46,824 nt of DNA from a virus: IMG/VR virus record IMGVR_UViG_3300030107_003798, positions 1 to 46,824 of that record, one strand, 5' to 3'. Of this stretch, positions 1 to 46,824 are shown in pieces. Each line of letters opens with the position of its first letter. The first letter of the stretch is position 1. The position numbers were made by a program, and so were the translations under genes. The notes beneath the pieces are model-generated. The model was not told the DNA's origin and did no database searches. It saw only the letters and a program-made list of their open reading frames with translations.

Positions 1-100
1 CGTCGTAAAAGAAAGAAAAAATGGATTAATGAAGAAGACGGTGAAATAATACCTGAAGCTTACATAACCAGAAACCCTCAATTATTTTACGATAAAAGGA
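1..100. repeat. Terminal direct repeat, left copy (circular overlap)
   Basis: Bases 1-100 match bases 46725-46824 at 99 of 100 positions; the only mismatch is base 99 (g) against base 46823 (a). The reading frame is continuous through the overlap, so the window is a linearised circle of about 46,724 bp. A repeat this short, with an error at its very end, looks like assembly overlap rather than a physical terminal repeat. Confidence 0.93.
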
Positions 101-687
101 GAGTAGAAGGTAAAAAACACAGAACCAACATAGTAATAACTGCAGGAGGTAACTGTAACATTTCAGCCAGGACTATTCAAATACGCGCAAAAATCTATGC
201 AAAAATTATAGATGAGTTGCAACGTCAAGGCCACAATGTTGGAGTTCACTGTGTAGACCCTATTGGAAATCATAATCATTCTAAAACCCATTTTATACTA
301 TGGGAAGTAAAAAGACATGATGAACAAATGACTATGCCTCAACTACAACGAGACCTAGGTCACTCTGGAGTCTACCGAACTGCAATATTCGACATAATAG
401 CTTCTGCACCTCAATGCCCTAGAAGTGGATTAGGATATAGTTATCACAAAGTCTTTCTAAGAGACGATGATGAAGACTATAAAGAACCACTAAAGCAATT
501 AGTAAAAGCTATAAAAATAGAAATAGGAGAACCTACAATCCTCCTAAACCTATTACCCTTAGGGAAAAATCTACACGAAGATTCCCTAGACAAACACTTA
601 AAGAGAATACAAAAAGTACTTTCAACCATAATTACCTCTCCTAAAAGAAAAGGAGTCCACTTAATTAATTATAACGATGAGCAATAA
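1..687 (+). CDS. C-terminal 228 residues of a 351-residue gene that crosses the joint; possible vWA-like partner of the AAA+ ATPase
   Basis: Frame 1 is open from base 1 to the TAA at 685-687. Joined to 46356-46724 it gives one protein of 351 residues. The central part reads like a Rossmann/vWA arrangement. A strand (TNIVITAGGNCNIS) is followed by a helix (RTIQIRAKIYAKIIDELQ), a strand (NVGVHCVDPIG), a further strand (THFILWEVKR) and a helix. The usual metal-site DxSxS is replaced by GGNCNIS, so if it is vWA-like the metal site is degenerate. It directly follows a MoxR-type ATPase gene, and MoxR ATPases commonly pair with vWA proteins. The family assignment is inference; the continuous frame is seen directly. 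The next gene starts inside its last codons (overlap 677-687). Codon use is AT-rich (ATA, AGA), like the rest of the early arm. Confidence 0.8.
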   Translation, partial: RRKRKKKWINEEDGEIIPEAYITRNPQLFYDKRRVEGKKHRTNIVITAGGNCNISARTIQIRAKIYAKIIDELQRQGHNVGVHCVDPIGNHNHSKTHFILWEVKRHDEQMTMPQLQRDLGHSGVYRTAIFDIIASAPQCPRSGLGYSYHKVFLRDDDEDYKEPLKQLVKAIKIEIGEPTILLNLLPLGKNLHEDSLDKHLKRIQKVLSTIITSPKRKGVHLINYNDEQ

Positions 688-1486
688 GCCCAAAAAATTC
701 AATAGAGAAACATTACATCTCGAAGACGATACCCCTGAAACTGATTTCATAAGAAATAACTTTCCTAATATGAAAGATGGTATGTCAGACATACTAAGAG
801 GACCTGTTAGCATGATAGAAAACAATCTAATGGCTGACATATTCTCACCTCCCGAATCAGCTCAACCTGACAATATGTGTGCTTTAGATTTAAAAGTACT
901 TCATAAAGCTGCAAGTAGTATACTAATGGATATAGAAGGATTAGTAAAATGCTTCGCAAGACACGGTAAAAATAGCTACCTAGAAGGAGATACAACAATA
1001 GAAAGAAAGAGGAAAGACTCTGGTGAAACAGTAGAAAGCTTCCAAATAACTGCTTTAGAAAATCTAATTCAGGCAGCAATTGTAGGACATTGGGTAGAAT
1101 TAACTACAGCATTAAGACATGAAGGACCTGAATACGCCATGCACGTCGTAAATGCTTCTACCGGAGGACCTGATATAAAATCAGAGGATGAGTTAAAAAC
1201 AGTAGTAAATAAAGCTAAAATTCTTGAAGAAGCTTTAGAGTATTTTAAGTCTGATCTAATCAAAGAATTACAGATGCCTAAAATATTCCCTACTCCAAGT
1301 GAATTAGCTACTGCATTTATGAACCATCAAGAAGGCGATAAAGACTTCATGGAGTCTGTAAAAGAAAGCATGGATAAAAACATGTCAGAAATAGGTGATG
1401 TAGACAAAGAAATTCTATTAAACAAAATAGATGACTCAATGAAAACTATCCTAGATAAAGTAAAAAGTACCAAAGGTATTTTATAG
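677..1486 (+). CDS. Unknown early protein, 269 aa
   Basis: The ATG at 677 overlaps the end of the preceding gene by 11 bases, so the two are likely translationally coupled and co-transcribed with the AAA+ ATPase gene. The protein is soluble, acidic and mostly helical by composition, with a conserved-looking middle (HKAASSILMDIEGLVKCFAR and ITALENLIQAAIVGHWVELT). It has no membrane segment, no signal peptide and no catalytic motif that I recognise. The last 60 residues are rich in K, E, D and M and look like a flexible or coiled tail. Its position directly after the ATPase and its vWA-like partner suggests a third component of the same module, but this is only context. The gene has the A-rich sense strand typical of this arm. 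Confidence 0.8.
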   Translation: MSNKPKKFNRETLHLEDDTPETDFIRNNFPNMKDGMSDILRGPVSMIENNLMADIFSPPESAQPDNMCALDLKVLHKAASSILMDIEGLVKCFARHGKNSYLEGDTTIERKRKDSGETVESFQITALENLIQAAIVGHWVELTTALRHEGPEYAMHVVNASTGGPDIKSEDELKTVVNKAKILEEALEYFKSDLIKELQMPKIFPTPSELATAFMNHQEGDKDFMESVKESMDKNMSEIGDVDKEILLNKIDDSMKTILDKVKSTKGIL

Positions 1487-1537
1487 TCCATTCCCTCATA
1501 ATACTTGTAACAGCGAGCTAGGTTAAACAGGAATCTA

Positions 1538-1633
1538 ATGAAAAATAATCTAGAACCTAAGCAATCTGATTACTTTGTAATTGTATGTTGGGCACTAATA
1601 CTGCTCACTATTGTCATACTCAATAAAATTTAA
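1538..1633 (+). CDS. 31-aa single-span membrane microprotein
   Basis: A 31-codon frame starts at ATG 1538 with AGGA at 1529-1532, five bases upstream, and ends at TAA 1631-1633. The product starts MKNNLEPKQSDYF and continues with one hydrophobic helix (VIVCWALILLTIVIL) ending NKI. It sits between the unknown 269-aa gene and a strong terminator at 1639-1669, so it is the last gene of that transcription unit. Good ribosome-binding site, a clean transmembrane segment and tight fit before the terminator support it as real. Tiny early membrane proteins of phages often act on host membrane functions or superinfection, but nothing here says which. Confidence 0.6.
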   Translation: MKNNLEPKQSDYFVIVCWALILLTIVILNKI

Positions 1634-1638
1634 ACTCT

Positions 1639-1669
1639 GGGGAGTATAGTATGAATGCTCCCCTTTTTT
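1639..1669 (+). terminator. Intrinsic terminator after the AAA+ operon
   Basis: The arms GGGGAGTAT (1639-1647) and ATGCTCCCC (1655-1663) pair in nine positions (one G-T), with a 7-base loop, followed by six T (1664-1669). Confidence 0.85.
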
Positions 1670-1675
1670 AATACA

Positions 1676-2278
1676 ATGGACATGCTAAAATCAAAATTAA
1701 AAGCACTTCACATCGCTAAAGTCTTTTTGGCTAAATACTATAAACTGCCTGTAAGATTTTTTGACGCCTTAAACCCAGGAAAATTTGCTAACAGATGGAC
1801 TGAACACTACAGAAGAGGAAATATAGGACCCTATTCTGATTATTATTATGAAGCTACAACAAAAGGCTACAACTTAATAACAGGTAGACTATCCGCCTAC
1901 TTAACGAGTCTTCCTGAAGTATTTATAAACGATATAAAACACCAACAAAAAGTTTCATTAGAATCGGGTTACCTGAAACTAATGAAAAAGACCGCTACTA
2001 ACAGACTAGTAGTATCAGGTTACTCTTGGGATTTACCGATAATAAAAAGAAAAGGGATAATAAATACACCTCATTACCCTCTTTACTTTTCAGAACAATA
2101 TAATTCAGACTTACATGACCTAACTCGTAACAGAAAAACAGTTCAATCATGTATAGATAACGCAATAACACACTTTGAAGCTAATCCTGATAAAGTAGAA
2201 CAATTACACCGAGACATTGTTGCAGAACATGCTCACCTATTAACACACTTACAAGTTACAAATAAATGTAGAAAATGA
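1676..2278 (+). CDS. Unknown early protein, about 200 aa
   Basis: The frame is open from 1655, but the ATG there lies in the descending arm of the terminator, so I place the start at ATG 1676. ATG 1682 is an equal candidate. No Shine-Dalgarno is visible before either, so translation may start on a short or absent leader. The product is basic and aromatic (AKYYKLPVRFFDALNPGKFA, GPYSDYYYEATTKGYN), with no membrane segment and no motif that I recognise. It ends in an ATGA overlap with the next gene at 2275-2278, showing they are one operon. Function unknown. Confidence 0.72.
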   Translation: MDMLKSKLKALHIAKVFLAKYYKLPVRFFDALNPGKFANRWTEHYRRGNIGPYSDYYYEATTKGYNLITGRLSAYLTSLPEVFINDIKHQQKVSLESGYLKLMKKTATNRLVVSGYSWDLPIIKRKGIINTPHYPLYFSEQYNSDLHDLTRNRKTVQSCIDNAITHFEANPDKVEQLHRDIVAEHAHLLTHLQVTNKCRK

Positions 2279-2703
2279 TTTACATCCCACTACCTAAAGG
2301 CTTCAAGCCTAAATTACACTTAATCCACTGTCACGACGACGGTAAATCATGGCATTCAGATGGTTACACACAGCCTATGTATGTTACTGATAAACAATAC
2401 CAAGACCTAAGCGACGGAGAATATCCTAGAAACATAGAAGACGAATATCTAATAGATAACGGATTCTTATATAGAGTAGTATCTAAACAACAAGCTCTAT
2501 GGATATGGGACAACTACAAACAAGCAGGAGAGCCTGAACTAGTCATACTAGATTACAACAATCTAAAATGGGACGAATCAGACTACGTAGACGTTCGAAT
2601 AGAAAGTAAAGAGATGATAGAAAAAGCAGACCTTTATAAAATACGTACACTAGCAGTAGCAGTAGGTTACGTACACGAGCTAGAGGAGATAGAAAATGGC
2701 TAG
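2275..2703 (+). CDS. Unknown early protein, 142 aa
   Basis: The ATG at 2275 overlaps the preceding stop in the sequence ATGA, a standard translational-coupling arrangement. The protein is acidic and rich in D, Y and W (for example YVTDKQYQDLSDGEYP and QALWIWDNYKQAGEPELVIL). It has no membrane segment, no cysteine cluster and no catalytic motif that I recognise. The acidic, aromatic composition resembles small phage proteins that bind host enzymes, but that is only a resemblance. It overlaps the next gene by eight bases. Confidence 0.75.
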   Translation: MIYIPLPKGFKPKLHLIHCHDDGKSWHSDGYTQPMYVTDKQYQDLSDGEYPRNIEDEYLIDNGFLYRVVSKQQALWIWDNYKQAGEPELVILDYNNLKWDESDYVDVRIESKEMIEKADLYKIRTLAVAVGYVHELEEIENG

Positions 2704-2935
2704 TCCTTATTCAGAAGAAGACCCTATTTACTACATCTCAGTCCACAGAGAAGACTTCGAAGCATTATTTGGTACAGCTGTAACTGATAAAGAATGGTCA
2801 GAAGTAGTTAAATTTTTAAGTCAATACGCACCATCCGTCAATCCATTAATGATGAAAGCAATGGATATGATTAAAGCCAAAAGAGAAAAATTTACTCACA
2901 GACAATTTGGAGCAAAGAAACATGACGACAAATAA
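2696..2935 (+). CDS. Unknown early protein, 79 aa
   Basis: Starts at ATG 2696 inside the end of the preceding gene, with a GAGGAGAT stretch just upstream that can serve as its ribosome-binding site. The N-terminal half is acidic and the C-terminus is lysine-rich (MIKAKREKFTHRQFGAKKHD). No membrane segment or known motif. It overlaps the next gene by 14 bases, so it belongs to the same four-gene operon (1676-3146). Function unknown. Confidence 0.72.
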   Translation: MASPYSEEDPIYYISVHREDFEALFGTAVTDKEWSEVVKFLSQYAPSVNPLMMKAMDMIKAKREKFTHRQFGAKKHDDK

Positions 2936-3146
2936 CAACGATCAACTATTAATAGGAGTCAAATCATTTCTACAAAGCATACCAGCAGAGTACGAAAACA
3001 CTCCAGAAGACGGTAAAGAAAGAACTTCTTACGAAAGAGGTTATAAAGAATGTGCAGAAGCATGTTTAGCCTTAATATCTTTACTAGAACAAGCAGGGGA
3101 ATTTACCATTACAGATGCAGATGGTACTCCTGTAGTAGACGAGTAG
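2922..3146 (+). CDS. Unknown early protein, 74 aa
   Basis: I chose ATG 2922 (MTTNNNDQLLIGVK); an upstream in-frame alternative start lies deeper inside the preceding gene. The protein is small and acidic, with a helical segment holding two cysteines (YKECAEACLALISLLEQ) and an acidic end. It resembles short helical phage proteins of unknown role. It is the last gene of the early arm and is followed 11 bases later by a strong intrinsic terminator at 3158. Confidence 0.72.
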   Translation: MTTNNNDQLLIGVKSFLQSIPAEYENTPEDGKERTSYERGYKECAEACLALISLLEQAGEFTITDADGTPVVDE

Positions 3147-3157
3147 TCCACAAAAAG

Positions 3158-3200
3158 AAGCCGTAAGTCTCTAACTCGAAGGGATTTACGGCTTTTTATT
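3158..3200 (+). terminator. Intrinsic terminator closing the early arm
   Basis: Perfect 9-bp arms AAGCCGTAA (3158-3166) and TTACGGCTT (3186-3194), with a 19-base loop, followed by TTTATTTTA. It separates the early operon from the replication promoter region. Confidence 0.85.
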
Positions 3201-3202
3201 TT

Positions 3203-3397
3203 ACTGCGAGTTACACATGAAACAAATAAAACACACATCTAGAAATAGAGTAAAAAATTTTTTAAACGATGTGTAACTATAAGATACAGTAACGGTCATA
3301 ACTCCACGCAAGCAAGTCACTTACAGCCAACACGCAAGCAAGACTCGCCTACTACGCGATACCGGAAGCTTAATCCAAAAGTTGTACACTTTAGGGG
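3203..3397. other. Noncoding region with A6T6 tract, inverted repeat and direct repeats; candidate replication origin
   Basis: No gene fits here. It holds the perfect 9-base inverted repeat GTTACACAT (3210-3218) / ATGTGTAAC (3269-3277), with the symmetric A6T6 tract at 3252-3263 in between. Two 12-base direct repeats follow at 3305 and 3331. A bendable AT tract, an inverted repeat and iteron-like repeats immediately before the primase gene are what one expects of a phage origin. This is inference from layout, not from a known origin sequence. Confidence 0.4.
3305..3342 (+). repeat. Two 12-base direct repeats, 26 bases apart
   Basis: CACGCAAGCAAG occurs at 3305-3316 and again at 3331-3342. 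A third exact copy on the same strand lies at 44836-44847, inside the coding sequence of a small membrane protein. Confidence 0.85.
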
Positions 3398-3425
3398 TTG
3401 ACTTGTACTTTAAGTTATGTACAAT
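3398..3425 (+). promoter_or_regulatory. Sigma70-type promoter of the replication operon with TTGTAC operator-like dyads
   Basis: TTGACT (3398-3403), 16-base spacer, TACAAT (3420-3425). The -10 box ends seven bases before ATG 3433, so the predicted transcript begins at or within a base or two of the start codon. TTGTAC occurs at 3382 and 3403, and its complement GTACAA at 3419. The last two form a dyad through the spacer and the -10 box, suited to a dimeric repressor such as the Xre protein encoded at 9712. Confidence 0.7.
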
Positions 3426-3432
3426 ATCCTCT

Positions 3433-5148
3433 ATGCCCGATAGTAACAACAAACACTTAGAGTTTGTCGATGGACCAACAGCGTTTAATCCACTCGACAT
3501 GGTTTCAGCAGGATACTATGTATTCCCTATTGAAGGACACAGGAAGTATCCGCTTAAAGTAGATGGAGAAGCTTGGTCTTGGTATTGGGACCACCAACGT
3601 AGAGATAGGTTAGCAGGTTCAGTGGCCCTTGCCAAGAACAATCCTCAAACAACAGGTTGGTGTATCGCCCCACACAAAACAGACAAGCACTCACTACTAT
3701 TAATAGACTTAGACGTGTACGAAGGTAGGTCTCCTGAAGACCTTTGGCCTGAGTTCGCGGGAGACAATACCACGATGCCTGAAAATATAGGCATCACTCA
3801 GAGCGCTGGAGGTGGTTATCACTTCTGGTTCGCTCTTCCAGAAAACCTCGACCCTAGGACCCTACCTGCCTCATTTAACTTCGGTTCGGGCATTGAAGGA
3901 GAGATTAGATTCTCTGGGCAAGATAGGCCTAGGCTCTTGGTTTTACCTGGTACTCGAGCAATGAACAAACAAGGAAAGCTTGGTACCTATGTAGTCCACA
4001 AACAATTTAACGTTAGCAACCTTGCACCACCTCCGCCCGAGTTGGTATCTAGATTACTAGGTAGACAAGGAACTAGTGCTGATGAGTTGATGACTAGCGC
4101 TGACCAACTACAGAATCTACCTGATTCCTACGGAGTAAATAGACAGGAAATAGTAGCTTCAAACATGCCTACAGAATTTCACCACCTTATGGCTGTGGTC
4201 CAACAAGCACACGTTACAGAAGGAGGTCGAAATAATTTTGCGGCTATGGTTTCTCAGATCGTAGGCAGAATATACAGTGCACGACCTAATGACACAGCTA
4301 TAAAGATGATAGTAGACACTATCCAAAATGCTCTTGAAGAGAAGCTCCCCATGGGTGAACTCAAGAAGACTATCTTTAGTGCTATGAAAAGGGGACAAGT
4401 AAACGCCAAGAGATTCGCGGCTGTAGACAAGTACCCATCTACTACGGTAGTACTTCAAGAGGTCAAATCCATATACAAACATATGCCTTGGCTACTCGTG
4501 CACCTTAAAGCAGACGGAAAAGTACAGGCATACGAACTAGGTTTGGGTGGTAGTCCTAAACGTCCTGATGAAGTAGCACAGTCCATGACCCTGACTGACT
4601 TTAGTAAGACTAGTGTACTAGCTGCATTGAGTAGACTCAGTGGCTCGGACCTAGATATCGTAGTGCGTAGTCCTCTGTTCACTAGACCTAACTGGACTAG
4701 AGTATTGGTTCACTACCTAGAGCAAGGGGCTACTTATGAATACACAACCCTACCTACTGACGCAGTATTTTGGGATACACTACAACAGTGGGCAATGGAA
4801 GCTGCTCGTGATAAGAACTTCATAGAGAATGTAAGTAAGCAGTTGCCTGAAGAATCTGTTATTGCACACACTAAGATAGATGTAGCAGGAACAGGTAAGA
4901 AGTCGTTTGATCGACTAGTCTTAGTAGTACACCCAAGACACCACGAGTTTTTGATGACTCAGTGCGGGGACATAGGGGCCACTAAGAAACTTCTACGAAC
5001 ACACGCAGATGAAAGAAAGGTCGCCTATCCGCGACGTAAAGCAAATGCTTGGTTCATTGAGATAACACCTGAGAATATGTCACAAGAAACTGTTGACTAT
5101 CTGTGGGGCGAGTATGTTTCGTGGAAGAAAGGAGAGATAATTGAGTAA
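3433..5148 (+). CDS. Primase-polymerase (archaeo-eukaryotic primase fold), 571 aa
   Basis: Likely makes primers, and perhaps DNA, for phage replication. Residues about 15-175 look like a bifunctional primase-polymerase domain. They include a start (NPLDMVSAGYYVFPIEG), the metal-binding DLD in LLLIDLDVYEG (residues 92-94), the SAGGGYHFWF block with its active-site histidine at 130, and the closing strand with LPGTRAM near 171-177. The remaining 400 residues show no helicase Walker motif and probably hold binding domains. An upstream in-frame TTG at 3382 lies before the promoter, so I start at ATG 3433, which sits seven bases after the -10 box without any Shine-Dalgarno. It overlaps the helicase gene by eight bases, so the two are co-translated. 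Family call is by motif; the processing partner is inferred. Confidence 0.8.
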   Translation: MPDSNNKHLEFVDGPTAFNPLDMVSAGYYVFPIEGHRKYPLKVDGEAWSWYWDHQRRDRLAGSVALAKNNPQTTGWCIAPHKTDKHSLLLIDLDVYEGRSPEDLWPEFAGDNTTMPENIGITQSAGGGYHFWFALPENLDPRTLPASFNFGSGIEGEIRFSGQDRPRLLVLPGTRAMNKQGKLGTYVVHKQFNVSNLAPPPPELVSRLLGRQGTSADELMTSADQLQNLPDSYGVNRQEIVASNMPTEFHHLMAVVQQAHVTEGGRNNFAAMVSQIVGRIYSARPNDTAIKMIVDTIQNALEEKLPMGELKKTIFSAMKRGQVNAKRFAAVDKYPSTTVVLQEVKSIYKHMPWLLVHLKADGKVQAYELGLGGSPKRPDEVAQSMTLTDFSKTSVLAALSRLSGSDLDIVVRSPLFTRPNWTRVLVHYLEQGATYEYTTLPTDAVFWDTLQQWAMEAARDKNFIENVSKQLPEESVIAHTKIDVAGTGKKSFDRLVLVVHPRHHEFLMTQCGDIGATKKLLRTHADERKVAYPRRKANAWFIEITPENMSQETVDYLWGEYVSWKKGEIIE

Positions 5149-6310
5149 ACCTACCTTGCATGTAGTTGATGGACCACCGGGAACAGGGAAATCCACCAAC
5201 ATCATTAGTCGTGCCACAGACGGAGATTGGAAAGGTAAGCGTGTAGCAGTGCTTACCTATACCAACGCGGCAGCTGATGTTATCCGACAACGAGCGCCTT
5301 GGATTACAGCAGGTACGGTTTACTCTTTACTATGGTCATCAGTTAAATCGGTTCTACCTCCATCATACAATAAAGGTATGCGTCGTAGAACAAAACGTAA
5401 AGCAGCTTACCACGATAGGAGGGTAGAAAATTGGCGAGACAACGCACTAGAAAGATATACAAAGGACGCCCCAAGCAAGAGGCCTCCAACCCCATTAGAT
5501 GTAGTAGCCCAACAACTTCACAGTTGGGATGCTTCCACTCCCTGCGAGATAGACTTAGATGCGCTGGAACCTGTACAAGAACTAACGTTCATACTTCCGA
5601 TGGCTTATTGGCTGAGACAGGGCGGACAACTCACGCAAGAAAGCGGACAGTTCGATGTAGTCGTGATAGACGAAGCTCAGGATATGAGCGCGTTAGAAAT
5701 TGCGAGTGCACTAAAACTTGTAGCCCCAGGAGGTGAGGCCTACGCTTACGGCGATCCGGGCCAAGCAATCTTCTCACACAGCAAAGGTTTAGAGGCAGGC
5801 AAACTTCCTTATGTATGGGATAGAGCCGACAGTAAAACGGAGTTAACTAAAGGTTACCGCTGCGGTGCTACAGTAGCTAAGGCAGCTTCGGGTATACTAC
5901 GTAGCTACTATGACCGCTCCCCTGAAAATTTTTCAGCAGACCATTCAACGCCTATATCTATTTGGCAAGTACCCGAAATCAATCCTCAAATTTATAAAGG
6001 ACTTGTGTTGGGGTGGAGTCGTGACCACGTTAATAATCTTTTTGCTCGCTGGAATCTTCGGGGTACGGCTATCGTTCCAGGTTTGGCTGATGCTAGTAAA
6101 GAGCTCGTTGTTTGTACAGGCCACAGCGCTAAGGGTGCTGAGGCTGATGAAGTATATCTCCTCCCGTGGACTGCGACTGCTATGGAAGGACTCTACTCCC
6201 TCGATCCTGAACGATTGAAGTTGTTGTATGTAATGACGACGCGTGCCCGTCGCAGACTACACCTCCCCCCTGAGCTCTACGCTTTCGTAGAATCTATGAA
6301 AATTTCTTAA
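5141..6310 (+). CDS. Superfamily 1 DNA helicase (UvrD/PcrA-like), 389 aa
   Basis: Probable replicative or accessory helicase. The motifs run in order: Walker A GPPGTGKST (about 11-19), Ia VLTYTNAAA, motif II VVVIDEAQD (about 173-181), motif III GDPGQAIF, motif IV-like LTKGYRCG, motif V GHSAKGAEADEV (about 327), and motif VI LLYVMTTRARRRL (about 360). At 389 residues it is much shorter than UvrD (about 720) and lacks the large 1B/2B insertions, like small phage helicases. The start is TTG 5141 with AAAGGAG ten bases upstream, overlapping the primase stop. There is no DnaB-type helicase elsewhere in the window, so this may be the only replication helicase. It is followed by a separate promoter for the polymerase gene. 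Confidence 0.88.
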   Translation: MSKPTLHVVDGPPGTGKSTNIISRATDGDWKGKRVAVLTYTNAAADVIRQRAPWITAGTVYSLLWSSVKSVLPPSYNKGMRRRTKRKAAYHDRRVENWRDNALERYTKDAPSKRPPTPLDVVAQQLHSWDASTPCEIDLDALEPVQELTFILPMAYWLRQGGQLTQESGQFDVVVIDEAQDMSALEIASALKLVAPGGEAYAYGDPGQAIFSHSKGLEAGKLPYVWDRADSKTELTKGYRCGATVAKAASGILRSYYDRSPENFSADHSTPISIWQVPEINPQIYKGLVLGWSRDHVNNLFARWNLRGTAIVPGLADASKELVVCTGHSAKGAEADEVYLLPWTATAMEGLYSLDPERLKLLYVMTTRARRRLHLPPELYAFVESMKIS

Positions 6311-6318
6311 AAATATAC

Positions 6319-6346
6319 TTGTTAGCTGTATAACTAGTAGTATAAT
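6319..6346 (+). promoter_or_regulatory. Sigma70-type promoter for the DNA polymerase gene, leaderless geometry
   Basis: TTGTTA (6319-6324), 16-base spacer, perfect TATAAT (6341-6346). Only six bases separate the -10 box from ATG 6353, and no Shine-Dalgarno is present. The expected transcription start coincides with the start codon. Confidence 0.72.
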
Positions 6347-6352
6347 ATCCAC

Positions 6353-8047
6353 ATGCCTCGCATCAAACTAACCCCTAAGATAGTAATCAACCCTAGAGTG
6401 GAAGAACTCCCAGAGTGTACCCACTGGGTGATTGATACAGAAACTAATGGGTTAGATGTTGCAGGAAAAGAAGCGCCACACTATGCTTCTTACTTAGGCG
6501 CGTCTCCATCTAACGATACTGACACAGTATATATTTGGACCGAGCCTAGATTATTTCCTATTAGATTTTTGAACGATAAGGTCTTGGTAGGCCACAACGT
6601 TGGATTCGATGTTCACGCTGCGTCTCTTTCTCCTAAAGCAGTATTCGATACAATGCTTGCGGTCTACCATAACCACACCACAGCACTTAAGTCGTTAGAC
6701 TTTATAGCTAAGACTATGGGCGTTAGAAAGATCCCGACTCCTCAACTTATGAAGGAGGGTAAGATAGACCTCATACCTATGACAGAGGTAGCAACTTATC
6801 TTGCTGATGACGTAGCTTTAACCAACCTATTATTTAATAAGCTATGGAGAACAGGTCAACGAGGTTGGGAATTACATCACGAACTCTGCCTCGCTGTCCA
6901 AAAGATGGAAGCTAGAGGTGTAAGATTTATACCTGAAGAGTTCGACACACTTGTCCCCCTAGTAAATAGAGAGGCGGACAATGCAATAAAGAAGTTAGAA
7001 AGTTTTGGATTTTCCGGCAACGTCAACTCGCCTTTGCAAGTAGGGATTTGGCTCACGGAATCTCGGGGGTTAGCTCTTCCATCTACCCCTAAGAGTATTG
7101 AAAAGGGAGATCCAAAACCTTCTACAACTAAGCTTGTATTAGAGAGACTAGTATGGCAAGGCCACAAAGAAGTTGAAGCACTACTACAAGCACGTCGTAT
7201 GATTAAGTTGCAACAAGCATTCCTTAATACGATGAAAGAAAAAGTACGTCCCTCCGATGGGAGAGTTTATGCTAATGTAAACATCTCTCGTACTAAGACA
7301 GGGCGATTCTCATATGCAAATCCTAACTTACAGCAGGTGCCTAAGCACAGTGAGCTAGGTAGGAAACTAAGGTTTTGTTTTGGTGGACAAGGTAAAGTTT
7401 CCGTTGCTGACTACTCACAAGTAGAGATGAGAGTCGCTGCTGCTCTTAGCGGTGAGCCCGTACTCTTGGAAGCTTTTGCTACAGGTAAAGACATTCACCT
7501 AGAAGTAGCTGCTGAAGTATTAGGTAAGCACCCCGACCAAGTCACTAGTGAAGAAAGGTTTGGGGCCAAGGCTATTAACTTCGGTATCCTTAATGGTATG
7601 GGTGCTCGTAGATTAAGTCACGAGTTAAGATCCGACCAAGCTACAGCACAACGTTGGTTAGATAACTACCAAGATGGACTCCCCACTTTAACAAACTGGA
7701 TGAATAAGATATGGGCTGACGCAGAGGTAGACAGAATAGTAAGAACACTTAGTGGTAGAACTCGAATCTTCTTAGCTGAAGAGGGTGTGCGGTCTGCTAT
7801 ATCAGTAGTAGTTCAAGGTACTGCGGCAGACATTATGGCTGCATCTTTAGTAGAATGTGAGTACGCAGGACTTAATCCTCTTCTAGTTGTACACGATGAG
7901 ATAGTAGCCGAGACTACTGAGATAGATAGACTAGTAGAAGTAATGGAGTCCGCTGCTAACAACTTGTTCCCTAAACAGTTAGGCCAAGTTAAGTTTGAAG
8001 CTGACGGTTACTGCGCTAACACATGGGGAGGTAACGAATATGAGTAA
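6353..8047 (+). CDS. Family A DNA polymerase with 3'-5' exonuclease, 564 aa
   Basis: Replicative polymerase. The N-terminal proofreading domain shows Exo I WVIDTETNG (D28, E30), Exo II VGHNVGFDVH (D86) and Exo III YLADDVALT (Y149, D152/D153). The polymerase domain shows motif A VADYSQVEMR (Asp near 353), motif B GAKAINFGILNGMG (about 403-416) and motif C VVHDEIV (His-Asp near 513). There is no 5'-3' exonuclease domain, which is normal for phage enzymes. The length fits a compact T7-like polymerase. Position 2 after the catalytic residues of motif B is held by the usual INFG. It has its own promoter and probably a leaderless mRNA. Its end overlaps the next gene by eight bases, with GGAGGTAA serving that gene. 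Confidence 0.96.
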   Translation: MPRIKLTPKIVINPRVEELPECTHWVIDTETNGLDVAGKEAPHYASYLGASPSNDTDTVYIWTEPRLFPIRFLNDKVLVGHNVGFDVHAASLSPKAVFDTMLAVYHNHTTALKSLDFIAKTMGVRKIPTPQLMKEGKIDLIPMTEVATYLADDVALTNLLFNKLWRTGQRGWELHHELCLAVQKMEARGVRFIPEEFDTLVPLVNREADNAIKKLESFGFSGNVNSPLQVGIWLTESRGLALPSTPKSIEKGDPKPSTTKLVLERLVWQGHKEVEALLQARRMIKLQQAFLNTMKEKVRPSDGRVYANVNISRTKTGRFSYANPNLQQVPKHSELGRKLRFCFGGQGKVSVADYSQVEMRVAAALSGEPVLLEAFATGKDIHLEVAAEVLGKHPDQVTSEERFGAKAINFGILNGMGARRLSHELRSDQATAQRWLDNYQDGLPTLTNWMNKIWADAEVDRIVRTLSGRTRIFLAEEGVRSAISVVVQGTAADIMAASLVECEYAGLNPLLVVHDEIVAETTEIDRLVEVMESAANNLFPKQLGQVKFEADGYCANTWGGNEYE

Positions 8048-8345
8048 CAACAAACACGAAGAGACCTTAGGTCAGATTAACCTGGCTGTTGATGAGGTTA
8101 TCAAAGACATAAGGGAAAGACCGAAGGCTAGTGACAAGTCCCTCTTAGCCAACGCCCTTAAGTCTCTATTAGAATGTCGTAGGATTGAGGAGCTTATGCT
8201 TACTCGCTCTACCATTCAAGAACTATTGTCCAATGTTATGGCATCGGGCACGGATATAGTCGACGAGAAAGATCTTGCATCTGACTTCTTCGACGATATC
8301 GAGGACGCCACTTTAATTAACAACGAAAACGAAAATTTATCATGA
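8040..8345 (+). CDS. Unknown replication-operon protein, 101 aa
   Basis: Starts at ATG 8040 with a strong GGAGGTAA seven bases upstream, inside the polymerase gene's last codons. The protein is acidic and helical (IKDIRERPKASDKSLLANAL, LKSLLECRRIEELML) and ends in a very acidic tail (DFFDDIEDATL). It has no membrane segment or known motif. It is translationally coupled by ATGA to the ssDNA-binding-like gene at 8342. Location between polymerase and ssDNA-binding-like protein suggests an accessory replication factor, but there is no direct evidence. Confidence 0.78.
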   Translation: MSNNKHEETLGQINLAVDEVIKDIRERPKASDKSLLANALKSLLECRRIEELMLTRSTIQELLSNVMASGTDIVDEKDLASDFFDDIEDATLINNENENLS

Positions 8346-8752
8346 GTATCCTAGATACAAAAATTACCGACCGTGGAGCTTCAGGCCAACGGGATCTATT
8401 ACCTGCAGGCACTTACGCCAATGTAGAAATCACTAATTTAGAAGAGATGGAGTTGAACGAGCGTGACCGCGAGAACAATAACATCGCACGACTACGTTGT
8501 GATATGGTAGACACCGAGACAAAGCAAGCATTCGCTAGGTACGTAAATGTAAAGAAGGGTAAGGAGTCAAATCCACACCCAATGAGTACACACTTTCAAA
8601 TCATGGCTGCACTGTGGCCAAAGGTAGAAGACCGAGTAGGTAAGACTTTCCGTGATTGGATTGGTCAACGTCTACAGGTTGTTGTGTTTCACGTAACTAA
8701 TGACCAAGGCAATCCTGCCGAAGATGTGCGATACACACCTTTAGAAGGTTAA
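8342..8752 (+). CDS. Probable ssDNA-binding protein (DUF669-like), 136 aa
   Basis: The pattern resembles the phage DUF669 family, which are small OB-fold-like proteins of replication modules. It opens with ILDTKITDRGASGQRDLLPA, where a glycine is followed by a strand, then (AGTYANVEITNLEEMELNER). It has a central RCDMVDTETKQAFARYVNV and a C-terminal strand (IGQRLQVVVFHVTNDQG). The start overlaps the previous stop (ATGA) and there is no independent ribosome-binding site, so it is coupled. It is acidic near the C-terminus, like many ssDNA-binding proteins. The family name is a reading by eye; the replication role is supported by neighbours (polymerase and nuclease). Confidence 0.6.
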   Translation: MSILDTKITDRGASGQRDLLPAGTYANVEITNLEEMELNERDRENNNIARLRCDMVDTETKQAFARYVNVKKGKESNPHPMSTHFQIMAALWPKVEDRVGKTFRDWIGQRLQVVVFHVTNDQGNPAEDVRYTPLEG

Positions 8753-8765
8753 TGTTCTTTCACCC

Positions 8766-8790
8766 TGGGGCCAGGTGTAAAACGGCCCCA
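8766..8790 (+). other. Perfect GC hairpin between ssDNA-binding-like and nuclease genes
   Basis: TGGGGCC (8766-8772) pairs perfectly with GGCCCCA (8784-8790) around an 11-base loop. There is no T-run behind it, so it is not a standard terminator; it may stabilise or attenuate the mRNA. Confidence 0.6.
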
Positions 8791-8798
8791 CCCTTACT

Positions 8799-9728
8799 AT
8801 GTTAGAAATACCGGAGGATAAGTATGAAACCCTTGAAGAATTCATTAGTGCGATTGTTGTTGCTGGCAAAGAGCATCCGAATCCAGAGATTTACTCAGAG
8901 CAATTTGATCAACTCGCCGATGAGATTCGAATGTCTATTGCCCAGGATGCAAGTGCTTCGACAGAGCCTCAGCCTAGGATATATAGACCAAGCGCCAACC
9001 TCTCCTGTCAGGGCATATCACATTTTATCCAAGAACGAACGGCAGTTAAACCTATACCTCCATCTGCAAGAGCGGTTCTTAGGATGGGGCATACACTCCA
9101 CGCAGAGACATACGCAGCACTTAAATCAGGAGCCCCCGAAGGAGTCAGGGGATTGATAGAAGTAGGCATTGACTTACCTGCTTGGTGGCCAAAGGAACAC
9201 TCCAAAACTACAGGTACTATAGACCTTATCTTTTACTTTGAAAAAGATCTCCTTACCGACTACTTAACCCAAGAACTACTAGACACTATGCCTGATAAGA
9301 TAATTGCAGATGTTAAGTCCACTAGCTTCTTCGGGTTCAAGAAGATGAAGACACAAGACTACAACGTAGGCGGTAACGACTTTGGCTACATCAGCCAACT
9401 CGCTATCTATTCAGAGGTGGAGAACACCTTGGATAGTGGCGCCCTATTAATAGGGATAAACAGAAACTCTCCACAAGATCCTCCTTGTGTTAGATTTATT
9501 GGACCGGAAAGGCTCAGGGATGAAGCGGGGAAGGTACAGAATCGAGTGCAAGGGGAGGTCTTATGGAAGCCCGAGAAGTTCGAAGACAACCCTGGAACTA
9601 CAGGGGTTAGAGTAATAAAGAAAGCAAGCGACTTTGTTTGTGGTAATTGGGCCACGGATAAGGAAGGCTTCTGTCCTTACTCTAAACAATGTATGGAGAA
9701 AAGAAAACTTAATGGCTACAATGCTTAA
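8799..9728 (+). CDS. Cas4-like PD-(D/E)XK nuclease with iron-sulfur cysteines, 309 aa
   Basis: Likely an exonuclease of the RecB/Cas4 group used in phage recombination or host DNA breakdown. The catalytic core shows an early His (MGHTLH, H98/H101), GTIDLIF (D142), IADVKST (D171, K173) and the QxxxY motif (Q200, Y204). One cysteine at 70 and three at 281, 292 and 298 reproduce the one-plus-three layout of the Cas4/AddB 4Fe-4S cluster. ATG 8799 has no Shine-Dalgarno. A strong GGAGG at 8813-8817 instead precedes an out-of-frame ATG at 8824, which is odd. The end overlaps the regulator gene by 17 bases. Confidence 0.85.
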   Translation: MLEIPEDKYETLEEFISAIVVAGKEHPNPEIYSEQFDQLADEIRMSIAQDASASTEPQPRIYRPSANLSCQGISHFIQERTAVKPIPPSARAVLRMGHTLHAETYAALKSGAPEGVRGLIEVGIDLPAWWPKEHSKTTGTIDLIFYFEKDLLTDYLTQELLDTMPDKIIADVKSTSFFGFKKMKTQDYNVGGNDFGYISQLAIYSEVENTLDSGALLIGINRNSPQDPPCVRFIGPERLRDEAGKVQNRVQGEVLWKPEKFEDNPGTTGVRVIKKASDFVCGNWATDKEGFCPYSKQCMEKRKLNGYNA

Positions 9729-10011
9729 TAAAATGATTAATCCACGACCTCCTCGACTAGCTGGCCATAGTGTAGACGCTATGACCTATAAAGAATTCAT
9801 CAGAAACTTAGGTGTTCTAATCAAAGAGTACCGAGAAGAATCTCGCGTAACTCAGCGAGACTTAGGGTCTGATATAGATAAGACTGTGACACACATCTCT
9901 GCCATAGAGAATGGTAGACGTGGCGTCAGTCTACACGCACTATTTTTAATAGCGCAATCACTGAGAGTTGACCTCTCCCAACTTATAAAAGAGGCATTGA
10001 ACAATGACTAA
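9712..10011 (+). CDS. Xre-family helix-turn-helix regulator, 99 aa
   Basis: A DNA-binding transcription regulator. The helix-turn-helix covers about residues 20-75: FIRNLGVLIKEYREESRVTQ, then RDLGSDI, THISAIENGRRGVSLHALFL and LIAQSLRVDLSQLIK. I start at ATG 9712, inside the nuclease gene's final codons; ATG 9721 is also possible. It is encoded in the replication operon whose promoter carries TTGTAC dyads, so a natural hypothesis is self-repression of that operon. This link is inference. There is no sign of a C-terminal peptidase or CI-type dimer domain. It overlaps the next gene by eight bases. Confidence 0.88.
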   Translation: MATMLNKMINPRPPRLAGHSVDAMTYKEFIRNLGVLIKEYREESRVTQRDLGSDIDKTVTHISAIENGRRGVSLHALFLIAQSLRVDLSQLIKEALNND

Positions 10012-10324
10012 AACTAATGATTTACTAAAAGCGGGACAAGTACTGTGCTGGAATTTTCTACAAATACTTTCACCCGAGGTACTAAACGAACTAACTAAAC
10101 AAGTCTATCAAATACAATCAGACAAAGATGATGCTGCAGAGTTTGTTAAAGAAGATCCGGAAGGTAAGGTTCTTTTTGAATCTCTTCGCACAGGTTTAGA
10201 TAACCTTAGAGAGAAACTTCCCTATGAAGAATGGCCAGAAGGTATGATTCAACTAACTGCTTGGATGATACGCGACCTAGTAATAGAGATAGCTCCTCAA
10301 GAGTTACAAAAAGAAGAGGACTAA
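10004..10324 (+). CDS. Unknown protein, 106 aa, end of the replication operon
   Basis: Starts at ATG 10004 inside the regulator gene, with GAGG nearby. The protein is acidic and helical (VLCWNFLQILSPEVLNELTK, IQLTAWMIRDLVIEIAPQEL). No motif recognised. Its stop codon at 10322-10324 overlaps the stop region of the convergent late operon (10321), so both operons run into each other with essentially no gap. A short hairpin (10313-10319 with 10325-10332) spans the junction but has no T-run. Function unknown. Confidence 0.75.
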   Translation: MTKTNDLLKAGQVLCWNFLQILSPEVLNELTKQVYQIQSDKDDAAEFVKEDPEGKVLFESLRTGLDNLREKLPYEEWPEGMIQLTAWMIRDLVIEIAPQELQKEED

Positions 10325-10674
10325 CCTTCTTCTAAATACTCTCGAAGTTGTCGTCTATAATCCTTACTTTGTTTATGCGCTCGATCAATGTCTTTCATTA
10401 CGGGCGCATAGATAGCTCTATTAGAAGCGTCGAATAACATCTCGGCAAACGACTGTCCTGTAGCCTCCGCTTCGGCTGCAACTCTACGGTTGAGCTCCAT
10501 CATTAACACGAGCTCCCTCTGCTGACAGAAGGCCAAGGAAACTGCCACTGCTTGTGCAGCTGCTGGAACTTGCCCATTGAAACCTAACTCCACGAGGTTC
10601 TGTTCAGCTAACTTAGCTAACCCGTCTCCTCCTTGGAGCACTTTCTCTACCTTTATGAGGTCTGTTTCTCCCAT
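10321..10674 (-). CDS. Unknown protein, 117 aa, last gene of the late operon
   Basis: On the minus strand, start ATG 10674. Alanine- and glutamate-rich, helical (QAVAVSLAFCQQRELVLMME, LNRRVAAEAEATG), ending in a basic segment (HKQSKDYRRQLREYLEEG). It might be a small oligomer-forming protein; a small terminase subunit is conceivable by size and helical content, but there is no visible DNA-binding motif and it lies far from the large terminase. It starts inside the end of the resolvase gene (overlap 10653-10674). Confidence 0.72.
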   Translation of the reverse strand: MGETDLIKVEKVLQGGDGLAKLAEQNLVELGFNGQVPAAAQAVAVSLAFCQQRELVLMMELNRRVAAEAEATGQSFAEMLFDASNRAIYAPVMKDIDRAHKQSKDYRRQLREYLEEG

Positions 10675-11204
10675 CTCTCTGCTCCCTTTTTTATTTCCTT
10701 AGGCATGAAAGCTGCTATAGCAGCCATGATTGCGTCGTTCTCGTGGTTAGTTCTTTGATCCGCAGGCTCTTCAGTTAGTATAGATACCGCCTGACCTACT
10801 AATTCTTTTCCAGGAGACCAATGCTTACTACTCTTTATTCCTAACACCCTAGCAGTGTGAGTCTTTATTCTAGCAGGGGCCACTATTGCAGGGTTGATAC
10901 CTACCTTCTTGTATATCTGTGACCAAATCAAACCCGTACTAAACCACAGTAAGTTTGCGGTCACCCTGTTTGGAACAGTAGGGGGAGCCTCGGTTGCCCA
11001 AGCTATAAAGTTGTACTTAAGTATCTCATTCATATGCCTCTGGGTAGGACCTAAAAATCCTCTCGGGTTGCCTCTCTTCCCTATCGTAACACATGTTGTG
11101 TGTACTACTCTTGGACCGTTATTAGTTACTTGAATAACAGCAAGGCCTAAGTTGGAATAGCCTGGGTCTATACCTAGAAGTAAATCGCCTTCTTTAAATT
11201 TCAA
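10653..11204 (-). CDS. RuvC-like Holliday-junction resolvase, 183 aa
   Basis: Cleaves branched DNA, which in phages clears recombination intermediates before packaging. Acidic catalytic positions typical of RuvC are visible: D13 in LLLGIDPGYSNLGLA, E72 in AWATEAPP, and the C-terminal H154/D157 in NHENDAIMAAIAAF. About 30 residues follow the last motif, including a basic stretch. Length is close to bacterial RuvC (about 170). The 5' end overlaps the phosphatase gene by four bases. Its place in the late operon fits a packaging-time role. Confidence 0.9.
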   Translation of the reverse strand: MKFKEGDLLLGIDPGYSNLGLAVIQVTNNGPRVVHTTCVTIGKRGNPRGFLGPTQRHMNEILKYNFIAWATEAPPTVPNRVTANLLWFSTGLIWSQIYKKVGINPAIVAPARIKTHTARVLGIKSSKHWSPGKELVGQAVSILTEEPADQRTNHENDAIMAAIAAFMPKEIKKGAERWEKQTS

Positions 11205-11941
11205 ACTGGTCTGTAGAATGTGGGGTAGGGTGATAGTTTATTCTTAGAGTCATAGACTGACCAAGAGTAAACCCACTCCGGTGCCGGGCCTGCATATGAT
11301 AACGCAGGTGAGCGTTTATTTGCAAGTAATCCTCCCTCAATTCCAAAAAGATCTGTACTTCTTCCTTTAGTTTTACGTGGGGCCATAAGTAAACCAAGTC
11401 TATGTGTGTGCCCACAGTGTATGTTTTCGCCTAGTAGTCTCGCTATCTTAAGCGCGTGACCTCCTGGTGTACGACTCGAACCTTTAACTTCGTGTCCGTG
11501 CATCAGTCTAACTGTTTGACCTTGGCCACAAGGTATTCTTACAGGAGTTTTACCTGCGTCTTCTACCCACCTAATGTCTAAAGAATCTAAATCTAAGTAT
11601 CTAGGTAACGATACATCTAACATCCTGAAAGCGGGTACCTGGCTTTGAATTGCCCTGTCCCATCTATCTTCATGGTTTCCCTTAATGTACGTAATCTTAG
11701 CTTTTGGTCCGGCAGCTTTCCGAAGGTCAAATAAGAAATCACACCCAGCGTAGATTTCTTCGTCGAGTTTATCTTGGAAGTTTTTAATCTGGCGGTGAGA
11801 AGTAATTGAATGCAAATCCAGGACATCTCCCAAAAGTACAACTCCATGGGGTCGTAGTTTTTTAATACATCGCAGTAACTTTTTAACGTGCTCAGGATGG
11901 TGGAACGGGACATGCAAATCTGGAATTACAACGTGTATCAT
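11201..11941 (-). CDS. Calcineurin-like metallophosphoesterase, 246 aa
   Basis: A dinuclear-metal phosphoesterase. Motifs in order: VIPDLHVPFHH (DxH at 8-10), LLGDVLDLHS (GD near 38), IKGNHEDRWDRA (GNHED near 84), LMHGHEV (His), and HCGHTHRLG (GHTH). The set is complete, so it is probably active. Substrate is unknown: phage members include nucleotide and DNA-end phosphatases. It starts at ATG 11941, overlapping the 60-aa membrane gene stop by four bases, and is followed by the RuvC-like gene with a four-base overlap. Confidence 0.92.
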   Translation of the reverse strand: MIHVVIPDLHVPFHHPEHVKKLLRCIKKLRPHGVVLLGDVLDLHSITSHRQIKNFQDKLDEEIYAGCDFLFDLRKAAGPKAKITYIKGNHEDRWDRAIQSQVPAFRMLDVSLPRYLDLDSLDIRWVEDAGKTPVRIPCGQGQTVRLMHGHEVKGSSRTPGGHALKIARLLGENIHCGHTHRLGLLMAPRKTKGRSTDLFGIEGGLLANKRSPALSYAGPAPEWVYSWSVYDSKNKLSPYPTFYRPV

Positions 11942-12120
11942 TTCTTATGCTCGAGGACAGTTATACGATGTTCACTGGCCACGATATGTTCGTTAAGCTT
12001 AGCATCTAGAGCGGATATCTTATCTAGTGCTTGAATAGCTATGTAACCTACAAGCACTAGTGCTATAGATGTGACGGCTTGTAGTAACTTACCAGCCATT
12101 GCCTCCTGTTTACTTGTCAT
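11938..12120 (-). CDS. Small membrane protein with coiled-coil tail (holin- or spanin-like), 60 aa
   Basis: One transmembrane segment (ALVLVGYIAIQAL, residues about 20-33) followed by a short coiled-coil tail (ISALDAKLNEHIVASEHRI). This layout matches small phage lysis proteins, either a type III-like holin or an inner-membrane spanin with a short periplasmic stalk. The ATG at 12120 overlaps the stop of the upstream tiny lipoprotein gene in the sequence TAATG, so they are coupled. It lies at the end of a run of four small membrane proteins, supporting a lysis role. Which component it is cannot be told by reading. Confidence 0.72.
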   Translation of the reverse strand: MTSKQEAMAGKLLQAVTSIALVLVGYIAIQALDKISALDAKLNEHIVASEHRITVLEHKK

Positions 12121-12239
12121 TAGACTGGGTCAGCTTCTAGTAAAGGGATTGCAGGGATAGCGCAAGATACTAACCATATAACAGTTCCTATAGCGAGTCC
12201 TATTAATATAGCTTTACTTAGTGGAGTGAGTTTCTTCAT
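12120..12239 (-). CDS. Tiny lipoprotein, 39 aa (outer-membrane spanin candidate)
   Basis: A 39-codon gene on the minus strand, start ATG 12239 (a second ATG immediately upstream at 12242 is equally possible). It opens MKKLTPLSKAILIG, continues LAIGTVIWLVSC and ends AIPAIPLLEADPV. LVSC is a lipobox, so Cys26 would be lipidated and 14 residues would remain, with three prolines. Its start lies out of frame within the last codons of the holin-like gene (overlap 12214-12239), and its TAA overlaps the next ATG. Overlapping out-of-frame small proline-rich lipoproteins are the hallmark of Rz1-type spanins. It is shorter than known examples, so this remains a hypothesis. Confidence 0.62.
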   Translation of the reverse strand: MKKLTPLSKAILIGLAIGTVIWLVSCAIPAIPLLEADPV

Positions 12240-12744
12240 CATGATATGTTGATAGTTGTTTTTGGACAATGTCGTGCATAAGCTCGACGGGATCTTTTGG
12301 TTCAGGCGTGTCCGAAATTCCTTTTAGTATTGCTGATAGTGAAGTCACTACCAACGTGATTAGTGTGGCCACGATAGCAAGGTTATCTCCAGGGATAAAT
12401 GTTACCGAGCCTAAGAATGCTAGTACCATAAGACACAGATAGAGTGCACCGAACTTTGCTAGGTGAATACCTGCAACTTCCTTTGCTGTCTTCTGCGCTT
12501 CTATAGTATCTATCTGCGCCTTCCATTTAGCACGAGAGAGTTTTATCTCTCCATCTATCTCTGCTTTACGAAGGGCAATAGCCTCTTTAGTACTGCCTAG
12601 AAGTTGAGCTTCTTTGGCAGCTTTATCTATGTGTCCACCATTGCCGTTCTCCTGCGGCACTTTATATGGGGATCCGTTTTCGACAATCTCACTAGCTTCC
12701 TCCGGGCTGAGATAGTCTTTCTTAGAACTTTTCTTCTTTACCAT
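12214..12744 (-). CDS. Holin-like membrane protein with charged coiled-coil N-half, 176 aa
   Basis: The first 110 residues are charged and helical (HIDKAAKEAQLLGSTKEAIA, LRKAEIDGEIKLSRAKWKAQ). They are followed by two hydrophobic helices: FGALYLCLMVLAFLGSVTFI (about 106-125) and IVATLITLVVTSLSAILKG. A short charged tail closes the protein. Two closely spaced transmembrane segments beside small lipoproteins suggest a holin, or a membrane protein of the lysis or DNA-entry apparatus; the long cytoplasmic coiled region is unusual for a holin. Its start overlaps the upstream lipoprotein gene by 23 bases, and the tiny lipoprotein starts within its end. Confidence 0.7.
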   Translation of the reverse strand: MVKKKSSKKDYLSPEEASEIVENGSPYKVPQENGNGGHIDKAAKEAQLLGSTKEAIALRKAEIDGEIKLSRAKWKAQIDTIEAQKTAKEVAGIHLAKFGALYLCLMVLAFLGSVTFIPGDNLAIVATLITLVVTSLSAILKGISDTPEPKDPVELMHDIVQKQLSTYHDEETHSTK

Positions 12745-13024
12745 TTTTAAATTTTTGGTTATATAATCTGATGCAGTGCTCCATCGGCAACCCTACAAAC
12801 TTGAATAGTAAGGATAAGAAAAACCGGATGGGTTCGCGCATGCTGGGGAATATGAATACGAGGAGGCAGGACATAAGCACCCACTGCCATACTGTATTCG
12901 TGGTATCCGCAACTGCTGCTCCTACTACCGTCTTAGGTGTAGTGGCTGCAGGTACAGAGGGTACGCTAGGCATACTTGGTAGACTAGCGCATGAGGCCAA
13001 GGTGAGTAAGGCTAAATATCTCAT
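12722..13024 (-). CDS. Lipoprotein with C-terminal membrane helices, candidate unimolecular spanin, 100 aa
   Basis: N-terminal lipoprotein signal MRYLALLTLASC (lipobox LASC, Cys12), then a proline-rich stretch (SLPSMPSVPSVPAATTPK). After that come a transmembrane segment (VWQWVLMSCLLVFIF, about 46-60) and a second hydrophobic stretch (FFLSLLFKFVGL). Lipid anchor at one end and membrane helix at the other is the design of T1 gp11-type u-spanins, which bridge outer and inner membranes. The mature linker of about 35 residues is short for spanning the periplasm, which weakens the case. It starts at ATG 13024 in an ATGA overlap with the giant gene and has AGGAG six bases upstream. Confidence 0.65.
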   Translation of the reverse strand: MRYLALLTLASCASLPSMPSVPSVPAATTPKTVVGAAVADTTNTVWQWVLMSCLLVFIFPSMREPIRFFLSLLFKFVGLPMEHCIRLYNQKFKNGKEEKF

Positions 13025-16000
13025 CGTGGTCTCCTAATATATTCTGAGTCTGCCTGCTTACGTTGAGCTTTACCTTTAGCTCTACTTATATCTCGCTTAA
13101 GTTCTTCCAGTCTCCTGTCCATCAGCTCTATATCTTCTCTAAGGAACTTAGCAGTAGTTACTTCTCCATCTGCTGTAGCTTGCTCTAGTTGTCTTTCGTA
13201 TCTCATCTTGTGTGCTTGGATACGTCTAGACATCTGCTCTTCTTCTTGTCCCGGTCTAACCTTTCTATAAGGAACCACAGTTCTAGCAGCTAGTTCTAGT
13301 TTAGAGTACTCTACTTCAGGGTCTTTTGAACCTAGTATAGGGTCACCTGCTAATACTTTTAATGCCCAACTAACTCTAGACATTTCTTCTAACCAATCAG
13401 TCGAACCAGATAGTGGGTCTTCTGTAGGTAATAACTCTTTCCATCCCGCAACATTAAGTATAGGTGAAGGTCCTATAGGTCTATCAGGCGAAGCTTCCCC
13501 TGTAAACCTTCTCATTCTAGGGTCTCCGGCTAACAGTCCTTCTTCTGTAGTTATTAAGTTACCTAAAGCAGGCATAAAGATATCAGCAACAGAAGCTAAG
13601 GCCACCATTGCATCTGCTTGAGGAGCTAATCTACCTACGTTAACTCTCTTGTCCCCAATAGCAACTTCAAGTCTACCTTCAGAAGTTTTAACGTGTTCCT
13701 TATCTTTGATAACCGCGTTTAATAAAGAACCAGATTTACCTGGGTTGTTAAACATGAACTCTAAAGACTTAGGAATCATCTTTCTAGGGAACGTATAGAA
13801 GAAAGCCATCCTCTTAGCCGCTACTTTTTCAAACTGAGTTAAGTCTGAGTAGTCGACCATAGCTCTTGCAGTTGCTTGAGCTGCAGATCTTAAGTCCATA
13901 CCCGAGTGTAATGCTCCGTGCATTGCAGAGAATCTAACAAACAACTCTGAAAGTTCTGCTCCTTTCTTAACATCTTGCCAACCTTTACGCATCCCTTGTC
14001 CAGGGGTACGTTTGTACATATCTCGGATAGCTTTAACTGCGCTGTCTGCGTCTCTAATATTTACAAAGTCAGCTCGTATCATGGTGTCTAAGGCACCTTC
14101 TTCAAGCATAGCTTTAATAACATCGTTGTAATCGTACACCTGACCACCAGCTCTAATCATTGTACCTTGTTCTAAACCTGTAGGATTCGCAGCGTTATAT
14201 CTACCTGCCTCTACTTTATCATGTAAAGAAAACAGTCTAGAGAAAGGAGTCTTTCTAACATTAGGGTTTAAAGCACTCGACTGCATGACAGCACTTGCCT
14301 TATCTAACTTAGCCATGTCGTCTACGTTCTCAGCGAATATCTTTCCAGTATCTAAGAAACCTCTAATCATAGCTGCAGGACCTATATCCTCCATAAGAGC
14401 TTGAGGCATAGCAGATATGGTGTTAGCTGTATGGAAGTCTAAAGGAAGACGTAAACTTGTAGCTAAATACTTTAAGGTTGTATGAACTGCGTCGTACCAT
14501 TTTAAAGCGCTCGCAAACTTAGCAGGAGTTCCTTGTCTAAGTTGTTGATGTATAGCTTTGTTCATCTGTCTAGGGGCCAAGGTTATTTGGTGACCCATCA
14601 TCCTCTTAACATTCATAGCACTAGCTTGTTCTCCTAGTAGTTCTCTAGGTCTTCCGTGTCTAGAACCTTCCTTAATAGCTTCATCCATATTACGCCCTTG
14701 CCCTATACTTTGAAGAGTATATTCTAAAGCGGTAAGCCTATCGCTAGGTACTTCAACAATACCTTCCCTAGTTTCTATACGGATCGTGTAAGGAGCGTTA
14801 GTCATATCTCCAGCCAAGTCCTCTTCTTTAGTGTGCAGTTGCAAAGCTTTTCTTTTATGATACTTGTCAGTCTCTGCAGCTGCCTGAGCTTTCATAGAAG
14901 AAGACGAAGTCTTATCTGGTATTGCGTGATGTCTATAGTCAAACTTATCTCCACTAACTTTACTGTTATAAATACCTTCTAACCTATTCGCCTGCAGGTT
15001 CTCAGTGGCCGCAGAGTCAGGATGTCTAACCATCATTCGAACTTGATCTTCTAGTGCCTTCTGTTTTAGATTAGCTACTTTCTCTTTGTAAGCTGCTCGA
15101 GACATAGCTGGTTTGTCGACAGCTCTAGCTTCTTTAAGACGCTCAGCTCCAGCTGTAGCTCTATCTCTTAAAGCTTCTAACTCCCTTCGTGTTTCAAATA
15201 TTATGTCTTCACTATCTCCTATAGCTGTGTACTCAGCTGAATCCTTACGGAAAGCGCCGTATGGTCTATTATCACCCAATGGCTCATACCTGTCTCTAAG
15301 ACTCATAACATCTTCTAGCTCTCTTCCAGATTGTCTGCTGTGCTCCGTAACTAACTTTTCTTTAAGGTCTTTTAACCTAGCTATCTCTTCAGTATGTGAA
15401 GTAGCCCACTTGCCTTTCTCAGGTATTCTAAGTACAGCGCTGAGTTGGCCATTGTTTGCTAAGGCTCTAGCCGGTTCACTATGTATTAGGTTATCTATAA
15501 ACTTAAGCTCTTTAACATTCAAAGCTTTGTTACTTAGGTCAGACATTAACTTCTCTGCTTTACTTACATTATTAAAGACCTCATTAATCCTATCGTAAGT
15601 ACGGTTTTTATCCTCACCTATATGGTTGTACAACTTTCTTTGTAGCTCTGTTAACTCCTTTCCAGTCAACCTCATCTCTGCGTTTACTACATCTTCTGAG
15701 GCAAAGGTATCTTGTAATCTATCTAAATCTCTCTTAGAAAGTTTAGATGCAGCTAAGAAATCTAAAGCTACTGCTCTATGTCTTAACTGAGGATTACGCG
15801 TCAAATCCTGAACCATAGAATCTAATACACCCATCTGCTCCTCTAACTGATGGACGTTGCTTTGACGAAACTCTTCGTTCAGACTTTTCCTATACGTTCT
15901 ACGCATTGCCTCTAACCTAGGCTCTAATTGTTTTACAAACCTAGCTTTCTTAGCTTGAAGCCTTTGAACTTGGTTAAAAAACTTATTAACACGCTTCTCT

Positions 16001-19000
16001 TCTTTAGCTAATTTTCCTAAAGTTTTCTTAGCTCTTGCTAATAACTCAGGTCTAAATTCTTTTGGAATACCTGCAGCATCTAGCTGTTCATTAATACTAG
16101 CCAAGCGTTCTTTTGTAGTACCTACTACTATCTCAGGGCCATCAGTAAGTTCAACTGTAGACAAAGCTCTTCGAAGTCCAGAATCCCCTGGTCCAAAAGC
16201 TGGTATGCCTTGTTCCATGTCTCCTACTCTTGCCTCCCAATTTCTTACAAAGCTGTCGTCTAGAGTTCCTCCTTTAATACCTACATCTCCTTCTTTAATG
16301 TTAAAGAGTTGGTTCCAACCCGGAGCAGCTTGGTATTTCCACTCTCCCTGAGCTGGCAAACCTTGTACTTTCATAGACTCTGATGTCAACTGAGCAATCG
16401 TAGGCTCTTGTACTCTAGAAGTAGTCATCGCCCCTTCTAAGGTTTCATACATTACCTGCTTCTTAGCTTGGCTAAGATTGGCATTGCCTGCAATATTTAA
16501 AACTGCGTTAGGATTTTCTCTTAAGAAATTCTTAAGCTCAGTTGGACTAGGGTTTTTTAATACAGGCTTCTTGTGTTCCTTAGCTGCCTCAATCGTTTGC
16601 TTAGTTCCTGCAGAAGACATTCTATCTGCAAATATTAGAGTGACGTCAGAGTCCTTTACATTCTGTACAGTTCTCTGTTTATACCCTACACCTTTTCCCT
16701 TTTGACTTAGGCCTCGTACTTCTGTTAAACCTAACTCTGCTAACTCCGCAGCTTGATCCGTATCTGCTTTGGTTGTAAAACGTTGAGCAGCAGTACCTCC
16801 TGTAGGAATTCCTCTAGACCTAGCCCAAGATAAACCTAGTTGGTCCGCACCTATTTGGCCACCAGAAATTATCTTTACGTTAAGTCCTGGATTAATCTGT
16901 CCTGTAAATTCAGGGAACTCATCAACACCTAGGTTACCTTTTGTTCCTACAGTTTCATCGTATAGTTTCCCTAAACTGTGTTGAGCTTGCAAAGCTTTTT
17001 GAGTGGGGACACCAGGCGTACCTGGATAATCTACTGCAAAACCAGGTGCAGAACCCATTTCACCAGAATCTCCTACCATCGCAGGCTTTTCTTTCTCAAC
17101 CCATCTCATTCCTCTTCCGTGTTGAGCGAACCAAGGTTCTTGTTTACCTGGCGTATCGAACGGATCCCGTTGCTTATTAACCCTATCTACTAACTTTTGA
17201 AGAGACTTTGCTTGGTTTACGTTTCCTTTCCCTGCAAACTTGTCAGTTAACCTCATTCCAAAAGTGGCATCAGCAAGTTCTTCTATCTTACCAGGATTCT
17301 CTTGAGCCCACTTGGACCACAAATCATCGTAAGCCTGCTCTAATTCTTTAGGGGACATTTGATTAGGAGCATTCTTTCCTTTGTCTGCCTTGGCTTTTTT
17401 CAAGTCCCAACCTAAAGACCTGTATCCTTTTACGTCTAATTGGTACGCCTCTTCAATAGTTTTTCCATCTGCAAACTTTGCGTTAAAAGCGCTAAACTGT
17501 TTACCTAACTTATCACCTGCGGTAGATACTTCAAACGTACCTACTGGTTCTTGCTTAGGCTTCAGGGTACCTCTTCCTACTTTAGGAGTTACTCCAAGTT
17601 TTGTAGCTAGTTCGCCTTCCGGATAAACTTCTCCGTATTTACCAAAGTTTTTATGTAGGCTTGCTATCTCATCATCGTACGTCGCTATTCTAGCGTCTAT
17701 CAAATCAAAAGGATTAGTAATCTTATCCCCTCTTCTTAAAAGTCCTGAGGTCCTTAAACCAACTAGAGATGCTATAGCAGGGTCAACTCCTTTACTCCTG
17801 CCTCGAACTTTAGCTATGTCGTCAGGACTTACATATACCATTCCAGGTTTGTAATCAGCATACCCTTCAGGGCCACGCTTCATATCCACGCCATAATGTG
17901 GCTTATCTTTTGGAGTCTTGTGTTTTCCAGGAGGTGCAGAAAGACCCCCTACACCTTTTTTCTGGAAGTAAATTTTAGCTCCTGGAATACCTTTCGCTTT
18001 ATTACCTCCCACAAAAGCCTGGTCGTACCATTTATTCTTACTCTTATAACGTTTTTTAATTACGGCAGGGTTTAAATCTTTAGGGTCTATCTCTATGTAA
18101 GGACCGTGGTCTCCATAAACCACTCTGTTATATTTAGTAGCGATAGCCTTACCATCTGTGGTTTTTAAATTTACTGCCTTACCTATCTCTGATAAACCTG
18201 GGTGTTGCTTCGCTATTCTTTCTGCGTCTCTTAATCTGTTAGGACTATTTATAGTAGTAGGATGTTTAGGTAATATGCCTTCTCTTAACCACGCAGGAAA
18301 TTGTCCTTTCCTATTTAACAGTCCGTGTCTTGTAAGAATTTCTGGTGAAAGGTTACGTGCCTTTAAGAAGTCATACAGGTTTCTTTCTCCCGTTAAAGAA
18401 GGTTGAGGCTCTAATAAATTTTTAAATGCCTTTATTAAATCCATCCTCTCAAACTCTTTGTTAGTCATCATGAGTTCCTCTAACATCTCTGTGTCAATAG
18501 TCCCATAATCATCTGCCGTGAACCCTAGTTCCTGTAACGCCCCCTCCAATTTCTTAACGTCTTCCTGATCGGTTTTCGCCCCTGTACCCATTGAAGAATT
18601 TACGTCTTCTTTATGTTTAAAAAAGTCCTCCGAGTCATCAAGGTCATCTGCGATATTAACCCTCCAAGGAGTTATCTCATCTAAACCATTAAGTGAGAGA
18701 GCATCATCTACTGTAAGCCTCGGCCTAGTGTTTGGCTTAGAAAGGTAGTTTTTAAGTATAGCTAGGCCACCGTGTTCTAAATCAGCCGCTACCTTTTGTA
18801 GGTCTACACCACTTTCTACTAAGCGCTGTCTAGTATCTGCCCAGTGTTTAGCGTAAGCATCATAACCATCTAGCAAACCTTCATTCTTAAGGTTCTGTTC
18901 TATTATAGGTTCTACTGAATTACGTATCTCATTCCTCATAAACCTCGTAAGATTTCTATGAGCTCTGTTAGATAGTTGTATGTCTGGAGCTATTTGTAAA

Positions 19001-22000
19001 GCTCCACCTACCACACCTTCTAATTGTTTTACCAAATTCTTGTGTAGCTTTTCGTCTAGATGTTGTTGACTTCCTCCGGTAAAGCCTTTGATAACTTGGC
19101 TGAGTATTCGTTTAATTCTTTCAGTAAAGTCTCTAGCCCACTTACCTAGACCCATCTCCTTTAAGTTCTTTGTACCTTGTTTAGTTAGTACAGAAGCTCC
19201 AATCATCGCAGCGAAGTCTTCATCGCTACTCAAACTTCTACGAGCGGTTTCTTTATCTACTTTAAATCCTTTAGTTGCCCAATCTAGGTAACCTTGAGTC
19301 CCTAATTTATTAACAATTAAAGTCTTAGACAACGACAAGTCTTTAAAGGTGTCTGTTTCTCTTAACGCTGACGTAGCTATAGTACTTAAAAAAGCGTTCG
19401 CCTGTTCTGTTTGCGCATCTCCTACACCTCTTTTAAGAATCGCACGTCCAATGGCTGTCGTAGGTTTCTGCTTCAACATATTAGAGAAAGCCTGAATAGC
19501 TTCTTCAGATTCAGATCCTGATAAAGAATTAATTAACTTAGGATTATTTCTAAATGCTTCACGTAACATTAGGACACCTGACTCGTTCAAGACGTTGTTA
19601 GTGTAAAGCTTCTCTAATAAAGTTCTTGCATGGTCAGACCCTTCTAGTGCATTACGGCCATCAACCACCCAGTAGTCTTCAGGCATTAGAACCTGGAAGT
19701 CTACCTTGTTATTGTTAGTTGCCCTAACTCCTTTAAGAACTTCTGAGGCTGAGGTCATCTCTGCCCAATGTTCTTTAGGGGTACGCATAAGCTCAGGAAT
19801 ACCTTCTCCTTTAGTAGATAGTGTAGACTTAGTTCCTCTAACACCTGTTGCTAGTATACCTCTTTCAGATCCTCCTTCTACTACATCTATAATTCTACCA
19901 GCTACAGCACCGTGCTCTGCTCCGTGCTTTTCAATGTACCTAAACCAGTCTCCTCTATTGATAGCTTCCTGTACCTGAGAGTGGTGAGCTATGATAGAAG
20001 CTGTAGGGTCTGTAGAGAATCTCTTATAGTCAGGAGTTCCTGTGATAGCTTCTCTTACTGCCTCTAACTTTTTAACGTCATCGGCAAGACTTGGATGTAC
20101 GTCTGATGCTCTCTTAGTTACAGCAAGTACTTCGTTGAGTTGATGTACAGTCATAGACCTAGACATCCTTGCTTTAGCAATAGCAGGAGCAATTTCATTC
20201 TTGAGTTCTGGTACTAAATCTATAACATCGTTTAGTGCAGTCTCTACTACTCCTAACTCTTCTCCCGAAGCTACCCTTGCAAGATACCCTAGCGGAGTAG
20301 CTCCCTTAGGTAATAGGTTATGTTTAACAGCCTGCATTCTAGTCCACGTTCTTTGACTATCTAAAGCATTGAATAACCTTTCTGCAGTATCTATGGTGTT
20401 ACCATTCTTATCTTTTGACAAAGGTTTAACCAGCGCTTTAGTTAACAAGTCTTGCATAAGCAGCATGTCTTCTTGGAAACCTTCTTTAAAAGTGTCCGGA
20501 ATACTCTTAGGCATGTTGTTAAGTTGCGTCCCATTTAAACGTACGTACTGATCTAAAGCTGCTTGCCTTGTACGTAATCTTGTTACAACGGCACCTAGAT
20601 TTTTAACGTCTTTAATTTCATCTCCAAAAGCACTAGAGATATCGTCTAACCTTACAGCCTTACCATCTTTTGTTTCACCTATTATATTTACAGCTTTTGT
20701 GTAAGTAGGCCTGAACCTACTACTGTCAGTCATGTCAGGTTTAATAAGAGTGAAGTCTTCCTCGGCTTTCATAATACCTTGAAGCTTCTTAAGAGCTAGG
20801 CCATCGGCTTTAACTGCATGAAGAGCTTCGTGTAAATCTGCTTGCGTAGGATTATCTCCAAGAAGATACTTAAACTTACCTTTAAAATCTTTAGCCTTCC
20901 CTCCGCTTTCTATAAACTTACTCAGTACGTCATGAGCTTCCCGTAAAGTATGTATGATACCTGGAGAAGCTGCTTCCGTATTAGTTTTCTTTTGACCAAA
21001 CAGTACCTGTCTAGGGAGACTAGCTATGTGTACACCCTCTAGGTTTCCAGTGGTCTCATTTCTTTTTAATAGAGGAGTCGATCCTCCATCAGATGTTTTC
21101 ATCTTAGTCCTAGAACCGAACGTCATAAACTGAGGGTCCCCTGCATTAAGTCCAAGAGTTACTACCTCTTCACCTCCTACTTTATCCGCACCTCCTAACT
21201 CTTCCCACCTGTTTATTTCTACTCCTAAGTCTAAAGAGCCTCCAGTCATACGAGTAAATAAAGTTTTAGTAGAATCTAGTTGATACTTCTCTACCAACCT
21301 AATTGTTTCTACCGAGTCAAGCTGACCTCCAGCTCTAAGATGGTTTAACTTCAGCGCGTCTTCTTTATTTTCGGCAGCAACCTTCTTAACTAAACTAGCA
21401 TCTATATCTAGGATAGGAACTGAAAGAGCGTCTAACATATCCTGCATTCCTTTAGCTCCGCTAAGTAAGTTTTCTGCTGCAGTTGTTTTCAATAGCTCAA
21501 CTGTTCCGGCTACTCGACCTCCTAAGAATTCATTTAACTCGTTAGAAAATTGAGCTAAGGTCATCTCACCTGAGTCTAGGTTACTAAAGAAATCAGCCAT
21601 CTCTTCAGGACCTGTAGTCAGAGACAACTTGCTGTACATGATTTGGTCTATAGCTTCTTCTGTGTAAGAACCTTGCTCCGCTAGTTCATCTCTTAGTGCA
21701 TACAGCCTATGGGCCATTGCCTCAATAGCCTGGCTAGTCATAGCCTCTTGTCTACGTGCAAAGGTTTTCAGATCCTCTGCTCCTTGAACACCTAAGTCGT
21801 TCTTAAACATCTTGGTGTACATGGTTCGTAGTTGTTTACCTAGGTGATACGACTTGCTATTGGCAACTTTAGAATCTACTCTTAAAGTTTCAAAGTCAAG
21901 CTGACCTACGTTTGTATCTAAAGTACCTAACTCTTTCCTAGTAAGGAAGGTAGATAACTGTGATTTAAATGCGTTTATCTCCTCTGCAGCACTTGCTTTG

Positions 22001-23253
22001 GAGGAGGCAAAAAAGAATTCGCTTGCTCCGTCCTCACCGAATCTCCTCTGCACCGCTTGCCTAAAGGTAAGATTCTTTTCTTTCGCCTCTCTTTTAATTT
22101 GTTCAGCTACTATATCAACGTGCTCACTCATCTGTCTTTGAGACTGAGTGATGTGTACTTTGTTACCTTGCTCGTTTAATATGTAGGCCTGGTTGTATAT
22201 CCTATCTGCGGTAGTACCATGCACCTTGGCTTTGTCCACAGAATTCATGAATGGTTTCGCACCATCTACCATATACCTAGCTACTGCCCTAGGAAGAGCA
22301 CCGTCTTTAAGACCTTGACCAAAGTTTTTAACTACGCTCTTAGTCTTTTCGTTAGCAACTCTTAGTCCAGCGATGTTATTAAGTACTGGGTCTATAAGTC
22401 TATAACCTAGTTTTAAAGGAGTACCGTAAGTACGTTTAAGTACATTACCATACCAATTCATCCAGCCATCATGCTTAGCTAAGAATGCTGGAGGTTTAAT
22501 GTAAGCTCCAGGTATAAACAAGTCTAGCAAGGGAAGGGTTAGCCCCATCTCTCTCTTCCTTCCGTTCTTCATTAAGTTGTTTAAAGATCCGGATAGTAAT
22601 TCCTTATCTGTCTTTGTGTCTCCTAACTTAAGCAGTCTTTTTTGTAGTACGTCTAAATCATCTAGCTCTTGAAAAGATAGCTTCTTACCTAGAACGTTTC
22701 CTGCTTCATCTAAAAATCCTCCGTTCTGCTTAGCGTGGTCTATGCCTTTAACCAAATCACTTACAGCTGTCTTATCATGTATAAGCTTTTCAGCATCAAG
22801 ACCTAACTTAGGTTTAGCTACATCATCTAATCTACCTGCTCCATAGTGTGCAGCTCTATGAAAATGCTCTGTGTTCTTAACGCCTGAGAAAGCTTTGCCT
22901 GTTGCTTTAGCAGTCCTAGCCAATCCTGTAAGGCCACTGGTCGCAAATGCTAAAGGGTCTGTCAATATAGACATACCTATCTGAGCTCCTAAGTGGTCTC
23001 CAAACAATTCGTCTGGCATAACGGTGTTCTTATTATCGAAAGCCATACCTAGGATAGGTAGTAAGGCAGGGTCTAACAAACCTTGCTTACTCCACAAATC
23101 TATATCTTCTTCCTTTGCTGCTCTCCACATACGCCATAAAGGTTGTTGAACAATACCGAACGTAGTATTAAATACTTTGTCAATAGTTCCGGGCTGCTGC
23201 TTAGGCCTTGCCCCTTGAAGAAGTGCTTGTGGGTTTCTATATCCTCCAGTCAT
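13021..23253 (-). CDS. Giant ejection/polyvalent virion protein, 3,410 aa, with internal SLOG domain
   Basis: Predicted large internal virion protein injected with the DNA. It takes the place of T7 gp16 in a small-medium-giant series. The first 1,600 residues are charged and helical with an alanine-rich start (AFATSGLTGLARTAKATGKA). At about 1,720-1,810 is a block (GPYIEIDPKD to PGMVYVSPDD). At about 1,905-2,026 is a compact domain that starts FEVSTAGDKLGKQF and ends at LTDKFAGKGNVNQAKSLQKL. At about 2,126-2,258 is a circularly permuted YpsA-type SLOG domain (KIISGGQIGADQLGLSWARS, GIPTGGTA, DVTLIFADRM). The C-terminus has DYSDLTQFEKVAAKRMAFFY then TFPRKMIP (near 3,150), a pattern seen in large phage polyvalent proteins. 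No RNA polymerase motif was seen. The gene is 10,233 bp, 22 percent of the genome, with an intact frame. Confidence 0.93.
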   Translation of the reverse strand: MTGGYRNPQALLQGARPKQQPGTIDKVFNTTFGIVQQPLWRMWRAAKEEDIDLWSKQGLLDPALLPILGMAFDNKNTVMPDELFGDHLGAQIGMSILTDPLAFATSGLTGLARTAKATGKAFSGVKNTEHFHRAAHYGAGRLDDVAKPKLGLDAEKLIHDKTAVSDLVKGIDHAKQNGGFLDEAGNVLGKKLSFQELDDLDVLQKRLLKLGDTKTDKELLSGSLNNLMKNGRKREMGLTLPLLDLFIPGAYIKPPAFLAKHDGWMNWYGNVLKRTYGTPLKLGYRLIDPVLNNIAGLRVANEKTKSVVKNFGQGLKDGALPRAVARYMVDGAKPFMNSVDKAKVHGTTADRIYNQAYILNEQGNKVHITQSQRQMSEHVDIVAEQIKREAKEKNLTFRQAVQRRFGEDGASEFFFASSKASAAEEINAFKSQLSTFLTRKELGTLDTNVGQLDFETLRVDSKVANSKSYHLGKQLRTMYTKMFKNDLGVQGAEDLKTFARRQEAMTSQAIEAMAHRLYALRDELAEQGSYTEEAIDQIMYSKLSLTTGPEEMADFFSNLDSGEMTLAQFSNELNEFLGGRVAGTVELLKTTAAENLLSGAKGMQDMLDALSVPILDIDASLVKKVAAENKEDALKLNHLRAGGQLDSVETIRLVEKYQLDSTKTLFTRMTGGSLDLGVEINRWEELGGADKVGGEEVVTLGLNAGDPQFMTFGSRTKMKTSDGGSTPLLKRNETTGNLEGVHIASLPRQVLFGQKKTNTEAASPGIIHTLREAHDVLSKFIESGGKAKDFKGKFKYLLGDNPTQADLHEALHAVKADGLALKKLQGIMKAEEDFTLIKPDMTDSSRFRPTYTKAVNIIGETKDGKAVRLDDISSAFGDEIKDVKNLGAVVTRLRTRQAALDQYVRLNGTQLNNMPKSIPDTFKEGFQEDMLLMQDLLTKALVKPLSKDKNGNTIDTAERLFNALDSQRTWTRMQAVKHNLLPKGATPLGYLARVASGEELGVVETALNDVIDLVPELKNEIAPAIAKARMSRSMTVHQLNEVLAVTKRASDVHPSLADDVKKLEAVREAITGTPDYKRFSTDPTASIIAHHSQVQEAINRGDWFRYIEKHGAEHGAVAGRIIDVVEGGSERGILATGVRGTKSTLSTKGEGIPELMRTPKEHWAEMTSASEVLKGVRATNNNKVDFQVLMPEDYWVVDGRNALEGSDHARTLLEKLYTNNVLNESGVLMLREAFRNNPKLINSLSGSESEEAIQAFSNMLKQKPTTAIGRAILKRGVGDAQTEQANAFLSTIATSALRETDTFKDLSLSKTLIVNKLGTQGYLDWATKGFKVDKETARRSLSSDEDFAAMIGASVLTKQGTKNLKEMGLGKWARDFTERIKRILSQVIKGFTGGSQQHLDEKLHKNLVKQLEGVVGGALQIAPDIQLSNRAHRNLTRFMRNEIRNSVEPIIEQNLKNEGLLDGYDAYAKHWADTRQRLVESGVDLQKVAADLEHGGLAILKNYLSKPNTRPRLTVDDALSLNGLDEITPWRVNIADDLDDSEDFFKHKEDVNSSMGTGAKTDQEDVKKLEGALQELGFTADDYGTIDTEMLEELMMTNKEFERMDLIKAFKNLLEPQPSLTGERNLYDFLKARNLSPEILTRHGLLNRKGQFPAWLREGILPKHPTTINSPNRLRDAERIAKQHPGLSEIGKAVNLKTTDGKAIATKYNRVVYGDHGPYIEIDPKDLNPAVIKKRYKSKNKWYDQAFVGGNKAKGIPGAKIYFQKKGVGGLSAPPGKHKTPKDKPHYGVDMKRGPEGYADYKPGMVYVSPDDIAKVRGRSKGVDPAIASLVGLRTSGLLRRGDKITNPFDLIDARIATYDDEIASLHKNFGKYGEVYPEGELATKLGVTPKVGRGTLKPKQEPVGTFEVSTAGDKLGKQFSAFNAKFADGKTIEEAYQLDVKGYRSLGWDLKKAKADKGKNAPNQMSPKELEQAYDDLWSKWAQENPGKIEELADATFGMRLTDKFAGKGNVNQAKSLQKLVDRVNKQRDPFDTPGKQEPWFAQHGRGMRWVEKEKPAMVGDSGEMGSAPGFAVDYPGTPGVPTQKALQAQHSLGKLYDETVGTKGNLGVDEFPEFTGQINPGLNVKIISGGQIGADQLGLSWARSRGIPTGGTAAQRFTTKADTDQAAELAELGLTEVRGLSQKGKGVGYKQRTVQNVKDSDVTLIFADRMSSAGTKQTIEAAKEHKKPVLKNPSPTELKNFLRENPNAVLNIAGNANLSQAKKQVMYETLEGAMTTSRVQEPTIAQLTSESMKVQGLPAQGEWKYQAAPGWNQLFNIKEGDVGIKGGTLDDSFVRNWEARVGDMEQGIPAFGPGDSGLRRALSTVELTDGPEIVVGTTKERLASINEQLDAAGIPKEFRPELLARAKKTLGKLAKEEKRVNKFFNQVQRLQAKKARFVKQLEPRLEAMRRTYRKSLNEEFRQSNVHQLEEQMGVLDSMVQDLTRNPQLRHRAVALDFLAASKLSKRDLDRLQDTFASEDVVNAEMRLTGKELTELQRKLYNHIGEDKNRTYDRINEVFNNVSKAEKLMSDLSNKALNVKELKFIDNLIHSEPARALANNGQLSAVLRIPEKGKWATSHTEEIARLKDLKEKLVTEHSRQSGRELEDVMSLRDRYEPLGDNRPYGAFRKDSAEYTAIGDSEDIIFETRRELEALRDRATAGAERLKEARAVDKPAMSRAAYKEKVANLKQKALEDQVRMMVRHPDSAATENLQANRLEGIYNSKVSGDKFDYRHHAIPDKTSSSSMKAQAAAETDKYHKRKALQLHTKEEDLAGDMTNAPYTIRIETREGIVEVPSDRLTALEYTLQSIGQGRNMDEAIKEGSRHGRPRELLGEQASAMNVKRMMGHQITLAPRQMNKAIHQQLRQGTPAKFASALKWYDAVHTTLKYLATSLRLPLDFHTANTISAMPQALMEDIGPAAMIRGFLDTGKIFAENVDDMAKLDKASAVMQSSALNPNVRKTPFSRLFSLHDKVEAGRYNAANPTGLEQGTMIRAGGQVYDYNDVIKAMLEEGALDTMIRADFVNIRDADSAVKAIRDMYKRTPGQGMRKGWQDVKKGAELSELFVRFSAMHGALHSGMDLRSAAQATARAMVDYSDLTQFEKVAAKRMAFFYTFPRKMIPKSLEFMFNNPGKSGSLLNAVIKDKEHVKTSEGRLEVAIGDKRVNVGRLAPQADAMVALASVADIFMPALGNLITTEEGLLAGDPRMRRFTGEASPDRPIGPSPILNVAGWKELLPTEDPLSGSTDWLEEMSRVSWALKVLAGDPILGSKDPEVEYSKLELAARTVVPYRKVRPGQEEEQMSRRIQAHKMRYERQLEQATADGEVTTAKFLREDIELMDRRLEELKRDISRAKGKAQRKQADSEYIRRPR
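16480..16880 (-). other. Circularly permuted YpsA/SLOG domain within the giant protein
   Basis: Codons for residues about 2,126-2,258 of the giant virion protein. Signatures: nucleotide loop SGGQIGADQLGL, GIPTGGTA, a middle strand (DVTLIFADRM) and SAGTKQTIEAAKEHKKPVL, followed by AVLNIAGNAN. SLOG domains bind nucleotide-derived ligands. The two-glycine loop and following acid (GADQ) are intact, so ligand binding is likely. Confidence 0.8.
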
Positions 23254-26200
23254 TATTCTGATTCCTCTATGTCATAGGTGCCTGCTTCAACTTGATAGGC
23301 TAGGTAACCTAATCCCATATTATATAAAAATTGTGTTGCTATTTCTTTATTAGGTAGCATGGTTAAAGCTTTATGTATTCTCTCAGCTCCTTGCAGAACT
23401 CTATCTGCTTTATCAGAACCTTCACCTGCTTTCATTAATTCGCTAGGGTCTCCAGCATTTAATATCTGTTGAATAGTAGGAGGTCCGAAACGTTCTCGTA
23501 TCTCCTTCCTACTTGCTATTGGGTTTGGCGGTTCTAAAAATTCTGAAGTTGTCCAACCTTTTACAGTCATATCTACACCTAGTTTAACTGCAGAACCTAA
23601 AGCTTCTAAGTTTCTTGGAGCATTCTCTTTAAACTTCCTTATAAGAGTTTCAGCTGAATCTCTAATTCCTCCAGAAACTCCTAATCCAATTTTCTGAGCT
23701 CCCCAACCTATTCTATCAGCTGCTCTACCTGCACCTTTAACTACATTTTTAGCCAGTGCTTGTACAATAGTATTAGTATCTTCGTCGTTAGCTTGCATAA
23801 GCCTTCCGTTTAAAGTCTTCATATGAGGCGGTTCCTCCATTACAGCGTGTGCTCCCAAACCAGTTCTTACAGCCATGTCAAAAGCTATTTGTTCTTTAGC
23901 AAAGGCCACGAGTAGTGGGTTCCTTGCGATAGTATCTACGGTACCTTGGGTAATGTTTTTACCTGTAAAAGATGCGTAAGCTCTTAAAGCATCGCCAAGC
24001 TCCATGTCCATCATATGTCTGTATGTCTCACCTATTAAATTTTCTCTGTTTACTAGGAGACCGTTCTGCTTTCTTGTGTAAGCTTCTCTAGCAGCTGGAT
24101 TTTTTATTTGACTAGCTAAAATTTCCTCTTGAACAATATTAACATATTCAATAGCTCCTAGTACGCCGTTCTTATTTATCCTAGCTCCTTGTAGGTGTTC
24201 GGTTACACCTTGTAAAGCGCTTTCTCCTAAACCTAAGGCAGAGATTCCAGTACCTATAACATTGGTACCTCCTTGCCCTGGTGCTCTAGGAAGTAAGGCT
24301 ATATCCTCTGCAGTCATACCCATTTGCTGAGCCATGTGTATTTGTAAATCAGAAATTCCCTCGGTCAGGCTTGAGTACAAACCTGTTGAGAAGTCGGTAG
24401 CCATAATCGTATCACCACTCTGACCTAAAAGCATTTGCATAGGCGCAGCTTGGAGAGTTTGATTGATTAAAAGGTTAGCTTCTTGAGTGGCTTCCCAACT
24501 AACCAACCTCTCTTTTAGCATAGTTCTAAGTCCTATCTCTGAGTCGTCTAGACCCTCTGAGAATTCTTTAACATTTAAAAGTTCTAAAGCTCCCTCAGCT
24601 TGTTGCATTAAAAACTTCTGCTTAGCATCACCCTCTTGTCTAAACTGAGCGCTCCTACTTTGAAGCTCCCAAGCAAACCTTTCAGACTGGTTCTTAATTT
24701 CTCCAGTAGATACAGTGTTAGTTGTCGAATCATACACAAGGTTATCGACATCTAAAGTTATTAGTTGTTGGGTCCTTGGGTCCATGAGAACCCTGAGTGT
24801 GTCCGCATCCAGATACTTATCCCACTCATTGGTGATAAGAGCTTCAACCCAACCTGATCCTCTTATAGGTATAGAATCAAAACTTCCTTTGTACTTTTTA
24901 AACGTTTCTATAGCTGGAGCAAATCTATCCTGTAAACGACCTATAGCACCTATAACTGATTCAGGATTGTTATCCATGTCAATCCCTACTAGTCCTATCA
25001 TCTCCAGAGTTTTAAGTCCAAACTCCGCAGGTATTAAGCTGGCGTCCGTAAATACATCTGTCCAGCCTGGAGGATTGTTTCCTACTTGGGTATGGTCTAA
25101 CGCCATCAACGCTTTTCCTATGTCAAGTAGTAAGCCTTCTTCGTTTGAAGAAAACAAAGCTTGAACGTTAAAACTATCCTCTTGCTTGTCTGCAAAATCT
25201 CCTAGAGTTGTAGCTCCATCGCTCTGAGGTTTCCAATCTTTGCCTGCGCTACCGTAAGCCTGTGCTTGAATCTCTGACCAACTAGTTGTCACAGCTATTG
25301 CTCCAGGTGTAGTAGGGTCTGCAATTAAATTCTTTCCTTCTGCCTTAAGTCTGTTGACTACCTCATCAGGAAAATAACCTGTAGATAAATAAGCTGGGGA
25401 AGTTACAAAGTCTGCAAACTTCTCTATGTTTGCTGGAACCGTAGCTAAAGGAGTTAAGTCCTTTATTAAAGCTTCGTTCCAACCTGCTGGATAACCAATG
25501 ATATTACCCATCTCATCTGTAGTAAACTTACCTTCCGCTACTAATTTGGCAGTCTCACTTCCCGTACCTAGAACACCTAAGTCTGTTGCCATAGTTTGAA
25601 ACTGAGTCTTTAAATCTCTTACGGCTTTAAACTGTATCTTCTGTTGACCGGTAAAAGTTTTGTAGTCAGCTAAGTTTCTAAACGCAGGCAGAGCTTTTTT
25701 AATTAGCTCTTCTCCTCCGTCTTGTTTATACAGGTTAGACCCATGAGTCTTTAGCAACTCTAACTCGTCCTTAGTTAAACCTGCAGCTTCTAAAGCTTTT
25801 TTATATTCTTCCTGTGCTTGTAAGTCTTCTCCCTCTAAACCCGTAGCTGCAGCTAAAGCATCTAACTGTTGAGAAGCGTTATCTAGTATAGTTTTCTCTA
25901 TACTATATTTAGACCCTGAAGCATTAGCCTCATCAAGCAACTTGCCATAAGCCGCTGATGTTTTGTTCCAAGTCTTCAACGCATTTCTTATCTCTTCGGT
26001 AGTAGAAGGCCACACTTGTCCTGTAGTCGTCTGTACTCCTGGCTTTAAACCAGCTAGGGCGGTATCATCCTGCGCCTTTTGATATGTAGTTCTTTGATTA
26101 TTAGCGAGGTTCATTGTATCTTGAACTCCCATGTGTCCTACATCTAAGTCACCTACCTCAGGTGCAAGGATGTTTATCCCTGTAGTTTTACGAGTCATCT

Positions 26201-26957
26201 CTGCTGCAGCTATCCAGTTATCTTGATACCACTGAGTTAACTCTTCACTTCCCATAAACATAGAAGGACTCTTCGTAAGGTTTTCAAAGTTCTGTTGTTG
26301 AATAGAAAATGCAGTCTTTATTTTACCTAGGTTATGAGTCTCTTCTTCCCGCTTAATCCTGTCCTGGTTCATATCCATAGATACCATCCAGTTAAGTTCT
26401 TCAGGATTAGTAGCAGAACGATACGCTTTTATTTGAGAGCTTGAAAAATGTCCTGAGTTTTCCATCCAGTCGAGCTGGTCTTTAACAGTTTGAGCACTCT
26501 CTATTTTTGCGAACGCTTCTCTAGCATCTGCATCAGACATACGAGCAAGAGCGTCTACTCCTCCAAGCTTAGCAATACTAGCTGCTGAATCTGGATTCTC
26601 GGTTAAGAATAGTTGGTACTTCTTAGCCCTAGATAACATAGCGTTATATCTAGCTAAAGCATCTTGTTGTTGCTTCAGTACACCTGGAAGATTCTCTGTT
26701 CTATTAACTACATCGAAACCCCCTACTATACCTGCAGATAAAGCTTGACCAAGCATGAGTCCCCAGTTAGGACCTTGCTCCATCTTAGAAGAAGCATCTC
26801 GCATATCCCTAGCTTGTACTGAAGCATCGGCAGCAGCCTGAGCTTCAGCGAAACTAGACCTTGGTTCAGCGGCCTCTTTATCTTTTGCGAGTACAGGGTT
26901 CCCTTCGTAGTCAGTTAATTCTGGGTCTGGTATATCATTTAGTGGGTCTACTGCCAT
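23253..26957 (-). CDS. Medium ejection protein (T7 gp15-like position), 1,234 aa
   Basis: Large, soluble, helical and acidic, with an alanine-rich, low-complexity flavour and no enzyme motif seen. It starts MAVDPLNDIPDPELTDYEGN and ends YQVEAGTYDIEESE. In the late operon it lies between the small (210 aa) and giant (3,410 aa) internal proteins, the place of T7 gp15. T7 gp15 is 747 residues, so this protein is much larger. It probably forms the hub or tube of the DNA-ejection assembly in the periplasm. Its stop overlaps the giant gene's start as TAATG, so the pair is coupled at about equal ribosome flow. The assignment is by gene order, size and composition. Confidence 0.8.
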   Translation of the reverse strand: MAVDPLNDIPDPELTDYEGNPVLAKDKEAAEPRSSFAEAQAAADASVQARDMRDASSKMEQGPNWGLMLGQALSAGIVGGFDVVNRTENLPGVLKQQQDALARYNAMLSRAKKYQLFLTENPDSAASIAKLGGVDALARMSDADAREAFAKIESAQTVKDQLDWMENSGHFSSSQIKAYRSATNPEELNWMVSMDMNQDRIKREEETHNLGKIKTAFSIQQQNFENLTKSPSMFMGSEELTQWYQDNWIAAAEMTRKTTGINILAPEVGDLDVGHMGVQDTMNLANNQRTTYQKAQDDTALAGLKPGVQTTTGQVWPSTTEEIRNALKTWNKTSAAYGKLLDEANASGSKYSIEKTILDNASQQLDALAAATGLEGEDLQAQEEYKKALEAAGLTKDELELLKTHGSNLYKQDGGEELIKKALPAFRNLADYKTFTGQQKIQFKAVRDLKTQFQTMATDLGVLGTGSETAKLVAEGKFTTDEMGNIIGYPAGWNEALIKDLTPLATVPANIEKFADFVTSPAYLSTGYFPDEVVNRLKAEGKNLIADPTTPGAIAVTTSWSEIQAQAYGSAGKDWKPQSDGATTLGDFADKQEDSFNVQALFSSNEEGLLLDIGKALMALDHTQVGNNPPGWTDVFTDASLIPAEFGLKTLEMIGLVGIDMDNNPESVIGAIGRLQDRFAPAIETFKKYKGSFDSIPIRGSGWVEALITNEWDKYLDADTLRVLMDPRTQQLITLDVDNLVYDSTTNTVSTGEIKNQSERFAWELQSRSAQFRQEGDAKQKFLMQQAEGALELLNVKEFSEGLDDSEIGLRTMLKERLVSWEATQEANLLINQTLQAAPMQMLLGQSGDTIMATDFSTGLYSSLTEGISDLQIHMAQQMGMTAEDIALLPRAPGQGGTNVIGTGISALGLGESALQGVTEHLQGARINKNGVLGAIEYVNIVQEEILASQIKNPAAREAYTRKQNGLLVNRENLIGETYRHMMDMELGDALRAYASFTGKNITQGTVDTIARNPLLVAFAKEQIAFDMAVRTGLGAHAVMEEPPHMKTLNGRLMQANDEDTNTIVQALAKNVVKGAGRAADRIGWGAQKIGLGVSGGIRDSAETLIRKFKENAPRNLEALGSAVKLGVDMTVKGWTTSEFLEPPNPIASRKEIRERFGPPTIQQILNAGDPSELMKAGEGSDKADRVLQGAERIHKALTMLPNKEIATQFLYNMGLGYLAYQVEAGTYDIEESE

Positions 26958-26960
26958 TGT

Positions 26961-27593
26961 TTATTCCTCCGGATCGTCTCCGCCACCGCCAAAGAAGAAC
27001 TCTGCTCCTGAGCCAAACATACCTCCAGCCATTGATGAAGCTACGCCTCCTAGGAGACCTGCGGCGAATGTAGGTTGGTCAGCCATCTTAGCTGCTTCAG
27101 CCATCATCTGAGCGTGACCCATTACCTGTTGTGATTGTAGGCCACTGACCGCTTGTAACTGAGCCATGCCCATGTTACCTCGTATCTGACCTTGTTGTGA
27201 AAGAATCTGCATAAGAGCTTGACTGTTTCGTTGTGCCTCTTGAGCTCGTCTACTTGATTCCATTTGATAGCCTTGTGCTGCAGCTTGAAGCTGTCCTTGA
27301 GAAGCTTGAAAAACACCTGCTCCTCTTAGACCCATACGTTGCTGAGCCTTAGCCATCTGTCCTTGTTGTTGCTGCCTTAGTCCTGAGGCTAGAGCAAACT
27401 CTGCCATCGGATCTCGGAACCCACGCTTTCTTCTTAGAGTAGCTGCCTCTTGTTCAAAGGGCTGTAGGGTGTCCTCCATTAAGGTGTCATAGCCAGCTCG
27501 GGTTTCATCTACTATTGCACCCATTCTGCTATACATTCTATTTGCGTTCTCCTCCATGGCATCACGCATCTTATTACTTGTTAAAAACGACAT
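26961..27593 (-). CDS. Small ejection protein (T7 gp14 / P22 gp7-like), 210 aa
   Basis: Glutamine- and methionine-rich helical protein (LASGLRQQQQGQMAKAQQRM and later QGQLQAAAQGYQM) with a hydrophobic glycine-rich C-terminal stretch (FAAGLLGGVASSMAGGMFG) and acidic end. This composition and a membrane-active C-end are typical of T7 gp14 and P22 gp7, which form the outer-membrane pore during DNA ejection. It is first of the three ejection genes and starts almost directly after the 85-aa gene stop (TAATATG). The homology is inferred from composition and order; a profile search would settle it. Confidence 0.75.
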   Translation of the reverse strand: MSFLTSNKMRDAMEENANRMYSRMGAIVDETRAGYDTLMEDTLQPFEQEAATLRRKRGFRDPMAEFALASGLRQQQQGQMAKAQQRMGLRGAGVFQASQGQLQAAAQGYQMESSRRAQEAQRNSQALMQILSQQGQIRGNMGMAQLQAVSGLQSQQVMGHAQMMAEAAKMADQPTFAAGLLGGVASSMAGGMFGSGAEFFFGGGGDDPEE

Positions 27594-27594
27594 A

Positions 27595-27852
27595 TTAATA
27601 CTCCACTATTAGGTTGATAGGCTTTCCTGCCTCTTGGTTGCTTGTGACTGAAAGCTTACCGCTCTCCTGTTTTAAATCCGAAGACACCCCGTCAGAGGAT
27701 AGTACCCTCCTAGGTTGTGCTCTTCTTGGGTTGTTAAGTTCTACCTTCTCACCTGGGCCACGGCTTATTGCTTTTATTACAACACCTTCCGTGTCGTTCC
27801 ACTTACTTCCGTGGGCGACTGGTTGATTATCTTGATCTACTTTACTGCGCAT
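27595..27852 (-). CDS. Unknown virion-region protein, 85 aa
   Basis: Start ATG 27852 overlaps the end of the large nozzle/adhesin gene by 11 bases. Small, basic in the middle (NNPRRAQPRRVL), strand-rich, probably soluble. No motif recognised. Between the tail nozzle/adhesin and the small ejection protein, it may be a tail accessory or assembly factor, but this is only context. Confidence 0.68.
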   Translation of the reverse strand: MRSKVDQDNQPVAHGSKWNDTEGVVIKAISRGPGEKVELNNPRRAQPRRVLSSDGVSSDLKQESGKLSVTSNQEAGKPINLIVEY

Positions 27853-30800
27853 TTGGTACCGTAATATCTATGTCCACATGAGAGATAGCGGTAGCTTCCG
27901 GCTTTCTATTCCGCAAGATACCTCTTAGGAAGCGACCTCTAACGTCACCTCCGACTGTCGTGTCATTAACAGCGACAGTAACGAACTGAGCGTCGGCGAT
28001 AGATGTACGAGTTCCCGCCATAGGAGAACCCGCAAAGCCTACCTCTACGCCCGATCCTGACTGAATACTTATTTGAGTTTCATTAATCATTGAAGATTCT
28101 GCACCCGTATCTATGTATCCAGAGTCTACTATCATACCATCAGAAGATGCTCCGAAGTATATAGTAGCTGCACCATCTGCTATTGAGTCATGTGCTGCCA
28201 CTGTTATAGTAGTTGAATTAAAAGCACTTATTGTAGTGTCTTGTGTCGAACCTGCTGAGTCCACAATTCCTATACGCATATCTTTGTGAACCTTAGTCTC
28301 TAAGTTACCATCAGTTGTGAATACAGCTCCACTGATAGTTCCTGTGTTTGATGCAGGCGTATCAGTCTGTACATCATCTCCGTATACTGAAGTGTTACCT
28401 GTAGAGTAAGAACCACTAACGTTTACCCATTGGTCTGTTCCAGTAGAAGAATCACCTACAGCTAATGCGTATCTCTTCTCTACTGTTACTTCTCCTGTAG
28501 GAATAAACAGTCTTAAAACGTCTCCTGTATTCTCATCTATTATGAAAAGACTTTGTAGGTTAGTGCTGCAAGCTAAGCGTACATTGCTGTGTGTTGGTAA
28601 TAGGTCTTGGAAAGGAGTACCTACGTCTGTAGTTTTAAAATCTACCTGTCCTACTCTATCCATTAACCATAGCCTACCATTAAAGGCGTAGACTTGACCT
28701 GACATCTCTACGCTTGCTCGAGGTGAATAAGCACCTACGCCTCCGCCTAGAGGGAATTCTGTTTCGTTTCCAGGAGCTCCGATTAGGGCTGTAGTCCAAT
28801 CCTGACCGAACAAGTACAAGGTGTCGCCTGTTGATCGACAACCTACTAACTCACTTGCTCCTCCTCCACCAGATACTCTGGCATCGTATATCATGTCGTA
28901 TGGGAAAGTCTCCCAACCGAATGGTCCTGGTTCTGTGTAATACACCCTGTTGTTTTCTCCTATAACACCTACTTGACCTTGCCATGTAAAGAATTGTTTT
29001 ATCTTATCTGGTACAGCGAAGTCAGTCCACGGTGCTGCAAAGCCTAAGGCAGAGTTAGGGGTGTCATCTATAAAGTGTTTAGTATCAGACGGCACTCTAG
29101 CAAGGAAGTATAGCGGAGCATATCTCACACTATCTAATGCTTTTTGAACGTCATCTTCTACGTCTATATCAACTATACCTTGAGTAATCGTACGGAATAA
29201 TTCTATAGCTGCTATGTCTGGACGAGGAAGTTCTGGGAAAGCTACCGCGTTAGTTCCAGTCTCTGCTGTATGCTCATCTTGAAGCATACTGTTGTTATCT
29301 AACTCTAAGTTACCTAGATCTGAAGAACCACTAGCAGTACCTACATTCTTAATTAAAGTACCACCTTCTACAGTTAAGTCTCCTTTTATCATTCTCCAAT
29401 AGGCCAGTAAGTTGCCCCAATCGTCAGGAGCTACTCGGTTAGATACGTTCCATCCGTTAGGTCCTGGTTCTCCTGTGTGACACTTAGGACCTTGACCATC
29501 TGCCCAGATTCTAAACTCACCTACATAAACATCTACATCATTGTTAACTCCATCCGTATCTGGAGAGCCTCCTATATGTATCCAGTTTTTAGTTGCGTCA
29601 GAAGTTGCTTCCGCTTCTGTCCACTGTGCGTCGGTCTCCATAATAGGAGTATCAAACACAACGTTACCATTTATAGCCATGCCCTCTATGTACAGGGCTG
29701 GGTTAGAACTATCTCCTACCTTATGACGTAGTTGTATGCTATACATATTCCACTCATGGAAATCGTTTACAAACTCGTGATCTGATATACGTGCAAAGTG
29801 GGTGTCAGTTCCTCCGCCTGGAATCTCCTCGTTAGATATGGTGTAAGCAGCCTTACCCATAGTTTGTAGAGTAATACTTCCTGCTCCTCTATTAGAGTAG
29901 TACAAAGCTAACGGCATATTAGATATGGCAGAAGAAGAGGTCTTATTACCGAAGGTAAAGATAGCGTTCCTCTTAGTCTCTGCGTGTGCAACCTCTTGTT
30001 CAAAAATCTTAGCCTTTACTTTAGCAGTCCTTGTCCTGTAGCTGTTCCATAGAAGTCCTGCATTTCCATTAGGGTTTGAGTCCACGAAATGGTCTTCCTC
30101 TTGTGCGTTGTCTGACCAATCGAAGTGCGCATCAATTACATTCCCTGCATACAATGCTCCTCCAGGTTGAGCTGAATTCTTTAAGTACCCATGTTCTCTA
30201 AGCATAGTTTCAGTAGGCGCTACACTCCAAGCTCTTGCATGGAACTGTACGTCTTCTGGAAGCATAGGCATTAACTCATGATTAGAGTAAACCCTTCTGC
30301 CGTCGTCAGTACTGTAACCGGCCCAAATCAGGTCTCTAGGTCTATCATACGTACTCGAAGAGCCGCACCAATAGCCCCAATTAGCACTTCTTTCTACTTG
30401 TCCATCGGTGCCTATTGGAGGAACAGAATAGCTATATGACCCTACACCTTTAACTATAAACTGCGTATTGTCAGGATTCCCTGGATTAGACCAACCTGCA
30501 AAGAAATCGGTACTGCTATAAGTACCTGACGTTCCTCCATGTCCGCTATACCCTGATAGCTGAGCTTCCATAGTTCTTCCAACTAAGACATGCCACTTCT
30601 CATCCGTTGCATTGTGGACATAAACCTTCAAATCATCGTCTTCTCTAACAACAAAGAGAGAGTAGTCTTTATTGTATTGCCAACAAGTATGGTCATTATC
30701 AGTTCCTCCGGTACATTCACTCGCATCAGTAAAGGTTATCCACTTCATATTAGACTGTGGTCCGAATTGACCCTCCGCTAGACCTGCAGAACCATGCTGG

Positions 30801-33301
30801 TGAAAATGCTCATACCGTTCTCTTGCTATACCTATTACTAGTCTGGTGTGGTTATCGTCGCTATTACCATATACACCCCTACCAGTGCTGACTTCATTAG
30901 TCTTGGTTACCCTACGGGCCCATTTACCTCTAGTTGATGTTGCGCTACTGGTACCTCCAGTCATTAAATACGCACACATGGCTGGGTTTGTTTGGTCAGA
31001 CCTACCGTGACAAGCATTTCTATGCATTCCTATCCTTTCACCTATAGAAAAGATACCCATGCCTGGGTAATAGCCGTTGTAGTAATAAGAGGTGCCCCTA
31101 TCAAACGTACTCTTTCCGCTATATTTGAACGAGGTTTGTATAGCAAAGTCTTGGTTAAGATCCATTTGGAAGTTACCGGTTCTCCAATACTGTCTTCTCT
31201 GCTCGTGTGTACTATTACCGTTACTACTTGTAGATTGTAATCCTCTTCCCCAGATAGTCTCTGGCATCTCGTCCACGTCTAACTTCTCTACCTTTGCAAA
31301 GCATTCAACTACTATACGTTTCTCATCGTTTACTGTGCCAAAGATATCAGTAGTACCTGAGTCAGCTTGAGCGTGAAGATGTCCTCCTTTAGTAGACTTT
31401 ATAAAAGTTTCTCCCATTTCTGAGACACCATCATCAGCTCCAGAAGAGGAGCCAATAATAAATCTTCCTGCTGTTGAATCTACATAAGACGGATCTAGTC
31501 TACGGATAGGTCCATAGGTTCCGTCGCTAGTTACGTATCTGTAGCCATAACTTGCTGCTCCTTCTAAAACTCCAGGAGCTGTGGGTTGAACAGATACATT
31601 ACGCCAAGGTGAAGGAACACCGTACTCTCTTACGCTTTCTGCTTCTTCATCTATTACGTGTCCTACATCACCACTAGCTACTAAAAGTTTTGAACCTATA
31701 CGTAATACCTCTGCATCTTTCTTAAATGCTAGAGCCATACGTTGTTTGCCTTTAGTAAATCCTGTGACGTTGCCTTCTCCTAATACGTGACCGCCAGCTA
31801 CTGCAACATAGCTACCGTCATCAAGAGGACCTGAAGCGTGACTACAAGAGCCACCTACATCGCTTTTAGCTAGTCCATGTAAGCCTGTCTTTCTAGTTGA
31901 TTTGTCCACGAAAGATGCGCCTTCCATATAAACAAGCGCGTCATCTGTAGCGCCTAAGTCCTTAGTAACCTCTCCTTTGTACATCGCAAACTTAGTTAAA
32001 GTTCCGCAGTACTTAGTTCCTGTATCTGCAGCAGCTGAACCCACCCATAGTTTAGGAGGGTTATTCATGTCAAAGTAAGGAGGTAACCATGTAGCTATAG
32101 TACTAATCCCTCCATCATCGTAGTCTCCGTCATGTATTATGTATAACCTTTCGTCAGCCGTCTTAGTAGCGAATATCTCAAAGTCTGGATTAGACCTAGT
32201 TAATAACGTCCCACCATCATCATAGGTGTGGGTAGTTCCACTAACTGTGAAGGTTAAATGCCCAGAAGAGTTTATTGCTAATACACCTAAATCGTCGAAG
32301 TCCAAAAGTGTCTGAGCTTTACCCTCCTCTAACAAGGTACCTTTAAGATAGAAGGTATATGAGGCAGAAAACAAAGCAGATCTATTCTTAGCTGTAAAGA
32401 ACTGCTCAATGTCCTGAGTCATTTGAACCCTGAGCGCAGAGCTTCTACCATTGAATACAATAGAATCTGCAGCCGCAACAGGAGGTGACGGATCACAAAG
32501 TAACATATCAGTATCATTAGTTACTTCTGAACTGACAGCTTGACCACCTGCTGAAAGTAGGTAGTGGTTTTGTAGGTTTGTACTAGTAGGAGTTCTGTCA
32601 GCATATAAGCCTTCGGAGTCTGAAGTGTTCTTAGCTCCTGTGTATATAGCCAAGTTAGATATTACATGAGGTACGTGAGATACCTTAGTTTTCTCTAATA
32701 CGCTATTACCTAACAGCTCTACAGTAAACTTATCTGTTGCTACAGGAGCCTTAGTAAACTCCTCTGCAGCATCTGTTGACGAATGCATAATGAACTTATC
32801 ATTTGAATCGTCATAAGTAAGTACCAGATTAACTACAGTACCTTGAGTCTTAGCAGTGTCTAATGCTATGTCAGTAGAAACGTCACTACTGTTTAATCTT
32901 CCCCCTGCTTTTATAGTACAAGTGGTTGCATTGTTATACTCGCTATAAACTTCCCAGTAGTTATTATTGTCTTTTACTACACTAAGTATAGGAAGTCTAT
33001 TAGCAACTGAATCTACTTGTTTAGAATCTAGATGCAATCCTACCTTAAGAGAAAAGGATATAGTCCAGCTTGCTGAAGCCGTTAAAGGTTGTGTACTAAA
33101 CCAACAAGCTCTTTCGTCGTCACCATCTACTACAACGCCTAGAGCGTTAGCCTTATCATCAACACGAACAGATCCATGTCGGCGATTAAGCTCTAACATA
33201 TTAGTAGGATCTGTTTCCTGCTTAAGTAATACAGCCTTATCATCTCCTGCAGCCTGAGCTACACGATTCATAGGCTTATTGTCGAAACGTTGTTTTGGCA
33301 T
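27842..33301 (-). CDS. Tail nozzle/adhesin with several lectin-like domains, 1,819 aa
   Basis: I place the start at ATG 33301 (MPKQRFDNKPMNR), in a TAATG overlap with the upstream stop; an upstream in-frame ATG at 33340 lies inside that gene. At least four blocks look like laminin-G/concanavalin-type beta-sandwiches, about residues 70-220, 310-440, 710-940 and 1,085-1,265 (for example ASWTISFSLKVGLHLDS, and GEFRIWADGQ at the end of the fourth). The last 450 residues (about 1,365-1,620) read like the beta-propeller of nozzle proteins: FFTWQGQVGVIGENNRVYYT, then GDTLYLFGQDWTTALIG, SGQVYAFNGRLWLMDRVGQV and LQSLFIIDENTGDVLRLF. T7 gp12, the nozzle, has about 790 residues. So I read this as a nozzle-class protein that has gained carbohydrate-binding lobes. 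Position after the adaptor supports this. Confidence 0.78.
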   Translation of the reverse strand: MPKQRFDNKPMNRVAQAAGDDKAVLLKQETDPTNMLELNRRHGSVRVDDKANALGVVVDGDDERACWFSTQPLTASASWTISFSLKVGLHLDSKQVDSVANRLPILSVVKDNNNYWEVYSEYNNATTCTIKAGGRLNSSDVSTDIALDTAKTQGTVVNLVLTYDDSNDKFIMHSSTDAAEEFTKAPVATDKFTVELLGNSVLEKTKVSHVPHVISNLAIYTGAKNTSDSEGLYADRTPTSTNLQNHYLLSAGGQAVSSEVTNDTDMLLCDPSPPVAAADSIVFNGRSSALRVQMTQDIEQFFTAKNRSALFSASYTFYLKGTLLEEGKAQTLLDFDDLGVLAINSSGHLTFTVSGTTHTYDDGGTLLTRSNPDFEIFATKTADERLYIIHDGDYDDGGISTIATWLPPYFDMNNPPKLWVGSAAADTGTKYCGTLTKFAMYKGEVTKDLGATDDALVYMEGASFVDKSTRKTGLHGLAKSDVGGSCSHASGPLDDGSYVAVAGGHVLGEGNVTGFTKGKQRMALAFKKDAEVLRIGSKLLVASGDVGHVIDEEAESVREYGVPSPWRNVSVQPTAPGVLEGAASYGYRYVTSDGTYGPIRRLDPSYVDSTAGRFIIGSSSGADDGVSEMGETFIKSTKGGHLHAQADSGTTDIFGTVNDEKRIVVECFAKVEKLDVDEMPETIWGRGLQSTSSNGNSTHEQRRQYWRTGNFQMDLNQDFAIQTSFKYSGKSTFDRGTSYYYNGYYPGMGIFSIGERIGMHRNACHGRSDQTNPAMCAYLMTGGTSSATSTRGKWARRVTKTNEVSTGRGVYGNSDDNHTRLVIGIARERYEHFHQHGSAGLAEGQFGPQSNMKWITFTDASECTGGTDNDHTCWQYNKDYSLFVVREDDDLKVYVHNATDEKWHVLVGRTMEAQLSGYSGHGGTSGTYSSTDFFAGWSNPGNPDNTQFIVKGVGSYSYSVPPIGTDGQVERSANWGYWCGSSSTYDRPRDLIWAGYSTDDGRRVYSNHELMPMLPEDVQFHARAWSVAPTETMLREHGYLKNSAQPGGALYAGNVIDAHFDWSDNAQEEDHFVDSNPNGNAGLLWNSYRTRTAKVKAKIFEQEVAHAETKRNAIFTFGNKTSSSAISNMPLALYYSNRGAGSITLQTMGKAAYTISNEEIPGGGTDTHFARISDHEFVNDFHEWNMYSIQLRHKVGDSSNPALYIEGMAINGNVVFDTPIMETDAQWTEAEATSDATKNWIHIGGSPDTDGVNNDVDVYVGEFRIWADGQGPKCHTGEPGPNGWNVSNRVAPDDWGNLLAYWRMIKGDLTVEGGTLIKNVGTASGSSDLGNLELDNNSMLQDEHTAETGTNAVAFPELPRPDIAAIELFRTITQGIVDIDVEDDVQKALDSVRYAPLYFLARVPSDTKHFIDDTPNSALGFAAPWTDFAVPDKIKQFFTWQGQVGVIGENNRVYYTEPGPFGWETFPYDMIYDARVSGGGGASELVGCRSTGDTLYLFGQDWTTALIGAPGNETEFPLGGGVGAYSPRASVEMSGQVYAFNGRLWLMDRVGQVDFKTTDVGTPFQDLLPTHSNVRLACSTNLQSLFIIDENTGDVLRLFIPTGEVTVEKRYALAVGDSSTGTDQWVNVSGSYSTGNTSVYGDDVQTDTPASNTGTISGAVFTTDGNLETKVHKDMRIGIVDSAGSTQDTTISAFNSTTITVAAHDSIADGAATIYFGASSDGMIVDSGYIDTGAESSMINETQISIQSGSGVEVGFAGSPMAGTRTSIADAQFVTVAVNDTTVGGDVRGRFLRGILRNRKPEATAISHVDIDITVPNAQ

Positions 33302-33861
33302 TATGAAGCTGGTCCGATTGGAATAACTGTAAGCACACACTCGTGTACTGTTAGGTTTCCTGATGATGTTCCACTAGAGTGAGTAACCTCTAACGTTATT
33401 ACATCTGTAGCAGCGATAGAAGTTAAAGCATGTCCAGCGACGTTAATCTTTCCGTCAGCTGCACCTGATTGTTCGTGAGCATAAGAACCTGCAAGAGCGC
33501 TACCATCATTAGCTAATCTTGCTCCTAAGTGTCTAGCACCTGTGTTGTTAGACATAGTTACAGAATACATAACCAAACATATGTGAGGATTGTTTACTGT
33601 AATCTGATCGCTACTGTGTGATTCTGTGGTTCCTTGTCCTAGGCCAGAGACTGCAGAGAATCCCGTAACCTTAGTCCACGTGGAGCCTATTGCCCCTAAG
33701 TTATTAGTAACCCCTGTGCCTGTTATACTTCCTGCAACTGGTTTAATCAGTTGGTCTACAGTTACCTTAGTTAGATAACCTGAGGAAGTGTCACTGAGGG
33801 GAAGAAGATCCGCCTTTGCTAAGTTAGCAGGGGATGCTGTTAAGTCGCCGACTAGTACCAT
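33301..33861 (-). CDS. C1q-like trimerising tail protein, 186 aa
   Basis: The N-terminal 50 residues look like a tail-attachment piece (TASPANLAKADLLPLSDTSS). The C-terminal part (about 80-186) alternates strands in the manner of C1q/TNF-like jelly rolls: QITVNNPHICLVMYSVTMSN, HLGARLANDGSALAG, and a closing LTVHECVLTVIPIG. Such domains form trimeric receptor-binding heads or fibre tips. Start ATG 33861, and its stop overlaps the ATG of the large tail gene. A tail fibre, decoration or collar protein are the main options. Confidence 0.7.
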   Translation of the reverse strand: MVLVGDLTASPANLAKADLLPLSDTSSGYLTKVTVDQLIKPVAGSITGTGVTNNLGAIGSTWTKVTGFSAVSGLGQGTTESHSSDQITVNNPHICLVMYSVTMSNNTGARHLGARLANDGSALAGSYAHEQSGAADGKINVAGHALTSIAATDVITLEVTHSSGTSSGNLTVHECVLTVIPIGPAS

Positions 33862-33862
33862 A

Positions 33863-34597
33863 TTAATAAGTTGATGATGGGTCTTGGTTATCAGGTATAG
33901 GAAAAGCTTCTATCTGTTTAAAGATATCGCTAGTCATCCTACCGCCTGTGTGATCTGTAAGTTTTGCGTAAGCCTTGTTTGAAGTAACAGTACCGGAATA
34001 CGGATTATCTGGTGGAGGGTCTGAAACAGGGTCTGAGTCTGCAGGTATTGGAGGCGGATCGCTATAACTATCTTCTGCAGGAACATCAGTATCATCTTCA
34101 GGATCAAACTCTGGAGGATAACCTCCGTAGTTCTCCAAGAAAGGAACGCCATCTCTACCGCACGCATTAGCCCATCTACTACCTCTATAACAATCTATAG
34201 CATCATAAGCTCCTGCGTAATCATTTTTAATTACATAGCTTACACTTACCATTACCTTGTCGTTATCAACATCTTGAGCCTCTAGAAAATCTGAGTATAT
34301 GAAGATGCCGTTAGGTGCATAGATGTGGGGGCCAGTATTGTCTGGTGGTGTGTATTCGTCTGAACCACCTGAATCCGTAGTATTAAACGGAAGTAAATGT
34401 TGTTGAGTCTCAGGGTCGAATCCTACAGGTTCTTCTGCTGCTGTACTAAACACAGATACAAAACACTGCGGTCTTTTAGTAGCGTCCTTAAAGTGTCTTG
34501 GTGTTACTTTAACGTGTAATATAAAAGAAGGGAACCGAGTTATTTCGTAGATGTCCCCGCCACCTTCCAGCAGTACCGACTCGGTAACTACTGACAA
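33863..34597 (-). CDS. Tail/virion protein with proline- and aspartate-rich linker, 244 aa
   Basis: The first 130 residues are strand-rich (ITRFPSFILHVKVTPRHF, NDKVMVSVSYVIKND). Residues about 160-210 form a linker of repeated D, P and S (PPEFDPEDDTDVPAEDSYSD, then PPPIPADSDPVSDPPPDNPY). The last 40 form a small tail (AYAKLTDHTGGRMTSDI). The mix of a folded head and an acidic proline linker suits a virion surface or tail protein that must extend. No known family is recognised. It is in the late operon between adaptor and C1q-like protein. Its Pro-Asp repeats could also be phase-variable, but I see no simple repeat of DNA. Confidence 0.72.
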   Translation of the reverse strand: MSVVTESVLLEGGGDIYEITRFPSFILHVKVTPRHFKDATKRPQCFVSVFSTAAEEPVGFDPETQQHLLPFNTTDSGGSDEYTPPDNTGPHIYAPNGIFIYSDFLEAQDVDNDKVMVSVSYVIKNDYAGAYDAIDCYRGSRWANACGRDGVPFLENYGGYPPEFDPEDDTDVPAEDSYSDPPPIPADSDPVSDPPPDNPYSGTVTSNKAYAKLTDHTGGRMTSDIFKQIEAFPIPDNQDPSSTY

Positions 34598-34626
34598 AGG
34601 GTGATAACTACTTGTTGTGTTCCAAC

Positions 34627-35424
34627 CTATTGTTTAGTCCTCACTGAACGATTAGAGCCTGTAGCTCTTATTTGATTGAATGTATCTTTCTTAGAGTTTT
34701 CAGCTAGACTCGCTTCTACAGAACCTATGTTTCCTGACCAATCTAAGAAAGCTTTGCGTGCTCTTTCTAGTACAGCGTCTATCGCTGCTTCCGGGATATT
34801 AATCGTCGTAGAGCCTGTAATGCGGTCTTTAAACCCGTGGCACTGAATAGCGATGAGCTGAGATTCAGTAGGCGCGGGTACCAAGTTGATATAAGATTTT
34901 TGAGTGCCTTCACAATAACCTGTGGTATAAAATTGAGGTACGCCAGTAGTATCTGGGTACTGAGCAAGAATGCGAGTGCTAGGCTCAAGGTGATAATCGC
35001 TGTCAGGTAGTGTTGCATAATAAACCGTACCATTAGGGATATGGATAGAGCGTCGCGTGACAGTAGCGCCTCCGCTAACTGCCGATTCGATTGGAGCACC
35101 TACATCAATAACTGCTCCGTTAATGTCAGTAACTAAATAAGTATTGCTACCGATAGTTAAGATATCACCAGGGAAGACGTAAGCTGGAGTAGTAGTAAAA
35201 GTAATTTCGCTTGATCCTGCACTGTGTGCATTCACTGTGAGCGCCAAATCCCCATAAGTCCTCCCTAGTAATGTTTGACTGGTTAGCCCGGGCACGCCAT
35301 CAGCGTAAGCCCGAGCAATACCAGAATTAATAGCTTCTGTAATTCTACTGTCACCTAGGGACACAGTCTTAGCAAGACCTAGTCTATGTCTAAGTCGAGT
35401 CTCTAAGTCAGTTACAGTAGTCAT
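34627..35424 (-). CDS. Head-tail adaptor (gp11/gp4-like), 265 aa
   Basis: N-terminal segment TTVTDLETRLRHRLGLAKTV and C-terminal IDAVLERARKAFLDWSGNIG flank a strand-rich middle (about 80-190). This helix - beta - helix layout and the position directly after the capsid fit podovirus adaptor/gatekeeper proteins that sit below the portal and accept the nozzle. The name is by layout and order; sequence similarity is not verified. Start ATG 35424 lies just three bases after the capsid stop. Confidence 0.65.
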   Translation of the reverse strand: MTTVTDLETRLRHRLGLAKTVSLGDSRITEAINSGIARAYADGVPGLTSQTLLGRTYGDLALTVNAHSAGSSEITFTTTPAYVFPGDILTIGSNTYLVTDINGAVIDVGAPIESAVSGGATVTRRSIHIPNGTVYYATLPDSDYHLEPSTRILAQYPDTTGVPQFYTTGYCEGTQKSYINLVPAPTESQLIAIQCHGFKDRITGSTTINIPEAAIDAVLERARKAFLDWSGNIGSVEASLAENSKKDTFNQIRATGSNRSVRTKQ

Positions 35425-35427
35425 CTA

Positions 35428-36711
35428 TTAAGCAGCAACAGTTTCCATTCCTGTGATGATGAAGTTAGAACGGCGACCTTTATCCCAACTCAACTGACGT
35501 TTCCATTGGACACGCTTGTAGAGGATTGGTAATTGGTGCGCTAGTTCCATATCACCTACAGATTCAAACATACCCACTTCATCGTGAGGCATTGCGCCGC
35601 CACGCTTAGTTAAGTTAAGACGAAGAGAGTTGAAGTTTAAGCCAAGTAGAGGAAGTGCGGCTGTATCGTATGAAGCTGGGTTCCAGATTTGATCTGCGGC
35701 TAGGTAACGGTGCCAGTCGATGTTTAGACCACCGAATGGGATTGTACCTTCCTTACCCATGTTAGCGCGTACCGGATCTGGTAGTGCGCCATCAATACGT
35801 AAGGCTGCAATAATTCCTGTAAATACACCTAGTGTAGTCCAAATGTCTGTAGGACGTTCGGTCTCACTGTACGTAGAAGTCAAGATAGCAGTTTGAAGAG
35901 AGTTAAATAATGCCTTACCTTCCGTCGCAGTGTTGTAGTTGAAGGCAGTACCTGACCCGCCCCAAGCTTCTAAGTGTGGTTGGTCATACTCAGCTGCAGG
36001 GAAGTCACTCATCTTGATGCCAGCAAACATTTTGTCTTTAGCATCAAAAGAAGTTTCGCTTCCGCCACCATCGATGTCAACGCCAGAGTTTTGAGTTCCG
36101 CCCATTAAATATGAAGGTAGGTTCGTTGGGATACCTGCTTCATAAATACATTGGTCGTCTTTCTGGCCAGAGCCTGAAACGTCAGTTCTACCATAAGTAG
36201 TGTCGCCGTAGAAAGGTGCACGATAACGAGCCTCACCATCATTGTTTTGCTCACCTAGAAGAAGTAGTTTTTCTTCACGGTTAAACAAGTCAATCATAGT
36301 CATCTTGATACGAGTATCAACATAGCTCACCAAATCACCTGCAGGCATAGCTTGCGGGAAGTTGATGTTGATTGCGCCAACTGGCATAGTGAATTGGATC
36401 TGACTTAACGGATCCTTAGCTTTGGTCTCGAAGTTATACTTAGCAGTATCCGATGAAGCTGTTGCAGAAGTCGCGCCCATATCATCTGGAGTGAAGTACG
36501 TGATGTCTTCAGAACCAGTAGATGCAACTGGGTGGCGAATACCTTCAGCATCGTTTACAACGAATACTCGACCTTTGCCATTAAGAGTTTTGATGAACTT
36601 CTCACCGAAGTCCGTCACAGTAGTGTGTACGTCTGACGTTCGAGTGTCAAGAGACATCGAAGCTAAAGTGTCTAGCGTACGTGTGTAAGTTGAAGAGCGT
36701 GGAAACGCCAT
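35428..36711 (-). CDS. Major capsid protein, 427 aa
   Basis: Probable HK97-fold capsid subunit. I start at ATG 36711 (MAFPRSSTYTRTL), because AAGGA lies eight bases upstream; an in-frame ATG at 36762 has no such site. It follows the scaffold gene, is of usual size and reads as a mixed alpha-beta protein (PVGAININFPQAMP, FTGIIAALRIDGALPDPVRA and the strand SWDKGRRSNFIITGMETVAA at the C-terminus). Codon use is more GC-rich and regular than in neighbours (for example GAA/GAC and CGT), as expected for a highly expressed gene. A strong UUCG-loop hairpin sits upstream. Confidence 0.85.
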   Translation of the reverse strand: MAFPRSSTYTRTLDTLASMSLDTRTSDVHTTVTDFGEKFIKTLNGKGRVFVVNDAEGIRHPVASTGSEDITYFTPDDMGATSATASSDTAKYNFETKAKDPLSQIQFTMPVGAININFPQAMPAGDLVSYVDTRIKMTMIDLFNREEKLLLLGEQNNDGEARYRAPFYGDTTYGRTDVSGSGQKDDQCIYEAGIPTNLPSYLMGGTQNSGVDIDGGGSETSFDAKDKMFAGIKMSDFPAAEYDQPHLEAWGGSGTAFNYNTATEGKALFNSLQTAILTSTYSETERPTDIWTTLGVFTGIIAALRIDGALPDPVRANMGKEGTIPFGGLNIDWHRYLAADQIWNPASYDTAALPLLGLNFNSLRLNLTKRGGAMPHDEVGMFESVGDMELAHQLPILYKRVQWKRQLSWDKGRRSNFIITGMETVAA

Positions 36712-36741
36712 AATAAAATTCCTTTTGTAAGGGGTAAATGA

Positions 36742-36788
36742 ATTAAAACGACAAAAGGCCACAAGAACCGAAGTTCCTATGACCCTTT
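36742..36788 (-). terminator. UUCG-capped hairpin and T-run between scaffold and capsid genes
   Basis: Read on the minus strand, a 12-bp stem (four G-T pairs) closes on a C(TTCG)G tetraloop and is followed by TTTTGTCGTTTT. The stem covers 36757-36784 on the plus strand. It lies inside the late operon, so it is probably a partial terminator or mRNA-processing/stability element. Confidence 0.65.
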
Positions 36789-36803
36789 ACGAATTACTTT
36801 GTC

Positions 36804-37460
36804 TTACTCGCCTATCGCTTTGCGCATCTTCTCCAAAACTTTCTCATCATGCGTCATCGGCACTTTGCCGTCCTCTCCTGGCTTCACTATTGGAATGCCT
36901 TGAGAAGGAATCATGTTGAGAGGTTTGGCATCAGACTCTTGACCCCTAGCAGTTTCACCACCACCTACAAGTCCTGCAGTAGCAGCTATGGTCCTAATAC
37001 CAGCTCTACTACGTAGAATCTCAGGAGTCCAATCGCCTTTGTCTAAGCCCTCGTTATAGGCCTTAGTAAAGTTATCGTATCCTTCGGTTCCCTTAGTAGG
37101 TTTGATATTAATCTCAGCTAAAGTGTCAATGAATTGGTTTCGAGCTTCTGCTTTCCGTTCAAGTTGCTGATTGTTTTTATCAATCATGTTCTGAACATCA
37201 GTAGCGGTGTAATAGTCACCCGACTCAAGCTTCTTGTCCATTGAGGACTCCCAGCTTTTGCGAGCATCTGTAACACGCTTGTCGGCAGTACTTTCAACCT
37301 TTTTCGCAACTAGATCGGCTAGTCGTTCAAAAGTATCATCGTCAAGGGTTTTACCTTTTAAATTGTCTAAAGAGCTAATAGCATCGACGTCTTTTTCTAC
37401 AGAGCTATCAATAGCCCCCAGAACCGGATCGTCTCCGCTTTGGTTTTCTGCTTCGGTCAT
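36804..37460 (-). CDS. Scaffolding protein, 218 aa
   Basis: Acidic, helical, coiled-coil-rich (ADKRVTDARKSWESSMDKKL, MIDKNNQQLERKAEARNQF) with a lysine-rich helical end (MTHDEKVLEKMRKAIGE). This is the standard look of a podovirus scaffold, expected directly before the capsid gene. Its AAAGAAAAAG upstream of ATG 37460 is a weak A-rich ribosome-binding site. A candidate promoter lies 80 bases upstream (37537-37563). The scaffold function is by position and composition. Confidence 0.85.
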   Translation of the reverse strand: MTEAENQSGDDPVLGAIDSSVEKDVDAISSLDNLKGKTLDDDTFERLADLVAKKVESTADKRVTDARKSWESSMDKKLESGDYYTATDVQNMIDKNNQQLERKAEARNQFIDTLAEINIKPTKGTEGYDNFTKAYNEGLDKGDWTPEILRSRAGIRTIAATAGLVGGGETARGQESDAKPLNMIPSQGIPIVKPGEDGKVPMTHDEKVLEKMRKAIGE

Positions 37461-37536
37461 TTTTCTTTTTCTTTGGCATAATAATGCACAACTTGTTAAT
37501 AGAGGGCTACCCGGAAGCTCCCTCCGAAAACGCTAG

Positions 37537-37563
37537 ATTATAGCGAGTTTGTGAGGCTCCAAA
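37537..37563 (-). promoter_or_regulatory. Candidate promoter upstream of scaffold and capsid
   Basis: Minus-strand TATAAT (37537-37542) with a TTTGGA-like -35 (37558-37563) and a short 15-base spacer. The -10 box lies within a small inverted repeat CGCTAgattaTAGCG (37531-37545). The gap 37461-37653 is otherwise empty of genes, suggesting a control region. Confidence 0.4.
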
Positions 37564-37653
37564 CTAACACCTACCCGTAAGCTGCCCTAGTTTGGCTACC
37601 TGCTAAAGCTACTCTAGAGAAGAAGAGGAGACTTAACAGATGTGGGCATTATA

Positions 37654-37947
37654 TCATTTAGTAGTCAACATGTCGACTAATTTTGGGTTTTCTTTAAAAA
37701 GCATAAATATAAGCTGGCTAACAAGATAGACGTTCTGATGTGATAGTCTCATGTGACAGAAATCGTCCCAAACATGCGCGATTTCATGAAGCAGAGTAAC
37801 GAGCTGTTGCTCCTGCGTACCTGTAGAATCTACACGAATAGTCAGCTTAGTACCGTCCCAATCCCCATATACTTCGTCCTTCTCTAAGATTGGTTCGTTA
37901 ATTACCTTTATTGTGATTCCAAGAATGTTTAATTCTTCAGGAACCAT
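37654..37947 (-). CDS. HExxH zinc metallopeptidase-like protein, 97 aa
   Basis: LLHEIAHVWDDFCHMRLSHQ carries the HEIAH zinc-peptidase motif, followed by further histidines. I start at ATG 37947 (MVPEELNILGI): a longer frame from 38055 exists but would overlap the previous gene by 119 bases. Position between portal/zinc-ribbon gene and scaffold is where a prohead maturation protease often lies, so it might process scaffold or capsid. It could equally be an unrelated SprT/ImmA-type protein. Lone HExxH in 97 residues is small, and the third zinc ligand is not certain. Confidence 0.7.
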   Translation of the reverse strand: MVPEELNILGITIKVINEPILEKDEVYGDWDGTKLTIRVDSTGTQEQQLVTLLHEIAHVWDDFCHMRLSHQNVYLVSQLIFMLFKENPKLVDMLTTK

Positions 37948-38302
37948 TCCGCTTGGCTTTAAGTTTGTCTGCGGCTCGTTTGTGCAAGGCAGCATAGTTT
38001 TGATCTTGTTGGGTTTTGTATCCACCTGTATCCATGCTGAGTCCATTACGCTCATAAGCCCTTATCATCTGCTTCTCAGACTTTACCACATAGTCAGGAT
38101 TACTGGGATTTAGTTGGTATATCTTCTTACCATCTGCCCAAGTGTGTTTAGTTCCACCCATACTAGTGAGTTTATCGTCTGAAGGAATAGGTCGTATATC
38201 AGAAGCATCGCATGGACAACCTGCCTTCTGAGCTGCAGACCAACCCGCAGCCTGCAGAGTATGCTCACAGTTTGTGCATTTGTAGAGACTGCGGGGGATC
38301 AA
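37937..38302 (-). CDS. Zinc-ribbon protein, 121 aa
   Basis: The N-terminus has a CxxC (YKCTNCEHTLQ) and then CPC (AGCPCDASDI), a compact zinc ribbon of residues about 8-32. The rest is polar, basic at the end (AALHKRAADKLKAKRNGS), with no further motif. Start ATG 38302 overlaps the portal stop by four bases, and it overlaps the metallopeptidase start by eleven. Possible roles are portal-associated, DNA-binding or a packaging helper, but none is shown. The coupling to the portal gene suggests it is made at similar level. Confidence 0.75.
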   Translation of the reverse strand: MIPRSLYKCTNCEHTLQAAGWSAAQKAGCPCDASDIRPIPSDDKLTSMGGTKHTWADGKKIYQLNPSNPDYVVKSEKQMIRAYERNGLSMDTGGYKTQQDQNYAALHKRAADKLKAKRNGS

Positions 38303-40347
38303 ACTAGACCACCTCCTCCTCCGAGTAACGGAGTCTTATCAATAGGGAACAAGGAACCGCCAGGACCACCTGGGCCCATAGCGCCAGCATCCATCATAGC
38401 ACCAACGTCAGCACTAGGTTGCCCTTCTGGACCAAAACCTGGAACCATTGATTGTCCGCCTGCTTGTTGCATTCCCATCTGAGCCTGCATTAAGAAGTCT
38501 TGGTGTTTAACTATCGCATCTCTCAAAGCTGCCACAGGAACTGATATTGCATTATTTTGTCCTATTGCCCTATCAAGTATTGCGGTGTAATAGCCGATAT
38601 GTAAGTTATGGTCATCAGTTTCTTGCACAAGTATTTCACCTCCATTCTCAAGGAGATTAATGTATCTATCCTCTGGACCCTGTTCAACAACTGGAGCATC
38701 GAGGTAAGCATCCACATTCTCAATTCCCATAAGTAGAGCTACTCTTCTTAGTGACTCCCTAATGATTCTAGGCATGGAGCCTTGGAACTGTAGGAAAGCG
38801 TTACTAAAGATAGTTACCCAACTTAGGAGTTGGTCTGCTTCGTTTTGCTTACTCATGTGTCCTAGTTCGACAGGGTCTACACGGAATTGGAAGTCTGCCA
38901 TCTTAGCGGTAGGAACCATTATCTCGTTAACTACTCCGTTGTCAGATACTATTCGTACCTTACTACCTAGTATGTTACGTTGGTTGTGATGAATAACTTG
39001 AGCTACGTCCTGCCAAACACGAGACATAACCTTGAGTCTGTCTTCGTTACGTTGGTTACTTGAGGCCGCTAATGCACCTGCTTCAGTAGCAGACTTACGA
39101 GGATTCTCCGCTCTACCCATACTTGTCGCCGTTACACCTGTTATTTCGTCTAACATATTCATATAGACACCAAAAGCCTGCATAAGCTCAGGTATATGAT
39201 TCGACTTCTCCATAGGTCTCATCTTCTGTGCAACACCATTTTCGTCCGTAGCAATCGGAATATACAGAGTAGCGGATGGGACAGCATCGTTAACTGCGTC
39301 TATATGTTCAGGCTCAATCGAGTCATCATATAGAATGACGTTGTTAACAGTAGTAGCTTCCCTACCTATCTGTATTAAGGTGTTAACAATTCCACGTAAA
39401 GGAGGAATCCAACTAGTGACTTCAGCCGGGGGGACGTCTTCATTAGTCGCTGGTTCGAGGAAGTTACCTACAACAAGCGGACAAACTGGTGCTACCTTAG
39501 TTCCGCAGTAGACCCCCAGAGTTATCGCCTCGTTTTGATCTGGTTCATACGCATCATCTAGTTTGCGTACCCAACAGCTGTAAGGACAGGTTTGATTCTT
39601 CTTGACCTCTTCCGTTAGTTTACGATGACTACCTAAGAAGTTTTCGTGATACACCTCTATTATCTCTACGATGTCGTAGTCTTGAGGTTGTTCTTCCTTA
39701 GGTAGTTTGTTGTACTCTTGTTCAGTCCAGAAGCGGTCGCGTAAGGACTTGGGCATGTCACCAATCTGAGTGCGATACCGTTGATACTTAAACCTACGGT
39801 AAAAAGGTTCCCACCCACAGTCCTTAGCTTCTACTGTCTCTACTCTGATTCTATCATACACAGGCGTCCCTTTATCATAGTCGAACCAGACACGTATCCC
39901 TGCGTAGGGGTTCAAGAGTGCAGACTGTACAAACTTACGCATACACTCCTCCATTTTGGCGTGCTGCATTATAAAGTCGTACAACTTATTCTGCGCCTCT
40001 GCAAACTTTGCTGCCCCGATGTTTCTAGGTTTACAATGTATAGTAGGGACTCCTGGGTTGAGCGCTGTGATTATCTGACGCGCTCTAGTCTGCAGAAGGT
40101 TAGCCATCGTTTGTGGGGCCCGCCAATCAGTAGATACTGAGGTGTGGTCTACCCACTGTTTGAAGTTCATTCCCTGGTCTGGGAGGAAAGTTTCCATAGA
40201 AGATGTGTGGTCTCGGCCTGCGTAGATATCGCTGACTAATTTCTCTATACCTTCGATGGGCTTACGGCAAGCATGGATAGCAAGAAGCAAGCGCTCCTCT
40301 AATTCCTTAATTGCTCGGTCGTTTAAATTATAGTGGCCCTTCTGCAT
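38299..40347 (-). CDS. Portal protein, 682 aa
   Basis: Dodecameric channel at the capsid vertex through which DNA is packed and ejected. Size is typical of podovirus portals (500-730). Features include the N-terminal FLPDQGMNFKQWVD, the wing region with FVQSALLNPYAGIRVWFDYD, a central VTSWIPPLRGIVNTLIQIGR (stem/wing), and a long hydrophobic-charged C-terminus with MGMQQAGGQSMVPGFGPEGQ. The C-terminus ends in a glycine-rich tail (GGGGGLV). Placed directly after terminase (17 bases) and before scaffold, as usual. Call rests on order and size plus pattern resemblance; no search was possible. Confidence 0.88.
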   Translation of the reverse strand: MQKGHYNLNDRAIKELEERLLLAIHACRKPIEGIEKLVSDIYAGRDHTSSMETFLPDQGMNFKQWVDHTSVSTDWRAPQTMANLLQTRARQIITALNPGVPTIHCKPRNIGAAKFAEAQNKLYDFIMQHAKMEECMRKFVQSALLNPYAGIRVWFDYDKGTPVYDRIRVETVEAKDCGWEPFYRRFKYQRYRTQIGDMPKSLRDRFWTEQEYNKLPKEEQPQDYDIVEIIEVYHENFLGSHRKLTEEVKKNQTCPYSCWVRKLDDAYEPDQNEAITLGVYCGTKVAPVCPLVVGNFLEPATNEDVPPAEVTSWIPPLRGIVNTLIQIGREATTVNNVILYDDSIEPEHIDAVNDAVPSATLYIPIATDENGVAQKMRPMEKSNHIPELMQAFGVYMNMLDEITGVTATSMGRAENPRKSATEAGALAASSNQRNEDRLKVMSRVWQDVAQVIHHNQRNILGSKVRIVSDNGVVNEIMVPTAKMADFQFRVDPVELGHMSKQNEADQLLSWVTIFSNAFLQFQGSMPRIIRESLRRVALLMGIENVDAYLDAPVVEQGPEDRYINLLENGGEILVQETDDHNLHIGYYTAILDRAIGQNNAISVPVAALRDAIVKHQDFLMQAQMGMQQAGGQSMVPGFGPEGQPSADVGAMMDAGAMGPGGPGGSLFPIDKTPLLGGGGGLV

Positions 40348-40364
40348 AATGCGGGTATTATAAC

Positions 40365-42119
40365 CTAAAACCCTGTACCATGCCAGCTATTTTGCGTTCT
40401 TTTTGTCCTGATGCGAGGAGTCGTGTGTGGATTCGGCATTACAGGAGGTAAGCCCGGTAGGGTTCCCCGTCGTTCTAACATTGTTGATAGAAGTGCCAAA
40501 CTTGTGAGCATGTCGTCATAGTCAACCTTAGGATAGGAGGTGAGTTGATTATCGAACTCATATTTCCCAGGAAAGCCGTTCTTAGGAAATACAATGAGCC
40601 TACGATTGACAGCCGCCTGTATACCTTGGATACGCATGAACTTGCCGTCCTTACTACTCATACCCTTAGGCTTCTGCATCCGAATACTAATATCTCCTAA
40701 CTTACCTCGCTCAGATAACCAAGGAGCAATGGCTGCTTGCTGAGCTGCCTTCTCTATCCATATGGCTTTCATATTAGGATGTAGCTTAGTTGACTCTTCT
40801 TCTATCCACCGTACTGCAGTCTCCAGGCCCTCCGCTATCTCGTGGGCTCTGGTGACCACAAAGATATTACGGGCTGGGTCTACAGCCTTCCCCGATGAAT
40901 CAGTCTTTATTCCAAGTTCTCTTGCCGGAATAGGACGTACGAATATAAAGCCATTTCTAGATCCGTGCTCCCCTGTCATCCGTCCGACTGGATCGTAAAG
41001 CATGATTTCAGGGTAACGAGCAAATCGTTTCTCTATCTCAGCTAGATCAATATCGAGCGTAGCATTCGCAAGCATATCTTTCGTGAACAGCGGTTGGTCG
41101 TCTGGTATAGGTTCATTCAGATACTGGGCCGCAAAGAAAGAAGGTGATACGTCTTCCTCAATGTCTATTATTTCCTGCGCATTTAAAAAGCTTGGACAGA
41201 GAGCCGTAGGGTTCCCGTCCTCATCAGGAGGTCCGTCCCATACACCGAAGCGAAACTGGTGCCACTCAGGACGCTCGCGGAGTACGGACGATACGTCTTC
41301 GTTCGCCCAGCAAGTTCCGATGTGACATATAGGGGACTGAGGGGAATACATGAGGGGCACCATTTGGTTAATGAACTCGATCACCTTTTGTCTCTCTCCG
41401 TAGGTCTTCGAGTTTTGCTCAGTGGAGGGGTCGTCCACGATTGCAAGGGTAGGGTGGTTACCCGCTAGGGATGAACCGACCGATCCCGCGAACATAGATG
41501 GTTCACGTCCCATACCCGCTGATCGACCTGCGATGTTGAACGAGTGACATGGACCCCCGGCGTGAGCCTTCGATGCCATACCCCCGCCAGCTGATCTGAC
41601 CTCGAGGTGTGGGAAGATATCGACCACGTCAACGTAGACCCCAGGGAAGAGTTGCATCTGGCCCATGAAACGAGAGCGAACCTCCCCGATGAGTTTCTCC
41701 GCCAAGTCCATTGTCGCCGAGGCAACCAGGATACGCTCTTCTGGATTTCGGAGTAGCTTCCAAGAGGAGTAGACCACAGAGAGTAGCGTCGACTTCGCGT
41801 GGCCCCGTGGACACAGAGTCGATGACTTGACATACTTCATAGCGTGGGCCAGCATCTTTCGGTGGAAGTCGGTGAAGACCTTACGACCCTCCCTTGTCCC
41901 AGAGTAGCCGATAGCCTCGCCCCACTTGATTGGATCGTTGAGTAGTTCCAAGACCCGATCCTTAAGCATCTGCCCAGTGATCTCCATGCCCCTGATGTCC
42001 GCAGAGTTCTTAGGAGAGTTGGTCGATGCCACAGCGTCGTTGAGTTTTCGCACACGATTCTCCCAACGGTTCTTATTTCCGCCGCCTTGTTGGGATTTGA
42101 ATACGTCGTTGTCGCGCAT
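40365..42119 (-). CDS. terL: Terminase large subunit, 584 aa
   Basis: DNA-packaging ATPase and nuclease. ATPase: Walker A CPRGHAKSTL (103-112), Walker B with LAIVDDPS, coupling motif CHIGTCWAN. Nuclease: the acidic positions IMLYDPVG, AIWIEKAAQQ and DYDDMLTSLA. The set is complete, so the protein should be active. It starts at ATG 42119, just after a -10 box on the minus strand and without Shine-Dalgarno. Codons for the ATPase half (about 41,400-42,119) are markedly GC-rich, about 55 percent against 35-45 in the rest. No small terminase gene is evident next to it. Confidence 0.95.
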   Translation of the reverse strand: MRDNDVFKSQQGGGNKNRWENRVRKLNDAVASTNSPKNSADIRGMEITGQMLKDRVLELLNDPIKWGEAIGYSGTREGRKVFTDFHRKMLAHAMKYVKSSTLCPRGHAKSTLLSVVYSSWKLLRNPEERILVASATMDLAEKLIGEVRSRFMGQMQLFPGVYVDVVDIFPHLEVRSAGGGMASKAHAGGPCHSFNIAGRSAGMGREPSMFAGSVGSSLAGNHPTLAIVDDPSTEQNSKTYGERQKVIEFINQMVPLMYSPQSPICHIGTCWANEDVSSVLRERPEWHQFRFGVWDGPPDEDGNPTALCPSFLNAQEIIDIEEDVSPSFFAAQYLNEPIPDDQPLFTKDMLANATLDIDLAEIEKRFARYPEIMLYDPVGRMTGEHGSRNGFIFVRPIPARELGIKTDSSGKAVDPARNIFVVTRAHEIAEGLETAVRWIEEESTKLHPNMKAIWIEKAAQQAAIAPWLSERGKLGDISIRMQKPKGMSSKDGKFMRIQGIQAAVNRRLIVFPKNGFPGKYEFDNQLTSYPKVDYDDMLTSLALLSTMLERRGTLPGLPPVMPNPHTTPRIRTKRTQNSWHGTGF

Positions 42120-42128
42120 ATAACTGAG

Positions 42129-42137
42129 AGTATAGCA
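42129..42137 (-). promoter_or_regulatory. Extended -10 promoter element for terminase
   Basis: On the minus strand TGCTATACT is an extended -10 (TATACT at 42129-42134 with TG two bases before). Its end is nine bases from ATG 42119, leaving only two or three bases of leader. No clear -35, as allowed for extended -10 promoters. Confidence 0.5.
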
Positions 42138-42179
42138 TAAAATTTTTGCCTATGTCGCAAAAGGTGAACCCATGCCAGG

Positions 42180-42386
42180 GGGCGGGGGTCAGCTTCATTG
42201 GTAAGGGCTACCCACCCCTTCGGTCCACAGAGTTAATCGCACATCCATGCCGGTTGGTTTATATCCAGCTTCCCCTGTCTGCGCTTCATGTGCGTTGGGT
42301 ATGCTAAGTGCGTAGCCGTTCAACAGTGATTTGAAATAAACGCCCGCTATTTGGCGGGACGTAGGGCGTTTTTATTTCTTTTTTTA
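42180..42386 (+). ncRNA. Candidate structured RNA with terminator
   Basis: Noncoding, GC-rich (about 57 percent in 42,181-42,240). CGCACAT (42238-42244) pairs with ATGTGCG (42288-42294), enclosing an inner weak hairpin. GTTGGGTATGC (42294-42304) pairs with GCGTAGCC (42310-42317) plus CAAC (42321-42324). It ends in an intrinsic terminator. The left part has GCGGGGG and a D-arm-like AGCTTCATTGGTAAGGGCT. Possible sRNA, attenuator leader, or packaging element next to terminase. Confidence 0.4.
42339..42386 (+). terminator. Intrinsic terminator of the candidate RNA
   Basis: AACGCCC (42339-42345) pairs with GGGCGTT (42364-42370), with CCCGC/GCGGG pairing inside, followed by TTTATTTC and seven T. 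Strong on the plus strand. Confidence 0.85.
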
Positions 42387-42434
42387 GAATGTGTTACTTA
42401 TGGTAACGACGAACTTACTCCCGATTTACCTTAA

Positions 42435-42440
42435 TAAAAT
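42435..42440 (+). promoter_or_regulatory. Weak -10 box before the 42448 gene
   Basis: TAAAAT (42435-42440) ends seven bases before ATG 42448 and there is no Shine-Dalgarno; the -35 is poor. Same spacing as the two strong promoters before primase and polymerase. Confidence 0.35.
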
Positions 42441-42447
42441 TATAACT

Positions 42448-42981
42448 ATGTCACAATTCAACATACTAACTGAACTTAACATTACACCACGACTTACGAC
42501 GGTAACTCTGGAGCCTGGCACTTACGTATTAGATACAACTAGTGTTCAGCACTTCTTAAAGGGTGAGACTAGCAAGACTGGGTATAAGTTCGAGCAAGAC
42601 GTATTCTTCATCAACATGATGACTACTTACAACAACAAAGCAGTATCCGTAACACCGATTCGCTACGAGTACGCTAATAAGAAACGTTCCGATAAGCAAG
42701 TGTTTGCACAGCAGGCACAATTTGGAGCATGGCTCCGCTCAATACTGGCGGACAATAACCTACTGAAAATAGACTCTGGTCTTTCTAGTCTTGCCGAATC
42801 TGGCGAGTTTGGTAAGCCTGGTTCGCTAAAGTTTGAGAGAGAGAAGTTTAGACGAATTGAGAAGTTTATCACTACTCTTAAGGAGAAGAAACAAGTCCGC
42901 TCTATAAGTGCTGAAGTTACTAAGTACTCTACGAAAGACGGAGACGGTAACAACTATAAAAATATGACCAACGCTGGTTAG
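42448..42981 (+). CDS. Unknown early protein, 177 aa, between two terminators
   Basis: I start at ATG 42448 (MSQFNILTELN); an in-frame GTG at 42391 lies directly after the T-run of the upstream terminator. No Shine-Dalgarno, and a -10-like TAAAAT seven bases upstream suggests a leaderless transcript. The product is mixed, with a basic helical middle (EYANKKRSDKQVFAQQAQFG, then AWLRSILADNN) and basic end (RRIEKFITTLKEKKQV). No motif recognised. Codon use is richer in GC than the early genes after it. Terminators lie immediately on both sides, so it is a single-gene unit. Its independent high-level transcription and position next to terminase make it notable. Confidence 0.78.
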   Translation: MSQFNILTELNITPRLTTVTLEPGTYVLDTTSVQHFLKGETSKTGYKFEQDVFFINMMTTYNNKAVSVTPIRYEYANKKRSDKQVFAQQAQFGAWLRSILADNNLLKIDSGLSSLAESGEFGKPGSLKFEREKFRRIEKFITTLKEKKQVRSISAEVTKYSTKDGDGNNYKNMTNAG

Positions 42982-42993
42982 TCTAATTACTAT

Positions 42994-43035
42994 AAGAGAG
43001 TCTGCCACTACGGTAGGCTCTCTTAGTCTTTTTTT
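42994..43035 (+). terminator. Intrinsic terminator after the 42448 gene
   Basis: A 13-bp stem (two G-T pairs) with the 5-base loop ACTAC, arms at 42994-43006 and 43012-43024, then AGTC and a run of seven T. Very strong. Confidence 0.92.
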
Positions 43036-43078
43036 ATCTCGAGGCTAGCGCCTGCGAGTATACATCAACACGCAAATA

Positions 43079-43660
43079 ATGCAAAAAATGAAGCAATTCT
43101 TACTAACTATTATCATTGTATTGACATCACTCTGCGTTATATTAGGATTTAACCTAATAGAAGCACGAAACGCAATACAGACCACTTACAACCAAGCACT
43201 ATATGATGCATGGGAGGCTAACAATCCACCTATGTATGACTATCAGGCCATGGTTAACAACTGTGTAGCTACTATCGCTAATAAAGATGGTAGTGAGCAG
43301 GCATTAGCATATAAAGATGCAATCTACACAAATATAAAGTGCGAAAACATGGAGTTCTTAGCACCTATAGTTGTAGCTATACGTTACGCCGAAAACGGTG
43401 GCAACGGTAGAGAGTATGGCATACTACATCCACGAGTTGAACCTACATACAGGTCTCAAGCAGGCTGGTGCTCTGCAACAGTTCAAAAGAACTACGATAG
43501 ATGGCAACCTATACCGAATGGAGATACTCCTGAAGCATTCATAACATTCTTAGGCAGTAAGTACTGTCCAATAGGTGCTGATAACGATCCAAACAATCTT
43601 AATCAACATTGGGTTAAGAATGTAACCTACTACTACAATCAAATAGTGGAGGGCAAATAA
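43079..43660 (+). CDS. Membrane-anchored lysozyme-like protein, candidate endolysin, 193 aa
   Basis: N-terminal hydrophobic segment QFLLTIIIVLTSLCVILGFN, a signal anchor or release-type signal. Then comes a lysozyme-like/transglycosylase-like core (about 95-190), with IRYAENGGNGREYGILH holding the candidate catalytic Glu, followed by RSQAGWCSATVQKNYDRW and a conserved-looking end (GADNDPNNLNQHWVKNV). It lacks any other domain. Start ATG 43079; ATG 43088 is an alternative. It lies in the early arm, far from the holin-like genes at 12 kb, which is odd for an endolysin. It may instead be a peptidoglycan-modifying early protein. Lysozyme-fold call is by eye. Confidence 0.65.
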   Translation: MQKMKQFLLTIIIVLTSLCVILGFNLIEARNAIQTTYNQALYDAWEANNPPMYDYQAMVNNCVATIANKDGSEQALAYKDAIYTNIKCENMEFLAPIVVAIRYAENGGNGREYGILHPRVEPTYRSQAGWCSATVQKNYDRWQPIPNGDTPEAFITFLGSKYCPIGADNDPNNLNQHWVKNVTYYYNQIVEGK

Positions 43661-43661
43661 C

Positions 43662-44120
43662 ATGCTCAGTGATGAGAACAAGGAGAGAATAAAACGAGAG
43701 CTAGAGGAGACTAAGCAAAAGTATATAGATAAATACGGTAAGAATACCGGACATCTATTCAAGGCTCCTAACTCTGGAAGAGGTGTCATAAAACCTGATT
43801 ATAAGAGTGCATCAGGCCACGAGCTTGCTCCAATGATGGCATTTAAAATGGTTATCAACATGTTAATAGAGTTATTAGAGGAAATTGAGTATGAATTCAA
43901 GCATCACCCTAATACACACTACACAGCATTTGATATCAAAAAGAGTCTATACAAACGAGTAGATAAAAGTATGACACCTAGGTATAACCAAAAAGAGAAT
44001 CAACACGATTGGTGGTTCTTAATATACGAAACAGTTTCATGTAACTTAGAACACTTCTCAGCTTATTATGCTCCTAGTCTATATCAACACTTAGAGTCAT
44101 TGGAGGAATTCGATGCTTGA
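43662..44120 (+). CDS. Unknown early protein, 152 aa
   Basis: The gene starts two bases after the lysozyme-like gene. It begins with a strongly charged helix (NKERIKRELEETKQKYIDKY), then SGHELAPMMAFKMVINMLIE with a helix of alternate hydrophobic residues, and a C-terminal part rich in W, Y and F. No membrane segment of full length, no known motif. It overlaps the following gene by eight bases. Probably part of the same operon as the lysozyme-like gene. Function unknown. Confidence 0.75.
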   Translation: MLSDENKERIKRELEETKQKYIDKYGKNTGHLFKAPNSGRGVIKPDYKSASGHELAPMMAFKMVINMLIELLEEIEYEFKHHPNTHYTAFDIKKSLYKRVDKSMTPRYNQKENQHDWWFLIYETVSCNLEHFSAYYAPSLYQHLESLEEFDA

Positions 44121-44523
44121 TTATGAACTATTCGTATATACACAAAGAGGTGTATTACCTGTAGAAGCCTTATTAAATAACTTAGTACGGCACAAAGAAC
44201 ACTTCTATCAACTATCTAACAAGTTTATAACAAGCTTTGAAAAAAGAGACTTCTTCTTTGATGACGAGTCTAGCCTAGATTGGTTAACTTACTTCGAAGA
44301 ATTAGCAAGAATAGCTAATAGATATGACAAGGTAGTTATAGAAACTATGAACGGTATTTACTTATGTAGTACTCATACCAACCATAGAAGATGCGTTCAA
44401 ATGTTATTAAACAACTCAATACCATTGAGAATAGATAACAAAAAAGCTAAGGACGCTAGACAATGGGCTTGTAAATATGCAGGCACAGGGTACAACATAA
44501 GACCTGAACTACATGCATTGTAA
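44113..44523 (+). CDS. Unknown early protein, 136 aa
   Basis: Starts within the end of the previous gene (ATG 44113). Acidic first half (KRDFFFDDESSLDWLTYFEE), then IETMNGIYLCSTHTNHRRCV with a possible Cys-His pair and basic C-terminus (KKAKDARQWACKYAG). Not recognised. Cysteines at several places might bind metal but are not in a standard arrangement. It is the last gene before a noncoding gap with hairpins (44,524-44,630). Confidence 0.75.
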   Translation: MLDYELFVYTQRGVLPVEALLNNLVRHKEHFYQLSNKFITSFEKRDFFFDDESSLDWLTYFEELARIANRYDKVVIETMNGIYLCSTHTNHRRCVQMLLNNSIPLRIDNKKAKDARQWACKYAGTGYNIRPELHAL

Positions 44524-44578
44524 GAATTGCATAGTTTATAAAAAGGCCAAGGGTGATTAATCCCTTAATGAGAGTCTG

Positions 44579-44610
44579 CGGGAGCTCGAGAAGCCAAAAA
44601 TCCCGTTTTT
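44579..44610 (+). terminator. Weak terminator-like hairpin
   Basis: CGGGA (44579-44583) and TCCCG (44601-44605) with five T after. A smaller hairpin, AAGGG/CCCTT, lies at 44549-44566. The stem is short, so termination would be partial. Confidence 0.4.
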
Positions 44611-44630
44611 CTAACAATTACAATTACATT

Positions 44631-44882
44631 ATGAATTTACACTTAATAATTACAATAATACTCACTTTGCTAGTTTGTTATCTAGTAATAAGAATAGACG
44701 CAGTCATAAAAACTAATACGTTTATAAAAGACTACTTAAAGACTGTGACTAAAGACCAAAACGACATATGGCAGACACTTGGAGCTATGGGTGGTTTGCC
44801 TAAGGTTTTACCGACGCCCGAGGACTTTCCATCATCACGCAAGCAAGCCGATGAAACAGAAGAGGAGTTAAATAATGAGTAG
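44631..44882 (+). CDS. Small single-span membrane protein, 83 aa
   Basis: I start at ATG 44631 (MNLHLIITIILTLLV); a longer frame reaches back into the hairpin gap without support. The N-terminal transmembrane helix covers about residues 3-24, followed by a charged helical cytoplasmic or periplasmic tail ending in EETEEELNNE-like acid. A TACAAT box lies six bases before the ATG (44619-44624), but its -35 is poor. Such proteins can be inner-membrane spanins or host-takeover membrane factors. The gene contains a third copy of the 12-base repeat seen at 3305. Its last bases overlap the next gene by eight. Confidence 0.68.
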   Translation: MNLHLIITIILTLLVCYLVIRIDAVIKTNTFIKDYLKTVTKDQNDIWQTLGAMGGLPKVLPTPEDFPSSRKQADETEEELNNE

Positions 44883-45300
44883 TACCTCCGAAGTAAATAC
44901 TCACATTGACGGACTCTCTAAGAATTTAACTAAAAAGTTCCATAGAGAGTTAATGGATTCTCTAACTGTGCTATTTCCTCAAACAGAAGACGGCAAAGAC
45001 CCAGACCCATTCTTATTAACTGCTTGGTTAAAACTACAATCAGTTCTACAGACATACACTAACCCTGTTCAACCAAATGTAGAGCTAACAATAGACACAC
45101 AAGAAGGAGAAGGAAGAGATATCCATTTCAATCTAAATATAACAAGCGATTGGCACAAAGTATACTCAGTACAGTTAACTGCACTAAGATACAACCCAGA
45201 CGGCACTCAAGAATTTATGTTCAAGTCACGTCTACCAAAATCACAACTCATTCAATTACACAATTTTACAGCATCAGCACTAGCACACTATGACAAATAG
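44875..45300 (+). CDS. Unknown early protein, 141 aa
   Basis: Start ATG 44875 overlaps the preceding gene. Helical N-terminal half (THIDGLSKNLTKKFHRELMD) and a strand-rich second half (ELTIDTQEGEGRDIHFNLNI, then SVQLTALRYNPDGTQEFMFK). No membrane segment and no known motif. It overlaps the ATPase gene by 11 bases, so it may be part of the same complex. Function unknown. Confidence 0.75.
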   Translation: MSSTSEVNTHIDGLSKNLTKKFHRELMDSLTVLFPQTEDGKDPDPFLLTAWLKLQSVLQTYTNPVQPNVELTIDTQEGEGRDIHFNLNITSDWHKVYSVQLTALRYNPDGTQEFMFKSRLPKSQLIQLHNFTASALAHYDK

Positions 45301-46369
45301 CTCAAAAGTATCTTCAAAACTTGCAAACCGCAAGATTAACACAGTCCTTAAAGGATTAACTCAATATGTAGTCGAGGCTATGGACCAAGCCATAGAAGAC
45401 ATACAAATACCACCAGTACAAGTACCAGTTTATAAAGAAGGCGAACACATAATAAATATTAAAGGCCACGTAAACGATCAGATACAAAAAATAGTCTCTG
45501 TAATGGAGCTAGGTATTCCAGTATGTTTATTCGGAGGTTCAGGAACAGGTAAAACTACATTAGCCAAACAAGCAAGTGAAATAATAGGTTTACCCTTCTA
45601 CTGTCAAACAATTACAGCAGGTATGCCTGAATCAGCTCTACTAGGTAGACATAAACTAACTGCAAACGGAGGTATGGAATATATTAATACTCCATTCTTA
45701 AACGCTGTAGAAAATGGTGGAGTATTCCTACTAGATGAATTCGATGCAATAGATGAAAACTGTGCACTAGCAATTAATAATCTATTAGAGTTCGGTTACC
45801 TAAATCTACCTATGAGAGATGAACAACCAGTAGTAGAAGCACACAAGGACTTCAAGTTCATAGCATGTGCTAACACCAAACTAAATGGAGCATCCTTAAT
45901 ACATAACGGACGTAACCAACTAGACGGAGCAACAATCTCTAGATTTGATGGAGGTATATTCGAAATAGGTTATGACTTACACCTAGAAAAACTATTATGT
46001 CCTGATGCAATGATACGTACAATGTTCCACGACGTACGTAGAATAGTAGAGCAACACGATATAAGAAAAGAAATATCGACAAGAACTCTTAAAAGAGCTC
46101 AAATGTTGTGGTCTACAGGCCTATTCAAAACTCCTCTAGACTTACTCAATCACTTTATGATTAATTGGTCACTTCAAGAAAAAGAATTAATAATTGACCA
46201 AATGACAGAAGAAATTAGAGAAGCAAGTCAAAAAGAAATACTCAGTAAAGCTGAAGCTCAAGAACTAGAAGAAAAGTACGATATAAAATCAGACTCTTCT
46301 CAAAGTAGAAAAGATGTAGCAAAATTCTTAGAAACTATTAACAGTTCCGAAGCCGATGAAATTGAATAA
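45290..46369 (+). CDS. MoxR-type AAA+ ATPase, 359 aa
   Basis: AAA+ ATPase of the MoxR/CbbQ/GvpN group. Walker A GGSGTGKTT (82-90), Walker B VFLLDEFDA (145-153), sensor I FIACANT (190-196) and an arginine in ATISRFDG (R218). The region between (TAGMPESALLGRHKLTANGG) fits the family's insert. A helical C-terminal third (about 240-359) ends very acidic (ETINSSEADEIE). MoxR proteins work as hexamer remodellers with vWA-domain partners that load a metal or change a target protein. The downstream gene, overlapping by 14 bases and crossing the contig joint, is a candidate vWA-like partner. Confidence 0.92.
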   Translation: MTNSSKVSSKLANRKINTVLKGLTQYVVEAMDQAIEDIQIPPVQVPVYKEGEHIINIKGHVNDQIQKIVSVMELGIPVCLFGGSGTGKTTLAKQASEIIGLPFYCQTITAGMPESALLGRHKLTANGGMEYINTPFLNAVENGGVFLLDEFDAIDENCALAINNLLEFGYLNLPMRDEQPVVEAHKDFKFIACANTKLNGASLIHNGRNQLDGATISRFDGGIFEIGYDLHLEKLLCPDAMIRTMFHDVRRIVEQHDIRKEISTRTLKRAQMLWSTGLFKTPLDLLNHFMINWSLQEKELIIDQMTEEIREASQKEILSKAEAQELEEKYDIKSDSSQSRKDVAKFLETINSSEADEIE

Positions 46370-46824
46370 AGTAACAGGAGGAAACCCAATACAAGGAGTA
46401 GTTCCTACTAGATATTACGCAACTCACAGAGATGATGTTAGTAGCAGGAAAGCGATATTAATAGGTGACAGTGTATGGATTGAATTCTATCCTAAAAACC
46501 CTTGGAAAGGCTGTACTAGAAATAACTTAATAAACGAGAATTGGAACGAATCGAATGATTTCACCTATCTCCACAACAGAGTTATAAAAGAACCAGACGA
46601 TCCAGAGTTTGTAGGAGTCAAAAACTTAAAAGAACTTACTAAGTTATTAAACGTTGGAGACCTCTCAGAACCTGTGCAATTAAATCCTGAGTTTGGAAGT
46701 AGTATTGTAAATCTCTCTACACCACGTCGTAAAAGAAAGAAAAAATGGATTAATGAAGAAGACGGTGAAATAATACCTGAAGCTTACATAACCAGAAACC
46801 CTCAATTATTTTACGATAAAAGAA
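46356..46824 (+). CDS. N-terminal part of the joint-spanning 351-residue protein
   Basis: Start ATG 46356, overlapping the AAA+ gene stop by 14 bases. The frame runs open to the end of the window. Codons from 46725 on duplicate those from base 1, so this gene equals 46356-46724 plus 1-687. The N-terminal 120 residues are strand-rich (SSRKAILIGDSVWIEFYP) and include a lysine-arginine cluster (PRRKRKKKW) exactly at the joint. A helical segment (VGVKNLKELTKLLNVGD) follows. No family is recognised for this N-terminal part. For the C-terminal part see the entry at 1-687. Confidence 0.85.
   Translation, partial: MKLNKVTGGNPIQGVVPTRYYATHRDDVSSRKAILIGDSVWIEFYPKNPWKGCTRNNLINENWNESNDFTYLHNRVIKEPDDPEFVGVKNLKELTKLLNVGDLSEPVQLNPEFGSSIVNLSTPRRKRKKKWINEEDGEIIPEAYITRNPQLFYDKR
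46725..46824. repeat. Terminal direct repeat, right copy (circular overlap)
   Basis: Same as 1-100 except base 46823 (a for g). Evidence that the window closes into a circle of about 46,724 bp. Confidence 0.93.

Follow-up and report, generated by a model that had tools for sequence, protein, structure and literature searches.

The window analysed here, the whole 46,824-nucleotide stretch of the IMG/VR virus record IMGVR_UViG_3300030107_003798, encodes a 3,410-residue protein that carries a genuine cpYpsA SLOG domain, and this SLOG-bearing giant may deliver from the phage particle a counter-defence directed at ADP-ribose or NAD derivatives, a reading to which we assign a probability of roughly 50%. 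It builds on the two domains recognised in the protein (cpYpsA and phrog_9995), on an intact GxD motif, on the recurrence of these modules in unrelated giant proteins, and on the partner domains that accompany them, all of which were directly observed. The coordinates of the relevant features are collected in Table 1.

Table 1. Features of the window discussed in the text (positions are those of the window).
Feature	Position	Strand	Basis or remark
Giant ORF, 3,410 aa	13021..23253	minus	ORF list; real, uninterrupted frame
cpYpsA SLOG domain, residues 2128-2259	16477..16872	minus	Pfam PF12694; AF2 and Foldseek 3IMK
SGGQIGAD motif, residues 2130-2137	16843..16866	minus	GxD pair G2135/D2137 intact; predicted nucleotide-ligand site in YpsA clade
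phrog_9995 accessory domain, residues 1904-2024	17182..17544	minus	PHROG E 1.1e-26; AF2; Foldseek
IEEAYQLDVK, residues 1933-1942	17428..17457	minus	E1934 and K1942 in invariant columns; resemble NADAR E-x6-K, one residue longer
1,234-aa protein, no recognised family	23253..26957	minus	1-base overlap with giant gene start
1,832-aa protein, no recognised family	27842..33340	minus	Same cluster as giant gene
Portal protein (phrog_156)	38299..40347	minus	PHROG match
Large terminase (phrog_38)	40365..42119	minus	PHROG match

The identity of the SLOG domain is confirmed by sequence and structure comparisons. Residues 2128-2259 score 68.5 bits (E 6.7e-19) with the Pfam profile PF12694 (cpYpsA), whose gathering cut-off is 26.2, over profile positions 1-127 of 145; in the whole record the sole match to this profile is 16477-16872 on the minus strand (E 2.8e-22, no internal stops), and the same search gave no match in any of 14 control genomes. 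The solved structure 3IMK, a member of the cpYpsA family that bears the annotation 'putative molybdenum carrier', is matched by phmmer at residues 2126-2233 (E 2.6e-5) and by a profile built from 17 relatives at 3.4e-55. The AF2 model of residues 2119-2297 (16363-16899), made from 17 relatives, is confident (pLDDT 84.6, pTM 0.79), and its top Foldseek match is also 3IMK (E 2.7e-10, TM 0.75 by target). The preliminary description, which had placed a SLOG/YpsA domain here and proposed a structural model as a check, is thus borne out by the Pfam score, the 3IMK matches and the SLOG fold of the model, and its coordinates and residue numbers were right to within a few residues. The resemblance to the family comprises a near full-length match, the same fold, and the conserved SGGQxGxD, YxxRTxxN and LNxxG motifs; the difference is that cpYpsA proteins usually have a single domain of about 160 residues, whereas the window copy is embedded in 3,410.

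In YpsA proteins the ligand is predicted to sit at the GxD/E motif, and mutants at this position abolish the function of the Bacillus subtilis protein (PMC6459960). At least 90% of the 17 aligned relatives of the window domain carry the motif's Asp, and L028 has Glu there. At the place where the LOG-type PGGxGTxxE motif would put its Glu, the window has T2220, within SAGTKQT, a stretch that, given the circular permutation, is a putative equivalent, and none of the 17 relatives has Glu there; if this equivalence holds, the missing Glu favours binding over LOG-type glycosidase chemistry. The GC content of the domain block is 0.439 and its GC3 is 0.247, compared with about 0.41 and 0.31 for the whole ORF; this is not a composition break, so there is no sign of a recent graft, and a recent insertion or an assembly graft was rejected. 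In the domain tree, the viral copies form a group that also takes in a single bacterial copy (94/93, short of the tool's star), and the window branch is too long for placement.

The genetic context points to a protein made with the particle. The giant ORF starts one base within the stop of the upstream 1,234-residue gene (TAATG), is preceded by a Shine-Dalgarno-like GAGGA, and shares 1 base with the upstream gene and 4 bases with the downstream one. The minus-strand order is terminase, portal, several family-less genes in the head/tail position, and then genes for proteins of 1,832, 85, 210, 1,234 and 3,410 residues, the giant being the last long gene of this terminase-portal cluster. From the 444-residue gene on, neighbouring genes either overlap slightly or lie no more than 41 bases apart; wider gaps, of 193-243 bases, flank the 133-residue gene. 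No PHROG or Pfam family was recognised in the very large 1,234- and 1,832-residue proteins, and relatives of the terminase (79-97%) are present only on contigs of 4.4-5.2 kb. In another record, G005, a cpYpsA giant of 3,420 residues is encoded on the same strand as the terminase, P22-like portal and SU10-like capsid genes, where its position as the last gene presupposes a circular genome, and the cpYpsA giants of further podovirus-like records that match the portal and terminase PHROGs of the window also lie on the head-gene strand, and are last if these records are circular. It is therefore plausible, from gene order, size and compact overlapping genes, that the 3,410-residue protein is carried in the virion and ejected; of the 'giant ejected virion protein' described previously, the giant size stands as observed, and the virion location and ejection stand as a plausible interpretation. 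Elsewhere in the window, a metallophosphoesterase gene (phrog_221, E 1.5e-36) lies downstream of the giant gene at 11201-11941, and a plus-strand gene at 45290-46369 encodes a 359-residue ATPase that matches phrog_249, annotated as porphyrin biosynthesis (E 7.9e-47).

With its 3,410 residues, its combination of cpYpsA and phrog_9995, and its location in a terminase-portal cluster, the protein is of the polyvalent type. Like the phage polyvalent proteins (PMC5512222), it is very large, is encoded with portal and terminase genes, and combines unrelated domains in exchangeable modules; unlike them, it shows by Pfam none of the known LPD domains, and the processing peptidase present in many, although not all, members was not found by Pfam either. 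Searches of the whole protein and of its pieces revealed no further Pfam family at a credible score, and the main text of PMC5512222 makes no mention of SLOG or YpsA. The possibility that the window protein is a crAss-like or N4-like virion RNA polymerase was rejected, as it has no D-x-D-[GI]-D motif, no PDB polymerase match and no vRNAP PHROG match. A GGxDxDGD/DxDID motif resembling the catalytic loop of QDE1/crAss-type RNA polymerases is present in other giants (L003, L004, L005, L006, L054, L064, L074, L076, L079, L081, L002, L047 and L049), for instance as DVLDGDFDGDHV near residue 2355 of L002. A PDB search with the motif-bearing cpYpsA/phrog_9995 giants returned no polymerase match; the motif itself suggests that in those phages the modules may ride on virion RNA polymerases.

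About 100 residues upstream of cpYpsA, the giant protein contains a second domain, phrog_9995, which the preliminary description had overlooked and whose AF2 model reaches a pLDDT of 92.5. In IMG/VR, phrog_9995 was found at 51 loci, 37 in ORFs of 898-3,600 residues, many of them cut by a contig or locus edge, and 14 in ORFs of at most 300 residues. These counts do not reflect frequencies in nature, since the queries were the window copy and three further copies, giant or standalone, and near-copies are present among the records. In the GenBank phages examined it is a small standalone protein, such as PHIKZ082.1 of phiKZ, on which a literature search found nothing, or gene 5 of Achromobacter phage Axy12. 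The likeness of its [ST]-[IV]-E...YQ..K stretch to the NADAR motif was spotted before the structure search: NADAR ADP-ribose hydrolases use the catalytic residues E43 and K50 (8BAU numbering; PMC11543638), and the invariant E and K of phrog_9995 resemble this pair. In the phrog_9995 alignment, both columns are invariant in 41 of 41 rows, and the residues between them number six, as in NADAR, in 17 rows and seven in 20, including the window. The top PDB match of the phrog_9995 model in Foldseek is the NADAR structure 8BAU (E 0.46, probability 0.44), well ahead of the following match at E 4.6, although by itself it does not reach significance. In the viral-model library, outside the family's own members, named NADARs rank 9, 14 and 22; rank 17 is held by a swarming motility protein, a label given to YbiA-type NADARs; unnamed or other proteins rank level with or above them. 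The Pfam NADAR profile PF08719 matched neither the window domain, at E values up to 1, nor phrog_9995 in related records, and hhalign aligned exactly the E...YQ..K motif, yet with a probability of 2-8%. Consequently, phrog_9995 was not accepted as a plain NADAR, as the Pfam and profile comparisons fail and the Foldseek E value is 0.46; at about 135 residues it is compact and resembles NADAR structurally only weakly. We lean slightly towards regarding it as NADAR-like, as a good lead rather than as membership.

The distribution of both domains in other giants differs clearly from that of the surrounding protein. Matches between the window protein and all fetched ORFs are confined to residues about 1855-2067 and 2110-2288, and when the modules are masked, the giants sort into separate backbone groups, with the window alone in its own. 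cpYpsA occurs in five unrelated backbones (the window and the L003-L006, L002, L021 and L040/L075 groups), and the L003-L006, L002 and L021 groups also include members with phrog_9995 in its place. Comparison of L003, L005 and L071 identifies conserved blocks at the N-terminus, in a middle segment and at the C-terminus, the modules occupying the variable stretch between the first two; in L074 the module lies elsewhere. Backbone relatives of the window protein were found neither by viral-contig scans with its N-terminal, C-terminal and 2290-2860 regions nor by a GenBank phage search or psiblast. As judged by these alignments, cpYpsA and phrog_9995 are exchangeable cargo modules in giant phage proteins. 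Other domains accompany them: the L040 family has, in order, phrog_9995, an ASCH-like domain, a split cpYpsA and DUF7831; L075 has a split cpYpsA, phrog_9995 and DUF7831 consecutively; and L002 combines a Dda/RecD-type helicase, an A1S_2505/DUF7831-like domain, a sub-threshold NADAR (E 8e-4) and cpYpsA. The ASCH-like matches in giants are below cut-off (E 0.08-0.14). Among the standalone copies, a cpYpsA record (L018) has a full NADAR about 8 kb away. As separate observations, a Macro-domain-looking ORF (GDIWKFHAEGNWIVITTNGIV...), without a Pfam match, was noticed at L020:6140-6616, about 3.4 kb from a standalone cpYpsA, and in the phage-like record Rctr197k (L013; KX853510.1) the cpYpsA stretch is annotated as a misc_feature, not as a CDS, and has a transposase remnant and a CRISPR array next to it.

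According to the counter-defence reading, the giant would be a protein of the polyvalent type that is produced along with the particle and is likely to be ejected into the host cell, with a cargo region in its middle (about residues 1880-2290) formed by phrog_9995, possibly NADAR-like, and the cpYpsA SLOG. Inside the host, the SLOG would most likely bind a nucleotide derived from NAD or ADP-ribose, candidate ligands being an immune signal, a toxic product or an ADP-ribosylated substrate, and would either soak it up or, together with the neighbouring domain, break it down, with a slight lean towards binding. None of the domains recognised in the window protein has proven ADP-ribose chemistry; the company of ADP-ribose-related domains fits a pre-loaded counter-defence tool, without proving it. 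YpsA-like viral SLOGs have been predicted to degrade or sense signals of the cADPR type or to act on ADP-ribose signals, SLOG, Macro and NADAR domains co-occur, and ART, Macro, NADAR and Nudix proteins are predicted to be packaged in virions (PMC9503650). The window agrees with this viral NAD/ADP-ribose network in having a YpsA-like SLOG in a phage and in the presence, within related giants, of partner domains that belong to that network, and the anti-signal idea was stated there; it differs in that viral SLOG, Macro, NADAR and Nudix proteins are described as typically standalone (PMC9503650), whereas here the SLOG lies within giants of the virion gene cluster. A phage anti-signal strategy is real, as RyDEP anti-Thoeris enzymes, with an unrelated RyR-domain fold, degrade or sequester 2'/3'cADPR (PMC13232231), and a SLOG domain, of the STALD family, is linked to cADPR biology in Thoeris ThsA. 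PADLOC defence-system profiles gave no match at E values up to 1, and membership in a defence system, the ThsA SLOG type among them, was rejected on this basis. The signal-degrading or signal-sensing anti-defence factor suggested by the preliminary description thus gains from the context (NADAR-like, DUF7831 and ASCH-like domains in giants; Nudix, phosphoribosyltransferase or NADAR genes near standalone copies) and from the published prediction, any catalytic activity being putative. Injected phage proteins of large size with several domains have already been described, as has the anti-signal idea, the general idea having been published in 2022; in the literature searched, mostly outside subscription papers, no report was found of SLOG domains in giant virion-operon proteins, of the pairing with phrog_9995, or of the resemblance of phrog_9995 to NADAR.

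The same observations bear on other roles for the domain. The SLOG may instead be a sensor or regulator that binds a host nucleotide and thereby switches another activity of the giant protein, such as ejection, assembly or host takeover, an explanation that we consider unlikely. The ThsA SLOG domains were predicted sensors, SLOG-regulated fusions in phages have been proposed (PMC9503650), and in L040:789-9107 and L075:316-11115 a long insertion, of about 350 residues and coiled-coil-like in L040, interrupts cpYpsA but leaves both halves recognisable, an arrangement that suits binding better than catalysis; nevertheless, the movement of cpYpsA between unrelated backbones and its standalone occurrence in phages indicate that it has no fixed link to any single partner activity. 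Enzymatic housekeeping, or nucleotide salvage, in which the domain would process by-products of NAD or adenine to serve the metabolism of the phage, no less in the producing cell than from the virion, is quite improbable: in L020 a phosphoribosyltransferase immediately precedes the standalone copy, with Nudix and HAD genes nearby, but the window copy sits in a late structural-type gene around which no salvage genes were recognised. Least probable is that the domain acts structurally or binds nucleic acid during packaging or DNA entry and has no nucleotide ligand itself, since, although DprA belongs to the SLOG superfamily and the profile matches DprA chains very weakly (E about 0.07-0.08), the domain is cpYpsA and not DprA by Pfam and the relatives largely retain the nucleotide-binding Asp.

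A tentative and rather doubtful extension of the counter-defence reading is that the giant ejected proteins of many unrelated short-tailed phages share an exchangeable cargo region for ADP-ribose-handling domains (cpYpsA, phrog_9995 as a new NADAR-like family, DUF7831, ASCH-like and NADAR-like), by which the particle would deliver a prepared kit for removing immune signals derived from NAD, or ADP-ribose marks, ahead of any phage gene expression. The two compact domains, of about 140-180 residues, are directly testable pieces, with cADPR isomers, ADP-ribose and ADP-ribosylated nucleic acids as candidate substrates or ligands. If the extension is true, phages would neutralise NAD-based defences at entry, ahead of transcription, giant virion proteins would offer, in their cargo region, a searchable catalogue of anti-defence tools, and phrog_9995, present in phiKZ and other cultured phages, would acquire its first function.
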